From Roseinatronobacter alkalisoli (GTDB lineage: Bacteria > Pseudomonadota > Alphaproteobacteria > Rhodobacterales > Rhodobacteraceae): a stretch of DNA of 64,000 nt. The notes under the pieces were generated by a model, which was not told where the DNA came from, did no database searches, and worked only from the letters and a program-made list of their open reading frames with translations. Shown here in pieces: positions 1 to 64,000 of the stretch. Location: the NCBI RefSeq assembly GCF_028745735.1, contig NZ_JAQZSM010000018.1, positions 1-64,000 on the forward strand, read 5' to 3'. Numbering within the stretch: the stretch's first letter is position 1; each line of letters opens with the position of its first letter. The translations under genes and the position numbers were made by a program.

Positions 1-2
1 CA

Positions 3-95
3 ACAGGCTCCGTCCAATGGCTCTTCACCAGATACGGCCTCTCAACAAAAGGCATCATCGCTGCAGCCCAAAAAACGCTGCAGCGCAAAGGATAA
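3..95 (+). CDS. C-terminal end of a gene cut by the window edge (transketolase-like tail?)
   Basis: The reading frame is open from the first bases and ends at a TAA at 93-95, giving about 30 residues that finish with a run like QWLFTRYGLSTKGIIAAAQK. The pattern of a short helix with FGL/YGL followed by IIAAA resembles the end of transketolase C-terminal halves, but this is only an impression from a short piece. The next start codon follows three bases after the stop, so this gene was probably in an operon with the kinase remnant. Confidence 0.4.
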   Translation, partial: TGSVQWLFTRYGLSTKGIIAAAQKTLQRKG

Positions 96-98
96 GCA

Positions 99-131
99 AT
101 GCGCGTACTCGCAATCGATCAGGGGACCTGA
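99..131 (+). pseudogene. 5' stump of an FGGY-family carbohydrate kinase
   Basis: An ATG three bases after the preceding stop opens MRVLAIDQGT and then hits TGA at 129-131. LAIDQGT is the phosphate-1 motif at the extreme N-terminus of FGGY kinases (glycerol, xylulose and related kinases), where it is normally followed by TS or TT and nearly 500 more residues. The rest is missing and the convergent arsenite pump gene ends six bases later. The frame therefore looks cut by a recombination junction near base 128. Confidence 0.6.
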
Positions 132-136
132 CCGCA

Positions 137-1219
<1,083 letters not shown>

Positions 1220-1239
1220 GTGGTTATTCCTTCAGAAGT

Positions 1240-1339
1240 TCAGACAGTGCGCAAGGCGGTCGGCATGTTCAGCGACTGGTCTGCATCCGGGCCACAAATG
1301 CCGGTCGCGCAGCACATGGCAGGGTCATATGGGTGACAT
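1240..1339 (-). pseudogene. arsD: Vestigial arsD (arsenic metallochaperone), frameshifted and truncated
   Basis: Between arsR and the pump, the minus strand encodes YDPAMCCATGICGPDADQSL and then NMPTALRTV and a stop. This matches the start of ArsD, including the Cys-Cys-x4-Cys arsenic-binding triad. An ATG at 1339 (ATG TCA CCC) is out of frame with it by one base, and the remaining roughly 80 residues of ArsD are absent. A 25-residue peptide could still start at the ATG at 1317. ArsD normally hands As(III) to the ArsA ATPase, and no arsA is present, so decay is understandable. Confidence 0.7.
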
Positions 1340-1342
1340 GGA

Positions 1343-1729
1343 TCATTCCGCGCTCTCTTTCCCGGCATAGGCCTGAGGTGTGTAGCAGCAGGATGCCGCG
1401 TCATTCTGCGCGCCGCGTGCCGCAATAAGCCCGATAAGGGCGTGCAACGGTTCCAGAGCGCCGGGGTCCAGCGAATAGCAGATGCGCGGCCGCTCTATTG
1501 TGCCGACAACCAGACCTGATTCCTTCAGAATGCGCAGATGCTCTGACACAGTGGACTGCGCAAGCCCGATTTCGTCCACGATATCCCCCCCGATGCAGCC
1601 GGGCCGCGACAACAGAAATTCAATGATCCGCACGCGCGCAGGATGGGCCATGGCCTTGGCCAGCGCAGCCACCTGCGCGGCGTTGCGGGTATCGAAGCCG
1701 TGTGTCATATCCGGGTCTGGCATATTCAC
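1343..1729 (-). CDS. arsR: ArsR/SmtB-family arsenic-responsive repressor
   Basis: The protein has 128 residues with a winged-helix domain: the recognition helix region LAQSTVSEHLRILKESGLV lies at about 56-74 and a beta-wing IERPRICYSL follows. Cysteines at 45, 84 and a C-terminal pair at 114-115 are candidate As(III) ligands; C-terminal CC pairs occur in some ArsR types. It should repress its own promoter until arsenite binds. The pump gene lies downstream on the same strand, and an operator-like palindrome is directly upstream. Confidence 0.9.
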   Translation of the reverse strand: MNMPDPDMTHGFDTRNAAQVAALAKAMAHPARVRIIEFLLSRPGCIGGDIVDEIGLAQSTVSEHLRILKESGLVVGTIERPRICYSLDPGALEPLHALIGLIAARGAQNDAASCCYTPQAYAGKESAE

Positions 1730-1737
1730 GCATCCAT

Positions 1738-1775
1738 ATCGTCGTTCACCGATATATTAATCGTCAATCGACGAT
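1738..1775. promoter_or_regulatory. Candidate ArsR operator upstream of arsR
   Basis: ATCGTCG at 1738-1744 is mirrored by CGACGAT at 1769-1775. A tighter palindrome, ATCGTC-AATC-GACGAT, fills 1760-1775. The site is 10-45 bases upstream of the arsR start in an AT-rich interval, as expected for autoregulation. The assignment is inferred from position and symmetry only. Confidence 0.55.
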
Positions 1776-1802
1776 GCAAGGAGAATACACAACCCCGGCA
1801 GT

Positions 1803-2555
1803 TCAGCCCGGCAGTGTGATGACGATGGCACCGCGACGGGTTGCCACGACCGTATGTTCATACTGGACGACCGGGGCTGGCGGTTCGCTGAAAAGCGTCC
1901 ATGCGTCATCTTTGCCTGACATCGCCCACATTCCGCCGCGCGACAGGAATGGCTCTACCGTCAGCACGAGGCCGTCATGCATGCGTCGCTTGTCGCCTTT
2001 GGTTGGCCAGGTCGCAACTTCCTCGGGGTATTCGTGCAGGGCCTTGCCCACACCATGGCTGGCAAGGTTCCGAATCAGCGTGTAGCCGCGCTTCGATGCG
2101 AACTTGCCAATAGCGTTGCCGATGTCGGCCAATGGCTTGTCATGGCCGACCTGCGCGATGCCGATCTGCATTGCGCGCTTGCCATCCCGGCACAGCCGGA
2201 CCAGCGAGGGGCAGACTGCGCCAAGGCCGAAGGTTGCCCCGGTATCGGCAAAATATCCGTTCAGCGAGGCCGAGACATCGATATTAACCAGATCGCCCGA
2301 TGCAAGCTTGCGGTCGCCGGGGATGCCATGCGCGATCTCTTCGTTGACACTGATGCAGGTGGTGCCCGGAAAATCATAGGTTGCCTGAGGCGCAGATACG
2401 GCGCCCGCCTGCTCCAGCAACTTGCGGCCGATCCCGTCAAGTTCGCGTGTTGTCATGCCAGGCTCCATCGCCGCAGCCATGGTATGCATGGTGTTGGCAA
2501 CGATACGACCAATCTTTTTCAGGCCATCCAACTCGTCTTGATGCGTGATTGTCAT
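1803..2555 (-). CDS. map: Type I methionyl aminopeptidase
   Basis: This cytosolic 250-residue protein is of normal length for type I MetAP, which removes the initiator methionine from nascent proteins. All expected residues are visible: substrate His76 (AHGIPGD), and metal ligands Asp93, Asp104, His167, Glu201 and Glu233. It sits 130 bases downstream of a catabolic operon on the same strand, which is not the usual map context next to secY or rpsB. It is therefore probably a second, paralogous copy. Its link to the neighbouring pathway is unknown. Confidence 0.92.
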   Translation of the reverse strand: MTITHQDELDGLKKIGRIVANTMHTMAAAMEPGMTTRELDGIGRKLLEQAGAVSAPQATYDFPGTTCISVNEEIAHGIPGDRKLASGDLVNIDVSASLNGYFADTGATFGLGAVCPSLVRLCRDGKRAMQIGIAQVGHDKPLADIGNAIGKFASKRGYTLIRNLASHGVGKALHEYPEEVATWPTKGDKRRMHDGLVLTVEPFLSRGGMWAMSGKDDAWTLFSEPPAPVVQYEHTVVATRRGAIVITLPG

Positions 2556-2685
2556 TCAGGCTCTCTTCAGAAATGCGGTGGGGCAATCCCATAGCATATA
2601 ACACCAGAAGTCCGCTTTGTCCGCACGCCCGCCGGTCGGATGGCGCAAAACTGCGGCCATAATATGCTGGACGGCAACTGCGCAG

Positions 2686-3618
2686 TCAGAAACCGACGCG
2701 ATCGCCCCCCTTCAGGCCCAGTATTTCGCGGGCTTCATCCGGGCTGGCGATTTCATTGCCCAGTTCTTCGACAATGCGCCGGATTTTGGTGACCTGTTGC
2801 GCGTTGGACTCCGCCAGTTTGCCCCGGGTTATGAACAGGCTGTCTTCCAGCCCCACGCGGACATGGCCGCCCATCTGGCTGGCGGTGGTCGCCATCGGAA
2901 TCTGTGACGCCCCCGCCGCCAGCACCGACCAGCGGTAATCATCGCCGAACAGCTTGTCAGCGGTACGCTTCATGAATACCAGATTTTCGACATCCGCGCC
3001 GATCCCGCCCAGAATACCCAGCACGAACTGAATGAAGACGGGCGCTTTGAACAGGCCGGTATCCATGCAGAATTTCAGGTTATAGAGATGGCTGATATCA
3101 TAGCATTCATGCTCGAACTTCGTGCCATGCGGTGCAAGGCTGGTCGCGGCCTCCCTGATATCGCGGAAGGTGTTGCGGAAAATGCTGGCTTCGGAATTTT
3201 CGACATAGGTCTTCTCCCAGTCGAATTTCCATTCGCTGTAGCGCGCGGCCAGCGGGTGGAAGCTGAAATTCATCGACCCCATATTCATTGAGCACATCTC
3301 GGGCGAAAAGGTCATGGCTGGCCTGATCCTGTCCTGAATAGACAGGCTGAGCGAGCCGCCGGTGGAAATGTTTACCACCGCGTCGGACGCTTGCCTGATG
3401 CGGGCAAGGAAGGGCGCAAAATCGACTGGGTCCACCGATGGTGCCCCGTTTTCGGGATTGCGCGCATGCAGGTGCAGGATCGAAGCGCCAGCCTCGGATG
3501 CGGCAAGCGCCTGTCCGGCAATTTGCTCGCAAGTCCATGGCAGGGCATCCGACATTGTCGGCGTATGGATTGCCCCGGTAATGGCGCAGGTGATGATGGT
3601 ACGCGGCTTTCGGGCCAT
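2686..3618 (-). CDS. BKACE (DUF849) beta-keto acid cleavage enzyme
   Basis: The protein has 310 residues. The family condenses a beta-keto acid with acetyl-CoA (or another acyl-CoA) to give acetoacetate and a new CoA thioester, using a zinc ion. The zinc-binding HLHAR motif lies at residues 49-53, with GGHVRVGLEDS near 250-260 as the second conserved block. Known members act on 3-keto-5-aminohexanoate or dehydrocarnitine. The substrate here is unknown. Its neighbours include a hydroxyacyl-dehydrogenase-like protein, which would be the natural producer of a beta-keto acid. It is one base downstream of livM, so it is in the operon. Confidence 0.9.
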   Translation of the reverse strand: MARKPRTIITCAITGAIHTPTMSDALPWTCEQIAGQALAASEAGASILHLHARNPENGAPSVDPVDFAPFLARIRQASDAVVNISTGGSLSLSIQDRIRPAMTFSPEMCSMNMGSMNFSFHPLAARYSEWKFDWEKTYVENSEASIFRNTFRDIREAATSLAPHGTKFEHECYDISHLYNLKFCMDTGLFKAPVFIQFVLGILGGIGADVENLVFMKRTADKLFGDDYRWSVLAAGASQIPMATTASQMGGHVRVGLEDSLFITRGKLAESNAQQVTKIRRIVEELGNEIASPDEAREILGLKGGDRVGF

Positions 3619-3619
3619 G

Positions 3620-4639
3620 TCAGTGTCCTTTCTCGTTCAGGCCTGCCACCCGTCGGCTGAGCGGAAATATCTCCAGTCCCCATCGATCGCGCACCAACCC
3701 CCACAATCCGCGCGGTGCCCAGAGCATTACGGCAATCGCCACCAGTCCCAGCGCAATCAGATAGATCGTGCCCAGATCCGCCAGCGTCTGGCGCAGCGCA
3801 AAAAAGACCAGCGTGCCTATGATGGGCCCTTCGATTGTGCCAAGACCGCCGATGACGACAATGAAGATCACAAACGCCGTCCAGTCATTGACCGAAAAGG
3901 CGGCATCGGGCGAAATCCGCAGCTTTTGCAGGAAGATCAGCGCGCCGATCAATGTGGTTAACGCACCCACTGCGACATAGACGGTGAATTTCGTGCGCCA
4001 GACATCAATACCCAGTGACCGCGCAGCCAGTTCGTTGTCGCGGATCGCCGTCAGCGCAACACCATTGCGCGACCGCAGGAACAGCACCACCACACCGATG
4101 ACCAGAGCTGCCGCCCCCAACGCCAGCCACCAGGCCATGGCCTCGCGCATCCAGCGATCGTCGGACAAGGCGCGCACCACGGCAGGCGGCAACGAAATGC
4201 CCGACCCGCCCCCGAGTGCCGACACCTGCGCAAAGGTCAGACGGAACACTTCCGCCAGAACCCATGATCCGATGGCGAAATAGGCACCACGAAGCCGGAA
4301 CAGCAGGACCGCCGCAGTGGCCGACATTCCCGCACCCACCAGCATCAGCAGCGGCAGTGCTGCCAGCGGGTGGACACCCGCCAGAAGCGTGAGAGCGAAG
4401 AAAACATAGGCCCCCAGCCCGACATAGGCCTGCTGCCCGACAGAAACCAACCCCGCATACCCGGCAAGCAGGTTCCACAGCGTGGCCAATGACATATAAA
4501 GCGCAATTTCACCCATCAGGCGCAGATCTGCCCGCCCCGCCCACCAGGGCGCAGCCGTCAGCAGCACCAGTGCCGGCATCAACAGGATCAGTGTGGTCAG
4601 CGACAACCGGGTCTGACGGGTGACATGCAACGCGTTCAT
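3620..4639 (-). CDS. livM: Branched-chain amino acid-type ABC transporter permease LivM
   Basis: This inner-membrane permease has 339 residues and many hydrophobic segments. GVALTAIRDNELAARSLGID is the typical cytoplasmic coupling loop of LivM, and GGLGTIEGPIIGT lies in the C-terminal half. The chosen ATG at 4639 overlaps the livH stop as ATGA. A longer frame upstream is a shadow inside livH. It pairs with LivH and with LivG/LivF. The real substrate may be any small carboxylate or amide; Liv-type systems are not restricted to amino acids. Confidence 0.9.
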   Translation of the reverse strand: MNALHVTRQTRLSLTTLILLMPALVLLTAAPWWAGRADLRLMGEIALYMSLATLWNLLAGYAGLVSVGQQAYVGLGAYVFFALTLLAGVHPLAALPLLMLVGAGMSATAAVLLFRLRGAYFAIGSWVLAEVFRLTFAQVSALGGGSGISLPPAVVRALSDDRWMREAMAWWLALGAAALVIGVVVLFLRSRNGVALTAIRDNELAARSLGIDVWRTKFTVYVAVGALTTLIGALIFLQKLRISPDAAFSVNDWTAFVIFIVVIGGLGTIEGPIIGTLVFFALRQTLADLGTIYLIALGLVAIAVMLWAPRGLWGLVRDRWGLEIFPLSRRVAGLNEKGH

Positions 4640-5499
4640 TCTTCTCTCCTTGGAAACAGGCCACGCGGCCGCACCGCGAGTATCGCCAGAAACACCAGAT
4701 GACCGGCCAGCACCTGAAAACCAGGATGGATCGTGGCGCCGACGGTCTGCGCGACACCCAGGATCACCCCGCCCGCCAGCGTGCCCCATAGATTGCCAAG
4801 CCCGCCGATGATCACGGCCTCGAACCCATAGATCAGCCGCGCGCTGCCGCCAGCCGGGTCAAACGCTGTGCGGATGCCCAGAAACACCCCCGCCAGCGCC
4901 GTGACCGCAAGACACAGCGCCATCGCCATCGCGAACACATGCGCCCGGTTCAACCCCATAAGCTGCGCAATGTCCTGCCGGTCTGACGTAGCGCGGAATG
5001 CCCGGCCCAGAGCAGTGCGATAGAACATCCATTGCAGCGCTCCGATCACCGCCACCGCGCAGGCAAAGACCAGCAGCGGCATGACCCCCAGCACCAGCGG
5101 CCCGGCCTGCACCGATGCCGTTTCAATCCAGCCTGCATCCAGTTTCTGCGGATCGGCGGAATAGCCCGTCAGCAGCGCGTTCTGAATAATGACCGACAGG
5201 CCGAATGTCACCAGAAGCGGCGGCAGGATATCCTCGCCCATGGCGCGATTAAGGATCAGCCGTTGCAGGGCGTAGCCGAACAGCGCCATCCCGGGGACCA
5301 CCAGCACCAGCGCCAGCAGCGGATGCAGACCCAGTGCAAGCGTCACGGTAAGGGCGACATAGGCCGAAAGCACGATAAGGTCGCCATGGGCGATATTGAC
5401 CAGCCGCATGATGCCGAAAATCAGGCTGAGCCCCGCCGCGAACAGCGCGTAAAGCCCCCCCAGCAGGACACCTTGGGCAATGGCGTTGATCCACTCCAT
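4636..5499 (-). CDS. livH: Branched-chain amino acid-type ABC transporter permease LivH
   Basis: This 287-residue membrane protein begins MEWINAIAQGVLLGGLYALF and contains NIAHGDLIVL near residue 35 and GRAFRATSDRQDIAQLMG as the coupling loop. GGLGNLWGTLAGG is near 234. All are typical of LivH. It forms the heteromeric channel with LivM. The gene starts three bases after livF and overlaps livM by four bases. Confidence 0.9.
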   Translation of the reverse strand: MEWINAIAQGVLLGGLYALFAAGLSLIFGIMRLVNIAHGDLIVLSAYVALTVTLALGLHPLLALVLVVPGMALFGYALQRLILNRAMGEDILPPLLVTFGLSVIIQNALLTGYSADPQKLDAGWIETASVQAGPLVLGVMPLLVFACAVAVIGALQWMFYRTALGRAFRATSDRQDIAQLMGLNRAHVFAMAMALCLAVTALAGVFLGIRTAFDPAGGSARLIYGFEAVIIGGLGNLWGTLAGGVILGVAQTVGATIHPGFQVLAGHLVFLAILAVRPRGLFPRREE

Positions 5500-5502
5500 C
5501 CG

Positions 5503-6216
5503 TCAGACTCCGAAATAGGCGCGCGCGATAGCGTCGCGTGTGACATCCACTGATGGCCCGGTCAGGGCCACGCGCCCTTCCTGCAGGCAGTAAATCCGGT
5601 GCGAAACCGAAAGCGCCCTGGTAATGTCCTGCTCTACGATGATCGCGGTCAGCCCTTCGGCCACGATAGCGGGCAGGGCGTCATAGATCTGGCGAATAAC
5701 GACAGGCGCCAGCCCCAGGCTTATTTCGTCCATCAGAATAAGCTCCGGGTTGGCCATCAGCGCGCGGCCGATGGCAACCATCTGTTGTTGTCCGCCCGAC
5801 AGCGCATTGGCAGGAAAATGGCGGCGTTCGCGCAGGATGGGAAACAGGGTCTGCACCCGTTCAAGTGTCCACGGCCCGCGACGCCCCAGTTGCCCGCCGA
5901 TGATCAGGTTCTCCTCGACCGTCAGGGAATCGAACAGAAGCCGCCCCTCTGGTACCATCGCGATACCCAGCGCCGCGATCTGGTCAGCGCGCAAGGCGCC
6001 GATGGGGCGCCCCTGCCAGAGGATCGCGCCGGAACGGCTGCGCAGCAGTCCGGCCACCGCGCGCAGCAATGTGGTCTTGCCCGCGCCATTGGCCCCGATC
6101 AGCGCCAGCACCTCGCCCGCGGTGACCTGCATGGTCACGCCATGTAGCGCCTGAAAATCGCCGTAATGGGCATCAAGTGCATCAATATTCAGAACGGGGT
6201 CAGGCATCGGCATCAA
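5503..6216 (-). CDS. livF: ABC transporter ATP-binding protein LivF
   Basis: The 237-residue ATPase has a Walker A motif GANGAGKTT near residue 40, signature LSGGQQQ near 139 and Walker B LILMDE near 159. The short length and the terminal GPSVDV...AYFGV segment are typical of LivF. It powers the LivHM channel from the cytosolic face. The gene overlaps livG by 17 bases. Confidence 0.9.
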   Translation of the reverse strand: MMPMPDPVLNIDALDAHYGDFQALHGVTMQVTAGEVLALIGANGAGKTTLLRAVAGLLRSRSGAILWQGRPIGALRADQIAALGIAMVPEGRLLFDSLTVEENLIIGGQLGRRGPWTLERVQTLFPILRERRHFPANALSGGQQQMVAIGRALMANPELILMDEISLGLAPVVIRQIYDALPAIVAEGLTAIIVEQDITRALSVSHRIYCLQEGRVALTGPSVDVTRDAIARAYFGV

Positions 6217-6928
6217 TCCCCAGATAAATTTCGCGCACCTCGGGGCTTTGCATGATGGCCTGTGGCGCGCCCTCCGCGATCTTGCGCCCGAAATCGATCA
6301 CGATCAGCCGGTCCACCAGCGCAATCAGCGCATGCACGACATGTTCGATCCAGACGATGGACACCCCGGTGGCACGCACATCCCGGATGGTATCAATCAG
6401 CGCGTGGCATTCGTGTTCACTCAACCCGCCCGCGATTTCGTCCAGCAGCAGCACGCGCGGCTTCGCACAAAGCGCGCGCGCCAGCTCCAGCCGCTTGCGC
6501 TCCAGTAGTGTAAGGCCCCCGGCACGGGCATTGGCACGGTGCAGCAAGCCGGTGCGGGCAAGTATATCAAGGCACATCGCATCAGCCCCCGGGCCGGACA
6601 GCCCGGCACCCTGTGTTGCGGCGACGAAAGCATTTTCGAACACCGTCATATGCGCAAACGGCTGCGGCACCTGAAAGCTGCGGGCGATCCCCGCCCGGCA
6701 CCGGCGCGGGGCCGTCCAGTCAGTGATATCCTGCCCGGACAGACGGATGCGCCCGGCATCTGCCCTGATTGTGCCGGTAACCAGATTGAACATACTGGTC
6801 TTTCCTGCGCCGTTCGGGCCCAGAACACCCAGCGCCTCGCCTTTGGCCAATGACCAGGATTGCGCTTCGGCCACCACGACAGCGCCAAACGCCTTGCTTA
6901 CGTTGTCCATCTCCAGGATCGGTTGCAT
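6200..6928 (-). CDS. livG: ABC transporter ATP-binding protein LivG
   Basis: The ATPase has 242 residues. It shows Walker A GPNGAGKTS near residue 36, RSFQVPQPFAHMTVFENAFVA typical of LivG, LTLLERKRLELARAL in the signature region (a degenerate signature, as is common in LivG), and Walker B LLLDEIAGGL. GGAG precedes the ATG by a suitable distance. It lies 56 bases downstream of the binding-protein gene. Confidence 0.9.
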   Translation of the reverse strand: MQPILEMDNVSKAFGAVVVAEAQSWSLAKGEALGVLGPNGAGKTSMFNLVTGTIRADAGRIRLSGQDITDWTAPRRCRAGIARSFQVPQPFAHMTVFENAFVAATQGAGLSGPGADAMCLDILARTGLLHRANARAGGLTLLERKRLELARALCAKPRVLLLDEIAGGLSEHECHALIDTIRDVRATGVSIVWIEHVVHALIALVDRLIVIDFGRKIAEGAPQAIMQSPEVREIYLGIDADA

Positions 6929-6984
6929 GCGGTACTCCGGCCTTGGTGAACCGCCCGGCCCCGATGGCCGGGCAGCAGTTGACG

Positions 6985-8250
6985 TCAGAGCAGTTGCAGC
7001 GCCCCGGTCAGCGGGATCTGCGGCGCGGTGGCGTTGGCGACGATCTTCAGGTCAATCCCGTCCCCGTCACGCTGCCACTGCCCGGCAACAAGGGGGGTCT
7101 TGGTCACGTTCGGAACCGGGCCGGTTGCCCAGTTCACCGGGCCGACGATCGTGTTCAGATCAGTGCCCCTGATCGCGGCAAGAATGGCATCCGGGTCATC
7201 CAGATCCGCAGCGCGCGCGACCACATCGGCCACCACCTCGAACAGCGCGTGTTTGAACCCGATGGGCTGTGTCCAGGGCCGCCCGGTGGCAGCGGTAAAG
7301 CCGCCCGCCAGTTCCCCCGCCGTGACACCCGTCAACGACGAAGCGAACGGATGATCCGGCGACCACCAGACTTCGGATGACAGGCCAGGCCCACGCTCAC
7401 CCAAGCCCTGAATGACGGATGGAAACAACAGCGCCTTGCCGATGGTGACGATCTTCGGGTGGAAGCCCTGCTGCGCGGCCTGCGCCCAGAAGGTGCCGAA
7501 ATCGGGCGGAATCATGTTGCCGGTCACAATCTCGCAGCCAGCGGCTTTGAATGCGTTGATGTAGTTCGAAAAATCATCGGAAAGCGGCTGATAGCGGCCC
7601 GGATCGGTCAGCGTGTAACCCGCCGCAGCCAGTGGTGTGGGCAGCCCCAGTTCAGGATGGCCCCAGGCATTGCCGTCTGCATCATTGGGAAACAGCCCGC
7701 CCACCGTCTTTGTTACCCCGGCGGCATCCCACATCGACAGGAATGCACCGATCACATCTTCAAGGCCCCAGAAGAAATGAAATGTGTTGCGAAACCCCTC
7801 TGCGGGATTGCCGCCGCGCCCGAAGAAATAGGGCTGCCACGGACAATCGGTGGTGATGCAGGGCACATCATTGATCTCGGCCTGATCGGACACCGGGTTG
7901 ACCGTGTCCGGGGTCGAAGCTGCGACGATGATGTCAACCTCGTCTGACAGGATCAGTTCGCTGGTCACTTCAGAGGCGCGGTTGGGGTTGGACTGGCTGT
8001 CCTTGGAGATGATCTGGATCTGCCAGCCGCGCCCGTTGTTCTCAACCCCGCCTGCGAAACGTTCGGCAAGCCCTGCCAGAATATGCTCATCAGCCTCTGC
8101 AAACCCCGCCAGCGGGCCGGTGCGCGGACTGACATGGCCCACTTTCAGCACCGGTGTGCGGGCATAGGCACGGGTGCCGCGCAAAATGGCCGGTGCGGCC
8201 AGAAGGGTGGTGCTGCCTGTAAGAAAAAGTCTTCTGCTCAGTGTCTTCAT
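6985..8250 (-). CDS. Liv-type periplasmic substrate-binding protein, Tat-exported
   Basis: This 421-residue protein belongs to the leucine-binding (type I periplasmic) fold. The N-terminus SRRLFLTGS at residues 5-13, followed by a hydrophobic stretch ending at ARA/AYA near 30, is a twin-arginine signal, so it is likely exported folded. It captures the substrate for LivHMGF. The sequence is longer than typical LivJ (about 370). Amide-binding relatives (urea, short amides, aromatics) are of this larger type, so the ligand cannot be named. Confidence 0.85.
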   Translation of the reverse strand: MKTLSRRLFLTGSTTLLAAPAILRGTRAYARTPVLKVGHVSPRTGPLAGFAEADEHILAGLAERFAGGVENNGRGWQIQIISKDSQSNPNRASEVTSELILSDEVDIIVAASTPDTVNPVSDQAEINDVPCITTDCPWQPYFFGRGGNPAEGFRNTFHFFWGLEDVIGAFLSMWDAAGVTKTVGGLFPNDADGNAWGHPELGLPTPLAAAGYTLTDPGRYQPLSDDFSNYINAFKAAGCEIVTGNMIPPDFGTFWAQAAQQGFHPKIVTIGKALLFPSVIQGLGERGPGLSSEVWWSPDHPFASSLTGVTAGELAGGFTAATGRPWTQPIGFKHALFEVVADVVARAADLDDPDAILAAIRGTDLNTIVGPVNWATGPVPNVTKTPLVAGQWQRDGDGIDLKIVANATAPQIPLTGALQLL

Positions 8251-8319
8251 GGTCTCGTCCTCCCCGGTTCGAGATGTGTGAAGCTTTGTGCGAACGCACG
8301 CCCCGGACGGCGCCGCGCC

Positions 8320-9249
8320 TCAGTCCTTGTCCAGTATTCCTTCCAGCCTGCGCAAATGGGTGGTGACCCGGTTGCGAACCCTGGCGGCCTCCTCTGGGGT
8401 CCATTTGCGGAACCCCGCGCCGGTCTTCATGCCCAGCTTGCCGTCGGCGACCAGTTGCTGAAGATAAGGCGAGGGGGCCTGCCGGTGTTCCAGATCGGCC
8501 AGAACCGTGTTGTGGATATCAAGCGTCAGATCAGTGCCCACAAGATCGGCGTTTTCCAGTGGCCCCAGTACCGACAGCCGCCGCCCGAAACAGGATTTCA
8601 CCACCGTATCGACCGATTCCGCGTCACAGATGCCACGTTCGACAAGGCTGATCGCCTCGCGCCAGAGCGCGTGCTGCAGGCGATTGCCGATGAAACCGGG
8701 CACGTCTTTTTCCACCCGCACCGGCGTTTTGCCCAAATCAGTCAGCAGACCGACCATGGCATCCATGCTGTGGGTGGTGGTCCATTCGGTACGGATCACC
8801 TCAACCAGCGGAATCATGTGGGGCGGGTTCCACCAATGGGTTCCCAGCGCCCTGCCCCGCAGCCGAAGGTTCTGCATGATCCGGGTTATCGGCATCACGC
8901 TGGTGTTCGATGCCAGAATGCAGGAGTCTGACGCATGCGCTTCTATCTCCGCAAAGATCGCCTGTTTCAGCGCCAGCTTTTCCGGCGCTGCCTCGAACAC
9001 GACGGCAGCGTCACACACTGCGGCGGGCACTGTATCGGTAATTGCGATCTTCGCCAGAATTCCGGCAATGCGCCCCTCATCTTCGCCCATCAGCCGCAGG
9101 CTGTCGGAAATACGCTGCGGAGCGCTGGCGCGGGCTTGCGGCAGGGGGTCGGTCAGCGCGACACGCCAGCCCGCGCGCGCCAGTGTAAGCGCAATGCCGT
9201 GCCCCATCAGCCCTGCACCTATCACCGCCGTTTGCTGGTTGCTGTGCAT
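8320..9249 (-). CDS. 3-hydroxyacyl-CoA dehydrogenase family protein
   Basis: The protein has 309 residues. The N-terminal Rossmann motif is VIGAGLMGHGIA (9-20), followed by FEAAPEKLALKQAIFAEIE and the catalytic region with SNTSVMPIT and GTHWWNPPHMIPLVEVI. Family members oxidise a 3-hydroxy group to a 3-keto group with NAD. The WWNPP version differs from the FFNPV of fatty-acid enzymes and recalls enzymes acting on free hydroxy acids such as carnitine or gulonate. Start at 9249 chosen, since the frame upstream lies within the SDR gene. The product would be a substrate for the BKACE in the same operon. Confidence 0.85.
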   Translation of the reverse strand: MHSNQQTAVIGAGLMGHGIALTLARAGWRVALTDPLPQARASAPQRISDSLRLMGEDEGRIAGILAKIAITDTVPAAVCDAAVVFEAAPEKLALKQAIFAEIEAHASDSCILASNTSVMPITRIMQNLRLRGRALGTHWWNPPHMIPLVEVIRTEWTTTHSMDAMVGLLTDLGKTPVRVEKDVPGFIGNRLQHALWREAISLVERGICDAESVDTVVKSCFGRRLSVLGPLENADLVGTDLTLDIHNTVLADLEHRQAPSPYLQQLVADGKLGMKTGAGFRKWTPEEAARVRNRVTTHLRRLEGILDKD

Positions 9250-9253
9250 ATCC

Positions 9254-10048
9254 CTACCCCGCCGTATAGCCGCCATCGGCATAAAGGATATGCCCGGTGT
9301 AAAAGTCCGACGCTTTCGACGACAGGAACAGAAGCGGCCCCGCCAGATCCTCTGGTTCGCCCAGACGGCCCTTCGGCACACGCGCCAGAAAGCCCTCACG
9401 CACCGCTTTTGCGTTGTCGGTATCGTCGAACATCCATTGCGTCAGCGGACTGCGGAACACAGTTGGCGCAATCGCGTTTACCGTGATCCCGGTCGGCCCC
9501 AGTTCACACCCCAGCGCTTTGGTGATCCCGTCCACAGCGGATTTGGATGCACAATAGGCGGTGTATCCGGCCGGGTGACCCAGCAAGCCGCGCGCGCTGG
9601 AGACCAGAACGATCTTTCCGCCCCTGCCCTGCGCCTTCATCTGGCGGGTGGCAGCGCGGGCCATCAGCCAGCTTTGGGTGACATTGGCATCCATGACCGA
9701 CAAGAAGGTGTCGGGCGTCATTTCGTCTATTTTTGCAACCTTGTTCATGCCGCTGGCAACCACAAGGATATCAAGCGCACCAAACCCACTGACCGCCTGC
9801 GCAACCAGCGCGTCACAGGCCGCTTCACTGTCGGGGCGGGCATTGGCTTCATGTACCCCTGCACCAGCCTCGCGGCACTCGCGGGCAATTGCAGCCAAGG
9901 CGGAGGCATCGCCGGCCGCCAGAACCAGCCTTGCACCAGCGCCCGCCAGCACACGCGCAGCCACGGCCCCAAAAGCCCCGGATGCGCCGGTGATCAACGC
10001 GACCTTGCCGCGGATATCGAACATGTCCAGCGGGGTCGGCAGGGTCAT
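9254..10048 (-). CDS. Short-chain dehydrogenase/reductase
   Basis: This 264-residue classical SDR has TGASGAFG at 20-27 for NAD(P) binding, a catalytic Ser near 151, Tyr165 and Lys169 (YCASK). The usual NNAG element is replaced by VASG at 97-100. It oxidises or reduces an alcohol/ketone of unknown identity. The gene overlaps the cupin gene by four bases (ATGA) and is four bases from the hydroxyacyl-dehydrogenase gene, so it is part of the same transcript. Confidence 0.9.
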   Translation of the reverse strand: MTLPTPLDMFDIRGKVALITGASGAFGAVAARVLAGAGARLVLAAGDASALAAIARECREAGAGVHEANARPDSEAACDALVAQAVSGFGALDILVVASGMNKVAKIDEMTPDTFLSVMDANVTQSWLMARAATRQMKAQGRGGKIVLVSSARGLLGHPAGYTAYCASKSAVDGITKALGCELGPTGITVNAIAPTVFRSPLTQWMFDDTDNAKAVREGFLARVPKGRLGEPEDLAGPLLFLSSKASDFYTGHILYADGGYTAG

Positions 10049-10545
10049 GGCTGAACTCCGGGCGGATAGGGGACGACCACAAGCATGGTGCAGGTGTGAT
10101 TGGTGCGGTTCTTGATGGTGCGCACCTCGTCCGGGTGAATGGTCGCGCTGTCATATCTGCCAAGCACGGTTTCCACGCCGTCGATGATGACTGTCATTTC
10201 GCCATCAAGAACAACATAGACCTTCTCAAACGGTGTCGAATCCGGCCCGGCCCCGCCACCCGGCAGGAATTGCGACAGACCGACCCATTGGTTACGCGGC
10301 CCCTCTGCCTCGAACCCTTGCAGCCGCAAGCCCGCCACGCCCCAGTGATTGGGCGCGTGATAGAATGCGGCATCCTGAAAACGCTTTACAAACAACGGTG
10401 TCCCCTCCCCCATCGGCGGCTCAACTGGCAGCGGGCCCGCTTTTCCGGCGCCTCTCCAGTCCTGAAACCGGATAAGCGGCAGGGGTCGGCCAACCCTTGC
10501 ACCCGCCGCGCCACGCGCGCACTCAGAGCGGCGCGCCGCGTTCAA
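10045..10545 (-). CDS. Cupin-domain protein
   Basis: The frame has 166 codons. The C-terminal two thirds form a single cupin: FEKVYVVLDGEMTVIIDG then HPDEVRTIKNRTNHTCTMLVVV. Such small cupins can be metal-dependent isomerases, dioxygenases or binding proteins; no specific reaction can be assigned. The start is uncertain. The longest option is a TTG at 10545 overlapping the cyclase gene by 23 bases, and an ATG at 10413 would give 122 residues that keep the full cupin. It lies between the cyclase and SDR genes in the operon. Confidence 0.8.
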   Translation of the reverse strand: MNAARRSECARGAAGARVGRPLPLIRFQDWRGAGKAGPLPVEPPMGEGTPLFVKRFQDAAFYHAPNHWGVAGLRLQGFEAEGPRNQWVGLSQFLPGGGAGPDSTPFEKVYVVLDGEMTVIIDGVETVLGRYDSATIHPDEVRTIKNRTNHTCTMLVVVPYPPGVQP

Positions 10546-11359
10546 TCCGGTAGTCGCCTGACTTGTCGATCATCGCGACCAGACGGATGATACAGCCATC
10601 GCCCCGGTCCCAGTTCCACGGAAAGAAGGCGAAGGTGCAGCGCTTGCCGGTCACCGCATCCAGATCACCGCCGACATTCTCAATGCCAAGGATGCCGTTT
10701 TTGAACAGCACCTGATGCACCGGTTCCCATTCCGGAAAGTCATCTTCCCAGTCATTGCCGCCGGTATGCGCGGCCCATTCCTTTTTCAGATGCGGCAGCA
10801 ACGGCCCGTTCCTTTGCGGGCCGATGGCAGTGGCCAGCGGGTGATCATTGGCCTGGGTGTCATGGCCCACAACCTTGACACCCTTTTCCACCATCCATTC
10901 ACCCGCCGATTTCACGAAGCCGGGGCAATAGGCAAAGTAATCGCCATCTTCATATTGCTTGTGCCAGCCGGTGTTGATGATCAGCACATCACCCTTGCGG
11001 ATGGTCTTGCCGCAGGCTTCTTCCAGATCGTCGCCGGTAATGAACTCCCACTTCTTTTTGGGCATCGGCACCACGATCCCGGTGCCGAAGAAATGCGGCA
11101 GCGGCACCTCGTCGATAAAGGGCGTTCCCTGCACCACATGGGCGGGCGCATCGATATGGGTGGTGGCGTGCATCGTCGTTGTAATGCGCTGCGACAGCAC
11201 ACCCGACTTGGCCATGTAGTGGATACGCTCGATCTTGGTATCCTGAAAATACGGCCAGTTCGGATTCTGAAACCCGAAACGATGGCTGAGATTATAGAAC
11301 TCCAGCCCCATGCTGTTGTCGAGATTTCCTTCAAAACTGATCCCGCGGATCATCACCAT
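10523..11359 (-). CDS. Cyclase-family (kynurenine formamidase-like) metal hydrolase
   Basis: The protein has 278 residues. The family motif is HATTHIDAPAH (64-74), close to the HxGTHxDxPxH metal site of kynurenine formamidase, isatin hydrolase and related amidases. It probably hydrolyses an amide, lactone or cyclic substrate. It is the first gene of the leftward operon, divergent from the IclR regulator, so it may act on the imported compound first. No Trp-catabolic gene is near, so formamidase function is not assumed. Confidence 0.85.
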   Translation of the reverse strand: MVMIRGISFEGNLDNSMGLEFYNLSHRFGFQNPNWPYFQDTKIERIHYMAKSGVLSQRITTTMHATTHIDAPAHVVQGTPFIDEVPLPHFFGTGIVVPMPKKKWEFITGDDLEEACGKTIRKGDVLIINTGWHKQYEDGDYFAYCPGFVKSAGEWMVEKGVKVVGHDTQANDHPLATAIGPQRNGPLLPHLKKEWAAHTGGNDWEDDFPEWEPVHQVLFKNGILGIENVGGDLDAVTGKRCTFAFFPWNWDRGDGCIIRLVAMIDKSGDYRIERGAPL

Positions 11360-11456
11360 GACAATTCCCCCCTTGGTCCCGCCGCGCCTTGGTGGTGGCG
11401 CGTCTTCGTTCCATATTACGGTACATCTGCATCACCATTCGGTCAACAATAAATTT

Positions 11457-11470
11457 GGTACGGCTGTACC
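11457..11470. promoter_or_regulatory. Palindrome in the cyclase/IclR divergent promoter region
   Basis: GGTAC-GGCT-GTACC is a perfect 5-base inverted repeat about 60 bases upstream of the IclR start and about 100 upstream of the cyclase start. IclR proteins commonly bind short palindromes in divergent promoters, so this is a candidate operator. There is no direct proof. Confidence 0.4.
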
Positions 11471-11530
11471 GCATTGCAATCACCCGGGTATTTGGTGTAT
11501 TGCATGGTGAAATCCGGCATGGAGAGACCA

Positions 11531-12283
11531 ATGAACGAAGAGGCAAACAGCCGGTCCGGCATTCAGGTAATCGCACGGGCCGCAGCGATTCTGCGGGCGT
11601 TGCGCGACAATTCGGATGGTATGAGTCTGGGGCAGATCGCCGAACAGGTGGAACTGCCACGTTCGACCGTGCAGCGGATCGTCGGCGCACTGCAGGTGGA
11701 ACGACTGGTGATTGCGTCATCCTCGGGCGGTTCAATCCGGCTGGGGCCGGGCATCACCGCATTGTCCGAGGGGACGCATTACAACGTGGTCGATGATTGC
11801 AGGCTGCATCTGTCCGAACTATCCCGCCGGTTGGGCGAAACGGCCGATCTGTCGGTGCTGCGTGGTGCGGCGATGATTTTTCTGGATCAGGTTCCCGGCA
11901 CCCACCGGCTGCGGACAGTTTCCGCCGTGGGGGATGTGTTTCCGCTGACAACCACTGCCAACGGTCGCGCCGCACTGGCCCTGCTGCCGCCTGATCGCGC
12001 CCGCGCATTGGCAGAAGCCGAATGGCAGCGGCGGGGCCAGCAGGGTGACTGGCCGTCCTTTGCGACCCTGTTGGACCGCATCCGCGAAGAAGGGCTGGCA
12101 TCAGACATTGATGAGCACACGCAGGGTATTTCCGCATTGGGCGGGGCATTCTGCGACCGCAATGGCGAAATCCACGCAGTTTCCGTACCGGTGCCGTCCC
12201 AGCGGTTCGCCCATACCCGCAAGAACATCGAAACCGCCCTGCGCGAAACCCTTGCAGCGGTAAAGCGCGACGGGCGGCGCTGA
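11531..12283 (+). CDS. IclR-family transcriptional regulator
   Basis: The protein has 250 residues: an N-terminal winged helix with MSLGQIAEQVELPRSTVQRIV at about 31-51, then the effector-binding domain ending in FAHTRKNIETALRETLAA. The ATG at 11531 is chosen because GGAGAG precedes it by four bases; an upstream in-frame ATG lacks this. Being divergent from the cyclase/SDR/Liv/BKACE operon, it likely controls that operon in response to the imported compound or an intermediate. Confidence 0.9.
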   Translation: MNEEANSRSGIQVIARAAAILRALRDNSDGMSLGQIAEQVELPRSTVQRIVGALQVERLVIASSSGGSIRLGPGITALSEGTHYNVVDDCRLHLSELSRRLGETADLSVLRGAAMIFLDQVPGTHRLRTVSAVGDVFPLTTTANGRAALALLPPDRARALAEAEWQRRGQQGDWPSFATLLDRIREEGLASDIDEHTQGISALGGAFCDRNGEIHAVSVPVPSQRFAHTRKNIETALRETLAAVKRDGRR

Positions 12284-12417
12284 TCTTCTGACCGCAGTTC
12301 AGGCGCTGGCTGAAATCCTCCCTGACCGGAACATACAGAAATGTATTGACCGGTAACAGAGTCTGTGCAAACCATAAACAAACAGAAGTGTATGGAACGC
12401 TCTGCTGGGGGAATCAC

Positions 12418-14112
12418 ATGTTTTCTGTGGATTGGTCGCTTTCTGAGCGACGCCATGCGCCTGCGCGCACGTCACTTGCCATCCCCATAAGCGATGGCAT
12501 CACTCTGGATGCGGTAGTGACCCGCCCGGATGATGACATGCCGTACCCTGCGCTTTTATGTGCACATGCCTACCGCACCACTGATCAGTTGATGCACATG
12601 CGTCCGGTCGGGTTTTCCCATGCGCGGGGTCATCTGGAAGCGGGCGATCCCGAATTCTGGGCGCGGCGCGGATATGCCCATGTGGTGGTGAATGTGCGCG
12701 GCACCGGCAATTCGACGGGCACGTATGACAACCTCGGTCCACGAACAATTCAGGATCTGGCAGACGCCATCGCATGGCTTGCATCGCAGACATGGTGTTC
12801 CGGTGCCGTGGGTATGTTCGGCATTTCGTATTTCGCGATCGTGCAGCCGCTGGTCGCACAACTTTCGCCGCCGGCACTGAAAGCGATCTTCGCACCCTAT
12901 GGCTATACCGACATGTACCGCGACCGCTATTATCACGGTGGCATTCTCAGTCACAAATTCATGGAGATGTGGCTGCCGACGCTTGACCGGCCACGCCTGC
13001 AAAGCGTGCTGGCAGCGGGCGACGGGCGCGCGGCGTTTGACGCGGGAATCGCTGCGGCGCAGGCGGATGCCGACCTGATGGCAGTGCCGTTTCTGCGCGA
13101 CATTCTTGCCGACCCGCTGAACGGACAAAACGGCATGATTGCCGACATTCTTCAGTCACCGCTCGACGGGCAATATTACCGCGAACGTTCGGTTGATTAT
13201 GCGCATGGCTGCACGGTGCCCGCCTATTTTGGCGGGTGCTGGGGGGTGCATGGCCTGCATCTGCCCGGCGCATTGCGCAGCTTTGCCAACTGGAACGGGC
13301 CGCGAAAGCTGACAATCGGCCCGCCCGTCTATCTTGACCGGCCCTTCTATCAGTACCACCAGGAAGCGCTGCGCTGGTTCGATCACTGGCTGAAGGGCAA
13401 CGACACCGGCATGATGGACGAAACGGATATCAACCTGTTCATTGTCGGAACCGGGCGCTGGAAATCTGCGCAGCAATGGCCATTGCCCGAAACGCGCTTT
13501 ACCCGGTTCTACCTGCATGAAAACGGCGAACTGTCCGAGCGCGGGTATACCGTCGGAGAAGGTGCGACAACCTTCTCGGATTCGCCCTACTGCCACGAGG
13601 CCCTGGAATTCTGGACCCATCCGATGGTCGAAGAAACAGAACTGGCCGGGCCGATGGTGCTGAATTTGCACGCCAGCACGACCGACACCGAAGCATTGTG
13701 GTTTGTTTCGGTGCTGCACCGCGACGTGCATGGAACCGAGACTTTGCTGACCCGTGGCTGGCTGCGCGGATCGCAGCGCGCAACCGATCCGGCGAGCAGC
13801 ACCCCATGGCAGCCCTGGCACCCGCATGATGCGCGTGAACCGCTGGAACCCGGTGTTATCCATGATTTTGCCATCGAAATCCGTCCCTATGCCATCGCCC
13901 TGCGGCCCGGTGAACGCCTGGGCCTGCGGATCAAATGCGCCGATGACGAGGCCCCGCCGACCCCGCTTGATGCCATCTGTCAGGGGCATCTGTCGCGGGC
14001 CACAGGGGCACGGCTGACGGTGCATCACAATGGCGATCACCCGTCGCATCTGGTGCTGCCGGTGACAGCCGGCAACCGGGTCGGCACCTTCGTATCAGGG
14101 GGGAAGCTGTAA
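12418..14112 (+). CDS. CocE/NonD-family (X-Pro dipeptidyl-peptidase S15-like) hydrolase
   Basis: The enzyme has 564 residues. It contains an alpha/beta-hydrolase part with nucleophile elbow GISYF at 135-139 (Ser137), VVNVRGTGNSTGTYD upstream, and a C-terminal jelly-roll (AGPMVLNLHASTTDTEALW, later LRPGERLGLRIKCADDEAP). The family includes cocaine esterase, acylases and peptidases, and hydrolyses an ester or amide. No signal peptide is seen, so it is cytosolic. ATG at 12418 follows GGGGGA. It overlaps the TRAP large-permease gene (TAATG), so the imported molecule is likely its substrate. Confidence 0.85.
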   Translation: MFSVDWSLSERRHAPARTSLAIPISDGITLDAVVTRPDDDMPYPALLCAHAYRTTDQLMHMRPVGFSHARGHLEAGDPEFWARRGYAHVVVNVRGTGNSTGTYDNLGPRTIQDLADAIAWLASQTWCSGAVGMFGISYFAIVQPLVAQLSPPALKAIFAPYGYTDMYRDRYYHGGILSHKFMEMWLPTLDRPRLQSVLAAGDGRAAFDAGIAAAQADADLMAVPFLRDILADPLNGQNGMIADILQSPLDGQYYRERSVDYAHGCTVPAYFGGCWGVHGLHLPGALRSFANWNGPRKLTIGPPVYLDRPFYQYHQEALRWFDHWLKGNDTGMMDETDINLFIVGTGRWKSAQQWPLPETRFTRFYLHENGELSERGYTVGEGATTFSDSPYCHEALEFWTHPMVEETELAGPMVLNLHASTTDTEALWFVSVLHRDVHGTETLLTRGWLRGSQRATDPASSTPWQPWHPHDAREPLEPGVIHDFAIEIRPYAIALRPGERLGLRIKCADDEAPPTPLDAICQGHLSRATGARLTVHHNGDHPSHLVLPVTAGNRVGTFVSGGKL

Positions 14113-15416
14113 TGGCACCCGAACTGGTCGGAGCAGGTGGATTTGTGGCGCTGCTGGCCCTGATCGCGCTGCGCGCGCCCATCGGGCTGGCGCTTATGCT
14201 CGTGGGTGGCGGCGGGCTGACGATCATTCAGGGCACACGCACACTGGATTTTGTCGCCGGTCAGGCCCCGGTTTCGGCGCTGATGAACTATACCCTGTCG
14301 ACCCTGCCGATGTTTCTGTTCATGGGTGTTCTGGCAGTGCGCATCGGCATGGCCGAACGCCTGTATGACACCGCCAACACCTTCGTGCGCCACCGCCGTG
14401 GCGGGCTGGCGATGGCCAGCGTGCTTTCGTGTGGCGGGTTCGGGGCGGTATGCGGCAGCAGCGTCGCCACGGTCACCACAATGGCGCGCATTGCCGTGCC
14501 GCCAATGCTGAAAAACGGCTACAGCCCCCGGCTTGCAGGCGGGTCGATTGCTGCGGGTACGACGCTGGGCATCCTTATTCCGCCTTCGCTGCCGCTGATC
14601 GTCTATGCCATTCTGACCGAAACATCGATCGGCAAACTGTTCGCCGCCGGTATCATACCAGGCATTGTCGCCATGCTGCTTTATGTCTTTGCCGTCTGGG
14701 TCTGGACCCGGATTGACCCGCAATCCGCACCGGTCGGCCTGCGGGCAGGCTGGCGCGAGCGTATCGCGGCACTGGGAAGGATCGGCGGGGTACTGGCGCT
14801 GTTTCTGCTGGTGATGGGCGGGATATTCATTGGCCTTTTTACCCCGTCGGAAGGGGCTGCGATCGGGGCCGCCGGGGCAATGGTCATCGGCCTTGTCACC
14901 CGAACACTGACGCCAGAGGTCTTTCGCGCCTCGGTGGTAGAAACAGTGCAGCTTTCCACCATGATCATCTTCATTGTGCTGGGTGTGACGTTTTACGAAT
15001 ATTTCCTGCAGGCGTCGCGCATCCCAAATGTCTTTGTCGGCTTTGTCGAGGCGCTGGATCTGTCCCCGTTGGCCCTGATCCTGTTGTTGGTTGCGGCCTT
15101 CGTGCTGTTGGGCTGCGTTCTGGATTCAATGGCGATCCTGTTCATCTTTACGCCGGTGATCTTTCCGCTGGTGTTGCAGGCCGGGTTCGACCCGGTCTGG
15201 TTCGGCATCATCATGGTGATGGTGATCGAATTCGGGCTGGTCACCCCACCGATAGGACTGAATATCTTTCTGCTGTCGCGCGTCACACCGCAGATATCAA
15301 TGACGGATGCCTTTGTCGGCGTGGTGCCCTTCATTGCGGTCGATGTCCTGCGACTGGCGTTGTTTATCGCGTTTCCGGGGCTGGTGCTGTTTCTGCCCGG
15401 CCTGCTGTTCGACTGA
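14112..15416 (+). CDS. dctM: TRAP transporter large permease (DctM)
   Basis: This 434-residue membrane protein has about 12 segments. SCGGFGAVCGSSVATVTTMA and GSIAAGTTLGILIPPSLPLIVYAILTETS are classic DctM sequences, and FTPSEGAAIGA follows in the second half. It carries out sodium-driven uptake together with the small permease and binding protein encoded next. The order M-Q-P is reversed from the common P-Q-M. Confidence 0.93.
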   Translation: MAPELVGAGGFVALLALIALRAPIGLALMLVGGGGLTIIQGTRTLDFVAGQAPVSALMNYTLSTLPMFLFMGVLAVRIGMAERLYDTANTFVRHRRGGLAMASVLSCGGFGAVCGSSVATVTTMARIAVPPMLKNGYSPRLAGGSIAAGTTLGILIPPSLPLIVYAILTETSIGKLFAAGIIPGIVAMLLYVFAVWVWTRIDPQSAPVGLRAGWRERIAALGRIGGVLALFLLVMGGIFIGLFTPSEGAAIGAAGAMVIGLVTRTLTPEVFRASVVETVQLSTMIIFIVLGVTFYEYFLQASRIPNVFVGFVEALDLSPLALILLLVAAFVLLGCVLDSMAILFIFTPVIFPLVLQAGFDPVWFGIIMVMVIEFGLVTPPIGLNIFLLSRVTPQISMTDAFVGVVPFIAVDVLRLALFIAFPGLVLFLPGLLFD

Positions 15417-15428
15417 CGGAGTTATGCC

Positions 15429-15944
15429 ATGAAACATCTGAAAACCCTGACTGACCTTCTGTCGTACCTGACAGTCCTGCTGGCCGGGCTGGCGCTTGTG
15501 CTTATGGTAGGCATTGTCGTCGCGGATGTGGGCGGGCGTTACTTCTCTGCATCGCTGTCATTCAACGGCGCTATCGAGATGGTTTCGATCCTGCTGCTGG
15601 CAGTGGGGTTCTTTGGACTGCCGCGCGCTTTCGCGCAGGGAACCCATCTGAATGTCGAAATTGCGACTGCTACCGTACCCCCGCAGGTTCTGCGCTGGCT
15701 GGATGCATTCTGGGTGCTCATCGGGGCCGCTGTCTGCGGCTATCTGGCGTGGAAGGTCTTGCAAAGCGGGTTGATGACGTTGCGTTTCGGCCAGGTAACA
15801 GAGGTGCTGCGCCTGCCGATGATTGTTCCGTATGCCCTGACCGCCAGCGCGCTGGCCATCGCCGCAGTGGTTGCGGTTCTTACCGCTGTCCGGCGCGCAA
15901 TGACACACGGGGATCTGCCGGAACCCACTGATAACCAACACTGA
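15429..15944 (+). CDS. dctQ: TRAP transporter small permease (DctQ)
   Basis: The protein has 171 residues with four hydrophobic segments and the DctQ-type sequence GFFGLPRAFAQGTHLNVEIAT between segments two and three. It is an inner-membrane partner of DctM. It follows dctM by 12 bases and precedes dctP by 21 bases. Confidence 0.9.
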   Translation: MKHLKTLTDLLSYLTVLLAGLALVLMVGIVVADVGGRYFSASLSFNGAIEMVSILLLAVGFFGLPRAFAQGTHLNVEIATATVPPQVLRWLDAFWVLIGAAVCGYLAWKVLQSGLMTLRFGQVTEVLRLPMIVPYALTASALAIAAVVAVLTAVRRAMTHGDLPEPTDNQH

Positions 15945-15965
15945 ACTTCAACAGGGAGGACTATT

Positions 15966-16994
15966 ATGACAACCGGAAAAACCCTTGCTTTCGCGCTTGG
16001 CACGCTGATGGCAGTCAGCCCGGCGCACGCCTCTGAGGTCACGATGCGATTCAGCACGTTCGGCACGGCGACAACCCCCTATTACGTCTGCTCCGACCGC
16101 GCAATTTTGGATCAGATCGAAGAGGAATCAGGCGGGCGAATTACTGTGGAAACCTTTCTGGGCGGCACGGCCTTTGCCAACCCGGTGATGCAGTATCAGC
16201 AGATCGCGCAGGGTGTGATCGACATGTCCGAAGGCGTGCTCAGCTACACCCCCGGCCGGTTCTCGCTGACCGAAATAGCGGCGCTGCCATTGATTGCTGA
16301 CGACAATGTCGTTGCCTCCATTGCCCTTACCCGGCTGGCCCCGGAATGGCTGGCCGCGGAATTTGCCGATATCCATCTGATGGGTCTGGTACTGACCACG
16401 CCTTTCCAGATCCATATGGCACGCCCCGCCGAAACCTTCACCAGCCTTGAGGGGCGGCGGATGCGGGTGTCAGGCAGCGCAATGACGGCCATGACCGAGG
16501 CATTTGGCGGCACCGCCGCCGGGATGCCCCTGCCAGAGGTATATGAAGCCTTGCAACGCGGCGTGCTTGACGGGGCCATCGCCAACTGGTCGGCAGTCGG
16601 GTCGTTCAACCTGGCAGAGGTCACGCAACAGCATTTCATTGCGGATGTAGGATTTGGTCAGACATTCTTCGGAATGAGCCGGGGTTTCTATGAATCCCTG
16701 CCCGATGATCTGCGCACGCTGATTGACACGCGCTTTACCGGAGAGCGGATCGCAGAGCATGGCGCCGAGTGTTTCCGCGAGATCGACCAGCGCGGGCTGG
16801 AGGCCGCGCGCGCGCGTGGCAACGAAATCATCGAGGTGTCTGAAGAAGACCGCGCCGCTGCCGCTGCCCGGCTCCAGCCGCTGATCGACAATCTGATCGC
16901 CGAGGTCGAGGCGTCGGGCAAGCCCGCGCGCGCCTTCTATGAGGCCTTTCAGGCAGAAATGGAAATAGTCCGTGCCGAACGCGCCAACCGGTGA
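15966..16994 (+). CDS. dctP: TRAP transporter DctP-type solute-binding protein
   Basis: This 342-residue periplasmic protein has a signal peptide of about 23 residues ending at AHA. A conserved core LEGRRMRVSGSAMTAMTEAFG lies near 160-180 and contains the family arginine that grips the ligand carboxylate, followed by PLPEVYEALQRGVLDGAI. The ligand should be an organic acid or an acyl compound handled by the hydrolase at 12418-14112. A GGGAGGA ribosome site precedes it. Confidence 0.9.
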   Translation: MTTGKTLAFALGTLMAVSPAHASEVTMRFSTFGTATTPYYVCSDRAILDQIEEESGGRITVETFLGGTAFANPVMQYQQIAQGVIDMSEGVLSYTPGRFSLTEIAALPLIADDNVVASIALTRLAPEWLAAEFADIHLMGLVLTTPFQIHMARPAETFTSLEGRRMRVSGSAMTAMTEAFGGTAAGMPLPEVYEALQRGVLDGAIANWSAVGSFNLAEVTQQHFIADVGFGQTFFGMSRGFYESLPDDLRTLIDTRFTGERIAEHGAECFREIDQRGLEAARARGNEIIEVSEEDRAAAAARLQPLIDNLIAEVEASGKPARAFYEAFQAEMEIVRAERANR

Positions 16995-17001
16995 CACCCA
17001 G

Positions 17002-17030
17002 CCCTGCATCCGGCCATGCCGGGCGCAGGG
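17002..17030 (+). terminator. Hairpin after the TRAP/hydrolase operon
   Basis: CCCTGC at 17002-17007 pairs with GCAGGG at 17025-17030, and an inner CCGG/CCGG stem lies between them. It starts 8 bases after dctP. There is no T run, so it may be a rho-dependent or stabilising structure rather than a classical terminator. Confidence 0.35.
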
Positions 17031-17186
17031 ATCACGCCATATCAGCCGCCAGGTCCACCCGACCGACCGATTGGCATGCCGCATCATCTGGGGTATTTTC
17101 CCGTCATGGCGATGCGCCGGCGCGAACAGGTGGTTGCGTCCGGGTATTGTCAGGCAACGCATGAATCCGAACAAGGGGACTCGTCA

Positions 17187-17798
17187 GTGACCGGAAACGC
17201 GAACATCCAACCCGACCGCCCGGAGGGGGGCTCGTCGCGCCTTGGCCGCGAAGACTGGATCGCTGCGGCATGGGAGGCCCTGTCAGAAGGGTCCGCCGAT
17301 ACGATCAAGGTTGACCGGCTGGCGCGCCGGATCGGCGTTACCCGGGGCAGTTTTTACTGGCATTTCCGCAACCGCGAAGACCTGATCGACGCAGTGGTGG
17401 AATACTGGCTGAAGCGTCTGGCGCGCAATGCCTCGCTGGTTGACCGGCATACCGAAGGTGCCACACCCGAAGACCGGCTCTGGACTGTTTATGACTTTGT
17501 GGTGCGCTCGGTAACCGGCCCGCAATCGGTTTTCCTGCGCATCGCCGCACAGAAATCACCCCATCTGACCAGACGGTTGCAGGACGAAAGCACGCAGCGG
17601 GTTGATGCCGACGCCGCGCTGTTCTGCGAGATGGGACTGCCACCTGCCGATGCGCAGCAGTTTGCCACGCTCTATAACACGATGATCGTCAGCGAATTTC
17701 TTCGCAACGGTGCCTTGCCGCTGGAAGAGCGGCTGGCCCTTGCGCGATCTCAGCATGATCTGGTGATCAACGCCGCACGGCGGTTTTCACCTGCGTGA
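17187..17798 (+). CDS. TetR-family transcriptional regulator
   Basis: The protein has 203 residues. The N-terminal helix-turn-helix RLARRIGVTRGSFYWHFRNREDLIDAVVEYW at about 46-76 is typical of TetR/AcrR. The C-terminal all-helical ligand domain is not assignable. GTG at 17187 with AAGGGGA six bases upstream is preferred to longer starts that would extend into non-conserved sequence. Located downstream of the hydrolase/TRAP genes in the same direction, it probably regulates them. Confidence 0.85.
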   Translation: MTGNANIQPDRPEGGSSRLGREDWIAAAWEALSEGSADTIKVDRLARRIGVTRGSFYWHFRNREDLIDAVVEYWLKRLARNASLVDRHTEGATPEDRLWTVYDFVVRSVTGPQSVFLRIAAQKSPHLTRRLQDESTQRVDADAALFCEMGLPPADAQQFATLYNTMIVSEFLRNGALPLEERLALARSQHDLVINAARRFSPA

Positions 17799-18183
17799 TC
17801 GCGTCAGGCTGGTTGAAACGGTTGCTGGGCGCCCGAAGCCCGCGCTTCCGGCGGGCCGGGGGCTGCCGGTTCCACGCTGGATAAGTTTACTTTATGCAAG
17901 CGGCCTACTCCGACCTGCACGGCTTGCACTGACATCAGCGCTATCCGGGACGCCCCCAAAGGCCCGTCTTACGCCGACAGTACCCGCAAACAGGGTGCTT
18001 CACCTGATCTGCTCATGCTCCGGTGCCCGCCGCCTGACATAAAATCCCCGATGGAAACAGGGTATCGGACATTTGCCCGACATCCTTGCGAAAAACGGTC
18101 GGATGAGGGTTTTCCGCCCTTAGTGTTCTGGTTCCGAAATTTCGAAGGTCGGCTTGGGGAGATATCCGTGCTATGCTCCGCAC
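17799..18183. other. Intergenic region without a recognisable gene
   Basis: This 385-base stretch has a GC-rich hairpin at 17838-17856 (GCCCGC with GCGGGC), which may end the TetR transcript, and an AT-richer segment near 18130-18183 that may hold the promoter of the next gene (CTATGCT about 10 bases before the ATG). No convincing coding frame was found. Confidence 0.4.
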
Positions 18184-18597
18184 ATGCCTGAAACGCAAAA
18201 GCCAACTCATTCATCAAGCACCAATCCCTACATTCCCAAGGGTGACGGCGACGAAGCTGTGCAAGCTTATATTGCCGCGATGCCAGGCTGGAAGAGTGCC
18301 CTTGGCAAGCAGATCGATGAAACCATAGAAAAGGTACTTCCCGATGTCCGCAAACAAGTGCGATGGAACACGCCATTCTATGGCAAGGAAGACGGATGGT
18401 TTCTGGCGATGTATTGCTACAAGAACTACGTGCAGATCACTTTTTTGACCGGCTCGTCGCTTGACCCAATGCCGCCCAAGAAATCCAAAGTTGAAGGCAC
18501 ACGATATCTGGATATTCATGAAAATGAAGCACTTGATGCAAAGCAACTGGCAAGCTGGGTTCGGCAGGCACTAAAACTCCCCGGCCAAAAGCTCTAG
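18184..18597 (+). CDS. DUF1801 (YdhG-like) domain protein
   Basis: The protein has 137 residues. VQAYIAAMPGWKSALGKQID, VRWNTPFYGKEDGWFLAMY and the C-terminal YLDIHENEALDAKQLASWV match the DUF1801 fold, a small ligand-binding-like domain of unknown function. The start at 18184 is chosen since family members begin shortly before the first helix. It is a single gene, and neither neighbour suggests a role. Confidence 0.8.
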   Translation: MPETQKPTHSSSTNPYIPKGDGDEAVQAYIAAMPGWKSALGKQIDETIEKVLPDVRKQVRWNTPFYGKEDGWFLAMYCYKNYVQITFLTGSSLDPMPPKKSKVEGTRYLDIHENEALDAKQLASWVRQALKLPGQKL

Positions 18598-18927
18598 AGT
18601 AGACGTTCAGAGGGCAATGCTCTGTATCCGCTCCGTCCCGCATAACCGTCACCTGAACGTCGTCTGTACATCTGTGGCAGGCAGGGAACCCTTTGTCAGC
18701 TGGCAAACACACGCTGCACCACAGCAGAGCCGGTTTAGTGCATGTTGCGCGATAACATCCGGCACGGGCTCATGGTGTCTGGACTCCGATGCGCCTGAAA
18801 CGTACCGGGACAGGGCGATATTTCGAACTGGTGTATGATGCCTTCGGGAAAAAGGGATCGCCTTCTGCAAAGCCATGGGCGGCACCCATGTCGGGGTGGT
18901 ACAGGCAGCGCAACAGAAAACAGTCGA
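18598..18927. other. Intergenic region without a recognisable gene
   Basis: The 330 bases between the DUF1801 gene and the convergent ligB gene contain short open frames in several registers, but none with a good ribosome site or a recognisable protein pattern. No transposon end or clear terminator was seen. Confidence 0.35.
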
Positions 18928-19770
18928 TCAGGCATTCTCCAGTACGATGCAACCTGCGCCGGTCATAGAGGCGGGCAAGTGGTAATGTGTGTGTTTCACG
19001 TTGACCGACGCATCCATCGCCCCGCGCATGACCAACCACATGATCAGTTCTGCCCCCTCTGATCCGAAGATTTCGACGAAATCCTCGCGGCTCAGATCGC
19101 GCCACTTCCCGGGATTGTTCCCGATGCTGGCCAGCCAGTCACGGTCCGCCTGTTCGTTCAGGAAACCCGCCCTTGTGCCTTGCAACTGGTGCGACAACCC
19201 ACCGGTTCCCATGACGACAATGCGCTCATCTGTGGGGTAGCTCTCGATTGCCGCGCGCAGGATTTGACCCATCTCCCAGCAACGCTGCGGCGTCGGAATC
19301 GGGAATTGCACGGTGTTAACCCAGATCGGCAGAATCCTGACCGGCCATTTGTCCTCCGGGCGACCGAAGAACAGCTCCATCGGGACCTGCAATCCGTGGT
19401 CCACATCGATTTCCCGCGCAATCATCGGGTCGAAATGGTTCTCCACAAGTTTGTCAGCGAAATACCAGCTGAAATCCTCTGCCCCGTCGAAATGCGGGAT
19501 GGCGCGTGGCCCCCAGCCCTCGTCCGCTGGTGCGTATTTGTCCGCAACGCCGACCGTAAAGGTTGGCACACGGTCCAGAAACATCGCGTTGCCGTGGTCG
19601 TTGAAGATTACCACCGCAATGTCGGGGCGGTTTTCCTTCATCCATTGTTTGGGATAGTCATATCCGTCAAACAGCGGCTTCCAGTAATCTGTCTGATCCT
19701 GCCCCTTATCCAGTGCGACACCGATAGAGGGCACATGGCTGGTTCCCAGCCCGCCGATGAGTTTTGCCAT
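18928..19770 (-). CDS. ligB: Protocatechuate 4,5-dioxygenase-type extradiol dioxygenase, beta subunit
   Basis: This catalytic subunit of a class III extradiol dioxygenase has 280 residues. Iron ligands His12, His59 and a Glu near 238-241 (FGSEGAEL) are present, as are the VDHG at 123-126 and catalytic GGLSHQLQGTRAG with His194 or so. The overall pattern is close to LigB of sphingomonads, so 4,5-cleavage of protocatechuate or a similar catechol carboxylate is likely. It is slightly shorter than LigB (about 300). It pairs with LigA, whose gene ends two bases upstream. Confidence 0.88.
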   Translation of the reverse strand: MAKLIGGLGTSHVPSIGVALDKGQDQTDYWKPLFDGYDYPKQWMKENRPDIAVVIFNDHGNAMFLDRVPTFTVGVADKYAPADEGWGPRAIPHFDGAEDFSWYFADKLVENHFDPMIAREIDVDHGLQVPMELFFGRPEDKWPVRILPIWVNTVQFPIPTPQRCWEMGQILRAAIESYPTDERIVVMGTGGLSHQLQGTRAGFLNEQADRDWLASIGNNPGKWRDLSREDFVEIFGSEGAELIMWLVMRGAMDASVNVKHTHYHLPASMTGAGCIVLENA

Positions 19771-19771
19771 C

Positions 19772-20110
19772 CTACTTCCCCAGTCTGTTCTTGATGAAAT
19801 CTTCCGGCGTCATGCCAGCCTGTGCCGCCCCGATAGAAATGATCGGGGTCGGGTCGATGGCCGATATCTTCAGGATGAAGAACAGGTTACCCCCAAGGCG
19901 CACCATTTCGTGCCAGTCGCGCGACATGACCGCGGCCTTGGTCACGGCATCCAGCCCGAAACGGTCCAGATAGGCCTCCTCGTTATCCTTGAACGCCTGA
20001 CGATTATGTTCCTCGACCAGGGCCATGGCCATCTTGTTCAGTTTGTAGCCCCGGATATTGGCCTTGCGGTCAAACAGCGGGGTCTGGGCAATCTTGCCTG
20101 TGTCAGACAT
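19772..20110 (-). CDS. ligA: Protocatechuate 4,5-dioxygenase-type alpha subunit
   Basis: The protein has 112 residues. The LigA fold covers the active site of LigB. Recognisable parts are YKLNKMAMALVEEHNRQAF, YLDRFGLDAVTKAAVMSRDW and LGGNLFFILKISAIDPTPI. The start at 20110 gives a normal length, since a longer frame upstream lies inside the hydrolase gene. It overlaps the preceding hydrolase gene by eight bases, so the three genes form one transcript. Confidence 0.88.
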   Translation of the reverse strand: MSDTGKIAQTPLFDRKANIRGYKLNKMAMALVEEHNRQAFKDNEEAYLDRFGLDAVTKAAVMSRDWHEMVRLGGNLFFILKISAIDPTPIISIGAAQAGMTPEDFIKNRLGK

Positions 20111-20819
20111 GGGTCCTCTCCTTGTTGCGGCTAAGCCATTCAGTAATGCGCGCGACGGTATCCGCCGGTTGTTCGACCGGCATGAAATGCCCTGCATCGT
20201 CAATCAGCTGCACCTCTGCGTCGGGTGCCATATCCGCGATGGCGCGGTGCTGCGCGGCTGGCGACCATGCGTCCTGTCTGCCGGTCAACAGTAGGATCGG
20301 ACATGCAATCCGGCCCAGACAGGCCCCGGCATCGGGGCGGTTCAGCAGGGCATGGATCTGGCGTTCGTGAACTGCAGGCCCTGCCGCGATTACCATTTCT
20401 GTCAGGCCTTCGATCAGCGCAGTGTCGCTGGTTCGCGCCGGGTCCAGCATGCCGGGCAACCATTCCGCCGCCAGTTTTGCCATGCTGTCGTGCCCCAGAT
20501 CGATTTTGGCCTGTCGCTTCGCGGTTTCACCAGGTTTGCGCGTGTCGTGCCCTGTATTGGCCAACACCAGCGCGCGCAGACGATCCGGGGCCTGCCGGGC
20601 CATTTCCATGGCAACACGGCCCCCCATCGAATGGCCGACCGCGATCAGCGGTCCATCGGCATCCGCAAGAAGCCGCGCGGCCATCGCTTCGATCCGGTCA
20701 TCGCGCTGCACATTGGCGGCGTGAATAACATAGCTGTCTTTCAGGGCATCAGCCACAGGTTGCCAGACACGCGCATCGGAAACGAGACCGGGAATCAGAA
20801 CAAGGGTCAATTCGTGCAA
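20103..20819 (-). CDS. Alpha/beta-fold hydrolase
   Basis: The enzyme has 238 residues with the full catalytic triad visible: Ser64 in VGHSMGG, Asp183 in TGRQDAW and His211 in DAGHFMP. It could hydrolyse an ester that releases the catecholic acid for LigAB, or a C-C bond product downstream. The start is a TTG at 20819 because a near-perfect ribosome site GAGGAGGT lies just before it; in-frame ATGs further upstream lack one and would run into the divergent LysR promoter. First gene of the operon. Confidence 0.85.
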   Translation of the reverse strand: MHELTLVLIPGLVSDARVWQPVADALKDSYVIHAANVQRDDRIEAMAARLLADADGPLIAVGHSMGGRVAMEMARQAPDRLRALVLANTGHDTRKPGETAKRQAKIDLGHDSMAKLAAEWLPGMLDPARTSDTALIEGLTEMVIAAGPAVHERQIHALLNRPDAGACLGRIACPILLLTGRQDAWSPAAQHRAIADMAPDAEVQLIDDAGHFMPVEQPADTVARITEWLSRNKERTHV

Positions 20820-20899
20820 CGAGACCTCCTCTGGCATGGTGTGGGACGTGATCAGGCATGAAAGTGGCATGACAAGACTTTATTTGACAATCCGATCCA

Positions 20900-20918
20900 T
20901 CAGATACTTAATATCTGA
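20900..20918. promoter_or_regulatory. Perfect palindrome between the lig operon and its LysR gene
   Basis: TCAGATA-CTTAA-TATCTGA is a perfect seven-base inverted repeat with a five-base spacer. It lies 8 bases before the LysR start and about 80 bases upstream of the hydrolase TTG. Its position and symmetry suit a LysR-type recognition site for autorepression and activation of the divergent lig operon. Confidence 0.55.
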
Positions 20919-20925
20919 AATTTCG

Positions 20926-21870
20926 ATGAATCGACCGGCCGGCCTGCAAGGAGATCAGACCATTCAGAGCGATCCATACAAGGTTGACTTTCAGGCGCTT
21001 CGAACGCTGAAGCTGGTGTATCTGCACCGGTCATTTTCAGAAGTCGCCAACAGGCTCGGCGTCAGCCAATCCGTCGTCAGCTATACCATTGATAAACTGC
21101 GGACCGCATTCAAGGACTCCCTTTTCATCCGGCAGGGTGCAGGCGTCGCTCCGACGGCACGCTGCATACAGGCAGTGGCAGAGGCTGACCGAATATTGGG
21201 CCTGTTTGAGGGTTTGATTACGCCGGAAGATGTCGATCCTGCCCGCATCCGGCATCAGTTCACAATCAGCGGAAACTACTATGAGAGACGTCTGATCCTG
21301 CCGCTTGTCGCCCGCGCGCTGCGCAGCGCCGCGCCGCTTGCCGAACTGGTCGCGTTGCAGGCCCAGACCCGGGGGCCGAAACAACTTATCAGCGGCGAAG
21401 CTGACGTTCTGATCGGGCCAATGCTGCCTGACGCCGAAGGCTTCTACAAGCGTACATTGCTAACCGAATCCTATGTCTGCATCATGGACCCGGGCAATGC
21501 GCTGGCGCAACGACCCTTGACGCTGGAAGATTACGGCACGGCCAACCATGTCGGCATCGATTACGGACGCGGATGGTCATCCAGCTATGTCACAAAATTG
21601 CAGTCCATGGGGTTCGATCTGCGCCCGGCAATAACCGTTCCCAGCCCGGCAGATATTGCGGATTTGATTGTGAACACCGATCTGATCGCATCGGTGCCTG
21701 AAAAAGCGGCCAGATCAATGCAGCCCGCATTACACATTGCGCCATGCCCCTTTCCGGCACCGTTCGAGATCGCGATGGTGTGGACGGCGCGGACCCATGA
21801 ATCGCGCCTTCATCAATGGTTCCGAAATCTCATTGCCAAGGCCGTCAAGGATGATCTGAACACCCGTTAA
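20926..21870 (+). CDS. LysR-family transcriptional regulator (lig operon)
   Basis: The protein has 314 residues. The N-terminal helix-turn-helix RSFSEVANRLGVSQSVVSYTIDKLRTAFKDSLFIR sits slightly further in than usual (about 31-65) and is followed by a periplasmic-binding-like effector domain. The sequence GVAPTARCIQAVAEADRIL is typical of the NodD/SyrM-like branch. Divergence from the LigAB/hydrolase genes suggests that it senses an aromatic acid. Start at 20926 chosen; a longer start would overlap the palindrome. Confidence 0.87.
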   Translation: MNRPAGLQGDQTIQSDPYKVDFQALRTLKLVYLHRSFSEVANRLGVSQSVVSYTIDKLRTAFKDSLFIRQGAGVAPTARCIQAVAEADRILGLFEGLITPEDVDPARIRHQFTISGNYYERRLILPLVARALRSAAPLAELVALQAQTRGPKQLISGEADVLIGPMLPDAEGFYKRTLLTESYVCIMDPGNALAQRPLTLEDYGTANHVGIDYGRGWSSSYVTKLQSMGFDLRPAITVPSPADIADLIVNTDLIASVPEKAARSMQPALHIAPCPFPAPFEIAMVWTARTHESRLHQWFRNLIAKAVKDDLNTR

Positions 21871-21957
21871 ATACACTATAATATCACCTCCTACAGTGTC
21901 ACGACATGCTGTTTGCAATGCTATCGCTATAGATCAATCATGTGAGTTCGAAGGCAA

Positions 21958-22872
21958 ATGCAAGATCGCATCAACATACGCCACATACGCTGTTTTCTGG
22001 AAGTCGCGCGCCAGCAAAGCGTGAAGCGCGCAGCTGAAAAACTGAATATCGCACAACCCGCGATATCACGCACGTTGAACGAACTGGAAGAAATCGTCGG
22101 ACAGAAGCTTCTTGAACGCAACCGACGGGGAAGCCACCTGACCATTTCCGGTGACAACTTTTATCGACAGGTTTCAACAGGAATGGACCAGTTGATCAGT
22201 GCATATTCCACAGTCGGCAATTTGCAGGAAAGTGGCGAGGTCATCAGCATCGGTGCATTGCCAACAGCTTCGGCGGAATTCCTTCCGGGGATTTTCACGG
22301 AACTTCGGGCACAAGGCTTTGATGCGGGGATCCGGGTTGTCCAGGGGTCCAACAAGGAACTTCTCAGAATGCTTCAAAGGGGGGTCGTTGCGTTTGTGAT
22401 AGGTCGCCTCGGGCCGCCGGAAGACATGGCGGGGCTGGCATTCGAGCATCTGTACTACGAGACACTGGAATGTGCCGCGCGACCTGAGCATCCATTGCTT
22501 GAGGGCGCAGGCAAAAGCGTCACAACTGCCCGGATTGCCAGCTATCCCTTGATTCTGAACGTGCCGGAAACAATTGTCCGCACAGAAACAGACCGGCAGT
22601 TCCAAAGTGCTGGCGTGACTGCCTTTGTCGATGTGATCGAGACAAACTCCGTTTCGCTGGCACGCCGCCTGACGCTTATGTCGGACCGCATCTGGGTCGT
22701 GCCAAGGGGCGTTGTCGACCTTGATTATCGCGAGGGCAAGATGCGGAAAATCAACGTGACGGACTGGCAAATACGTGGACCAGTCGGGATGAGCACCAAC
22801 CCGAAAACAAGTGTAAGCAAGGCGACAAAAGCCATGATGAACGAGGTTCGAAGAAACGCGAGCATCATTTAA
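21958..22872 (+). CDS. LysR-family transcriptional regulator (PcaQ-like)
   Basis: The protein has 304 residues. The start RINIRHIRCFLEVARQQSVKRAAEKLNIAQPAISRTLNELEEIVGQKLLERNRRG resembles PcaQ/GbpR-type LysR proteins. The effector domain follows with GALPTASAEFLPGIFTEL. It is transcribed toward the TAXI-TRAP/sulfatase genes 92 bases downstream and most likely controls them. AAGG lies just upstream of the ATG. Confidence 0.87.
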   Translation: MQDRINIRHIRCFLEVARQQSVKRAAEKLNIAQPAISRTLNELEEIVGQKLLERNRRGSHLTISGDNFYRQVSTGMDQLISAYSTVGNLQESGEVISIGALPTASAEFLPGIFTELRAQGFDAGIRVVQGSNKELLRMLQRGVVAFVIGRLGPPEDMAGLAFEHLYYETLECAARPEHPLLEGAGKSVTTARIASYPLILNVPETIVRTETDRQFQSAGVTAFVDVIETNSVSLARRLTLMSDRIWVVPRGVVDLDYREGKMRKINVTDWQIRGPVGMSTNPKTSVSKATKAMMNEVRRNASII

Positions 22873-22875
22873 TGA

Positions 22876-22890
22876 ACATAATTGTTATGT
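22876..22890. promoter_or_regulatory. Palindrome upstream of the first TAXI-TRAP operon
   Basis: ACATAA-TTG-TTATGT is a perfect 6-base inverted repeat 75 bases upstream of the TAXI gene, in an AT-rich interval right after the LysR gene. It is a plausible binding site for that LysR protein or another regulator. Confidence 0.4.
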
Positions 22891-22964
22891 AAAAAGCAGA
22901 GTCAGTATTTTTCTTGCTCCGAAATATATGTTTTCTCGTCAATGAGTAACTTGGAGGAGGACTC

Positions 22965-23909
22965 ATGTTTATGAACAACACCCTGCGGCTTACCGCAGTC
23001 GCTTTGGCGTTCGCTGGCGTCGCTGAAGCGCAAACCGTGTCCATTGGCACCAATCCGCAAGGTTCCGTGGCATATGCTACCGGATCAGCACTCGCCAAAG
23101 TAGCAATCGAGCAGGCGGACATTCGCATGCGCGTTGTGCCACAGGGCGGCCCGAACGTCGTTGTGCCGATTGTGAACGCCGGTGAAATGGAATTTTCCAT
23201 CGCAAATGGTGTGGTCGCGGCGAATGCCTATGGCGGGGTAGGTGAATTCTCCAGGCCGAATGAAAATATCCGGGTCGCAGCCGTGCTGTTCCCGCTTTAT
23301 AGCGGATTCATGGTCCGCGCAGACAGCGACATCAACACATTGTCCGATCTGGCCGGGCGGCGTCTGGCCTCCGACTTTTTGCAGCAAAAAGGGGCGCAGC
23401 TGAATTCGGAATCGGTTCTCAGAACGGTGGGCCTGACGTATGACGATGTGCAGCGCGTGCCGGTACCGTCCGGCGTCCGAGGCGTAGAGGATTTCGAAGC
23501 AGGCAATGTTGACGCCACCTTCTTCTCGCTCAGTTCCGGCCGCACCTTGCAAGCCGATGCAACCATTGGCGGCATCCGGATTCTTGCGGTTGAGAACAGT
23601 GATGAAGCGCTGGCCAACCTGACCGAAGTTTACAAAGGTGCCTGGATTGAAACAGTTGAGCCTGGCCCGAACTTTCCGGGCATTCATGAACCTACAGGCG
23701 CTTTCACAACGCCATTCGTCGTGCTGGCAAACGCCAATGTGTCCGACGACCTCGTTTACGATTTCATCAAAGCGCTTCATGACAACAAACCTGCACTGGT
23801 TGCAGCAGCAGGCGCTTTCGAAGGCTTTGATCCGGCAAGGATGAACGCGGATATCGGCGTGCCGTTCCACCCTGGGGCAGAACGGTTTTTTGCCGAAATG
23901 GGCATGTGA
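22965..23909 (+). CDS. TAXI-family TRAP transporter solute-binding protein
   Basis: This 314-residue periplasmic protein has a signal peptide of about 22 residues (VAEA cut). The start of the mature protein VSIGTNPQGSVAYATGSALAKVA is the TAXI signature (normally GTGGTGGVYYPLG, here diverged). QGGPNVVVPIVNAGEMEFSIANG follows. It works with the fused permease encoded next. A strong GGAGGAGG ribosome site precedes it. Ligands of TAXI proteins are poorly known; the sulfatase in the operon suggests an organic sulfate ester. Confidence 0.9.
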   Translation: MFMNNTLRLTAVALAFAGVAEAQTVSIGTNPQGSVAYATGSALAKVAIEQADIRMRVVPQGGPNVVVPIVNAGEMEFSIANGVVAANAYGGVGEFSRPNENIRVAAVLFPLYSGFMVRADSDINTLSDLAGRRLASDFLQQKGAQLNSESVLRTVGLTYDDVQRVPVPSGVRGVEDFEAGNVDATFFSLSSGRTLQADATIGGIRILAVENSDEALANLTEVYKGAWIETVEPGPNFPGIHEPTGAFTTPFVVLANANVSDDLVYDFIKALHDNKPALVAAAGAFEGFDPARMNADIGVPFHPGAERFFAEMGM

Positions 23910-23918
23910 TCGCATCAT

Positions 23919-23952
23919 GGGCTGACACCTGACGGCTGTCAGCCCAAATTTT
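23919..23952 (+). terminator. Strong hairpin between TAXI gene and permease gene
   Basis: GGGCTGACA (23919-23927) pairs perfectly with TGTCAGCCC (23937-23945) over nine bases, followed by AAATTTT. It ends 24 bases before the permease start. It probably acts as a partial terminator or RNA stabiliser so that the binding protein is made in excess over the permease, as is common in binding-protein operons. Confidence 0.65.
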
Positions 23953-23976
23953 CCAATGACATCGGAGGAGACTGTC

Positions 23977-25947
23977 GTGGCAGCCGACAAGAAACTGTCG
24001 ATGGCTGATGCTGGCGATGCCGCATTGCCCAACGATTTCAAGCCCCAGGAAAGTAGCAGCAGATCGATCCTGGCTGCCAAGCTCCTCGGCGCGACAATTG
24101 TTGTCCTTGCGTTGTCTGACGCGCTGGATCTTTATCGCAAGCTGGGGTTCGTATTTATCAACGAGCAGTTGCTTGCGCTGGTGCTTGGTTTTGGCCTCGC
24201 CACAGTGTTCCTTATTCGTCCGTTTCATCGCGGGGCGACGCGGACCAACCTGCCTTGGTATGATCTTGCCCTCGCAATCATAACATTCGGCGCATGCCTC
24301 TATGTCGCGGTATTCTATGTCCAGATCGTCGAAACACTTTTCGAGAAGCCACTCGGCTCACTTGCCGCTGGTACGATCATCGTCGCAGGCGTTGCGGAAG
24401 GGCTTCGTCGCACGGCAGGTCCGGTGCTGTTCATCTTCGTGCTTTTCTTCCTTATGTTCGGGCTTCTGGGCCATTTTATCCCCGGTCACTTTCAGGGCCG
24501 AAACGTCGCGACTGACAGGCTGTTCATGTATGTCGGTCTGGATTCAAACGGAATCATCGGGCTGCCGATCGCGACTGTCGTCTCTATCGTTATCGCTTTT
24601 ATTTTCTTCGGGAACTTGCTGAATGCGTCTGGCGGCGCGAACTTCTTCACAGAGATCGCAACCGCAGCGATGGGACGCTATCGGGGCGGATCAGCGAAGG
24701 TGGCGATCATGGCCTCTTCGCTGTTTGGTTCGATTTCAGGATCGGCGGTCGCCAATGTTGTATCTACTGGCGTGCTGACGATTCCCATGATGAAAAAGGG
24801 CGGCTATCCGAAAGAAAAGGCCGCCGCCATCGAAGCTGTTGCATCTACTGGTGGTCAGCTTATGCCGCCGATGATGGGCGCCGCAGCGTTCTTGATAGCA
24901 GAATTCCTGCAAATCCCGTTCCGGGAGGTTATTCTGGCCGCGCTGATCCCGGCGGTTCTGTATTACGTCGCACTATTCATTCAAGCGGACCTGTATGCCG
25001 CGCGTGAAGGCGTCAAACCGCTTGAGAATCTTACATTTCGCGCGACCGAGGTTCTGGCAAGAGGCTGGCCCTATATCACGCCGTTTGCGGTGATCCTGCT
25101 TGGCCTGTTTACCTTTAATATTCGACCACAAACCGCCGCGATGTGGGCTGTTGGTGTGCTTATCCCTATTGCATTGCTTTACGGGTATCGCGGTGTGCGG
25201 ATGCACTGGAAAACCTTCTTCGTTGCGCTTGGCGATACTGGAATCGCAGTTACCAATCTTTTGATGGTCTCTGCGATGGCCGGGGTCGTGATCGGTGTTC
25301 TGAACATCACCGGTTTGGGTTTTGCGCTGACGCAAGCCATTATCCAGCTCTCCGGTGGGAACCTTGCACTGATCCTACTGCTGGCGGGTGCAATTTCGAT
25401 TGTGTTGGGCATGGGTATGCCGACCGTCGGCGTCTACCTTTTGTTGGCAACGCTTGTCGTTCCTTCGATGGTCGAGGCGGGTGTGCCCCCCCTGGCCGCA
25501 CATATGTTCGCCTTCTACTTCGGCATTTTGTCGATGATCACACCGCCGGTCGCCGCCGCAGCGTTTGCAGCTGCAACAATATCAGGCTCGGATTTCATAC
25601 GAACCGGATTGGCAGCAGCCGCGTTCGGTTGGCCGGCCTATGTGGTGCCGTTCATTTTTGTGATGTCTCCAGAAATGCTCTGGCAGGGCAGTGCATTCGA
25701 AGTTGCCCGGATTTTTGTGCTCTCTACCGCAGGTGTCTGGCTGATTTCGGCAGGCTGGATTGCCTATACAGGGGGGCGTCTGTCCACCTTATGGCGGTTG
25801 CTTTTCATCGCCTCAGGGGTGCTTTGCCTCGTTCCTGGCGGCGTTGTTCCATATGGCGAATACATTGATCTTTTCGGGCTGGCCACAGGTGTGGTTCTTC
25901 TGACCGCCCGTATCGGAAATGCAAAGAGAAGGGCTCAGGATGCCTGA
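23977..25947 (+). CDS. Fused TRAP transporter permease (4TM/12TM type)
   Basis: The protein has 656 residues. The N-terminal part of about 180 residues corresponds to the small subunit and the rest to DctM, with about 16-18 membrane segments. FGSISGSAVANVVSTGVLTIPMMKKGGYPKEKAAAIEAVASTGGQLMPPMMGAAAFL and GMGMPTVGVYLLLATLVVPSM are the hallmark. GTG at 23977 is chosen because GGAGGAG is six bases before it; the ATG at 23956 lies upstream of this site. It is the partner of the TAXI protein. Confidence 0.9.
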   Translation: MAADKKLSMADAGDAALPNDFKPQESSSRSILAAKLLGATIVVLALSDALDLYRKLGFVFINEQLLALVLGFGLATVFLIRPFHRGATRTNLPWYDLALAIITFGACLYVAVFYVQIVETLFEKPLGSLAAGTIIVAGVAEGLRRTAGPVLFIFVLFFLMFGLLGHFIPGHFQGRNVATDRLFMYVGLDSNGIIGLPIATVVSIVIAFIFFGNLLNASGGANFFTEIATAAMGRYRGGSAKVAIMASSLFGSISGSAVANVVSTGVLTIPMMKKGGYPKEKAAAIEAVASTGGQLMPPMMGAAAFLIAEFLQIPFREVILAALIPAVLYYVALFIQADLYAAREGVKPLENLTFRATEVLARGWPYITPFAVILLGLFTFNIRPQTAAMWAVGVLIPIALLYGYRGVRMHWKTFFVALGDTGIAVTNLLMVSAMAGVVIGVLNITGLGFALTQAIIQLSGGNLALILLLAGAISIVLGMGMPTVGVYLLLATLVVPSMVEAGVPPLAAHMFAFYFGILSMITPPVAAAAFAAATISGSDFIRTGLAAAAFGWPAYVVPFIFVMSPEMLWQGSAFEVARIFVLSTAGVWLISAGWIAYTGGRLSTLWRLLFIASGVLCLVPGGVVPYGEYIDLFGLATGVVLLTARIGNAKRRAQDA

Positions 25948-27514
25948 AAAACGACCAAACTTCATCCTCTTCATCACCGATCAGCACAGAGCCGATTATC
26001 TGGGATGTTACGGACATCCGGTAGTTCAAACCCCGCATATCGACGCGATGGCGCAGCAGGGACTTGCATTTGACAGCTTCTATGTCGCAAGCCCGGTCTG
26101 CATGCCCAACCGTGCCAGCCTGATGACTGCGCGCCTGCCTTCAAGTCATGGCGTGCGGATGAATGGCAGTCCTCTTTCACGTCGAAACGTGACATTCGTG
26201 GAACTGCTGCGCGACGCGGGCTATGATACCGCCCTGATCGGCAAAAGCCATCTTCAGACTTTGTCCGGACAGCCGCCTCTATTGAAGAAGCCCGAAGGAC
26301 GTTCAGGTTATCATCATGCCAATGGTGATCTGCGCGAGGCGGTCCGCCACGATTTGACAGAGCCAGCCTATAAGCTTGAGGAACCACGCTACTGGGCGGA
26401 TGGAAATCCGAATTTTCCGACACCTTTCTACGGCTTTGATCATGTTGAACTGGTAATCGGACACGGGGACGGTGTCGGAGGCCATTATCGTGACTGGCTT
26501 TATAGTAAAGAACCTGACGCCGATGCCCTGATCGGGCCGGAAAACCAGCTGCCGCATGACTACATCTGTCCGCAGGCCGTGCGCACCGCGATCCCGGAGG
26601 AGTTATATTCCACCACCTATATTGCTGAACGTGCCGAGGCGTGGCTTGCCGCGCGCAAGGACAGTGAACGGCCTTTTTTCCTTATGGTGTCGTGGCCGGA
26701 CCCACATCATCCGTTCAACCCGCCGGGCAGGTACTGGGACATGTACAACCCCGCTAACATGCCAGTTCCAGAGGCCTTCTTGCGTAATGACTGGACACCG
26801 CCAGAACATGTTGCCGGGATCTTGCGGACACGAGAGGAAGGTCGCGCCATGCTGGGCGGTCTGAACTCCGTTGCCGTGACATTGCGCGAGGCACAGGAAG
26901 CGCAAGCGCTGACCTGCGGCATGATTACCATGATTGATGACGCGGTCGGGCGGGTTAAGCAAGCGTTGCACGATACTGGGCGCGCAGACACGACCGTTAC
27001 GATGTTCACAACTGATCATGGCGACCATCTGGGCGACCACAAGCTGCTACTGAAAGGCGCGGAGCAATACGAACAGATCACCAGAGTTCCTTTCATCTGG
27101 GCGGACCCGGAAGGCCCGGCCGGAGAACGGACTGACAAGATTGGTCAGACCTACGACATCGGAACCACGATACTTGAACGTGCAAGGATCGAACCAGCCT
27201 ATGGCATGCAGGGCGTTGACCTGATGTCGCATGCCAGGGAAACGGCGCTTATTCAGTATGCACATCAGAAGATCATGGATGGCATGCCGATCCGGCCCAA
27301 TGTCCATTCGCTTCGCCGCGATTGCTATCGCCTGTCAGTCTATCAGCACATGAGCTGGGGCGAACTTTACGATCTTGACGATGATCCGGGCGAGTTCTGC
27401 AATCTATGGAACGATCCGGGCTACAGCGCCATCAAGCTTTCCCTGCTAGAGGATCTGGCCCGGGCGGAACTGGCCGCTGCTGACCTTTCGCCCGCCCCTG
27501 TAGCGCGGGCTTAG
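25940..27514 (+). CDS. Sulfatase-family hydrolase (cytosolic type I sulfatase)
   Basis: The enzyme has 524 residues. C54-M-P-N-R58 fits the C-x-P-x-R motif whose Cys becomes formylglycine. Metal ligands are D14 (with Q15) near the start and DHGDHLGDH near 360. The DQHRADYLGCYGHP beginning is shared with choline-sulfatase and phosphonate monoester hydrolase relatives. There is no signal peptide, so it should cleave its sulfate or phosphonate ester in the cytosol after uptake by the TAXI-TRAP system. Its ATG overlaps the permease gene by eight bases. Confidence 0.9.
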   Translation: MPEKRPNFILFITDQHRADYLGCYGHPVVQTPHIDAMAQQGLAFDSFYVASPVCMPNRASLMTARLPSSHGVRMNGSPLSRRNVTFVELLRDAGYDTALIGKSHLQTLSGQPPLLKKPEGRSGYHHANGDLREAVRHDLTEPAYKLEEPRYWADGNPNFPTPFYGFDHVELVIGHGDGVGGHYRDWLYSKEPDADALIGPENQLPHDYICPQAVRTAIPEELYSTTYIAERAEAWLAARKDSERPFFLMVSWPDPHHPFNPPGRYWDMYNPANMPVPEAFLRNDWTPPEHVAGILRTREEGRAMLGGLNSVAVTLREAQEAQALTCGMITMIDDAVGRVKQALHDTGRADTTVTMFTTDHGDHLGDHKLLLKGAEQYEQITRVPFIWADPEGPAGERTDKIGQTYDIGTTILERARIEPAYGMQGVDLMSHARETALIQYAHQKIMDGMPIRPNVHSLRRDCYRLSVYQHMSWGELYDLDDDPGEFCNLWNDPGYSAIKLSLLEDLARAELAAADLSPAPVARA

Positions 27515-27565
27515 CGTCGCACAACAAAGCGGCGAAGCGCGAATGTCATTCCAGCGATGCATACA

Positions 27566-29152
27566 CTACCATACCCCGAACAGATAACCGCGATGTTTGT
27601 GTGTGTCGGTCCGCGCTTCAATCTGTGTGTCGGAAAGGGTAACCCGCATCCGACGGTCCCGCAGCCAGCGGAACAGTTCATCACGCAATTCGTCGCGAAT
27701 TGTCGCATGATCCGCGCTTCCGCCCAGATCATGCTGTTCGGCAGAGTCTTCCATCAGGTCAAACAACTGCGGGGCATAACCGTCATAGTCGACATACTTC
27801 CAGCGATCAGTGCGCACCATCCAGGCACGCGACTCGGACGGTGCCCGCCCCAGCGTCAGGCGAGCGCCGCGAAACGCATAGTCGCATTGTGAAAAACAGG
27901 CATGCCGCCAACCCTCGCCCGTCGCGCGGGTCCGCGCCAATAGCGAGCGCCCTTCCAGAATATGCGCAGGAACTGTTCCGCCGACGGCCTGAACAAAGGT
28001 GGGGGCCAGATCGATTGCCTCTACCAAAGCGTCGTCCACTGTACCGCGCGTGGCGTCAGCGGCGGCCGAAGGGTCATACACAATCATCGGGATGCGCACG
28101 CTTTCCTCGTGAAACAGCTCCTTCTCACCCAGCCAGTGATCGCCCAGATAATCACCATGGTCAGATGTTACCACGATCAGCGTATTCTCAAACAATCCCC
28201 GTTGCTCAAGAAATTCCCAGAGTCTTGCGAGGTGGTCATCGACCTGGCGGATCAACCCCATATATGCCGGGATCACTGTTTCGCGCACCTCATCACGGGC
28301 AAAATTCACGCTTTCCTCATGCTGCATGAATGCGCCGACAACCGGATGTGGGGACTTGCGTTCCGCCTCGGTGCGGTTGGCGGGCAGCACATGCTGCGGC
28401 CCATACATCGCATGATAAGGGCTGGGGGCGATATAGGGCCAGTGCGGCTTGATATATGACAGATGCAAGCACCAGGGCTGGTCGCCAGCCTCGTCGATGA
28501 ACTCCATTGCCCGCATGGTCATATAGGCGGTTTCGGAATGCTCTTCGGCAATTGCCGCGGGTTCGGCGCAATTGCGCATCAGCCAGCCGGATTTCAAGTT
28601 GCCCTCTGCATCGCGCCCGGCATTGGCATTGGCGTGCCAGGGGTTGTCGCCCTCGTAGCCCTGCGCGCGCAGCCAGCGATTATACGCCAGATCATGGGGG
28701 TTTACCTCGTCCGGCCAAAGCCCGTCATCGCGTTCATAGGGTTCGAATCCGCATTCGGCAGCAAAGACCCCTTCCACCGACTGTCGGTCGACACCTAACC
28801 GGGTCATGCCGTCGCGATCTTCAGTCATGTGGGTCTTGCCAACCAGCGCGGTCCGCAGGCCAAGCGGACGCAAATGATCGCCAATCGTCATTTCCCCAAC
28901 CCGCAGCGGCACGCGGTTATAGCTGGACCCGTGCGAGGCAACATAGCGGCCGGTATAGAAGCTCATCCGCGAAGGGCCACAAACTGGGGCCTGCACATAA
29001 GCACGCGAGAACCGCACACCCCGCGCTGCCAGTGCATCCATCGCCGGGGTCTGCAGATGGGGATGGCCATAGCACGACAGGTAATCAGCGCGCAGCTGAT
29101 CGGCCATGATAAACAGGATATTGCGTATGGGTTTGGCGTCAGAAATTGGCAT
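27566..29152 (-). CDS. Sulfatase-family hydrolase (second module)
   Basis: The enzyme has 528 residues. The formylglycine motif is C58-G-P-S-R62, followed by FYTGRY. ADQLRADYLSCYGHPHLQTP at the N-terminus provides Asp18, and TSDHGDYLGDH further on provides other metal ligands. There is no signal peptide. It is convergent to the sulfatase at 25940-27514 with 51 bases between them, yet differs clearly in sequence, so a recent duplication is unlikely. Its gene is downstream of another TAXI-TRAP pair on the minus strand. Confidence 0.9.
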   Translation of the reverse strand: MPISDAKPIRNILFIMADQLRADYLSCYGHPHLQTPAMDALAARGVRFSRAYVQAPVCGPSRMSFYTGRYVASHGSSYNRVPLRVGEMTIGDHLRPLGLRTALVGKTHMTEDRDGMTRLGVDRQSVEGVFAAECGFEPYERDDGLWPDEVNPHDLAYNRWLRAQGYEGDNPWHANANAGRDAEGNLKSGWLMRNCAEPAAIAEEHSETAYMTMRAMEFIDEAGDQPWCLHLSYIKPHWPYIAPSPYHAMYGPQHVLPANRTEAERKSPHPVVGAFMQHEESVNFARDEVRETVIPAYMGLIRQVDDHLARLWEFLEQRGLFENTLIVVTSDHGDYLGDHWLGEKELFHEESVRIPMIVYDPSAAADATRGTVDDALVEAIDLAPTFVQAVGGTVPAHILEGRSLLARTRATGEGWRHACFSQCDYAFRGARLTLGRAPSESRAWMVRTDRWKYVDYDGYAPQLFDLMEDSAEQHDLGGSADHATIRDELRDELFRWLRDRRMRVTLSDTQIEARTDTHKHRGYLFGVW

Positions 29153-29319
29153 GTATCTCTCCAGCAAGGAAGCGCACCCACCCGAAAAGGCGGGCACGCC
29201 AGAGCGCGTTATTCGCATTCACACGCCGCACTCTGACTTGTTGATTTCGCATGTCCGGAAGGCAGAAAACCGGTTTTTACTTTGTCCGCAACATGCGCTA
29301 GTTCACCGACAGTCGCCGG

Positions 29320-30330
29320 TCAGGGGCGCAACTCGTCAGGGATATCGATTCCCAGTTCCTCGTAGTAGCGCAGCGCACCGGGGTGGATCGGCAGGTTCAG
29401 ATCGGTCAGCGCCCCTTCCAGTGTTACCTGACGCAGCCAGGGCGTACTATCGCGGATGTCGGACACCGCTTCCCAGAAGGCTTTGGTAATCCGGTAAACC
29501 GCGTCCTCGTCCACATGTGCGCCAGCGCCGATCCCGACAGTGGAGCCCAGCGTGACCACACGTTCGGCATTCACCTGATTGTCGCCGTAAACACCGGCCT
29601 CAATTTCCCCCAGCAGACCGCCCGGCCGGTTCAGGATTGCCTGTACCACTGGCTGCGCCAGATGCTCTTCAGTCAAGCCCAGAAATCGGATTTTGCGGCT
29701 CAGGGCGATCTGTTGAATCACCGGCGAGGGAACAAGGGTTGAGTTGATGTAAACATCGATCCGGCCATCCTGAAACGCCTGCGTCGCACCATCCCAGCCC
29801 AGCTGTACCTGCTGATACCCGGCACCCGGTTCCAGCCCTGTCGCTGCACGAACCACGTTCTGCATGATCGCGGTTGCGCCCCCGCCCGGGGGGCCAAGGA
29901 AAACGGTCTTGCCCTCTAGATCCTCCAGCCGCTCGATGCCGCTGTCGGCATTTGTGGTAATGTGATATAGGCCAAGCGGAAAGGCAAATACCGCGCGCAG
30001 GTTCTGCGACAGGTCTGCGGCCTGCGGTACGTTGGCATACATTGCCGTGCCTTCGACCATGTTGGCATGCACACTGGCTGACCACATGAAGAAATCAAGC
30101 TGCCCTGCCCCGGCTTCCAGCGCGTGTTGCGTCGCGGCGCCAGTGGCATTGACCTGTATCTCGACATCATCAAGCTGCTGGCCCACCAGTTGGGCAAAGG
30201 TACTCATCACCAGATAGGGCGAAGAGCCCGGCCCAAGCGTGGCCAGGCGGAAGAACTCTTGCGCGGGAGCGGCAGTGACCGCCCCGACGGAAAGCGCAAT
30301 AGCCAGTAGTCCGGTTTTCAGGGTCGACAT
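29320..30330 (-). CDS. TAXI-family TRAP transporter solute-binding protein (second module)
   Basis: This 336-residue periplasmic protein has a signal peptide ending at AAPA/AQE near residue 24, and mature start FFRLATLGPGSSPYLVMSTFAQLVGQQLDD, a TAXI pattern. LEDLEGKTVFLGPPGGGATAIMQNVVRAATG and FQDGRIDVYINSTLVPSPVIQQIAL follow. It is 21 bases downstream of the fused permease gene and about 170 bases upstream of the sulfatase gene. Confidence 0.9.
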   Translation of the reverse strand: MSTLKTGLLAIALSVGAVTAAPAQEFFRLATLGPGSSPYLVMSTFAQLVGQQLDDVEIQVNATGAATQHALEAGAGQLDFFMWSASVHANMVEGTAMYANVPQAADLSQNLRAVFAFPLGLYHITTNADSGIERLEDLEGKTVFLGPPGGGATAIMQNVVRAATGLEPGAGYQQVQLGWDGATQAFQDGRIDVYINSTLVPSPVIQQIALSRKIRFLGLTEEHLAQPVVQAILNRPGGLLGEIEAGVYGDNQVNAERVVTLGSTVGIGAGAHVDEDAVYRITKAFWEAVSDIRDSTPWLRQVTLEGALTDLNLPIHPGALRYYEELGIDIPDELRP

Positions 30331-30351
30331 GTGATCCTCCTTTTCACGGTG

Positions 30352-32280
30352 TCAAACAGTAGTTCGGGAAATCTGCGCGGCATCGCTGCGGAATGCCCGC
30401 CAGTCCAGCCAGACCAGCATAAGGGTCAGCACGACGGCTGCGGTCTCTATCCAGATATCGGGGACCAACAAACCCACACCCAATGCCAGCCGCACCAGCC
30501 GGATGGGCATGCCAATTGGTCTGCCACCAAAACCAGCGAAGCCGGTGGTGAACATCCAAAGTGCCAGCCCCAGCCGCAGACACACCCAGATCAACCCCTC
30601 TGGGGTCACATCGATCACCAATGTCAGCGAGGGATTGTAGACCAGCACAAACGGAATGATGAAGCCAATCAGCGCCAGTCGCGTCGCATCAATCCCGATT
30701 GCGACCGGATTGGCGCGGGCTATGGGCGCGGCGGCAAAGGCCGCGATAGCCACAGGCGGGGTAATGGCACTAAGCACCGCGAAATACACGACGAACATAT
30801 GCGCAATCAGCGTCGGCACACCCAACCGCTCAATGGCCGGACCCATGACCAAAACGACTATCAGATAGGCCGGAACCGTCGGCATACCCATACCAAGCAC
30901 CAGGGCGCCCAGCATCATCAGAACCAGCGAAAGAAACAGCGACCCGCTTGCCGCGCTCTGGATCAGCCCTGCAAAGCGCAGGCCCAGCCCGGTCATGTTC
31001 ATCACGCCGATGACGATGCCGATCGCCCCCACTGCAATCAGGATCTGCGCAGAGGCAAGCCCGCCCTGATGCAAACCTTTCAGTAGCATCAGGGGCTTGC
31101 GGCGAACCTCGGGGTTCATCACGACCCCCAGCGCGACAACGGCGAATACGGCCCAGAACCCGGCCAGCGCAGGCGAGCGGCCGCTGATCATAAGCGCCAT
31201 CATCAACGCCAGCGGCAAGACGAGACAAAGTGACATGCGCCAGTCATGCGGGGTCAGGCGCGGCAAGTCTGCGCGCGGCACCGGTTTAATGCCGCGGCGC
31301 AAGGCTTCCATATGCACCGAAAGAAAGAGCGATGCGTAGTAAAACAGTGCCGGCAACAGTGCGGCCAGACAGATCGTAAGATACGGAATCCCGGTCACAT
31401 CGGCCATTATGAAGGCAACCGCGCCCATTATCGGCGGCATGAACTGACCACCGGCCGAGGCTGCCGCCTCGACCCCACCAGCATAGCGACGGGGAAAGCC
31501 CCGCTCCACGATCATCGGAATGGTCATGACACCGGTGCCCACCACATTGCCGGAAACCGATCCGGACATGGTGCCGAAAACGCCGCTGGCCGCGACTGCC
31601 GCATGGGCCGGGCCGCCGCGCAGCCGCCCGGTGGCCACGACAGCGAATCGTAGCAGCACGGCGCCCGCCCCTATGGCTTCCAGCAGCGCGCCAAAAACGA
31701 TGAACACCAGGATCAGTGATACGACGACAGAAAGCGGGCCGCCGAACACGCCATCGAATGAATACCAGACCACCCGCACGATTTGTTCCAGAGAATAGCC
31801 GCCATGGCGGAAAATCGATGGCAGACTCTGGCCCCAGAAGGCATAGCCCAGCACCAGCAGGCACACGATCACCAGCGGCAGCCCGAAGGCGCGGCGCGTC
31901 AGTTCCAGCAGCGCGGCAAGTCCGACGCAGCCGATCACAACATCCTCTCGCGTAAAGAAATAAAGTCCCGTCTCTAGCGCCTGTCCAATCTCGAACCAGC
32001 GGATGACCGATACCGCCAGTGCCAGCGCCAAAACAACGTTTGCCCCGGTTGCGATGTAATGGCGACCAGCAATGTCGCGAGAGAAAGACACCAACAGCAG
32101 CACCACACTGCCCAGTGCATAGGTGCCGACCCGCAGCAAGGTTTCGCTGAACCCGCCAAAACCGGCGACCCAGATCCCGACCAAAGCCAGAGATACGCCC
32201 AAAAGCGCAGTTGCAGCGTTCAGAAACCTCGCGCCTGCGGCATTCTCGCCCTGATCCATACCGTCCTCCCAAACCGGCAT
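30352..32280 (-). CDS. Fused TRAP transporter permease (second module)
   Basis: The protein has 642 residues with an N-terminal small-subunit-like part and a DctM-like part. GTMSGSVSGNVVGTGVMTIPMIVERGFPRRYAGGVEAAASAGGQFMPPIMGAVAFIMADVTG and LVLGMGMPTVPAYLIVVLVMGP are diagnostic. ATG at 32280 has AGGAG seven bases upstream. It is the first gene of the leftward module and divergent from the IclR gene. Confidence 0.9.
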   Translation of the reverse strand: MPVWEDGMDQGENAAGARFLNAATALLGVSLALVGIWVAGFGGFSETLLRVGTYALGSVVLLLVSFSRDIAGRHYIATGANVVLALALAVSVIRWFEIGQALETGLYFFTREDVVIGCVGLAALLELTRRAFGLPLVIVCLLVLGYAFWGQSLPSIFRHGGYSLEQIVRVVWYSFDGVFGGPLSVVVSLILVFIVFGALLEAIGAGAVLLRFAVVATGRLRGGPAHAAVAASGVFGTMSGSVSGNVVGTGVMTIPMIVERGFPRRYAGGVEAAASAGGQFMPPIMGAVAFIMADVTGIPYLTICLAALLPALFYYASLFLSVHMEALRRGIKPVPRADLPRLTPHDWRMSLCLVLPLALMMALMISGRSPALAGFWAVFAVVALGVVMNPEVRRKPLMLLKGLHQGGLASAQILIAVGAIGIVIGVMNMTGLGLRFAGLIQSAASGSLFLSLVLMMLGALVLGMGMPTVPAYLIVVLVMGPAIERLGVPTLIAHMFVVYFAVLSAITPPVAIAAFAAAPIARANPVAIGIDATRLALIGFIIPFVLVYNPSLTLVIDVTPEGLIWVCLRLGLALWMFTTGFAGFGGRPIGMPIRLVRLALGVGLLVPDIWIETAAVVLTLMLVWLDWRAFRSDAAQISRTTV

Positions 32281-32366
32281 ATTTCACTCCTGTTTTTCAG
32301 TCTGGTGACCCAACGACTTTCCGGCTACAAAAAATGCATTCCGTTTCACCAGGAGAAATTTTAGTC

Positions 32367-33191
32367 ATGAAACGCATTGCCTCGCTTGAGCGCGGATTGC
32401 TGGTCATGGACTTCCTGCGCCGATCAGGACCGATGTCGCTGGCCGAGGTTACGCAGCGCTCCGGACTCCCGAAGCCGACGGTTCTGCGCATTCTCCGCAC
32501 GTTGGCAGCCGCCGGTGTGGCGCATCAGGGGCTTGCGGACCGGCTGTGGCGGCTGTCACCACAAAACAATCCGGCCACCGGAAATGACGATCCGGATGCG
32601 CGGCTAACCGAAATTGCGGGCGTAATGCTTGATGCGCTTTGTCGAAAGGTTCTGTGGCCCTCGGACATTGGTGTTTACCGCGATGGTGCCATTCAGGTCC
32701 TGGAGAATTCGCGCCGCATGTCGCCATTTCTGGTCAACCGCGATGTGATCAGCCAACGCATCCATGTTCTTCCATCAGCGATGGGCCGGGCGATTCTGGC
32801 CTGGTCATCTGCCGACATCCGTGAGCGCATCCTTTCCGAACTACCCGTGCTGGGTGGCGGCATTGATCGCGCGCTGCCCCCGGCGGCCGATCTCGACGCA
32901 TCACTTGCGCGCATCCGCGCCCGCGGTTACGCCGCGCGCCAGAAAGGATATTTCGTTTCGATCCCCCGAGAGGGGCGGGTAATGGCAATCGCTGTTCCGG
33001 TCGATCTGGGACAGGGCCGTGTTGCCGCCGTAAACCTGTCCTGGGTCGCCAGCGCAATGACCGAAACCGATTTCGTCGGGCGCCATCTGGATGAGTTGTC
33101 CGCGACAGCACGGCACATAGAAGCGGCGCTCCGCGATACTGACAGCACCGCAATCAGTGTTCCGGCAAATCCCGGCAAATATCAGAAATGA
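32367..33191 (+). CDS. IclR-family transcriptional regulator
   Basis: The protein has 274 residues. The winged helix MSLAEVTQRSGLPKPTVLRILRTLAAAGV is at about 21-49 and the effector domain follows. The ATG at 32367 follows AGGAGA by ten bases; a longer frame upstream is not conserved-looking. The 86-base interval to the divergent TRAP gene should hold its operator; TGGTGA at 32303-32308 and TCACCA at 32346-32351 form a wide inverted pair there. It likely controls the leftward TRAP-TAXI-sulfatase module. Confidence 0.87.
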   Translation: MKRIASLERGLLVMDFLRRSGPMSLAEVTQRSGLPKPTVLRILRTLAAAGVAHQGLADRLWRLSPQNNPATGNDDPDARLTEIAGVMLDALCRKVLWPSDIGVYRDGAIQVLENSRRMSPFLVNRDVISQRIHVLPSAMGRAILAWSSADIRERILSELPVLGGGIDRALPPAADLDASLARIRARGYAARQKGYFVSIPREGRVMAIAVPVDLGQGRVAAVNLSWVASAMTETDFVGRHLDELSATARHIEAALRDTDSTAISVPANPGKYQK

Positions 33192-33266
33192 TTGCTGCCA
33201 AGTTCCCTTCGCCTTCAGCCCGTCCACGCCGGGGTGGCCGAAATCCTTCATGCGTTGACCAGGGCG

Positions 33267-34295
33267 CTATGCCCCCTTGCACGGCCCCACTGTGGCCCGC
33301 AATACAAGCTGCGGGGGCAGAAGCACTTTTTTCGCCTGATGCTCTGACCTGAGCAGGGATTGCACAGCCAGCTGCCCGATGCCGGCCTTGTCCACAGCGA
33401 TTGTCGTCAGCGCCGGATAAAGCAGGCCAGCCTCTTCCATATCATCGCATCCGATAACAGACAGGCTTTCGGCAGGGGTGGTGCCACTTTGCAAAATGCC
33501 GCTGACCATACCAAAGGCAATCAGATCGCTGAAACAAATTGCGGCAGTTGGCCTTTCAGGTGTGGCTGGGCGACCTAATATATGCTCGGCGGCGTGCCGA
33601 CCGAACTGCCGCAGGGTGGGACCGTGCATCAACTCCAGCGAGGGGAGACCCGCCTTGGCCATTGCCATTGTTGCGCCGGCCTGCCGATTGCGCGCGGTAG
33701 AGGTTTCCTGCCCACCGCCGACCCAGATAATGCGCTTGTGCCCGTGATCGATCAGGCATTGCGCCGCCATCTGGCCCGCCACAAAATCATCGTTCAGAAA
33801 TTGCGAAACTGGCACATCCTCAAGCGCGCGCGAAATCAAGGCAGTGGGTAGCAGTGGTCTGGATCGCCCTTCAGGCCAGATCACCGTCAGATCGGTGCGG
33901 GTGGTGCCACGCACTGGCAGCAGGAGCAAACCGCTTGCGCCTTGTTCCAGCGCCGTTTGCAGAAACTGGTGTTGCAGCGCAAGATCTTCGCGGGCAATCC
34001 CCAGAAAGACCAGACGATCCTGCGCACGCAACTCTTCCTCGATATGAATAAGGAATTCGTTGAAAACCGGGTTGGACAGATCGCTTAGGCAGACAGCAAC
34101 CAAGGAAGAAGAGGTTTGCCGAAGATTGGCAGCAGCGCGGTTGTAGATATATCCAAGCCGCAATGCTGCTTCCTGGACACGCGCTGTTGTCTGCTGCGAA
34201 ATACGCGGGTTTGCGCGCAACGCCATGGAGGCGGTGGCAACAGTCACGCCCACATCAAGGGCGACGTCTCGCAATGTCACGCGTCTGGTGGTCAT
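33267..34295 (-). CDS. LacI-family transcriptional regulator
   Basis: The protein has 342 residues. The N-terminal DNA-binding domain VTLRDVALDVGVTVATASMALRANPRISQQTTARVQEAALRLGYIYN is followed by a sugar-binding-like effector domain with NDDFVAGQMAAQCLIDHGHKRI. It is divergent from the TctCBA/aldolase/kinase operon and is likely its repressor, sensing the transported sugar or sugar acid. Confidence 0.9.
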   Translation of the reverse strand: MTTRRVTLRDVALDVGVTVATASMALRANPRISQQTTARVQEAALRLGYIYNRAAANLRQTSSSLVAVCLSDLSNPVFNEFLIHIEEELRAQDRLVFLGIAREDLALQHQFLQTALEQGASGLLLLPVRGTTRTDLTVIWPEGRSRPLLPTALISRALEDVPVSQFLNDDFVAGQMAAQCLIDHGHKRIIWVGGGQETSTARNRQAGATMAMAKAGLPSLELMHGPTLRQFGRHAAEHILGRPATPERPTAAICFSDLIAFGMVSGILQSGTTPAESLSVIGCDDMEEAGLLYPALTTIAVDKAGIGQLAVQSLLRSEHQAKKVLLPPQLVLRATVGPCKGA

Positions 34296-34348
34296 CAGGA
34301 TCTCATTGCCAAATGCGATGCAACTTTTGCAAAGACAATTTCTTGTTT

Positions 34349-34356
34349 AATCGATT
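34349..34356. promoter_or_regulatory. Candidate LacI-type operator core
   Basis: The centre AATCGATT is a perfect palindrome in the 157-base divergent region between lacI-type gene and tctC. LacI-family operators usually centre on a CG step within an AT-flanked palindrome, as here. It is a short site, so confidence is low. Confidence 0.35.
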
Positions 34357-34452
34357 GACTAGATCATTTTCAACATGTTTATCTGACACCAGAGAGTTGC
34401 GGCGCAGTGTCTGCGCACAAAACTCTCCACCAAAGAGGAGGAGGAGGAACAC

Positions 34453-35442
34453 ATGACCAGAAAGATGACTCACACGCTGTTGCGTGGTGTTGCCGCTGCG
34501 GCGCTTGCAACCGCATCAACAGCCGCCTATGCCCAGACTTGCGACTGGACCCCGGATCGCGCTGTGACCTATGTTGTGCCATGGGGCGCAGGGGGTGGAA
34601 CCGATGCCAATTCGCGCATGCTGGCGACGATGCTTGAACAGAAATGGGGAGTTCCGTTCAACGTTGTGAACCGCACGGGCGGAAATGGCGTGACAGGCCA
34701 CAGCGCCATCTCCAATGCAGCGCCTGATGGCTATACGGTCGGGGCGGTCACGGTTGAGATTAATACCATGCATTGGGTCGGACTAACCGACATGACCCAT
34801 GAAAACATCGCACCGATCGCGCTGATCGATATTGTGCCCGCCAGTGTTCTGGTCGGCCATGACAGTCCTTTCGAAACGCTGGAAGACCTGATGGCGCATG
34901 CGCGCGCGAATCCGGGCGAACTGACTGCCTCCGGTACCTCTCTCGGGGGGATCTGGCATCTTGCGCTGGCCGGGATGCTGAATGCCGAAGGGATGGACCC
35001 AGAGGCCATTCGCTGGATTCCATCGCAAGGTGCCGCGCCTGCCATGCAGGAATTGATCGCGGGAGGGGTGGATATTGCAACACCGGCCCTGTCTGAAGGT
35101 CGCGCACTCGTTGAGGCAGGCGAAATTCGGGCATTGGCCTATATGCATGACAGCCCGATGGAAGCCTTGCCGGATGTGCCAGTGACGTCCGAGGTGCTTG
35201 AAAGCGGCTGGACGTTGGCGGCTTATATCACCATCTCTGGCCCCGAAGGGCTACCGGATGAAATTTCCTGCGCCTATGAGCAAGCAGTGAATGAAATCAC
35301 GCAAAGCGCTGAATGGGCCGAATTCAAGGCATCGCGCGGCGCAGATGTTGTCTTCATGGGCCGTGAAGAGCTGACAGAATTCATGGTCGCCCAGGACACC
35401 GCACTGGGAGAAACCATTCAGGCCATCGGGCTGGCGGAGTGA
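34453..35442 (+). CDS. tctC: Tripartite tricarboxylate transporter (TTT) solute-binding protein
   Basis: This 329-residue periplasmic protein has a signal peptide of about 26 residues ending AYA. Family features are VPWGAGGGTDANSRMLATMLEQ near 42-62 and NVVNRTGGNGVTGHSAISNAAPDGYTVG. It delivers an organic acid or sugar acid to TctAB. A strong GGAGGAGG ribosome site precedes the gene. Confidence 0.92.
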   Translation: MTRKMTHTLLRGVAAAALATASTAAYAQTCDWTPDRAVTYVVPWGAGGGTDANSRMLATMLEQKWGVPFNVVNRTGGNGVTGHSAISNAAPDGYTVGAVTVEINTMHWVGLTDMTHENIAPIALIDIVPASVLVGHDSPFETLEDLMAHARANPGELTASGTSLGGIWHLALAGMLNAEGMDPEAIRWIPSQGAAPAMQELIAGGVDIATPALSEGRALVEAGEIRALAYMHDSPMEALPDVPVTSEVLESGWTLAAYITISGPEGLPDEISCAYEQAVNEITQSAEWAEFKASRGADVVFMGREELTEFMVAQDTALGETIQAIGLAE

Positions 35443-35451
35443 TCCGGGCCA

Positions 35452-35931
35452 ATGCAACTCAGACGTGATCTGATTGTGGGGGCAGCCATAACTGCCCTCG
35501 CTATCGCCATGATTATAGCAACGCAGGGTTTCCCGCGTATCCGGGCCATGCCCTACGGTCCTGATCTTTTTCCGCGCATCATTGCCGGGGGACTCATCCT
35601 TTCGGCCATCGGAATCGTGATCGAAGGGTTGCGCAGCTTGCGTGCCGGGGCGGCTGAAGCAGGTGCGCCGCCTGCCCCGCGCGTCACTTTGGGGGCCTTT
35701 GCCTTTGTCGCTGTGGCCGCATTGGTTGCAGGTTTCGCGCTGTTGCTGCCGCTGCTGGGCTTTCATCTTGCTGCGGCATTGGTGCTGCTCTGTGCGGTTC
35801 CCATCTTCGGCGGCAGTCTGCTTCTGGCGGTTTTCATGGCGGCAGTGGTGCCCTTCGCGCTGCATTACGTGTTTTATTCGCTGATGCGTGTGGTTCTGCC
35901 CTGGGGCGTACTTACGCCATATGCCTGGTGA
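35452..35931 (+). CDS. tctB: TTT transporter small membrane subunit
   Basis: The protein has 159 residues with four hydrophobic segments. It begins RRDLIVGAAITALAIAMIIAT with MPYGPDLFPRIIAGGLIL, the TctB pattern. It lies 9 bases after tctC and 6 bases before tctA. Confidence 0.9.
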   Translation: MQLRRDLIVGAAITALAIAMIIATQGFPRIRAMPYGPDLFPRIIAGGLILSAIGIVIEGLRSLRAGAAEAGAPPAPRVTLGAFAFVAVAALVAGFALLLPLLGFHLAAALVLLCAVPIFGGSLLLAVFMAAVVPFALHYVFYSLMRVVLPWGVLTPYAW

Positions 35932-35937
35932 TCGCTG

Positions 35938-37440
35938 ATGGATATGTTTGCAATTCTCGCGACTGTCCTGTCACCCAAGATCCTTGGCACGATCTTTTTG
36001 TGCACGCTCTACGGCTCTTTTGTCGGGGCCATGCCGGGGCTGACCGCGACGATGGCCGTGGCGCTGCTGGTGCCCTTCACCTGGTTCATGGACCCGGTTC
36101 AGGCCGCTGCCGCGATTGTCGCAACCACCACAACCGCCATTTTCGCCGGGGATATCTCTGGCGCAATCCTCAAGATTCCCGGCACGCCCGCCTCCGCCGC
36201 CTATGTCGAGGACAGTTATCGCCTGTCACAATCGGGCAAGTCGCGCAGTACCCTTTTCGCGGCGCTTTTCGCTTCGGTATGCGGTGGGGTGATCGGGGTT
36301 CTGATCCTTGCCCTTGCAACGCCCCTGTTGGCAAATCTCTCGCGCAGCTTCTCCAGCGATGAGGTCTTCTGGCTGGCCACGCTCGGGCTGTCCTGCGCTG
36401 TGCTGGTCGGCGGCCCGTCGGTGCCACGGAATTTTGCAAGCCTTCTGATAGGCCTGGCCATTGCGACAATCGGGATCGATGTGGCCGTAGGGCATCCGCG
36501 CTTCACATTCGGCAATCTGGAACTGTATGATGGTGTGAGCTTCATACCGGCAATGATCGGCATGTTCGCGCTTTCGGAATTGTTGCGTAACGCTGCGCTT
36601 GGGCATCAGACGAAATTGGTCAAGCTGACAGTAGAGCCGTTGGGCGAAGCCCTTGCCACAGCAACGCGCCGCTTTGGCCAATTGTGGAAGAATGTCTTGC
36701 GTTCGGCCTCTGGCGGAACGGTGATCGGGGCGCTGCCCGGCGCAGGGGCAGATGTCGCGGCATGGATTGCCTACGCCGTCTCGCGGCGGTTTTCCAGAAA
36801 CCCCGAGGCCTATGGCAAGGGCCATCTCGAAGGTATTGTTGATGGTGGTGCGGCCAATAACGCCGCCGTTGCCGGTGCCTGGACGCCGGCGCTGGTCTTC
36901 GGCATTCCGGGCGATAGTGTGACAGCCATCGCAATCGGTGTCCTGATGATGAAAGGGCTGACACCTGGCCCGGATATCTTTAACAGCGATGCCACTCTGG
37001 TTTACACCATCTTCGGCGCGTTTCTGATGGCCAATATCCTGATGCTCTTTGCCGGAGGGCTGGTTGTGACGCTTGCCACACAGGTTTTGCGCGTGCCCCG
37101 TGCCATTCTGATGCCGCTTATCCTGCTGCTGGCCATGATTGGCGGGTTTGCAATTACCGGCAGCACGCTTGCGATCTGGATCATCCTTGCGCTGGGGCTT
37201 CTGGCCAGTGCCATGCTCTGGGCAAAGATTCCGCTGGCCCCTGCGATTCTCGGCATCGTTCTGGGGCGCATCGTGGAGGATAACTTTATGGTTTCCATGA
37301 TGAAGGCACGCGGCGATCTGACTCAGTTTTTCGCGCGTGATACGGCGGCAGTTCTGGGTGCTCTTACCCTAATTATATGGGCACTCCTGCTCTATCGTGC
37401 CTTGCGCAGCTTTCTTGATGCAACAACGCCCCACAAATGA
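35938..37440 (+). CDS. tctA: TTT transporter large membrane subunit
   Basis: This 500-residue membrane protein has about 12 segments. GSFVGAMPGLTATMAVALLVPFTWFMDP at the start and LPGAGADVAAWIAYAVSRRFSRNPEAYGKGHLEGIVDGGAANNAAVAGAWTPALVFGIPGDSVTAI in the middle are the TctA signatures. Uptake is secondary, driven by ion gradient. Confidence 0.93.
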   Translation: MDMFAILATVLSPKILGTIFLCTLYGSFVGAMPGLTATMAVALLVPFTWFMDPVQAAAAIVATTTTAIFAGDISGAILKIPGTPASAAYVEDSYRLSQSGKSRSTLFAALFASVCGGVIGVLILALATPLLANLSRSFSSDEVFWLATLGLSCAVLVGGPSVPRNFASLLIGLAIATIGIDVAVGHPRFTFGNLELYDGVSFIPAMIGMFALSELLRNAALGHQTKLVKLTVEPLGEALATATRRFGQLWKNVLRSASGGTVIGALPGAGADVAAWIAYAVSRRFSRNPEAYGKGHLEGIVDGGAANNAAVAGAWTPALVFGIPGDSVTAIAIGVLMMKGLTPGPDIFNSDATLVYTIFGAFLMANILMLFAGGLVVTLATQVLRVPRAILMPLILLLAMIGGFAITGSTLAIWIILALGLLASAMLWAKIPLAPAILGIVLGRIVEDNFMVSMMKARGDLTQFFARDTAAVLGALTLIIWALLLYRALRSFLDATTPHK

Positions 37441-37453
37441 AACGGACAAATAG

Positions 37454-38230
37454 ATGAACAGACGAAATACTCTCAGGACGCGACTGGAGACAGGCGAGAC
37501 TGTCGCCGCTGCCTGGCTTGACCTTGGATCGGCAGAGGTTGCTGAAGTCCTGGTGCATACTGGCTGGGATGTGGTGGTTGTGGATTGCGAGCATGGCCCC
37601 ACGGCGGTGGAACAGGCCATTCCCCTTATCCGCGCAATCGAAGCCGCTGGTGGTGTGGCCGTGCTTCGGGTGCCCGACGGGTCTGACACTGTTCTGAAGC
37701 GCGTGCTTGATAAGGGCGTGCATTCGCTGATGGTGCCCATGGTTCAGACCGCAGAGGTCGCGCGCGCCGTCGCCGAAAGTTGCTTGTATCCGCCGCGCGG
37801 CAGGCGCGGCTACGCTGCGCCGATCCTGCGGGCTTCGGGTTATGGGGCGATTCCCGATTACGCCCGCGAAAGGGCGCATGACGAGTTGCTGCTCATGGTT
37901 CAGATCGAGCATGTTGACGCGATAGAGGCCATCCCCGAGATTGCCGCGATTGAAGGGGTCAGCATGATCTTTATCGGGCCGAATGACCTTGCGGCATCAA
38001 TGGGGCATCTGGAAAACATGGCACATCCAGAGGTGCGCGCCGCTATTGCACGGGCAGAAGACCTTGCGCGTGCAGCTGGGCTTATGCTCGGTACGGTGCT
38101 TTGGGCCGATCACGATTATCGCTCGCTGCGCGCGGCGGGGTATACCTTCATTGCAGGGGCCTGCGACGTGGCGCTTCTGGCCAGGGCGGCGCGTGAGGCA
38201 CGCAACGCCGCCCACGAGATGCTGGCGTAA
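37454..38230 (+). CDS. HpcH/HpaI-family (class II pyruvate-type) aldolase
   Basis: The enzyme has 258 residues. DCEHGP at 44-49, the substrate Arg at 72, and metal ligands Glu152 (QIEH) and Asp178 (PNDLAASMG) match 2-keto-3-deoxy sugar acid and 4-hydroxy-2-oxoheptanedioate aldolases. The reaction is retro-aldol cleavage to pyruvate (or oxaloacetate) and an aldehyde. Combined with the kinase and dehydrogenase next to it, the substrate is probably a keto-deoxy sugar acid, possibly phosphorylated. Confidence 0.88.
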   Translation: MNRRNTLRTRLETGETVAAAWLDLGSAEVAEVLVHTGWDVVVVDCEHGPTAVEQAIPLIRAIEAAGGVAVLRVPDGSDTVLKRVLDKGVHSLMVPMVQTAEVARAVAESCLYPPRGRRGYAAPILRASGYGAIPDYARERAHDELLLMVQIEHVDAIEAIPEIAAIEGVSMIFIGPNDLAASMGHLENMAHPEVRAAIARAEDLARAAGLMLGTVLWADHDYRSLRAAGYTFIAGACDVALLARAAREARNAAHEMLA

Positions 38231-38234
38231 GCGC

Positions 38235-39089
38235 ATGACGGCGCATCGCCTGCACATCCTCTGCGCTGGCCTGGTGGCGCTGGATATGGAATTTTCCGTG
38301 CCAGCATTTCCTGTGATGGGGTTGAAACACAAGGCAAGCGCCACGCGGTTTCTGGGGGGCGGAGGAGCACTGCTTGCAGCAACGGCAGTGCAGATTCTGG
38401 GCGGTCGCGCCAGTTTGCGGGGGGCCATGGGCGATGATGCTCTTGCCAATCTGTTGGCCGAGCGCATTCGCGACAGCGGTATCCCTCTGGATGGTCTTCA
38501 CCGCATTGCCGGTGAAGTGACCCCGCATTCAGCGGTGTTGATCCAACCCGATGGTGAACGCACGATCATCAATTTCAGGCAGGACTCACTTTGTGATAAC
38601 CTGCCATTGCCTGACTTGAACTTCCCCTATGACGCAGCGCTTTGCGATACGCGGTTTGCCAAGCTGTCAACGCCGGTTCTGGCTGCGGCACGGGCAGCGG
38701 GCAAACCTGCTGTGCTGGATGCCGAAGCCCCCGTCAGAAACATCGGATCAGGCTTGCAGGAAGCAACGCATATCGCCTTCTCGATGCAAGGACTGGAAGA
38801 TTTTGCCGGTGCAAGCGATGCACGCACCTTGCGCGAGGTGGCGCGCAGTTTGCAAAGATGGGTCTGTGTCACGCGCGGCCCCGATCCTGTGCTTTGCGAT
38901 GATGGCGCAGAAGGTTATTCCGTTGCCGTGCCGCATGCGCGTGCGGTCAACACCAATGGCGCAGGGGATTTCTGGCATGCAGCGTTCACGCTTGCGCTGG
39001 CTGGCGGGAAAACTGAACGCGCTGCGGTTACCGCCGCGAACTGCGCTGCCGCGCGGCATGTGGCCGCCTTGCCGCCCGCATTTCCATGA
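38235..39089 (+). CDS. PfkB-family sugar kinase, YihV (sulfofructose kinase)-like
   Basis: The protein has 284 residues. The ATP-site/catalytic motif NTNGAGDFWHAAF has Asp245 as base, and GGGALLAATAVQILGG forms the N-terminal sugar-binding motif. The middle DGERTIINF and DTRF...VLDAEAP...HIAFS follow the layout of E. coli YihV as I remember it. This suggests but does not prove a sulfo- or deoxy-ketose substrate. The start at 38235 gives a normal PfkB length and lies four bases after the aldolase stop. Confidence 0.82.
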   Translation: MTAHRLHILCAGLVALDMEFSVPAFPVMGLKHKASATRFLGGGGALLAATAVQILGGRASLRGAMGDDALANLLAERIRDSGIPLDGLHRIAGEVTPHSAVLIQPDGERTIINFRQDSLCDNLPLPDLNFPYDAALCDTRFAKLSTPVLAAARAAGKPAVLDAEAPVRNIGSGLQEATHIAFSMQGLEDFAGASDARTLREVARSLQRWVCVTRGPDPVLCDDGAEGYSVAVPHARAVNTNGAGDFWHAAFTLALAGGKTERAAVTAANCAAARHVAALPPAFP

Positions 39090-39116
39090 AAACATCAAGA
39101 CACAGAAAGCTGATCC

Positions 39117-40118
39117 ATGACCGGAACCTTGAAAATTGCCATCGCGGGTGCTGGTGCGATCAGTGCCTTTCACCTTGCGGGCTGGCGGGCGCAGAACGAT
39201 ATTTCGCTTGTCGGGATCTGCGACCCTGATCTGGCAAGAGCACAGGCGCGTGCAACCGAATACGGCATTCCGATGGTGTTTCAGGATATGGCCGACATGC
39301 TGGATAAGACGAAGCCGGATGCCGTGGATATCATCACCCCGGTTGGCACGCATTCCGATCTGGTGCGACAGGCGGCGGCGCGCGGTGTGCATGTAAAGTG
39401 CCAGAAACCCATGACCCCAACCGTGGCCGAAGCAGAGCGTCTGATTGCCGATCTGGGGGAGAGTGTGCGCTTCATGGTGCATGAGAATTACCGCTTCCGC
39501 CCCCATTATGCCGAAATCGCGCATCGTGTGCAGGCAGGCGAGATTGGCCAGTTGCGTCATGCCCGACTGACGGTGCGGGCCTCCGCGCTGAATGCCTATC
39601 CGGGTCAGGTGCCCTTTTTGCTGAACCGCCAGCCCTATCTGGCGCAGTTTCCAAGGTTGCTGGTCTTTGAAGTTCTGATTCACCATCTCGACGCACTTCG
39701 TGCAATTCTGGGAGAGATGACAGTGATGGCTGTGCATCTGGATCGGCTGAATCCTGATTTGCAGGGCGAGGATGTGGCGCTGATCACGTTGCGGGCACAT
39801 TCGGGGGCGCTGGTTCAGATTGATGCTAATATTTCGGCACTGGGATACCCCGATTTGCCGACTGACCGTCTGGAACTGGTGGGCACGCAGGATACGCTGG
39901 TCTATGACCGGGACCGTATCGCACTGCTTTCGCAGCCCGAAAACTTGTCGTTGCATGATCTGAGCGCCAATTATCAGGCCTGCTTCACCGGCGCGATCTG
40001 CGAGTTTGTCGAGGGGCTGCGCCACGCCAGACCCTTTGCAACGGACCGGCTCGACAATCTCAAGACGCTGCGGCTGATGGAATCAATCTATCATATGGCG
40101 GGCGTCTCCGTTGGCTAA
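39117..40118 (+). CDS. Gfo/Idh/MocA-family oxidoreductase
   Basis: The protein has 333 residues. The N-terminal Rossmann motif is IAGAGAISAFHLAGW (8-22), then the EKP-like motif appears as KCQKPM (around 96) and the C-terminal beta-sheet domain follows with VHENYRFRPHY. These enzymes oxidise sugars, inositols or sugar acids with NAD(P). It is the last gene of the TTT operon. Confidence 0.87.
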   Translation: MTGTLKIAIAGAGAISAFHLAGWRAQNDISLVGICDPDLARAQARATEYGIPMVFQDMADMLDKTKPDAVDIITPVGTHSDLVRQAAARGVHVKCQKPMTPTVAEAERLIADLGESVRFMVHENYRFRPHYAEIAHRVQAGEIGQLRHARLTVRASALNAYPGQVPFLLNRQPYLAQFPRLLVFEVLIHHLDALRAILGEMTVMAVHLDRLNPDLQGEDVALITLRAHSGALVQIDANISALGYPDLPTDRLELVGTQDTLVYDRDRIALLSQPENLSLHDLSANYQACFTGAICEFVEGLRHARPFATDRLDNLKTLRLMESIYHMAGVSVG

Positions 40119-40125
40119 GTAGCTC

Positions 40126-40160
40126 CGGGGGTTTCAGCGTGCCGGCCCCCGCCCGTTTTT
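40126..40160 (+). terminator. Rho-independent-like terminator after the TTT operon
   Basis: CGGGGG at 40126-40131 pairs with CCCCCG at 40146-40151 and TTTTT follows at 40156-40160. It begins 8 bases after the Gfo/Idh stop. Confidence 0.6.
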
Positions 40161-40237
40161 CCTGTCTCTGAGTTCCACATCTAACAGATCGATCCCCCAT
40201 CCTGGCCTTCACAGCTTGTTCGCTTTTTGTTGATGCG

Positions 40238-41413
40238 CTACGCCTGAAAATCCTGCATGCCAAGTTCGTCCAGAATCTCTGCGGAATGCTCGCCCAGCTT
40301 CGGGGGGGGCGCGTCATGCCCCGGCCCGTCATGTGCAAATTCGAATCCGGCATTCAGGATTGTTGCAACCGGCACATGCGGGTTGGGGGTCGGCACATCG
40401 ATCATCAGATTTCGGAGCTTCAGCTGATCCAATTCCAATGCATCCGACACCTTTCTTACAGCACCTGCGGGCACCCCTGCCCTGGACAGCAACTCTTCGC
40501 ATTCCGTGGCGCTGAACTTCGCGAATGCCGCCGTCAATTCGGTCTGCAATGCAGCGTCATTCACAATGCGCGTATCGGAATCCCTGAAGCGGGGGTCACT
40601 GATCAGATGTGGAAGTTCAAGCACATGACACAGCCGCTCAAACTGGTTTTGCTGAACCGCGCCAATGGTGATCTGTCGGTCCCGGGTTGGGAATGTATCG
40701 GCCGTTGGCGCAAGCGAAAAGCCCCGGTTGCCGGTCCGCACAGGTTCCGTGCCGGAAATCAGCAAAGGATAGATAACCGACGCCATCATGACCAACGAGG
40801 CGTCAAGCATCGCGACATCAACATACTGTCCCTGTTTCGCAGGGTCGCGCTCGCGTTGCAGCAATGCAGACTGAACTGCAAACGCCGTCATCAACGCGCT
40901 ATAGGTGTCGACGACAGGAAAACCTATACGCATTGGCGGCGCCTCATGTTCCCCTGACAGGGTCATAAGTCCTGAAACACTCTGAATAATCTGGTCAATA
41001 GCGGGATGATCGCGCATTGGCCCCTTCTGACCGTAACCGGAAACAGAACAATAGATCAGCGAGGGATTTTCAGCCATGACACGTTCATGTCCCAGCCCAA
41101 GGCGATCAATCACACCCGGACGAAAATTCTCGATCATGACGTCGCTTGTTGCGATCAGCCGTCTTGCAGCTTCCTGTCCGAAGTCTGCTTTCAGGTCCAG
41201 AACCAGTGATTTCTTGCCTGCATTCACACCAATGAAAGCTTCTGCCATACCGCGCAATTCCTGCCTTTGGGTATAATTGCGCAGAACATCCCCTTTGGGT
41301 GGTTCAACCTTGATGACTTCGGCACCCATCAAGCGCAGGAAATGGGTCGCAAGCGGCCCCGCAATCACATGCGAAAAATCTGCAATTCGCATACCGGCAA
41401 GTGGCTGCCCCAT
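40238..41413 (-). CDS. Class III (CaiB/BaiF) CoA-transferase family protein
   Basis: The protein has 391 residues. The start LAGMRIADFSHVIAGPLATHFLRLMGAEVIKVE and the NAGKKSLVLDL segment are typical; the catalytic Asp169 in FPVVDTYSALMTA is present at the canonical position. It moves CoA between carboxylic acids, or may racemise an acyl-CoA. It is divergent from the rest of the cluster but its promoter carries the same palindrome, so it is likely part of the same regulon. GGAGGGA precedes its ATG. Confidence 0.9.
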   Translation of the reverse strand: MGQPLAGMRIADFSHVIAGPLATHFLRLMGAEVIKVEPPKGDVLRNYTQRQELRGMAEAFIGVNAGKKSLVLDLKADFGQEAARRLIATSDVMIENFRPGVIDRLGLGHERVMAENPSLIYCSVSGYGQKGPMRDHPAIDQIIQSVSGLMTLSGEHEAPPMRIGFPVVDTYSALMTAFAVQSALLQRERDPAKQGQYVDVAMLDASLVMMASVIYPLLISGTEPVRTGNRGFSLAPTADTFPTRDRQITIGAVQQNQFERLCHVLELPHLISDPRFRDSDTRIVNDAALQTELTAAFAKFSATECEELLSRAGVPAGAVRKVSDALELDQLKLRNLMIDVPTPNPHVPVATILNAGFEFAHDGPGHDAPPPKLGEHSAEILDELGMQDFQA

Positions 41414-41431
41414 GATGATCCCTCCTCAAAT

Positions 41432-41450
41432 AAGTTCAATATATGAACTT
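41432..41450. promoter_or_regulatory. MarR-regulon palindrome, site 1
   Basis: AAGTTCA-ATATA-TGAACTT, a perfect 7-base inverted repeat with a 5-base spacer, lies 19 bases upstream of the CoA-transferase gene at 40238-41413. On the minus strand a TTGACC box is about 17 bases from a CATATA sequence inside the palindrome, so the repressor would cover the -10 element. It shares GTTCA-N5-TGAAC with sites 2 and 3. Confidence 0.75.
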
Positions 41451-41488
41451 TATATACTGTGAGGTCAAGCTGACAGCGGCTGAATTTT

Positions 41489-42043
41489 CTACTTCTCTTG
41501 CGGGTCTTTCAAGGCCGGTGACAGGGTGTCCCGGTGTTTTGAGCGCATTGCAAGATGATCATGCAGGGTGTTCAACAACTGAAACAGCATCGCAGACTCC
41601 GCTGTGCTGAACGGGCCGAGCATGGCGTTGTGCTGTGCCTCCATCCGCTGCATCAGCTGGTCGTGCCATTCAATACCTGATGGCGTCAGCGACAACGCAT
41701 TATAGCGTCGGTCACTTCGGACCTTACGACGCTGGACCAGACCACGCTTCTCCAGGTTCTTGATAAGGCTTGTTACAGCGGACTTTTTAAGAACAATATG
41801 CTGCGCCAGTTCATTCTGAGAGATGCCCTGATTTTCGCGGATCAGGCTAAGCGTCGCGATCTCGCCATGCTCGGTATGCATATCGCCGAAATGCTCGACA
41901 TTTTCCGCGCGGATGAACGCTCGGATCGTCTGGGACAGAAACGGTAAATTCGCACGCAAATGGCCCAGATTGATCGACTCAACGCAGGACGGGACGGCGC
42001 CTTCATGTTCGGTCATATGTCTCACTCTCAAATTTTCATCCAA
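41489..42043 (-). CDS. MarR-family transcriptional regulator
   Basis: The protein has 184 residues. The winged helix ISQNELAQHIVLKKSAVTSLIKNLEKRGLVQRRKVRSDRRYNALSLTPSG at about 74-123 is classic MarR. An alternative start at 42016 (after GAGAGTGAG) would drop nine residues. It is located between the palindromes at 41432-41450 and 42107-42123, so it is the prime candidate to bind them. MarR proteins bind palindromes and release on an aromatic or acyl-CoA ligand. Confidence 0.88.
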   Translation of the reverse strand: MDENLRVRHMTEHEGAVPSCVESINLGHLRANLPFLSQTIRAFIRAENVEHFGDMHTEHGEIATLSLIRENQGISQNELAQHIVLKKSAVTSLIKNLEKRGLVQRRKVRSDRRYNALSLTPSGIEWHDQLMQRMEAQHNAMLGPFSTAESAMLFQLLNTLHDHLAMRSKHRDTLSPALKDPQEK

Positions 42044-42086
42044 CCTATATGGGGTGCTGCATTCCTGTCAAAGGCAGAAAAGGGTA

Positions 42087-42123
42087 TTGACACATGCATC
42101 ATAAAAAGTTCAAGTTATGAACT
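42087..42123 (+). promoter_or_regulatory. Promoter region with MarR-regulon palindrome, site 2
   Basis: A TTGACA box at 42087-42092 is followed by the perfect inverted repeat AGTTCA-AGTTA-TGAACT at 42107-42123, which covers the expected -10 region. It is 20 bases upstream of the GTG of the next gene and about 64-90 bases upstream of the divergent marR-type gene, so it may control both. Confidence 0.75.
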
Positions 42124-42143
42124 ACAAGGGAAGGAGAACTGCT

Positions 42144-43247
42144 GTGACTTCGCAAACTGCGGCCAACAGACTTGAAAACGCATTTGCCTTGCGCAGCACG
42201 GAACTGCCGACCGATATGATCGGCATTTTCGGCGAAGGGTTTCCCGAAGCGTTGCTGCGTGCGGCTGGGGCGCGGCTAACCTGTCTGCATGTTGCGCCCA
42301 TCGATGACGACAGCAATGCCGGACAAGCTGTATCCGATTGTATAGAACCCTTTGTCGATCACGCGGTTCAATGCTTCCTGCACCGTTTCGCAATGGACAG
42401 CTTCAGGAACTTGCAAGCGATCATCTTTTGCCGCGATGACACGGCGGCCCTTGTGGCCTATCAGTATGCATCGGAATTGCGGCGGTTGGGATTGGCGCCT
42501 GCGACACCGCAGTTGATTTTGTGGAATCTGGTCCACGCACCCCACGCGCATGATTTCAACATGCTGCAAATGAAGAAACTGTGGCAATACCTGGACCTCG
42601 CGCCGCCGGTCGATAGCGCTTTGGCCGCGACCCTGACAGATGAACGCGCCCGCGCAAATGCGCTTGCTGAACTGTCGGATGGCACTGGGCGTATCCCTGC
42701 AAGCACCGCGATCAAATGGCGCATCGCAGGTCGCAATATGGACGGGAGAGAGCACGCGCAACTTATAAGCGCGGCACTTGCAACCGCCCCGCGCCCGGTC
42801 GGGCAAAGCCTGCGCCTTGGTTTGATCGGCGCGCCCATCACAGCGGTCGACCTGTACCAGACCATAGAGCAGCATGGGCATATCGTATGTGACCTGCAGC
42901 CCATCGCAGCTGCCTGGCCTGTGCCCCTACCCGAAATTCCTGGCATTGCCGCGTTTTTGCAGGCGGCAGCATCCGATCCGGCTTGTGCAAGAATCGTTCC
43001 GCCTGACCGCCACACAGAAATGCTGCTGCGCCGATTGACTGCGGCAAATTGTGACGCCGTGATCTGCCAGCTTCAGCCGCATGATGATGTGTTCGGATGG
43101 GATGTACCGCAGATTTCGGATTACCTTCACGCAAATGAAACCCCTTTCATTAACCTTGGCTTCATTGACCCTGCCCCTGACGACACTGAATTGACCAGAA
43201 TAGGCGCGCTGTTGGCGCATGAATTACGGCAACGGGGGCTGACATGA
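42144..43247 (+). CDS. 2-hydroxyacyl-CoA dehydratase (HgdC/HgdB)-family protein, subunit 1
   Basis: The protein has 367 residues. The layout (GEGFPEALLRAAGA near 30, an IIFCRDD strand near 93-99, ILWNLVHAPHAHDFNMLQMKKLWQYL, and NETPFINLGF near the C-terminus) fits the HgdB/BcrC fold of 2-hydroxyacyl-CoA dehydratases and benzoyl-CoA reductases. Those hold a [4Fe-4S] cluster with three Cys; here only Cys77 (and perhaps Cys308) lie near expected positions. GTG at 42144 is chosen because AAGGAG is seven bases upstream and the earlier ATG lies inside the palindrome. It overlaps the next gene by four bases. Confidence 0.7.
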   Translation: MTSQTAANRLENAFALRSTELPTDMIGIFGEGFPEALLRAAGARLTCLHVAPIDDDSNAGQAVSDCIEPFVDHAVQCFLHRFAMDSFRNLQAIIFCRDDTAALVAYQYASELRRLGLAPATPQLILWNLVHAPHAHDFNMLQMKKLWQYLDLAPPVDSALAATLTDERARANALAELSDGTGRIPASTAIKWRIAGRNMDGREHAQLISAALATAPRPVGQSLRLGLIGAPITAVDLYQTIEQHGHIVCDLQPIAAAWPVPLPEIPGIAAFLQAAASDPACARIVPPDRHTEMLLRRLTAANCDAVICQLQPHDDVFGWDVPQISDYLHANETPFINLGFIDPAPDDTELTRIGALLAHELRQRGLT

Positions 43248-44500
43248 CCCATACGTCATTGAAGACAACGAAAATCGCCATGACCTATCAGCGCGACTGG
43301 GTCCGGCAGCTGCGCGAGGACATCACGGGCGGCCAGAAATTCGCATTCGTGAACGCTGACACGCCGCATGAACTGTTTCATGCGATGGGTATGCCCATCG
43401 TAACAAACCAATGGTGGTCCGCGGTCATTGCGGCCAAGCAACTGTCGGAGCACTATCTGGATCGCGCTACGGAAATGGGGTTTCACGCCCATCTTCCGCG
43501 CTATTCAAGCCTGCCCTTGATTGCAGAACTGGATGGTGACCCTGCGCGCCAACCCTGGGGGGGATTGCCGAATCCCTCAATTCTGTGCGCGCGGCAAAGC
43601 TCGGATGAGCATCAGAAAGTGTTTTCACTTTGGTCCAGGGCGACTGGGGCACCTTTGCATCTTTTCAGCGCGCCGGGCGTTCCGAACCCTGAACCACGTT
43701 GGTGGGAAATCGCACGCGACGATTGGGAACAGCTTTATCATCCGGACCGGCTTGACCTGATGGTTGCGGAAATGAAAACGCTGATCACAACGCTGGAACA
43801 CATGACCGGCAAGAATTTTGATCTGGACCAGTTCAGCCAGTATATGCACGCGATCAACCGGCAGGAAGCGATCTTCGAAGAAATAGATCAGATGATCGCC
43901 CAAGCGCCCCAGGCGCCATTGCGCATTTCCGAACAAATTCCAAATGTCATGGTTCCACAATGGCACCGTGGTTCCGGCTGGGCGCTGGAACATGCGGCGT
44001 CGTTCCGTGACGAAGTGGCTGCGCGAATTGCCGAAGGTCAATCCGTCTGTGAAAAGGAACGTATCCGCATGATGTGGATCGGCGCGGGGCTTTGGTTTGA
44101 CACCGATTTCTATACTGCATTCGAGGAAAGCCACGGCGCTGTTTTTGTGTGGTCCATGTATCTGCCATTCGCGGCGGATGGCTACATCCGGACTATCGGT
44201 GATGACCCGTTGCGCGCGCTGGCGGCACGCATATCATTAATGAATGAACAACTGCACCAGCCGCCCTGGGTGAACGAGTGGCTGGTCGAACAGGCACAAC
44301 GCTACCGGATTGATTGCGCGCTGATGCTGGTGCCACGCCATGACCGTTTTTCCAGTTACGGTTCGCATTTTGCGCGCCGCGCGTTGGAGGCGGCAGGTAT
44401 TAAAGTGATCGAGATCTGGTCCGATATGGTGGATCGCCGCGATTGGAATCGCGCAGAAATGCAAGCCCTGGTGGCAGCGGAACTGGACAGAATAAGTTGA
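43244..44500 (+). CDS. 2-hydroxyacyl-CoA dehydratase (HgdB)-family protein, subunit 2, lacking cluster cysteines
   Basis: The protein has 418 residues. HELFHAMGMPIVTNQWWSAVIAAKQ near 43-66 and GYIRTIGDDPLRALAARI in the C-terminal half match the HgdB/BcrB family. The three usual ligand positions read LPRY (near 84-87), SSDE (119-122) and RHDR (365-368) rather than C-S-Y, C-D and C-x-P, so the standard [4Fe-4S] cluster probably cannot form. Remaining Cys are 115, 269 and 358. It likely pairs with the protein encoded just upstream. No HgdC-type activator ATPase gene is present. The reaction is unknown. Confidence 0.7.
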   Translation: MTHTSLKTTKIAMTYQRDWVRQLREDITGGQKFAFVNADTPHELFHAMGMPIVTNQWWSAVIAAKQLSEHYLDRATEMGFHAHLPRYSSLPLIAELDGDPARQPWGGLPNPSILCARQSSDEHQKVFSLWSRATGAPLHLFSAPGVPNPEPRWWEIARDDWEQLYHPDRLDLMVAEMKTLITTLEHMTGKNFDLDQFSQYMHAINRQEAIFEEIDQMIAQAPQAPLRISEQIPNVMVPQWHRGSGWALEHAASFRDEVAARIAEGQSVCEKERIRMMWIGAGLWFDTDFYTAFEESHGAVFVWSMYLPFAADGYIRTIGDDPLRALAARISLMNEQLHQPPWVNEWLVEQAQRYRIDCALMLVPRHDRFSSYGSHFARRALEAAGIKVIEIWSDMVDRRDWNRAEMQALVAAELDRIS

Positions 44501-44529
44501 ATTTTAAATCAATAGTTCATATGATGAAC
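44497..44529 (+). promoter_or_regulatory. Promoter with MarR-regulon palindrome, site 3
   Basis: TTGAAT at 44497-44502, a 17-base spacer and TATGAT at 44520-44525 form a good sigma-70 promoter. The -10 box is inside GTTCAT-ATG-ATGAAC (44515-44529), which is the same GTTCA-N5-TGAAC palindrome as sites 1 and 2. Binding there would block polymerase. The start of the next gene is 26 bases downstream. Confidence 0.8.
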
Positions 44530-44555
44530 CATTGATTGTGCGGATTGGGGGAATC

Positions 44556-45734
44556 ATGCGCGCGTTGGAAGGTGTAAAGATAGCCGATTTCAGCTGGGTT
44601 GGTGCCGGACCGCGGGCAACCAAGGATCTGGCCGATAACGGTGCGCTGGTCATCAAGATCGAATCCGCGCGCAGGCTGGATCTGGGGCGCCGCTCGCCAC
44701 CATTTGCCGACAGCCCAAAAGATTACGACGGTTCCGCATTTTTTGCGCAATCCAACACATCCAAGAAAAGCGTCACCTTGAACCTGTCGGACCCGCGCGG
44801 CGTGGACTTGGCACGGCAACTTGTTGGCTGGGCTGATGTTGTTGTCGAAAACTTTGGCCCCAACTACATGGAGCGTATCGGGCTGGGATTTGAAACCTTG
44901 CGCAAGATCAAGCCGGATATCATTCTGGCCAGTGTTTCGGTTGCTGGACGCACCGGCCCAATGGCCGGGTTTCGCGGATATGGCAATTCCGCCGCCGCCC
45001 ATTCCGGACATGCGGCACTGTCAGGATGGCCCGATCGCCCCCCACATATGCCGCCGCTTGCCTATGGCGATGTCGTCGCACCAATGTTTGCGACTGTGGC
45101 AGTTTTGGCAGCACTTGAATACCGTAGCCGCACAGGGCGCGGGCAGCATCTGGATATTTCGCAGATTGAACCGATGGTTCATGTCATTGCCGACCTGTTC
45201 GCCGATCCTGATGCGGGGAAATCCGGAAACGCAGATCCGGTCATGGCACCGCATGGTGTCTATCGTTGCAAGGGGGACAAATGGATTGCCATCGCCGCCG
45301 AAACGAATGCGCAATGGCGCAGTATATGCACTGTGCTGGGGCTGACACCGGATACTTGTTTTGAAACTGCGAAGGGGCGCATCAGGCATCTGCAACAGCT
45401 GGACCAGCAAGTTGCGCAGGCTATTGCGGCAAGGAGTCGTGATGACCTGATCATCGAACTGTCGCAGGCTGACGTGCCAGTAGCCGCAGTTCAGAACGGG
45501 CGCGACGTGTTTGAGGATCCCGAATTACGTGCAGCCGGTCATGTTGTGCCAGTCCAGCATCCGGTTCTGGGCACCAGCATGATGCCAACACCACCAATGA
45601 TCTTTTCGCAAACCCCTTCCGCAGTCAGTGCCGCGCCCTGTCTGGGTGCCCATAATGACGAAGTGCTTTCTGGCATTCTGGGCCTGTCCGCTGAACGTCT
45701 GGAAGAATTGAAAACCTTGGGGGTCGTCGCATGA
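44556..45734 (+). CDS. Class III (CaiB/BaiF) CoA-transferase family protein
   Basis: The protein has 392 residues. LEGVKIADFSWVGAGPRATKDLADNGALVIKIE opens the fold, and the catalytic Asp172 in AYGDVVAPMF is present. It could form an acyl-CoA from an imported carboxylate. ATG at 44556 has GGGGGA four bases upstream; a longer frame begins in the promoter. Its stop overlaps the next start (ATGA), suggesting stoichiometric production with the protein at 45731-46828. Confidence 0.88.
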   Translation: MRALEGVKIADFSWVGAGPRATKDLADNGALVIKIESARRLDLGRRSPPFADSPKDYDGSAFFAQSNTSKKSVTLNLSDPRGVDLARQLVGWADVVVENFGPNYMERIGLGFETLRKIKPDIILASVSVAGRTGPMAGFRGYGNSAAAHSGHAALSGWPDRPPHMPPLAYGDVVAPMFATVAVLAALEYRSRTGRGQHLDISQIEPMVHVIADLFADPDAGKSGNADPVMAPHGVYRCKGDKWIAIAAETNAQWRSICTVLGLTPDTCFETAKGRIRHLQQLDQQVAQAIAARSRDDLIIELSQADVPVAAVQNGRDVFEDPELRAAGHVVPVQHPVLGTSMMPTPPMIFSQTPSAVSAAPCLGAHNDEVLSGILGLSAERLEELKTLGVVA

Positions 45735-46828
45735 GCCAACTGCAGGGCATCCGCGTTCTCGAACTTTCAGATGGTCTGGTCGATCTGGGCGGCCGGATGC
45801 TGGCCGAACTGGGCGCAACTGTCATCAGCCTGTCACGCAGCGCACCGCAGACTGACGCGCGGGAACTTGCATGGGGGCACGGCAAGCATCGATTTACCTG
45901 GCCAGAGGATATTTCGGCATTGTCGCGCATTCTGGAAGAAGCGGATCTTCTGCTTGAAGATCGCCGACGTGGGCCGATTATTCCTGATGCCATGCTGACA
46001 GGTCTTGACCAGCTGATCCATGTGGTTGCGCGCCCCTACAGCGCCGCCGGTCCCCGCAGTGGTCACGTTGCGACGGATCTGACGCTGATGGCGCAAAGCG
46101 GGTTGATGCATATAACTGGCGATCCTGACCGCCCCCCGCTGCGTTTTCCAGGTGAACAGGCATATGCGCTGACCGGCATTCAAGTGGCGACGGCCGGCTT
46201 GATGGCGCTTCATGCGCGCCGCCGGACGGGGTGCGGGCAATGTGTCGAAGTCTCGGCTCTGCAAGCAACGACATTGGCAAATTACCGCGAAGCCATCATG
46301 TATGAGTGGACCGGACGCATAGGCAACCGCACCGGCAACCGGCTGGTGCGCGGAAAATCGGGGGTACGACAAGTCTGGCCCTGCGCAGACGGTCATGTGA
46401 CGTGGTCCATGATCGACAATCCGAACATGATGCGTGCCGTGATAAATGTTCTGGAACAGCATGATGCGGCAGGTGAACTTGCTGAAGTTGATTGGGGGGC
46501 CATCCTTGTCGCAGACATGCCGCAGGATGTGATTGGCCGCTGGGAAGCCATTCTGGAAGCCTTCTTCGCGCACCACACCAAAGGTCAGCTTGGGCAATGG
46601 TCGCTTGAACTTGGGTGGGGGCTTTCGGTCATTCATGATCTGGATGAAGTGCGCGACAGCGCCCATTTACGTGAACGCGGCCTGTTTGTGCCCATCCGTT
46701 CGGGTGATGATGAGATCCCGCTTCCGGGACCATTGTTTCACCATGGCGCCGGTCACGATGTTCCCGTTCGAACGCTGATGCCAAAGCAGGCGCTGGACGA
46801 TTTCCGCGGCTGGGAGACATACGCATGA
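45731..46828 (+). CDS. CaiB/BaiF-family protein without the catalytic Asp
   Basis: The protein has 365 residues. LQGIRVLELSDGLVDLGGRMLAELGATVISL and GIQVATAGLMALHARRRTGCGQCVEVSAL align with the CoA-transferase III fold, but at the catalytic position the sequence reads AYALTG (144-149), so no Asp is present. The GPYL-like GAP of the N-terminus is also replaced by GLVDLGG. It is likely a structural or allosteric partner of one of the neighbouring active subunits rather than an enzyme by itself. Confidence 0.8.
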   Translation: MSQLQGIRVLELSDGLVDLGGRMLAELGATVISLSRSAPQTDARELAWGHGKHRFTWPEDISALSRILEEADLLLEDRRRGPIIPDAMLTGLDQLIHVVARPYSAAGPRSGHVATDLTLMAQSGLMHITGDPDRPPLRFPGEQAYALTGIQVATAGLMALHARRRTGCGQCVEVSALQATTLANYREAIMYEWTGRIGNRTGNRLVRGKSGVRQVWPCADGHVTWSMIDNPNMMRAVINVLEQHDAAGELAEVDWGAILVADMPQDVIGRWEAILEAFFAHHTKGQLGQWSLELGWGLSVIHDLDEVRDSAHLRERGLFVPIRSGDDEIPLPGPLFHHGAGHDVPVRTLMPKQALDDFRGWETYA

Positions 46829-48009
46829 CAGCGCTTCAAGGCATGAAGGTGCTTGATTTTTCGCGTTTGCTGCCGGGGCCATATTGCACATGGCTGCTTG
46901 CCGATATGGGTGCCGATGTCATTCGTATTGAAAACCCGCGGGAACTGAAAAAGCAGGCAAAGGTTTTCGGCTGGGACCGCCTGACCCCAACCGGGCGCGC
47001 GGAATTGCGGCAGAATGACATCCTGTCGCGCAACAAGAAGTCGCTGAAACTTGATATTGGCAATCCCGATGCACTGGCGCTGATCAAGCGTCTGGTGCTG
47101 GGCGCAGATATCATGGTTGAAGATTATCGCCCCGGCGTTCTGGCCAGCCTGGGACTGGATTACCAAACACTTCAGAAAATCAACCCGCGCCTTATCTATT
47201 GCAGCCTGACCTTGTGCGGACATACCGGGCCTTACCGCGATAAACCCGGGCACGACCCGGTTGCCCTTGCTATTTCAGGGGCACTGTCACGCATTGGCGA
47301 GAACGCGGACACACCTTCCTTCGCGGGGGTTCCGGTTGCAGATATCGTGACTGGCACGCATGCTGCCTTCGGCATTCTGGCTGCTGCAATTGCCCGTCAG
47401 CGTGACGGCAAAGGCCAGCATGTCGACATCGCGATGAGTGATTGTGCAATGTCGCTTCTGGTAAATGTGCTGTCGCGCCACCCGGACCCGTCCACCATTC
47501 CACCGCGTGGGGCGCGGCGTGCCGACATGGGGTTATGGCGAACAAAAGACAACAAATTCATCGTCACAACTGACATGGAGCCACGCTATTGGCACCGGTT
47601 TTGCGAAGCTGTGGGAAAGCCTGAATTCACAGAGCTTCAGCATGATGTTCAGTCATGGCCCCGTATTCGGACAGAACTGCAAATCATATTTTCAGAACGC
47701 ACGCGGGACGAATGGCTTGACCTGCTGACCGCCGCGCAAACCCAGTTCTGCGCCGTTCATGACGTGGCAGAGGCGCTGACGGATGAACACAATCTCGCGC
47801 GGGGGATGGTCGTCCCGGTACAATCCGATACCGGGCGCGACCTTCAGCAGATCGGTTCACCCGTCAAGCTTACAAGAACCCCTGCACGGGTCCGCAATCT
47901 GGCGCCAGTTCCGGGGCAGGACAGGGATGAAATCCTGTTTGCAGCCGGTTTGGGTGCAAAAGACATAAAGGCTTTGGCCGCAGCCGGAGCTTTTGGAGAA
48001 GACTTATAA
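46825..48009 (+). CDS. Class III (CaiB/BaiF) CoA-transferase / acyl-CoA racemase-like protein
   Basis: The protein has 394 residues. MKVLDFSRLLPGPYCTWLLADMGADVIRIE is a textbook start, and Asp173 in VADIVTG is the catalytic residue. GHDPVALAISGALSRIG resembles alpha-methylacyl-CoA racemases, which belong to the same fold, so transferase and racemase are both possible. The gene overlaps the preceding one by four bases and ends 26 bases before the TRAP binding-protein gene. Confidence 0.88.
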   Translation: MTALQGMKVLDFSRLLPGPYCTWLLADMGADVIRIENPRELKKQAKVFGWDRLTPTGRAELRQNDILSRNKKSLKLDIGNPDALALIKRLVLGADIMVEDYRPGVLASLGLDYQTLQKINPRLIYCSLTLCGHTGPYRDKPGHDPVALAISGALSRIGENADTPSFAGVPVADIVTGTHAAFGILAAAIARQRDGKGQHVDIAMSDCAMSLLVNVLSRHPDPSTIPPRGARRADMGLWRTKDNKFIVTTDMEPRYWHRFCEAVGKPEFTELQHDVQSWPRIRTELQIIFSERTRDEWLDLLTAAQTQFCAVHDVAEALTDEHNLARGMVVPVQSDTGRDLQQIGSPVKLTRTPARVRNLAPVPGQDRDEILFAAGLGAKDIKALAAAGAFGEDL

Positions 48010-48035
48010 CAAAACCATCAAATCGGGAGGATACG

Positions 48036-49043
48036 ATGGCTTACTTCACGAAGACTGCGCTAACCACTGGCATAATCACCGTTCTGGGGCTGGGTATGGC
48101 CACAGCTCAGGAATTCCGGCTGACTTATGCATCGCCATATGGGCCCACTCATCCATATGGCGAAGCGGATCAGGCGTGGATTGACAGAATTCACGAACAG
48201 ACCGAGGGGCGCGTGGAAATCACGCCTTTCTGGGGCCGCTCATTGATCACAAGCCGCGAAGGCGTTGACGAACTTGCCGCAGGTGTCGCCGATATTGCGT
48301 ATATAGCGCCCATTTACGCAAGTTCCGGGTATGAACTGTCGCGCCTTACACCATCCTTTTTCTATGGGTATGAGGATGCTCTTGAAGTTCTGGATGTGTA
48401 TCTGGAACTGTGGAACGAATTCCCCCAGTTCGAGCAGGAACTGGACGGCGTAAAAGTCCTTGGGTTCAACGTGGGCACCCCCATGCACCTGATGCTGCGC
48501 GACCGCCCGTTTGAACAGGTCAGCGATTTGCAGGGGCTGCGCATCCGTTCGGCGGTTGACTATATCAGCGCATTGGCCGGTTTCGGGGCCGAAGGCGTTA
48601 CCATGCCGATGACAGACACATATCCCGCACTGGAACGCGGTGTCGTGGATGGTGTGATCGCACCCTATGAGGCGCTGCGATCCCTGAGTTTCGCCGAAGT
48701 CATCAATTACTATTCAGAACTGCCCCACAGCCGCGGCGCCTACCCGTCCCGGGCCATGAATGGTGGCGTCTGGGCCCGCCTTCCTGCTGACATTCAACAG
48801 GTATTCGAGGATAACATCCTCTGGCTTACCACGATGACATATGAACTGGCCGAAGGGTCCGAAGATGCGGGGCGCGCATATGGCGAAGAAATGGGCGTCA
48901 CATTCAACACCGTAGATGAAAGCGTCATCATCGAATATTCGGCGGCCTTTGCGCAGCCTGCACGGGAAACTGCAGAACGCCTTGATGCCGCGGGAATGCC
49001 CGGAACCGAAATCCTGAACCGCGTTCGCGCGGGTCGCGACTGA
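48036..49043 (+). CDS. dctP: TRAP transporter DctP-type solute-binding protein
   Basis: This 335-residue periplasmic protein has a signal peptide of about 24 residues ending ATA. LQGLRIRSAVDYISALAGFGAEGVTMPMTDTYPALERGVVDGVI contains the conserved Arg and the family pattern. GGGAGGA precedes the ATG. Location in the CoA-transferase cluster suggests that it binds the carboxylate that is later activated to a CoA thioester. Confidence 0.9.
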   Translation: MAYFTKTALTTGIITVLGLGMATAQEFRLTYASPYGPTHPYGEADQAWIDRIHEQTEGRVEITPFWGRSLITSREGVDELAAGVADIAYIAPIYASSGYELSRLTPSFFYGYEDALEVLDVYLELWNEFPQFEQELDGVKVLGFNVGTPMHLMLRDRPFEQVSDLQGLRIRSAVDYISALAGFGAEGVTMPMTDTYPALERGVVDGVIAPYEALRSLSFAEVINYYSELPHSRGAYPSRAMNGGVWARLPADIQQVFEDNILWLTTMTYELAEGSEDAGRAYGEEMGVTFNTVDESVIIEYSAAFAQPARETAERLDAAGMPGTEILNRVRAGRD

Positions 49044-49054
49044 CGCAGCAATCA

Positions 49055-49095
49055 GAAAGTGACGGGGCCGCCACAGCCTCGTCACTTTCCGTTTT
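49055..49095 (+). terminator. Strong hairpin between dctP and dctQ
   Basis: GAAAGTGACG (49055-49064) pairs perfectly with CGTCACTTTC (49080-49089) over ten bases, followed by CGTTTTC. It is likely a partial terminator or stabiliser giving more binding protein than permease. The same arrangement occurs at 23919-23952. Confidence 0.65.
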
Positions 49096-49120
49096 CAAAA
49101 ATTAGCCAAGGTATGGATGC

Positions 49121-49642
49121 ATGCGTTACGGTCAGCGCCTTCTGGAACTGTTTAGCCGGGTGTCGGGATTGATTGCGGTCAGTGGCATTCTCGCCCTGAT
49201 GGCGTTGACTGTCGTCACAGTTGCCTTCCGCGCGGTGGGCATAGCCTTTCCAGGGACATACGCGATTGCGGAATTGTTGCTTATTCCCGCCATCAGCTTC
49301 GCACTGGTCTATGCAACCATGCAAAACGAGCATACGGGCGTCACCCTGTTCGTGGACGGACTGCATCACAGGCGGTTCCGGCTGACCCTTAAGGGCATCA
49401 TGCTGGCCTTGGGGTCGCTGTTCTGGATGGCAGTTGCGCTGGCAACAATACGCGAAGCGATAAGGCGGGCTGCGCAAGGCGAAATGTCCCCGATCATCAA
49501 TATTCCTGTCGCGCCCTTCCGGTGGATGATGGCAATCGCCATGATCCTGATCTGCGTGACGCTACTGTTCAAAGTGCTGCAATTGTTTCTTGGCCAGGAC
49601 GATAGCATCAACACCCCCGAAAAACTGGAAAACAAACTATGA
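49121..49642 (+). CDS. dctQ: TRAP transporter small permease (DctQ)
   Basis: The protein has 173 residues and four hydrophobic segments, with YAIAELLLIPAISFALVYATMQNEHTGVTLFVDGL typical of DctQ. Its stop overlaps the dctM start by four bases. Confidence 0.88.
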   Translation: MRYGQRLLELFSRVSGLIAVSGILALMALTVVTVAFRAVGIAFPGTYAIAELLLIPAISFALVYATMQNEHTGVTLFVDGLHHRRFRLTLKGIMLALGSLFWMAVALATIREAIRRAAQGEMSPIINIPVAPFRWMMAIAMILICVTLLFKVLQLFLGQDDSINTPEKLENKL

Positions 49643-50934
49643 GCACGGTCGCTATCGGTTTTGTCGGGCTTGCAATCGTCTTTGCGTTTATCGCGGCGGG
49701 AATGCCCATCGGGTTTGCGATGGGGCTGGTGGGTTTTGTCGGGTTCGCAGCCATTATCAGCTTCGATGCTGCAGTAGTGCGCATCGGGGTCACGACCTAT
49801 GGCATTGTTACGAACCACGCTATCGGAACCATTCCGCTGTTTCTGTTCATGGCGCACCTCATGTTTGCATCCGGCATCGGGCGCGACATCTACGACTTTG
49901 CCGCGAAATGGATCGGACGCAGACGCGGCGGGCTTGCCATGGCGACGATCGGGGCATCAGCGGGGTTTGCTTCGGTCAGCGCATCCAGTCTGGCGACGAC
50001 AGCAACGATGGGGCTGGTCGCGATGCCTGAAATGCGCAAGCATAAATACGACCTGTCGCTGGCGTCCGGCAGTGTCGTCGCAGGCGGCACCATTGGCGCG
50101 CTGATACCACCTTCCGGAATGTTCATCATCTATGGAATCCTTACCGAAACATCGATCGGCGCAATGTTTGCTGCGGGGATCATTCCGGGTATTATGCTGG
50201 CACTTTTTTATATTGTCACGATAGCCATCATCTGCCGGATCAACCCTGATGCGGGACCGCGCGGCCCGAAATACACATTCCGCGAAAAACTCGCCAGTTT
50301 CAAAACCACTGGCGAAGTGATCTTGTTGTTCAGTCTGGTCATGGGGGGCATCATCTTTGGTTGGTTCACCCCGACCGAGGCAGGCGCAATCGGGGCATTC
50401 GGCGCGATTGTAATAACCGCCGCACGGCGTCGCCTGACCTGGGTCACGGCACGCACAGCAATATATGCTACGGTCAAGACAACGGGGATGATCTTCGGCA
50501 TCCTGTTCGGCGCGTTGGTGTTCAACAGCTTTGTAACCGTCACACGGATACCGCTTCACATTGTTGATTTTGTCAGCAACAGCGGCTTTGCGCCAATGAC
50601 CATCTTACTGATGATTCTGGCCGTTTATCTTGTCCTCGGGATGGTGCTGGATGCGTCGGCGATGATGACCCTGACAGTGCCTTTGTTCTTTCCCCTTGTT
50701 ACCGGTCTGGGGTTTGATGCGATATTGTTTGGTGTTCTGGTTGTGCGGATGACAGAAATTGCCCTTATCACCCCACCCGTGGGCATGAATGTATATATCC
50801 TGTCAGGCGTTGCACGCGATGTGCCGCTGAACAAAATATTCAAGGGCGCATTTCCCTTCGTCGGTGCAGATATATTGCATGTCGCGCTATTGCTCGCGTT
50901 TCCGATACTGGTGCTTTGGCTGCCAAGTCTGTAG
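49639..50934 (+). CDS. dctM: TRAP transporter large permease (DctM)
   Basis: This 431-residue protein of about 12 membrane segments has SAGFASVSASSLATTATMGLVAMPEM and GSVVAGGTIGALIPPSGMFIIYGILTETSIGAMFAAGIIPGI, along with WFTPTEAGAIGA. All are classic DctM. It completes the DctPQM importer of the MarR-regulated cluster. Confidence 0.93.
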   Translation: MSTVAIGFVGLAIVFAFIAAGMPIGFAMGLVGFVGFAAIISFDAAVVRIGVTTYGIVTNHAIGTIPLFLFMAHLMFASGIGRDIYDFAAKWIGRRRGGLAMATIGASAGFASVSASSLATTATMGLVAMPEMRKHKYDLSLASGSVVAGGTIGALIPPSGMFIIYGILTETSIGAMFAAGIIPGIMLALFYIVTIAIICRINPDAGPRGPKYTFREKLASFKTTGEVILLFSLVMGGIIFGWFTPTEAGAIGAFGAIVITAARRRLTWVTARTAIYATVKTTGMIFGILFGALVFNSFVTVTRIPLHIVDFVSNSGFAPMTILLMILAVYLVLGMVLDASAMMTLTVPLFFPLVTGLGFDAILFGVLVVRMTEIALITPPVGMNVYILSGVARDVPLNKIFKGAFPFVGADILHVALLLAFPILVLWLPSL

Positions 50935-50963
50935 CGTGAAGCGCATTGTTCATTGTCCGGCGA

Positions 50964-50999
50964 ACCGGCGGCCGCAACAAATGGCCGGAACGGTTTTTT
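50964..50999 (+). terminator. Rho-independent terminator after dctM
   Basis: ACCG at 50964-50967 and CGGCC pair with GGCCG and CGGT across a nine-base loop with a small internal bulge, followed by TTTTTT at 50994-50999. It lies 30 bases after the dctM stop and probably ends the CoA-transferase/TRAP transcript. Confidence 0.6.
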
Positions 51000-51104
51000 G
51001 CTTCAACTTTACGATGCCGCCGTTCCCGGACTAGCCTGAAGCGGAGTTGTTATGGCTGATTCTTCGTTCTATATCGGGCAAAGCAGTAACTGGACCGAGG
51101 ATAT

Positions 51105-53207
51105 ATGTCTGTCAGTAGACGTGGCTGGTTAAAAGGCGCTTCAGCCTTGCTTGTAACACCGATATTCGGATGCCGGGATACCACACACATGACAAGGATG
51201 CTTTGGCGCCAATGGCAATCGGATTGGCGCTGGATGGAAGAAATTGCGCAAAGGCGAGGTTGGCAGGTGACGCCGCTCTCAATCGCGCCGCCTGCCTCTG
51301 AAACTGCTGTCCAGGCACTGGAAAGCCTCCACGGGATGAGGGTGCCGCCGCAGCTTCGCGAATTGCTGACGCGCTATTCCGCGCATGTCGCGTTCGGCTG
51401 GTATATTCCGTCACATCTGCGTCCGATGCACCACCAGAACCTTCCAACGATGAGCGCGAACCGGTTTGCGATATGGGACATCGACCACATCGCCGACCAC
51501 GCGATTCCGAACTTTCTGGGCTTGAAGAGGCATTTGGCCGATATGGATCTCTCTGAAGCTCCGAATAGTCCTGAAATGTGGGAACATCAGTTTCCTGTCT
51601 ACAATCTGGTCAATGGTGACATTATCACCATCGACATGTCAGCGCCCGATGAACCGCATCCGGTGCGCTATTTCAGCCACGAACTGGAGATGCTGCACGG
51701 TCTTACGCTCGCACCGGATTTCATCTCCTTCGTAACCGAGATGTCGAAGCTTGGCTTCGCCGGAACGGAATGGGCATCGTGGATGCCGTTCGGCACGTTT
51801 GACGAGGCGCGGAACGCATACACGCTGAAGGCGGACAGTCCAGGTGGCAAGGCCTGGCTGGATTGGTTGGCAAAGGACCTCACTGAACCCGAAGCCGATG
51901 TGCCGCCGCAATCGATTTTAGAGGAAACACCAGCTGAACGCGCCTTGCTTACCGGCGCGCGCGCCAACGACATGGAAGCCGTCAAACTGGCGCTCAAGGC
52001 CGGGGCGAGGCCGGATGTCGTGCCAGACGGCAACTGGCTCTCGGACAACTTTGCCTGGGATCAGGAATTTTCGACCGCTCTCAGCTATGCCGTGCGCGCC
52101 AACAACCTGCCGCTTGCGCAGGGACTGCTCGACGCCGGTGCAACCGTGAATACGCGCCGCCTGCCGATGGCAGACGCGGTACAGGCAAGCACGCTCGACA
52201 CCATACAATGGCTGATCGGCCTGGGTGCGCGCGTTAACGGCTGGAAGGATGACCGCCATTGGCCAATTCACCTGCTAATCACGCAACGCAGCAAGCTGAC
52301 GGCACCAACAAGAAGCGAACTGGAAGCGCGCCTTCGCAAGGACAACGAGGTCTGGTCCCAGGCAGACGACGCCACTGACCATCGGCGGGTGCTGCGTGAC
52401 ATACAGGAAAAGCGCCTTCGCGATCAACTCGCCGCTTGGATAGACCGGCCCACCTATCTCGCCATGCTTGATGCGTTGTTGAAAGCCGGCGCGGAACCCG
52501 ACGCGCGCTGGGACAACGACACCACCGCACTGATGTGGGCGGAGGCGGATGATAGCGAGTTACTGTTGCGCGCGGGCGCCGATGTCGAGGCACGGGATTT
52601 CTCAGGCAGCAGCGCCCTGCATATGGCCAGACGACCGGATAAAATTCGTGTGCTCGTGGCCCATGGCGCCGATGTAAACGCCCTGGAGACGCCGCCACCG
52701 GGCTACGAAAACGAATGGGCGTCGACTCCGCTTCAATCCGCACTGCTCCTTTCAAGGCTCGATGGTCTTGAGCGCGCCCGGACTCTTCTGGACCTGAAGG
52801 CGGACCCACGCAAACGGGATGCTCAAGGCCGCAGTACCCTATGCTACTGCACAACAGTAGAGAGCTTCGAGCTCATCACCGCCCACGGCCTCGACCCGCT
52901 GGAGCGCCTTCCCGATGGCGGCACCCTGCTGCATAACCTGTACAGGGCGACCAGTCTCCGTACCTCCTGGCCTGACGAAGTTGCATTCCTCGATTTCCTG
53001 CTTGGTCTGGGTCTGCCGATCAACGCAGAGGATGACGCCGGACAAACAATGCTCCATGTCGCTGCAGAACGGACTCAGACGGTCGAGGATATTGCCCTGC
53101 TTCTGGATCGCGGCGCAGATAAGTCGGTTCGCGATCGTCGCGGGCGGCACCCCGTTGATCTTGTACCGGGATCACTTCAGGAGATCCGTAACCTTCTCGC
53201 ACCGTGA
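51105..53207 (+). CDS. SMI1/KNR4 (SUKH)-like domain and ankyrin-repeat protein with Tat/lipobox N-terminus
   Basis: The protein has 700 residues. It begins SRRGWLKGASALLVTPIFGC: a twin-arginine pair at 5-6, a hydrophobic stretch and a lipobox-like Cys23, so it may be an exported lipoprotein. Residues about 60-250 look like a SMI1/KNR4 domain (VPPQLRELLTRYSAHVAFGWYIP, then VYNLVNGDIITIDM and LTLAPDFISFVTEM). From about 275 to the end there are degenerate ankyrin repeats, for example AVKLALKAGARPD, LLLRAGADVEARDFSGSSALHMA and LLLDRGADKSVRDRRGRHPVDL. It is a monocistronic gene with no toxin gene nearby. Function unknown. Confidence 0.75.
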   Translation: MSVSRRGWLKGASALLVTPIFGCRDTTHMTRMLWRQWQSDWRWMEEIAQRRGWQVTPLSIAPPASETAVQALESLHGMRVPPQLRELLTRYSAHVAFGWYIPSHLRPMHHQNLPTMSANRFAIWDIDHIADHAIPNFLGLKRHLADMDLSEAPNSPEMWEHQFPVYNLVNGDIITIDMSAPDEPHPVRYFSHELEMLHGLTLAPDFISFVTEMSKLGFAGTEWASWMPFGTFDEARNAYTLKADSPGGKAWLDWLAKDLTEPEADVPPQSILEETPAERALLTGARANDMEAVKLALKAGARPDVVPDGNWLSDNFAWDQEFSTALSYAVRANNLPLAQGLLDAGATVNTRRLPMADAVQASTLDTIQWLIGLGARVNGWKDDRHWPIHLLITQRSKLTAPTRSELEARLRKDNEVWSQADDATDHRRVLRDIQEKRLRDQLAAWIDRPTYLAMLDALLKAGAEPDARWDNDTTALMWAEADDSELLLRAGADVEARDFSGSSALHMARRPDKIRVLVAHGADVNALETPPPGYENEWASTPLQSALLLSRLDGLERARTLLDLKADPRKRDAQGRSTLCYCTTVESFELITAHGLDPLERLPDGGTLLHNLYRATSLRTSWPDEVAFLDFLLGLGLPINAEDDAGQTMLHVAAERTQTVEDIALLLDRGADKSVRDRRGRHPVDLVPGSLQEIRNLLAP

Positions 53208-53742
53208 ATAAAGTTAGGGGCCCATGTCCCTGAAGATGCGCCCAAAGGTATGGGCTCATCCACCGGCTTGGCCGACCGCTGATCCAGACGAATGGGCATC
53301 GGGCGGGGCGATGTATGGCTTATCGCGGACATTCACATAGAAGCGGCGCAACATCCCCGGGAAAAGGCCACGCGGGACTGACCCCGCTGACCTGACAGAG
53401 TGACAAATGCGCGTTCCAGGATATTGATCGACCTGGCATTTCGCGATTTGCGCGCTATGTCGAAATCAGTCGGTCGAATTTCGAACCCGGCGTCAAACAT
53501 TAGTGCGTTCAGCCCCTCCAACACGCCAAACTGACGGAAACTGACAGGGCATTGGTTACTGCCCACAGGTTCTGAACGCCTGCAGCATCACAGGACTTGA
53601 AAGTCACCAAGCCGTGCGGGCTGTATTTCCAGCGCGCGTGACAAGCTTATTGAACGCAGGAAGGACGGATCGTCAGCCTGCGCGTTTGCGGTATGCGGGA
53701 TCAATATGAATACCGTTCGATACCGGCAACGCATTTTTGCCA
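53208..53742. other. Intergenic region without a recognisable gene
   Basis: A minus-strand frame of 77 codons at 53333-53566 starts with GTG and has no ribosome site or recognised domain. The rest shows no open frame of note. The mixed composition suggests that this may be degraded sequence, but no IS end or gene remnant could be identified. Confidence 0.35.
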
Positions 53743-54483
53743 TCAGTTCCGCCGCAGGCTTTGCTTTGGTCCGCCGGGTGCATAGGCCAGCGCGGCCACC
53801 GGTTGGCCGCCGACCACATGATCATCGATGATCTGATCCAGCGCTGTCAGTGTCACGCCGCCATAATAGGTGCCTTCGGGCCAGACCTGCACAACAGGAC
53901 CAAGCGCGCAGGGGCCAAGGCAGGATGTACGGCATGACATCATCCCCGGGGCACGACGGCGCAGTTTTTCGGCATCCTGACGTGCGCGCAACTGGTGCCA
54001 CAGCTCGGCCGCGCCTGCGTTCATGCAAGGCCCACCCGTACAGACCAGCACGCGCGCATGGTGGTCGGGCACCTGGGCGGAGTCAGCGGGCAAGGGCGCA
54101 ACCGGCACTTCGCGCAGGGGCGGCATGTTCACGCTTGCGACAATAGCAGTGGTCAGATCGCGCAGGGCGGATGACAGGGGCGGCGTCACATTGATGACCG
54201 GCGCAGGGCCGGACCGTCCTTTTGCCCAACGCTGCACAGTTCTGGCAATCGCGTTCACAGTCGCAGGTTCGGCAGGCAGGGACAGGGGCAGCACGCGGAT
54301 TTGCGGGGCCGCATCATAGGTGTCAAGCTGCGCACGCAGGGTGGGTGTGCCCTGTTCGCTGTAGGCCCAGGTCACCTGCCAGTCCGGCAGCGCAGCCGCC
54401 ACCGCGTGCGCCATTGCCTTCATGTCAACATGGGCGGGGGCCGCGATGGCCGCCTTGGCCAGCAATATCAGAACGGGTTTCAT
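53743..54483 (-). CDS. CbiX-like plus [2Fe-2S] thioredoxin-like ferredoxin fusion protein
   Basis: The protein has 246 residues. The first about 120 residues look like a CbiX (sirohydrochlorin chelatase) half-domain, but the usual GHGSR active-site start is replaced by ILLAKAA, so chelatase activity is doubtful. The second part holds Cys148-x4-Cys153 and Cys188-x3-Cys192 (VCTGGPCMNAG, SCLGPCALGPVVQVWP), the [2Fe-2S] site of thioredoxin-like ferredoxins often found in cobalamin gene clusters. ATG at 54483. It is the last gene of the riboswitch operon and could supply electrons for corrin reduction. Confidence 0.82.
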   Translation of the reverse strand: MKPVLILLAKAAIAAPAHVDMKAMAHAVAAALPDWQVTWAYSEQGTPTLRAQLDTYDAAPQIRVLPLSLPAEPATVNAIARTVQRWAKGRSGPAPVINVTPPLSSALRDLTTAIVASVNMPPLREVPVAPLPADSAQVPDHHARVLVCTGGPCMNAGAAELWHQLRARQDAEKLRRRAPGMMSCRTSCLGPCALGPVVQVWPEGTYYGGVTLTALDQIIDDHVVGGQPVAALAYAPGGPKQSLRRN

Positions 54484-54493
54484 AAATGTCCTT

Positions 54494-55270
54494 TCAGGCA
54501 GGCAATACAACAAGGGTGCCGCGCGTGGGGTGACGCTGAATCAGCGTCTCAACGCCATAGACCTGCCGGATCCGTGCCGGGGTCAGCACATCTTCCGGCC
54601 TGCCCTGCGCCACGACACGCCCCGCATCAAGCAGCGCCAGCCGGTCACAGACCATCGCGGCCAGCGTCAGGTCATGCAGCGCCGCAATCACGCTGACACC
54701 GATCTGGCGCACCAATGTCAGGAACGCCATCTGATGGCGCAGGTCCAGATGGTTCGTCGGCTCATCCAGCACCAGAAGGCGGGGTTGCTGCACCAGCGCA
54801 CGACCCAGCAGCACACGCTGCCGCTCGCCCCCGGAAAGGGTCGCAAACAGCCGCCCGGCAAAGGGCCACAGGTTCAGAAGCTGCAAGGCCGCCGCGATCT
54901 GGGCACGGTCATGGGCGCTCTCTGCGGCATGGGCGGATTGATGGGGCGCACGGCCCATGGCGATCACATCCCGCACCGTCAGCGGAAAATCGGCGGGCAT
55001 GTCCTGCAGTACCGCGCCTATGCGCTGCGCACCCCAGCGCGGGCTTTGCGCCCAAAGATCGCTGCCATCCAGCAGCACGCGCCCGATATCAGGCCGCCGC
55101 GCACGGTAGATGGTGCGCAGAAGTGTCGATTTCCCGGCACCATTCGGCCCCAGCAAGCCGACAAATTCACCCGGTCGCACCTGAAGCGACACATCATGCA
55201 CCAGCGCGCCCCCGCCAACGCGCACGCTGATCTGTTCCAGTTCCAGATGGGCGGGCGGGATAAGCGTCAT
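54494..55270 (-). CDS. FecE/BtuD-type ABC transporter ATP-binding protein (importer 2)
   Basis: The protein has 258 residues. Walker A GPNGAGKST near 40, signature LSGGERQRVLLGRAL near 146, Walker B LLVLDEPTNHLDL and the His of IAALHDLTLA are all seen. It powers the permease encoded just upstream. It overlaps that gene by four bases. Confidence 0.9.
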   Translation of the reverse strand: MTLIPPAHLELEQISVRVGGGALVHDVSLQVRPGEFVGLLGPNGAGKSTLLRTIYRARRPDIGRVLLDGSDLWAQSPRWGAQRIGAVLQDMPADFPLTVRDVIAMGRAPHQSAHAAESAHDRAQIAAALQLLNLWPFAGRLFATLSGGERQRVLLGRALVQQPRLLVLDEPTNHLDLRHQMAFLTLVRQIGVSVIAALHDLTLAAMVCDRLALLDAGRVVAQGRPEDVLTPARIRQVYGVETLIQRHPTRGTLVVLPA

Positions 55271-56424
55271 CCGCGCATATCCTTCGCGGCGCGGCGCAAA
55301 AGCCAGATGAAGAACGGCCCCCCGATCATCGCGGTGATGATGCCGACCGGCAATTCCAGCGGCGCGATGATCCAGCGTGCAATCAGATCCGCGCCAATGG
55401 CGAAACCTGCACCCAGAAGCGCCACAGCAGGCAACCCATGACGATGATCGGCCCCGACCATCAGCCGCACGATATGCGGCAGGATCAGACCGATAAAGCC
55501 GATCACCCCGGCCACCGCAACCGTAACACCCGTCAGCGCAGCGCTCAGTACAAACATGGACCGCCGGAACCCTTCGACATCCAGCCCCAGCGCCGCCGCA
55601 TTTTCATCGCCTGCCAGAAGCAGGTTCAACCGCCGAGCCTGCAGGATCAGCACCACAAGACCAAGGCAAAGCGCCAGCACCGGAACCGGCAGCAGCTTCC
55701 ATTGCGCGCTGGCAAAACTGCCCAGAGTCCAGAACAGCACCCGCGCGGCCAGTTGCGGGTCAGGCGAGGTCAGCACCAGCAGCGAAGTCAGCGCACTGAA
55801 TACTGCCGACGTTGCAACCCCCGCAAGAATCAGCCGCGTTGGCGCGATCTGCCCGCCCGTGCGCGCGATCCAGAAAACCAGAGCCAATGTCACCAACCCG
55901 CCCAGAAAGGCCGAAATATGCAGCGTGAAAACCCCGAAGGCTGCAAGCCCGAAGCGCATCGTCAGCACTGCGCCCACCGCCGCGCCTGACGACACACCAA
56001 GGATGCTTGGTCCTGCCAGCGGGTTGCGCACCAGTGCCTGAATGGTCATGCCAGCAACCGCCAGCGCCGCACCGACCGATGCCGCAAGGATCACCCGCGG
56101 CATGCGGGTTTGCAGCACGATCACTTCATGCGCGGCACGCCAGTCGCGACTGATCCAGCCATCGCCAAGAACTGCATGGGCAAGAATGCGCAGAACAGTG
56201 CCCGCAGGCACCTGCACCGACCCCAGCATAAGCCCACCCAGCGCGGCACAGATCGCAAGAACTGTATAAGCTGCCATGACCGCCCGGAACCGCGCCGCAC
56301 CGGGCGGGGCAATGGAGTGCGCGGCACCATGGCTACCCGGTCCGGGTGCCCTGCGCAGAACCGCAAGCGCATCATCTGCCTGTGTGGCCGCAGGCATGGC
56401 TTGCGATCCTGCCAAGTCTGTCAT
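55267..56424 (-). CDS. FecCD/BtuC-type ABC transporter permease (importer 2)
   Basis: This 385-residue membrane protein has about ten segments. LQTRMPRVILAASVGAALAVAGMTIQALVRNPLAGPSILGVSSGAAVGAV and GFIGLILPHIVRLMVGADHRH are the family signatures. The N-terminal about 45 residues are an unusual proline/alanine-rich cytosolic extension. It overlaps both neighbours by four bases. Confidence 0.9.
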   Translation of the reverse strand: MTDLAGSQAMPAATQADDALAVLRRAPGPGSHGAAHSIAPPGAARFRAVMAAYTVLAICAALGGLMLGSVQVPAGTVLRILAHAVLGDGWISRDWRAAHEVIVLQTRMPRVILAASVGAALAVAGMTIQALVRNPLAGPSILGVSSGAAVGAVLTMRFGLAAFGVFTLHISAFLGGLVTLALVFWIARTGGQIAPTRLILAGVATSAVFSALTSLLVLTSPDPQLAARVLFWTLGSFASAQWKLLPVPVLALCLGLVVLILQARRLNLLLAGDENAAALGLDVEGFRRSMFVLSAALTGVTVAVAGVIGFIGLILPHIVRLMVGADHRHGLPAVALLGAGFAIGADLIARWIIAPLELPVGIITAMIGGPFFIWLLRRAAKDMRG

Positions 56425-57398
56425 TGCGCGAAGCGCTCGGGGTGCAGAAGCCGCGCCAGTTCTTCCACTGCACGGACAGATGACGGGCCGGGCTGGCCTG
56501 TCGCCGAACTGACCGGGTGAAAGCGCCCTTCGCGCACGGCGGTCACATCTGCCATGGCAGGAAAACTGCTGAGCAGTTCAATCCGTGCACCCGCGATATC
56601 CGCGCGGGGATCGGCGACGACCTGTCCGGCCTCCGTCAGGGAATAGAAGACAACGATATGCGCGGGGTCACGCTCGACGATATTTTCCCATGACACTGTT
56701 CCATAGCGCATCTCAATATCGCCAAAAATATGCGCGCCGCCCGCGCGCGTGACAATCGAATGAAGCATTGTGTTGCCAAGCGCGGCACGGGGGGGCGCGT
56801 CACCACCATTATAGATGAACACATGCACAGGTTCGGCCCCGTCCAGCGCCGCATCCACAGCGTCAAGCCGGGCCTGCAACCCCTCTATCAGCGCCTCGGC
56901 ACGGTCCGGAACGCCAAAGATTGCCGCAACATCGCGCAGTTCCTGCCAGAGGTTGGAAAAGTCAAACCTGCCCAGATTGCACCCTTCTGTTGCCAGTCGT
57001 GTGGTCATGCCCAGATCATGCAACTGGTCGCGGGTGTGCCAGCGTTCGGAAAACCCGTCCGGATAGCCCGCATAGACGAAATCGGCCTCCACCTCGATCA
57101 GTTGCTCGGTTGTGGCGATCAGGGGTGACAGGACCGGGATGCGGGCGTAGCTTTCGGCGTATTCCGGGCCGATTTCCAGATTGCCCATATAGGACGTGCC
57201 GACCAAATGCTCTTGCAGCCCAAGGGCCAACATGATTTCAGTCGCGTTATTCGATAATGTCACTGCGCGTTGCGGCGGGGCCTCGAATACTGTCGTGACA
57301 TCACAATTCACATCCGTATGCGGAAAGCGGTCAAGGGCCAGCACGGGCACGGCCAGCGACGTGAATGCAGCACCGAACAGAAGGGCGCGTAAGCTCAT
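56421..57398 (-). CDS. Periplasmic binding protein for FecCD-type importer 2
   Basis: This 325-residue type III binding protein has a signal peptide ending ALA near 22. PPQRAVTLSNNATEIMLALGLQEHLVGTSYMG is the usual first lobe. A Cys pair (CDV near 31 and CNLG near 135) may form a disulfide. The ATG at 57398 overlaps the flavoenzyme stop. Being under a cobalamin riboswitch, it likely binds a corrinoid, although a metal or siderophore cannot be excluded. Confidence 0.82.
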   Translation of the reverse strand: MSLRALLFGAAFTSLAVPVLALDRFPHTDVNCDVTTVFEAPPQRAVTLSNNATEIMLALGLQEHLVGTSYMGNLEIGPEYAESYARIPVLSPLIATTEQLIEVEADFVYAGYPDGFSERWHTRDQLHDLGMTTRLATEGCNLGRFDFSNLWQELRDVAAIFGVPDRAEALIEGLQARLDAVDAALDGAEPVHVFIYNGGDAPPRAALGNTMLHSIVTRAGGAHIFGDIEMRYGTVSWENIVERDPAHIVVFYSLTEAGQVVADPRADIAGARIELLSSFPAMADVTAVREGRFHPVSSATGQPGPSSVRAVEELARLLHPERFAQ

Positions 57399-58432
57399 AG
57401 GCAGATTTCCTTTGTCATGGCGGGGGACGTCAGCGCAGGCAGAACCTGCGCCGCAAAAAGCCGCATGGCGGCGCGCGCCTGCGGAACGGGAATTGCGCCA
57501 TTGGCGCTGAAAAACGCCCGGATCGACCCTGTGTGCAACTGCGCGGATAAATCCAGAATCTGCGCAGTGCAATCATCCGGCGTGCCCGCAATGGCGTGCC
57601 CTTCCAGCATCTGGGCGCGGCTGCGCGGGACCGGGGGCGGATTGCCCGCAGCGATGGCGCGGGCCGCGCGGTTTTCATTCAGCCGATGCGTCAGCGCGTC
57701 CAGCTGCGCCAGTGCTGTGCCCCGGTCGCGGTCAATCAACACATACCGCGACAGAGAGGACGCATGTAGCGGCCCCACGCCCTGCCCATGCCGGGCCAGT
57801 GCCGCGCGATAGGGGGCGAACTGGCGCCCCTCATTGGGTTCCAGCGAATACAGCAGTGGCAGGGCGTGGCGTGCGGCAAGGTCAATATTATCCGGCGCGA
57901 CCGCCGCCATATAGACCGGGGGGTGGGGGCGTTGCACGCAGGGCGGGCCGACGGATACATTGTCAAAACGCCAGAAGGAGCCGTCATGACTGACATTGCC
58001 TTGTGTCCACGCCATGCGCAGGATGTCCAGCGCGGCGGCGAAACGCGGGCGGGCCTCATCCGGGTTCAGACCCAGCGCGCGGAACGTATCCGGGCTGGTC
58101 CCGCGCCCCACCCCCACATCCAGCCGCCCGCCCGATTGTCGGTCCAGTTGCGCCACTTGTTCTGCAAGCAGCAGCGGATGATAAAGCGGCAGCACCAGAA
58201 TGGATGTGCCAAAGCGAAGGCGTTCAGTCACAGCCAGAATCGCGGCCCCCAGCAGCAATGTGGACGGATGGGGCAGCCGATTGCGGTCGAAATGGAATTC
58301 GTTGAACCAGATCCCGCCAAACCCCAGCGCATCGGCTTCGCGCGCCAGCGCAATCAGGTCGGCATGATCACCAAGCCCCCCTTCGCGGGCAAATCCGGCA
58401 AGGTCAACGCGGATGCGCCCCGACATGTTCAT
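57395..58432 (-). CDS. LLM-class (luciferase-like) flavin-dependent monooxygenase
   Basis: The protein has 345 residues. GFGGIWFNEFHFDRNRLPHPSTLLLGAAILAVTERLRFGTSILVLPLYHPLLLAEQVAQLDRQSGGRLDVGVGRG is the TIM-barrel signature of bacterial luciferase-like enzymes, which use reduced FMN and oxygen. It is embedded in the cobalamin operon with four-base overlaps on both sides. LLM enzymes often remove side groups, so it may process an imported corrinoid or its lower ligand. This is distinct from BluB. Confidence 0.85.
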   Translation of the reverse strand: MNMSGRIRVDLAGFAREGGLGDHADLIALAREADALGFGGIWFNEFHFDRNRLPHPSTLLLGAAILAVTERLRFGTSILVLPLYHPLLLAEQVAQLDRQSGGRLDVGVGRGTSPDTFRALGLNPDEARPRFAAALDILRMAWTQGNVSHDGSFWRFDNVSVGPPCVQRPHPPVYMAAVAPDNIDLAARHALPLLYSLEPNEGRQFAPYRAALARHGQGVGPLHASSLSRYVLIDRDRGTALAQLDALTHRLNENRAARAIAAGNPPPVPRSRAQMLEGHAIAGTPDDCTAQILDLSAQLHTGSIRAFFSANGAIPVPQARAAMRLFAAQVLPALTSPAMTKEICL

Positions 58433-59199
58433 GTTGCCGCCAGCGGCAGAACAACCGGCACGCCATTCAGTTCTGTGACCATCGCATCCACCCCATAGGC
58501 CGCGCGTACTGTCGCAGGTGTCAGCGCGGCGCCCCCCGCGCCTTCGGCCAGCACGCGCCCTTGTTGCATCAGAACTGTCCGCGTCGAAAAGCGCGCCGCC
58601 ATCGACAGGTCATGGATGGCGACCAGAACGCCAATCCGCCCGGTTGCCGCCAGATCGGACAGGAAACGTAACGCGAAAAGCTGATGCCCGATATCCAGCG
58701 CGCTGGTGGGTTCATCCAGCACCAGAAGCGGCGTTTCCTGTGCCAGCGCGCGCGCCAGCATGACGCGCTGGCGTTCGCCGCCACTCAGCGCGTCCATGCT
58801 GCGAAAAGCCAGATTGTCCAGTTGCAGTTGCGCGATTGCCCATTCCGTCACCGCCAGATCGCGGCGGGCGGGACGGGTTCCCATATGCGGGGTGCGCCCC
58901 ATCAGCACTGTCTGGAATACGCTGACCGGAAACCCCTCGGGCGGGGCCTGCGGCACATAGGCGATCAGGCGCGCCCTGTCACGCGCGGCGCTGCGCATCA
59001 TGTCACGCCCTGCGCAGTGAATTTGCCCTGCGCGCAGATGGTGATAACCCAGTATCGCCTTGACCAGTGTGGACTTGCCCGCGCCATTGGGTCCGACCAG
59101 TCCCACCATTTCACCCTGTGCAACGGTGACCGACACATCGTCCAGCACTGCCCGTCCCCCTGCCGTAACCGTCAGGTTCCTTGCATCCAACGTGATCAT
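58429..59199 (-). CDS. btuD: BtuD/FecE-type ABC transporter ATP-binding protein (importer 1)
   Basis: The protein has 256 residues with Walker A GPNGAGKST near 37, signature LSGGERQRVMLARAL near 139 and Walker B LLVLDEPTSALDI. The IHDLSMAARF switch His is present. It overlaps the neighbouring genes by four bases on each side. Confidence 0.88.
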   Translation of the reverse strand: MITLDARNLTVTAGGRAVLDDVSVTVAQGEMVGLVGPNGAGKSTLVKAILGYHHLRAGQIHCAGRDMMRSAARDRARLIAYVPQAPPEGFPVSVFQTVLMGRTPHMGTRPARRDLAVTEWAIAQLQLDNLAFRSMDALSGGERQRVMLARALAQETPLLVLDEPTSALDIGHQLFALRFLSDLAATGRIGVLVAIHDLSMAARFSTRTVLMQQGRVLAEGAGGAALTPATVRAAYGVDAMVTELNGVPVVLPLAAT

Positions 59200-60332
59200 G
59201 CGTAATTCGTCCTTTGGCGCGACAGGATCAGATGCAGGAATAACGGCACCCCGACAAAGGCAACCACAATACCGACAGGAACCACGACCGGTGCGAAGGC
59301 CAGCCGCCCGATGGTGTCAGCGGCCAGCAGCAGCGCAGCCCCTGTGATTGCGGCAAAGGGCAGCAGATAGCGATGGTCACCCCCGATCATCATGCGCGCC
59401 ACATGCGGGCCGATCAGCCCGACGAAGCCTATAACCCCAAGGAAACTGATAACCGAGGCCGCAGCAACAACCGCCAGCACAATGGCCATGGCGCGCAGCC
59501 GCGCCACATGGACACCCAGCGAATGCGCAACGTCGTCCCCTGCGACCGTCAGCACGTTCAGTTTCCACGCCTGCGCCTGCATCACCGGCAGAACAACTGC
59601 CAGAACACCCGCACAGATGACCACGGCGGGCCAGCGCACGCCGTTCAAGCTGCCAAATGTCCAGTGAACCACCCTTGCAAGTTGCTGTTCGGTTGCAATG
59701 AACTGCACGGCTGCGGTCATGGCACTGAACAGATACATCAGCGCGATGCCGGTCAGGATCATCGCCTGCGGCCCCATATTGCGCCACCAACTCATTGAAA
59801 ATACTGCTGTGGCAGCGATCAGCGCGAATACAAACGCTGTCAGTGGAATGAAATAGATGCCCGCACCGGTCAGTCCGACCCCGAACATGATCGCGACCGC
59901 CGCACCGAAAGCCGCAGCAGACGACACGCCGATAGTATAGGGGCTGACCAACGGGTTGCGTGTGATGGCCTGCATCAGCACCCCCGCCACCGACAGTGCC
60001 GCCCCGGCAATCATGGCCATCACCACGCGCGGCAGGCGCAAATGCAGCAGCACCAGTTCCGACTGGGCATCAAGCGACGCACTGATCGCACCGAAACTTG
60101 CATGCGATGCGATGACGCGCAGCAGGTCGGCCATTCCGGTTTCATGGATGCCCCGCACTGTCACCGACAATGCCGCGCCCATCAGCAGCACAAAGGCACA
60201 GGCAATTATCGCCAGCCGGGTTGTCCGGCTGGCAAGATAGCGCGCGCCAAGACTGTCCGCCCCGACCGGCAGTTCCACCTGGTCCGGCGATATGCTTTGC
60301 ATCGGCGGAACTGCCGGCGTTGCGCGGGTCAT
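59196..60332 (-). CDS. btuC: BtuC/FecD-type ABC transporter permease (importer 1)
   Basis: This 378-residue protein of about ten membrane segments has LRLPRVVMAMIAGAALSVAGVLMQAITRNPLVSPYTIGVSSAAAFGAA and GFVGLIGPHVARMMIGGDHRY. ATG at 60332 overlaps the btuF stop (ATGA); a longer frame lies within btuF. The position behind a cobalamin riboswitch and btuF suggests vitamin B12 uptake. Confidence 0.88.
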   Translation of the reverse strand: MTRATPAVPPMQSISPDQVELPVGADSLGARYLASRTTRLAIIACAFVLLMGAALSVTVRGIHETGMADLLRVIASHASFGAISASLDAQSELVLLHLRLPRVVMAMIAGAALSVAGVLMQAITRNPLVSPYTIGVSSAAAFGAAVAIMFGVGLTGAGIYFIPLTAFVFALIAATAVFSMSWWRNMGPQAMILTGIALMYLFSAMTAAVQFIATEQQLARVVHWTFGSLNGVRWPAVVICAGVLAVVLPVMQAQAWKLNVLTVAGDDVAHSLGVHVARLRAMAIVLAVVAAASVISFLGVIGFVGLIGPHVARMMIGGDHRYLLPFAAITGAALLLAADTIGRLAFAPVVVPVGIVVAFVGVPLFLHLILSRQRTNYA

Positions 60333-61378
60333 GGTTGGAACTGGCCCCTGTGGGTCATGCCGGATTGATAAGGCAGGCCCTGAAACTCCTCTATCCAGAC
60401 GCGCATGGCATCTTCGGGGTCGATATCTGCAAACAGGTCCGGATGCGCCCATTTTGCGATCTGAAGCGCGCCTGTGATCTTGGACGCGCCGCCAGCCAGA
60501 TAGTAATTGACCAGATGCACATTGCCCGCGTCCCAGGCAGGTGTTGCGCGGATTTCCTCGCGGGTGGAAAGCTCGGCCCAGGCCGCCGCATAGATATCCG
60601 CCGGAATTGACTCATACGCGCCGGGCACCAATCTGAAAATCAGGTCAGGGCTGCGGCTGACCAGTTCCTCCGGGTCAATGGTGAAGGCGTTGACATTCCC
60701 GCGCGACGCCGGTTCGGCAGCGATATCGATGCTGCCAAAGACATTGAGCGCCCCACCCTGCAGCGCCATGTCATGCCAGCCAGACCCCGGCGTGACTGTG
60801 ACCAGCGGGCGCGTTTCCTCAATGTAAATGCTTGCTGGTTCTACCCCGGCAAGGCGTTCCTCCAACAAGGTCAGATACCCGGTATAGAAATCATTAAGTG
60901 CCTGCGCGCGTTCGGGCGCGTCAAACAGATCGCCCATCAATGTCACATTTTCCACATGCTTGGTCGCATCCCAGGCGGTGATAACCATGACCGGAATGCC
61001 GAATGGTTCAAGCTGCGCTGCCGCTTCTTCCCATGCGCCGTTACGCGGCAGGATGACGATATCGGGCCGGGCGGCAACAATCGCTTCGTAATTGGGCGCA
61101 GCCTGTCCGGCGCCGACAATCATGTCAGCGTTCAGTTCCGGCCAATAAGGCGGATCGCGATACGTACTCTGATCGATCCCAACAACGCGGTCCATCGCCC
61201 TTAGCGCGCGGGCGAATTCGACCCCATAGCGGTTGAAGATGACGGCGCGTTCGACAGGCAGTTGCACCGCAACATCGCGGCCCATATCGTCGATGAAAGT
61301 GGTGGTCTGCGCCTGCGCTATGGACCATGACAATGGAAGGGCAAGCAGCGCACTCAGGCACAGGGGTCTGAAGAACAT
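60329..61378 (-). CDS. btuF: BtuF-like periplasmic binding protein (importer 1)
   Basis: This 349-residue protein has a signal peptide of about 23 residues ending AQA. It carries TTFIDDMGRDVAVQLPVERAVIFNRYGVEFARAL and a C-terminal lobe with VHLVNYYLAGGASKITGALQIAKWAHPDLF. The pattern is of the FecB/BtuF family. It is the first large gene after the cobalamin riboswitch, and so is most likely a corrinoid-binding protein. Confidence 0.83.
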   Translation of the reverse strand: MFFRPLCLSALLALPLSWSIAQAQTTTFIDDMGRDVAVQLPVERAVIFNRYGVEFARALRAMDRVVGIDQSTYRDPPYWPELNADMIVGAGQAAPNYEAIVAARPDIVILPRNGAWEEAAAQLEPFGIPVMVITAWDATKHVENVTLMGDLFDAPERAQALNDFYTGYLTLLEERLAGVEPASIYIEETRPLVTVTPGSGWHDMALQGGALNVFGSIDIAAEPASRGNVNAFTIDPEELVSRSPDLIFRLVPGAYESIPADIYAAAWAELSTREEIRATPAWDAGNVHLVNYYLAGGASKITGALQIAKWAHPDLFADIDPEDAMRVWIEEFQGLPYQSGMTHRGQFQP

Positions 61379-61479
61379 CGGGAACCTCGATCAGCACAAA
61401 GCCGGGCGCGGACCAGCCGTCGGGACATCAGGGCCAGATATTGCGCGTCCAGATTGTCGGACGTGATGTCTTCTGCCAT
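61354..61479 (-). CDS. Possible small protein between riboswitch and btuF
   Basis: A frame of 41 codons starts at an ATG preceded by AAGGA with a five-base spacing, right after the riboswitch, and its end overlaps the btuF start by 25 bases. It begins MAEDITSDNLDAQYLALMSR and is rich in Arg and Cys at the end. No family was recognised. It may be a real small protein, a translated leader coupled to btuF, or chance. Confidence 0.35.
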   Translation of the reverse strand: MAEDITSDNLDAQYLALMSRRLVRARLCADRGSRCSSDPCA

Positions 61480-61521
61480 GCCATTCCTTCAGCCGGGCAC
61501 CTCGCCGGCGGTTACGGTTAT

Positions 61522-61690
61522 GCCATAGGCAGGTCTCCTGGCTCACGGCTCGAACGGTATCAGGTCCCTTCCCGGCTATGCCAGTGGCTTGACCCAAACC
61601 TTGCCGCCTACAGTTGCGAGGGCAGCTACAGATGACGGGCTACGCCCGATCCTGTATTCCCTATTAATCCGCAGATGCGGAACCTTGGCA
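61522..61690 (-). ncRNA. Cobalamin (B12) riboswitch
   Basis: Read on the minus strand the interval contains TAATAGGGAATACAGG, then GCCCTCGCAACTGTAGGC (the B12-box-adjacent core resembling CCCGCAACTGTA) and the B12 box GCCAGGAGACCTGCCTATG. These conserved elements appear in the right order and spacing for the AdoCbl riboswitch. It lies about 145 bases upstream of btuF and should repress the downstream transport operon when cobalamin is plentiful. Confidence 0.93.
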
Positions 61691-61851
61691 GCCCAAACCG
61701 TACCCGACCCGGGGGTGCCTGTCCATGCGCATTCGTGCGCGCAGATCCGGAATAGCCGGTCCCGGCATGAACTGGCGTCCACGGACAAGGCGCGTGCCTT
61801 CCGGGCCACGTTCCGCCTGAAAACATGATCCGGTGGTTCTGCGCAGCCGCT

Positions 61852-62108
61852 TCAGGCCGACACGGATTGCACCGGGCGGCAATAGCCCATTTTCAGCAAC
61901 CACATGACATGCGCGATGGCCGCTTCGTCACCGCATCCGGTCCGCGCATCCAGATGCGCGCTCAACTGCGCCAGGGATTGCGGCTTTTGTTTCAAAATGG
62001 ATAACAAGAAACGCAAGGAAGCGGCCGAATGCAGACCGGTGGCACAAAAATAGGCCGCAACGGGCCGGTTCCACGAACCGCTGAACGGCTCCGTTAACAA
62101 GATCCTGG
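61852..62108 (-). pseudogene. 3' stump of a gene cut by the IS element
   Basis: The frame runs out of the IS left end and encodes about 84 residues (LTEPFSGSWNRPVAAYFCAT, later IAHVMWLLKMGYCRPV) before its stop. It begins without a plausible start and looks like the C-terminal part of a larger protein with a winged-helix-like pattern. The family was not recognised. It lies immediately upstream of the cobalamin riboswitch on the same strand. Confidence 0.5.
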
Positions 62109-62930
62109 GGGGACTGTTGCATTAACTTTGATCGCTGATGATTGTATTTGCGCCCTTAGATTTAAGCGGCCAAGCCAAAGGGCTCGTGGACGAAGCTGAT
62201 TTCGCCACGGACACCCGGCCGCTTCGTTTGTATGTGTCCATTCTTGATTGTCCTGATCGTCTCCACCCCTGGCAGTGTCGCCTTGACACAACTCAGAGAT
62301 CGGAAGCTTTGCCGAACTCCGAGTAGCCGCTTCAGCGCGGCATGATAGCTCTCGACACGGTTGTTCAGATACTTGCGGTCGATATGGGTGATGTAGTCAA
62401 AATGCGGATCGTAGCGATGGTTTATCTCACGGATCACCTTTCGATATGTTGGTGCCTTATCTGTGCAGATTGAAACGGGGCGGTGCAGCCGCACACGTTC
62501 GAGAGCACTGTTCAGGAAAGCTTTTGCTGCCTTCGCATCGCGTCTGGCTGTGAGCCTGAAATCGAACAATTGGCCGTTGCCATCAATTGCCTGCCACAGG
62601 TAACGCCACTTACCGCCAACACGAATATAGGTTTCATCCACGTGCCAGTTCAGCCTTACGCGGCTGAGATGACGCTCGGCACGTTTGGACAGTTCCGGTC
62701 CAAACTTCTGAACCCATCAAAAGACCGTTGAGCGGTCAACATCAAGCCCTCGCTCGGCAAGCAGGTCCGTCACATCTTGGTAGGATAGTGGATACCGCAG
62801 ATACATCCGAACGGCACATAAGATGGTCACCGCAGGAAACCGGTGGCGCTTGAACGGTCGGTTGCTCGGCATATCAGCAATCCTTTCACTGCCATAATCG
62901 CCAACACCCAAGTTTAATGCAACTGTCCCC
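62109..62930. mobile_element. IS6-family insertion sequence
   Basis: The 822-base element is bounded by 17-base inverted repeats: GGGGACTGTTGCATTAA at 62109-62125 and the complement of GGGGACAGTTGCATTAA at 62914-62930, with one mismatch. The GG..CTGTTGCA end and single transposase gene are typical of IS6/IS26 relatives. The 8 bases on either side (GATCCTGG and GACGAGGA) differ, so no target duplication is seen. IS6 elements move by replicative cointegration and often leave deletions. Confidence 0.88.
62162..62872 (-). pseudogene. IS6-family transposase with an in-frame TGA
   Basis: The full-length frame of 236 codons encodes an N-terminal helix-turn-helix (YQDVTDLLAERGLDVDRSTVF), then TGA at 62717-62719, then WVQKFGPELSKRAERHL and the DDE core: WHVDETYIRVGGKWRYLW (first Asp), ICTDKAPTY (second Asp) and NNRVESYHAALKR (Glu). 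All pieces are in one frame, so a single base change (probably CGA to TGA) broke it. The two halves alone are unlikely to transpose. Confidence 0.85.
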
Positions 62931-63065
62931 GACGAGGAGCTGTTCGCACGTCAGGTTGGTGTAAAGCGCCGTCGGTGTGTAGGTCGCGTGAATGTTCTCC
63001 GGGCGCGGTGCGCAGCCTACGATAACGGCTGCCGCCGCGACAATACTGATCGTTCCAGACTTCAT
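62931..63065 (-). pseudogene. 5' stump of a small lipoprotein gene cut by the IS element
   Basis: MKSGTISIVAAAAVIVGCAP is a signal peptide with lipobox VIVGC. It is followed by ENIHATYTPTALYTNLTCEQ, a pattern seen in small conserved envelope lipoproteins of Rhodobacteraceae (residues like YTP...LTCEQL). The frame enters the IS at about 62930 and stops at 62886. The remainder is missing from the other side of the IS. Confidence 0.6.
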
Positions 63066-63258
63066 TTAAATGTCTCCCGCAATGTGGTTTCATGTCACTG
63101 CCGGACACCAATTGAACGGCAATGACATGCATATCAATAGTTTACGGGAACCGGAGAGGATTGGAACTTTGACGAGCGAGAACATGATTGAATCTTGAAA
63201 TTTCCGCAATTTTGCAAGTTCACTCTTGTCAGGCCGCGTCTATCCTGAGGAGCGAAAC

Positions 63259-64000
63259 ATGAAACACCTAGATAACGCTGTGCCGCTGGCACGACCCAAA
63301 ATAAATCTATGGATCTCTATTGTGAAATCCCTGCTCTATCGGCTGCCCTATCCGTCTTTTCGGCATACATTGCATCTGCTGGTCGTGCTGATCTGTCTGG
63401 CGGCCGGATCTGCGCCTGTCGCTGCACAGGATTCTGTTGTTGCGGAGGGGCCGAGGGATGAGCGCAGCCTGCGGGTGGGGGTTTATGTGCACCCGCCCTT
63501 TGTCATGCGGGAAGATGACACGTTCTCCGGCATGGCCATCGACCTGTGGGAACAGATTGCACAATCCCTCTCGCTGCAAAGCGAATATGTCGAGCTGGAC
63601 AACACCGGCGCGCTTGTCACAGCCGCCGCAAATGCCGAGATTGATGTGGCCGTCACCAACCTGACCGTGACCAGAGAACGGGCCGAGCGCATGGATTTCA
63701 CGCATCCATGGTTCGATGCGGGCCAGCGCATCATGGTAAACGATGACCGGGGCGGCGGATTCCGTGATGTCCTCCGGGGGCTTCGTGATTCCGGCCATTT
63801 GCGCGGCTACGCCTGGATCGCCTTTGTCATCGCCGTGGCGACATTGCTGATCACGGCGTTTGACCGCCGTTTCAACAAGGAGTTCCCGCGCCGCTGGCGC
63901 GATGGCATTGCTGAAGGTTTTTACACCGTCATGTCTGTGGCGACGTCGGGCAAATCGCCGCAGCGAAAGAACTATTTTGGCTGGATCGGGCGCATCTGGC
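63259..64000 (+). CDS. Glutamate-receptor-like ligand-gated ion channel / binding protein, 3' end cut off
   Basis: The frame has 247 codons to the window edge. There is a long N-terminal leader with a hydrophobic segment at about 37-56 (signal, AAQ cut). From about 70 a periplasmic-binding lobe begins: RVGVYVHPPFV, GMAIDLWEQIA, IDVAVTNLTVTRERAERMDFTHPWF. Then a membrane helix occurs at about 184-200 and a pore-helix region at 217-235 with SVATSGKSP. This is the layout of GluR0-type channels; the classical potassium filter TVGYG is not present. GAGGAG lies seven bases before the ATG at 63259. Confidence 0.8.
   Translation, partial: MKHLDNAVPLARPKINLWISIVKSLLYRLPYPSFRHTLHLLVVLICLAAGSAPVAAQDSVVAEGPRDERSLRVGVYVHPPFVMREDDTFSGMAIDLWEQIAQSLSLQSEYVELDNTGALVTAAANAEIDVAVTNLTVTRERAERMDFTHPWFDAGQRIMVNDDRGGGFRDVLRGLRDSGHLRGYAWIAFVIAVATLLITAFDRRFNKEFPRRWRDGIAEGFYTVMSVATSGKSPQRKNYFGWIGRIW

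Follow-up and report, generated by a model that had tools for sequence, protein, structure and literature searches.

Loss of cluster cysteines in a 2-hydroxyacyl-CoA dehydratase-like protein pair encoded with CoA-transferases in Roseinatronobacter alkalisoli

Introduction

Two adjacent genes of Roseinatronobacter alkalisoli, here called P1 and P2, encode homologs of the benzoyl-CoA reductases and 2-hydroxyacyl-CoA dehydratases (BCR/HAD) in which the cysteines that usually ligate the iron-sulfur clusters are replaced. Given the loss of these ligands and of the activator, the strong selection and the CoA-transferases encoded alongside, the pair probably catalyzes a different, radical-free acyl-CoA reaction. 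BCR/HAD enzymes are the textbook case of low-potential, oxygen-sensitive radical catalysis and, if our reading is true, the clade of this pair shows what the BCR/HAD fold is capable of without a metal, while its intermediate members make it possible to test which losses come first when a radical enzyme is disarmed. An initial annotation of this DNA had already proposed that the pair may catalyze another, perhaps non-radical, acyl-CoA reaction; this is still the most economical reading, the functional part of which we infer. The window analyzed (the whole stretch of DNA, 64,000 nt) corresponds to positions 1 to 64,000 of the forward strand of NZ_JAQZSM010000018.1 (assembly GCF_028745735.1).

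Results

The locus and its conservation

P1 (42144..43247, forward strand) and P2 (43244..44500, forward strand) are, as annotated, two adjacent open reading frames, the stop of the first overlapping the start of the second in an ATGA at 43244-43247. An ATG at 42117 is a possible alternative start for P1, the GTG at 42144 being favored by the nearest relative (L003). Both proteins match the Pfam family HGD-D above the curated cut-off (P1 with 4.1e-9, P2 with 1.4e-43), which bears out the earlier description of an HgdB/BcrB-type pair; the description applies to a whole clade. P1 was placed in the partner (beta, HgdB/HadC-like) position from its Pfam match and cysteine columns, and P2 in the active-site (BzdO/HadB-like) position from its Pfam and profile matches, alignment and tree.

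Downstream on the same strand lie three family III CoA-transferase genes: subunit a (44532..45734; Pfam CoA_transf_3, 1.9e-99; ATG 44556 as a possible alternative start), subunit b (45731..46828; 1.6e-40) and c (46825..48009; 7.7e-95). They are followed by the TRAP importer that the initial annotation had assigned to this cluster (48036-50934), formed by the solute-binding protein DctP (48036..49043, forward; Pfam DctP, 3.1e-31), the small permease DctQ (49121..49642, forward; named from its open reading frame, its conserved place in the operon and a match, with no profile behind the name) and the large permease DctM (49639..50934, forward; named from its open reading frame and conserved operon place), whose counterpart in Sphingomonadales plasmids is annotated as a TRAP large permease. 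On the reverse strand, upstream of P1, are a MarR-family regulator (41489..42043; Pfam MarR, 1.3e-13), also matched near P1 in many Rhodobacteraceae copies, and a divergent family III CoA-transferase (40238..41413; 4.2e-112), so that the several CoA-transferases announced by the annotation are four. Considered at first as members of the system, the TctABC-aldolase-kinase genes (34-40 kb) were excluded, since no aldolase or Gfo/Idh match was listed in the stretch fetched from L003.

This arrangement recurs in the relatives, where the CaiB neighborhood is indeed conserved: a CaiB-type CoA-transferase lies within 3.5 kb of P2 in all 34, P1 is close to P2 in all 34, DctM is found within 8 kb in 27 of them, and a transferase whose best match is the divergent CoA-transferase falls in the fetched stretch of 33. 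In two genomes (G679 and G1184) P1 and P2 are fused into one gene. A conserved uptake-and-activation cluster can be marked in Rhodobacteraceae and Sphingomonadales.

The active-site-position subunit

Among solved structures, P2 matches by profile, over most of its length, the active-site subunits BzdO (2.4e-20), MbdO and HadB (PDB 8s02, 9g87 and 3o3m), radical enzymes of the same sequence family that are likewise built from two neighboring homologous subunits. The three cluster cysteines of BzdO align with Pro85, Ser120 and Asp367 of P2, where the canonical Cys-Ser-Tyr has become Pro-Arg-Tyr (85-87); the claim that all three cluster sites are replaced therefore holds. The canonical residues Glu56, Cys85, Cys120 and Cys367 were present in 8/8 canonical rows of the alignment. 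The only cysteines of the window P2 are at 115, 269 and 358, none conserved throughout the clade.

What is retained is a tyrosine pair: according to PMC11971306, Tyr97 and Tyr298 of BzdO bind the thioester oxygen, and the corresponding Tyr87 and Tyr306 of P2 are found in 35/35 clade rows (7/8 and 6/8 in canonical rows). The canonical glutamate, which was taken as the acid/base Glu65 of BzdO (an assignment uncertain by one residue), is a glutamine in 30 of the 35 clade rows and a glutamate in one, so the old catalytic set is partly gone. Structure models of P1 and P2, built on two-row alignments (window and L003), were of low confidence, with mean pLDDT values of 36.7 and 41.4.

A second solved family, the double-cubane cluster protein (PDB 6eno, 7yyl), gave a weak profile match to P2 (0.0017), restricted to about 110 residues of its middle part, and the NCBIfam model NF040772 scored 28.4 bits, well below its cut-off of 350. 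The family libraries and open-access papers searched yielded no characterized cysteine-less family into which P1 and P2 would fit.

The partner-position subunit

The initial annotation had left P1 with at most one or two cysteines; it has eight in total, but none at the three canonical partner columns. At these columns (72, 99 and 314), which carry Cys in 8/8 canonical partner subunits, the window P1 has Asp, and none of the 36 P1 rows keeps the three shared cysteines together. Counted singly in one alignment, Cys occurs in no row at columns 72 and 314 and in two rows at column 99; gaps affect one of the 36 rows at column 72, one at column 99 and 14 at column 314. At column 232, Cys is found in 7/8 canonical partners versus five P1 rows. 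P1 also evolves fast, with a dN/dS of 0.169 (against L003).

The activator ATPase

A profile search with TIGR00241 found no activator in the whole window assembly, extending the earlier statement that none is encoded nearby. The same profile found one in a single clade genome out of 27 (G153) and in 7/7 genomes with only Cys-bearing relatives; G153 also has ordinary Cys-bearing pairs, and its activator adjoins other HGD-D genes. The only BadF/BcrAD-type Pfam match was rejected as an activator, being GlcNAc-kinase-like by eye and lying beside a sugar isomerase-like gene.

The window type thus differs from the known radical enzymes in having none of the three cysteine ligands, and its clade in mostly lacking the acid/base glutamate and, in 26/27 genomes, the activator. 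The clusters of a Rhodococcus (L072) and of G275 (L040) have the same layout as the window (a divergent CaiB, then a P1-like and a P2-like gene), but their next gene is an activator, which is missing from the window clade except for G153. We take the layout of these two clusters to be of the Fld/Had type, with a CoA-transferase, two dehydratase subunits and an activator.

Distribution and cysteine loss within the clade

The P2 clade, as sampled here, has 35 rows (27 sampled genomes, one MAG and six plasmids), all from Alphaproteobacteria. All three cluster cysteines are kept in one row, two in 12 and none in 22. The one complete row, L058, is the sole genome on which the all-cysteine state in the clade rests; its P1 has none of the three canonical partner cysteines, though its P2 keeps all three, and its genome contains no TIGR00241 activator. 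The tree fork that bears on the order of the losses has a support of 83/78. In 26 of the 27 clade genomes, HGD-D matches are limited to P1/P2-type proteins. The public-record name of the relatives, "2-hydroxyacyl-CoA dehydratase family protein", may be misleading for these genomes. Two other candidates were set aside: G1050 (L057/L081), which has all three cysteines and two adjoining activators and groups with the canonical rows, and a weak match in G018 (L044), by eye a flagellar-type protein. A contig scan with P2 returned one relative, L003; it uses short exact patterns and is poorly informative on distant kin.

Discussion

A proposed redox-neutral enzyme derived from a radical one

We see about an even chance that P1 and P2 are a CoA-transferase-coupled, HAD-type pair which lost its activator and beta cluster, then its catalytic cluster, and now performs redox-neutral acyl-CoA chemistry. 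This proposal starts from what is found at the level of sequence: homology, ligand loss, no recognizable activator genome-wide, pairing, fusion, constraint and a conserved neighborhood. We picture the two proteins as a heterodimer whose ancestor was a CoA-transferase-coupled 2-hydroxyacyl-CoA dehydratase or benzoyl-CoA reductase with the Fld/Had-type arrangement. In its lineage the catalytic cluster would have been the last to go, after the activating ATPase and the cluster of the beta subunit (the order being itself presumptive), and the outcome would be an acyl-CoA enzyme devoid of iron-sulfur clusters. In operation, the TRAP system would import a carboxylate, and the CaiB-type transferases would convert it into its CoA ester. 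P1 being the partner subunit, P2 would bind the carbonyl of the thioester through Tyr87 and Tyr306 and carry out a redox-neutral step at the acyl group, most likely via an enol(ate), such as dehydration/hydration, isomerization or carbon-carbon cleavage. Homology and neighbors point to CoA-ester binding by the pair, and enolate chemistry would be its presumed use. That this is the first metal-free, non-radical BCR/HAD branch, in which the CoA-ester site is kept, ketyl gives way to enolate chemistry and intermediates with two or three cysteines live on after activator loss, is a tentative proposal to which we give rather less than even weight.

Alternative explanations

Alternatively, the pair may be a pseudoenzyme, that is, a CoA-ester-binding or regulatory partner of CaiB that keeps the Fld/Had-type contact with the transferase and has no reaction of its own. 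Such a role would agree with the constancy of the CoA-transferase as neighbor, with the loss of the cluster ligands and of most acid/base glutamates, and with the decay of P1 (about 290 aa in Sphingomonadales). We nevertheless consider it unlikely, given that P2 is strongly constrained (dN/dS of 0.054), more so than three CoA-transferases of the same operon (0.072-0.116), and that many of its residues, aromatic and charged ones, are identical in 35/35 rows, which suggests an active pocket.

Slightly lower in our estimation, and likewise unlikely, is that another metal occupies the old cluster sites as a Lewis acid for dehydration, be it a mononuclear Zn/Fe or, in the Cys-bearing members, an aconitase-type hydrolytic [4Fe-4S] cluster. 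The 12 rows with two ligand cysteines carry two further cysteines, so metal binding is possible there; the Sphingomonadales-type and G1470 rows have the four-cysteine set C85-x2-C88 plus C120-x-C122. Asp121 is present in 34 of the 35 P2 rows, His81, His123 and Asp367 lie near the old site in the window P2, and the aspartates of the window P1 occupy all three beta-cluster columns. However, of the P2 candidate ligands named only Asp121 is near-universal in the clade, and the fused members are without the region of the third ligand.

A pair that is still a radical enzyme, with its cluster held by different residues and electrons from an unrelated donor, is very improbable: the complete cysteine set of the L058 P2 and the frequency of Cys115 near site 2 (16 rows) would fit it, but the Cys-free rows have no three conserved cysteines, the genomes without activator include that of L058, and the beta-cluster trio survives in no P1. 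That the two genes are what is left of an ordinary dehydratase, obtained from anaerobes and now decaying, is hardly credible at all. P1 is fast evolving and G020 has short or split open reading frames for P1, a CoA-transferase and DctP, which would fit decay, but the dN/dS values of both genes stand against decay, P2 is intact in many genera and the operon is conserved.

Presumed uptake and activation of the substrate

Among solved structures, subunits a and b each match best a chain of benzylsuccinate CoA-transferase, 9fn0_B (6.5e-73) and 9fn0_A (2e-15), respectively. In subunit b, Asp is missing from an alignment column in which it is present in the other three transferases of the window; we take it to be the catalytic Asp of family III. 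Heteromeric CoA-transferases of the benzylsuccinate type consist of two family III subunits, one of them without the catalytic Asp. In a Novosphingobium (L067) a b-like half is fused to an a-like half, and both the sequence pattern and this fusion agree with a putative heteromeric transferase of that type; no benzylsuccinate-oxidation genes were noticed among the window genes scanned. DctP matched 18 TRAP binding proteins of solved structure.

The neighbors of the cluster in Sphingomonadales and in G520 include a TonB receptor, a CocE/NonD or S15 hydrolase, a CapA-type protein and a PETase-like hydrolase, and these neighbors suggest an ester-derived acid as substrate.

Operon context and conservation of the subunit pair

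The genes P1 (42144-43247; Pfam HGD-D, 4.1e-9) and P2 (43244-44500; HGD-D, 1.4e-43) share a compact operon with three family III CoA-transferases (44532-48009), namely a (44532-45734), b (45731-46828) and c (46825-48009), and with a TRAP importer (48036-50934). ATGA overlaps join P1 to P2, a to b and b to c. The genes for a MarR regulator and for a fourth CoA-transferase are transcribed divergently from the operon. This organization is recurrent: all 34 relatives encode a family III CoA-transferase no more than 3.5 kb from P2, and P1 either adjoins P2 or stands about 2 kb off with a transferase gene between them (34/34), while DctM is found within 8 kb in 27 of the 34. Many Rhodobacteraceae repeat the a-b-c and TRAP set of the window, and other relatives have simpler sets, such as that of genome G1184 (CoA-transferase, fused P1-P2 and a PETase-like hydrolase). 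Since P1 and P2 form a single ORF in genomes G679 and G1184, the sequences argue for a physical pair. In the fused ORFs of about 800-850 aa at L060:8760-11159 (-) and L082:7117-9675 (+), the stretch around the third ligand site is missing.

The Cys-bearing pairs of Rhodococcus (L072) and G275 (L040) are arranged like the window type, except that an activator gene follows their two subunits; the window type looks like a cluster of this kind minus its activator. In genome G020 (L032:8321-12891), P1, a CoA-transferase and DctP are short or split ORFs, with P2 intact, reflecting either local decay or assembly errors. A Rhizobium leguminosarum plasmid (L070:11809-19274) carries a divergent HGD-D pair with a Cys-bearing P2-like member, together with genes for two activators, rhodanese-like proteins and a symporter. 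This locus may be a BCR/HAD system with a role in sulfur metabolism.

Comparison of the window with its nearest relative (L003) gave the following dN/dS values, which are approximate because synonymous changes are near saturation: 0.054 for P2, 0.169 for P1, 0.072-0.116 for the three CoA-transferases, 0.076 for DctP and 0.021 for DctM.

Loss of the cluster ligands

The NCBIfam models for BzdO, HadB, double-cubane proteins and BcrB all matched P2 below threshold, and none matched P1. A profile built from 14 P2 proteins and searched against solved chains (E up to 0.01) recovered the active-site subunits BzdO (2.4e-20), MbdO (1e-18) and HadB (1.6e-13), with double-cubane proteins as a weak match (0.0017), and P2 therefore occupies the active-site subunit position. 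In BzdO, the three cluster ligands are Cys95, Cys128 and Cys380 (PMC11971306); the profile alignment places Pro85, Ser120 and Asp367 of P2 at these positions.

The P2-type alignment comprises 43 rows, eight canonical (Cys-bearing) and 35 from the P2 clade, the two being split in the tree with 98/100 support. Glu56, Cys85, Cys120 and Cys367 are each present in all eight canonical rows, as read from the full-length alignment because four of these rows were trimmed in the tree alignment. Within the P2 clade, all three sites are Cys in a single row (L058), the first two in 12 rows (those of Sphingomonadales type and that of G1470) and none in 22, two of which are gapped at the third; for some genome rows, the Sphingomonadales label reflects tree position among named plasmid rows. 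With modest support, L058 branches first (83/78), the two-Cys group next and the Cys-free group last (81/80). Position 56 is Gln in 30 clade rows, Glu in one and Pro or Thr in four.

All 13 Cys-bearing clade rows have extra Cys at 88 and 122, giving C-x2-C (85/88) and C-x-C (120/122) in the 12 Sphingomonadales-type/G1470 rows (L059, L066-L068, L071, L073, L095-L100) and in L058. The 12 rows have more Cys near 94 and 354, and their Cys set is a possible new metal site.

In the partner subunit, all eight full-length canonical rows have Cys at the columns of window P1 residues 72, 99 and 314, each of which is Asp in the window. Of the 36 P1 rows, zero, two (L039, L082) and zero, respectively, have Cys at these columns, where 1, 1 and 14 are gapped; another alignment set the middle column at 102, where no P1 row has Cys. 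At column 232, Cys is found in 7/8 canonical partners and in five P1 rows. Since no P1 among the 36 keeps the full canonical set, and the L058 P1 lacks every one of them, the sequences suggest that the beta cluster was lost earlier than the catalytic one. A second P1-like gene in G142 (L039:2-1648 (-)) lies at a contig end, separate from the P1-P2 pair.

Activator and distribution

The activator profile TIGR00241 matched one of a first 21 P2 clade genomes and none of six more, leaving 26 of 27 without a match; two of the 27 (G142, G159) are below 90% complete. The only match, in G153, adjoins Cys-bearing paralogues on a different contig. As a control, TIGR00241 was found in 7/7 genomes whose sole P2-like match is Cys-bearing (G275, G1050, G152, G044, G169, G108, G119; three Cys read in each). 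A PF06050 search found no HGD-D proteins beyond the P1 and P2 types in 26 of the 27.

P2 clade members are rare. In overlapping taxonomic draws, they occur in 13/295 genomes of the family (20 matches at 1e-3, including six Cys-bearing kin and one spurious), 7/292 of the order, 4/385 of the class, 4/398 of the phylum (a fifth match, G1050, is canonical) and 1/5, 6/196 and 2/150 of three further orders. The window's class holds every clade match, other phyla being covered solely by a pattern scan of genome contigs and the plasmid collection. The latter (72,556 records) gave ten matches to P2, seven at 43-49% identity (Croceicoccus, Novosphingobium, Rhizobium) and three at 20-23%; the tree includes six of these seven, without H2 (a second Croceicoccus).

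Proposed function and alternatives

The sequences show that the cluster ligands have been lost, that no activator is recognisable, that P1 and P2 stay paired under constraint and that CoA-transferases accompany them. An open-access literature search found nothing on cluster-less HGD-D proteins. In the mechanism that we consider most likely, the TRAP system would import a carboxylate, and the transferases, of which a and b resemble the two chains of benzylsuccinate CoA-transferase, would make its CoA ester. P2, with P1, would then bind the ester in the old pocket and, needing no supply of electrons, act through an enol(ate) that Tyr87 and Tyr306 hold. Three named residues of BzdO, Tyr97, Tyr298 and Gln274, hydrogen-bond the thioester oxygen according to the same paper (PMC11971306); in the profile alignment, P2 has Tyr87, Tyr306 and Ala281, respectively. 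Both tyrosines are kept in 35/35 clade rows, the canonical rows having Tyr at these positions in 7/8 and 6/8.

Alternatively, the site could hold another metal, a reading that the three Asp of P1 keep alive for the window, although the four-Cys set makes it likelier in the Sphingomonadales. The remaining rival would make P1P2 a catalytically silent partner of a CoA-transferase.

Other features of the window

CoA-transferase b (45731-46828) lacks the Asp found at that column in the other three window transferases, and in Novosphingobium (L067:12878-14965) a b-like half is fused ahead of an a-like half. Upstream, genes for a TctC/TctA-type transporter (TctA named by eye from sequence), an HpcH/HpaI aldolase, a PfkB kinase and a Gfo/Idh oxidoreductase (34453-40118) are probably a separate sugar-acid cluster. 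At 25919-32280, two sulfatases adjoin an NMT1-like binding protein and a DctM-type permease. Directly after the TRAP genes, 51105-53207 encodes a protein of 700 aa that combines an SMI1/KNR4 (SUKH) domain with ankyrin repeats.
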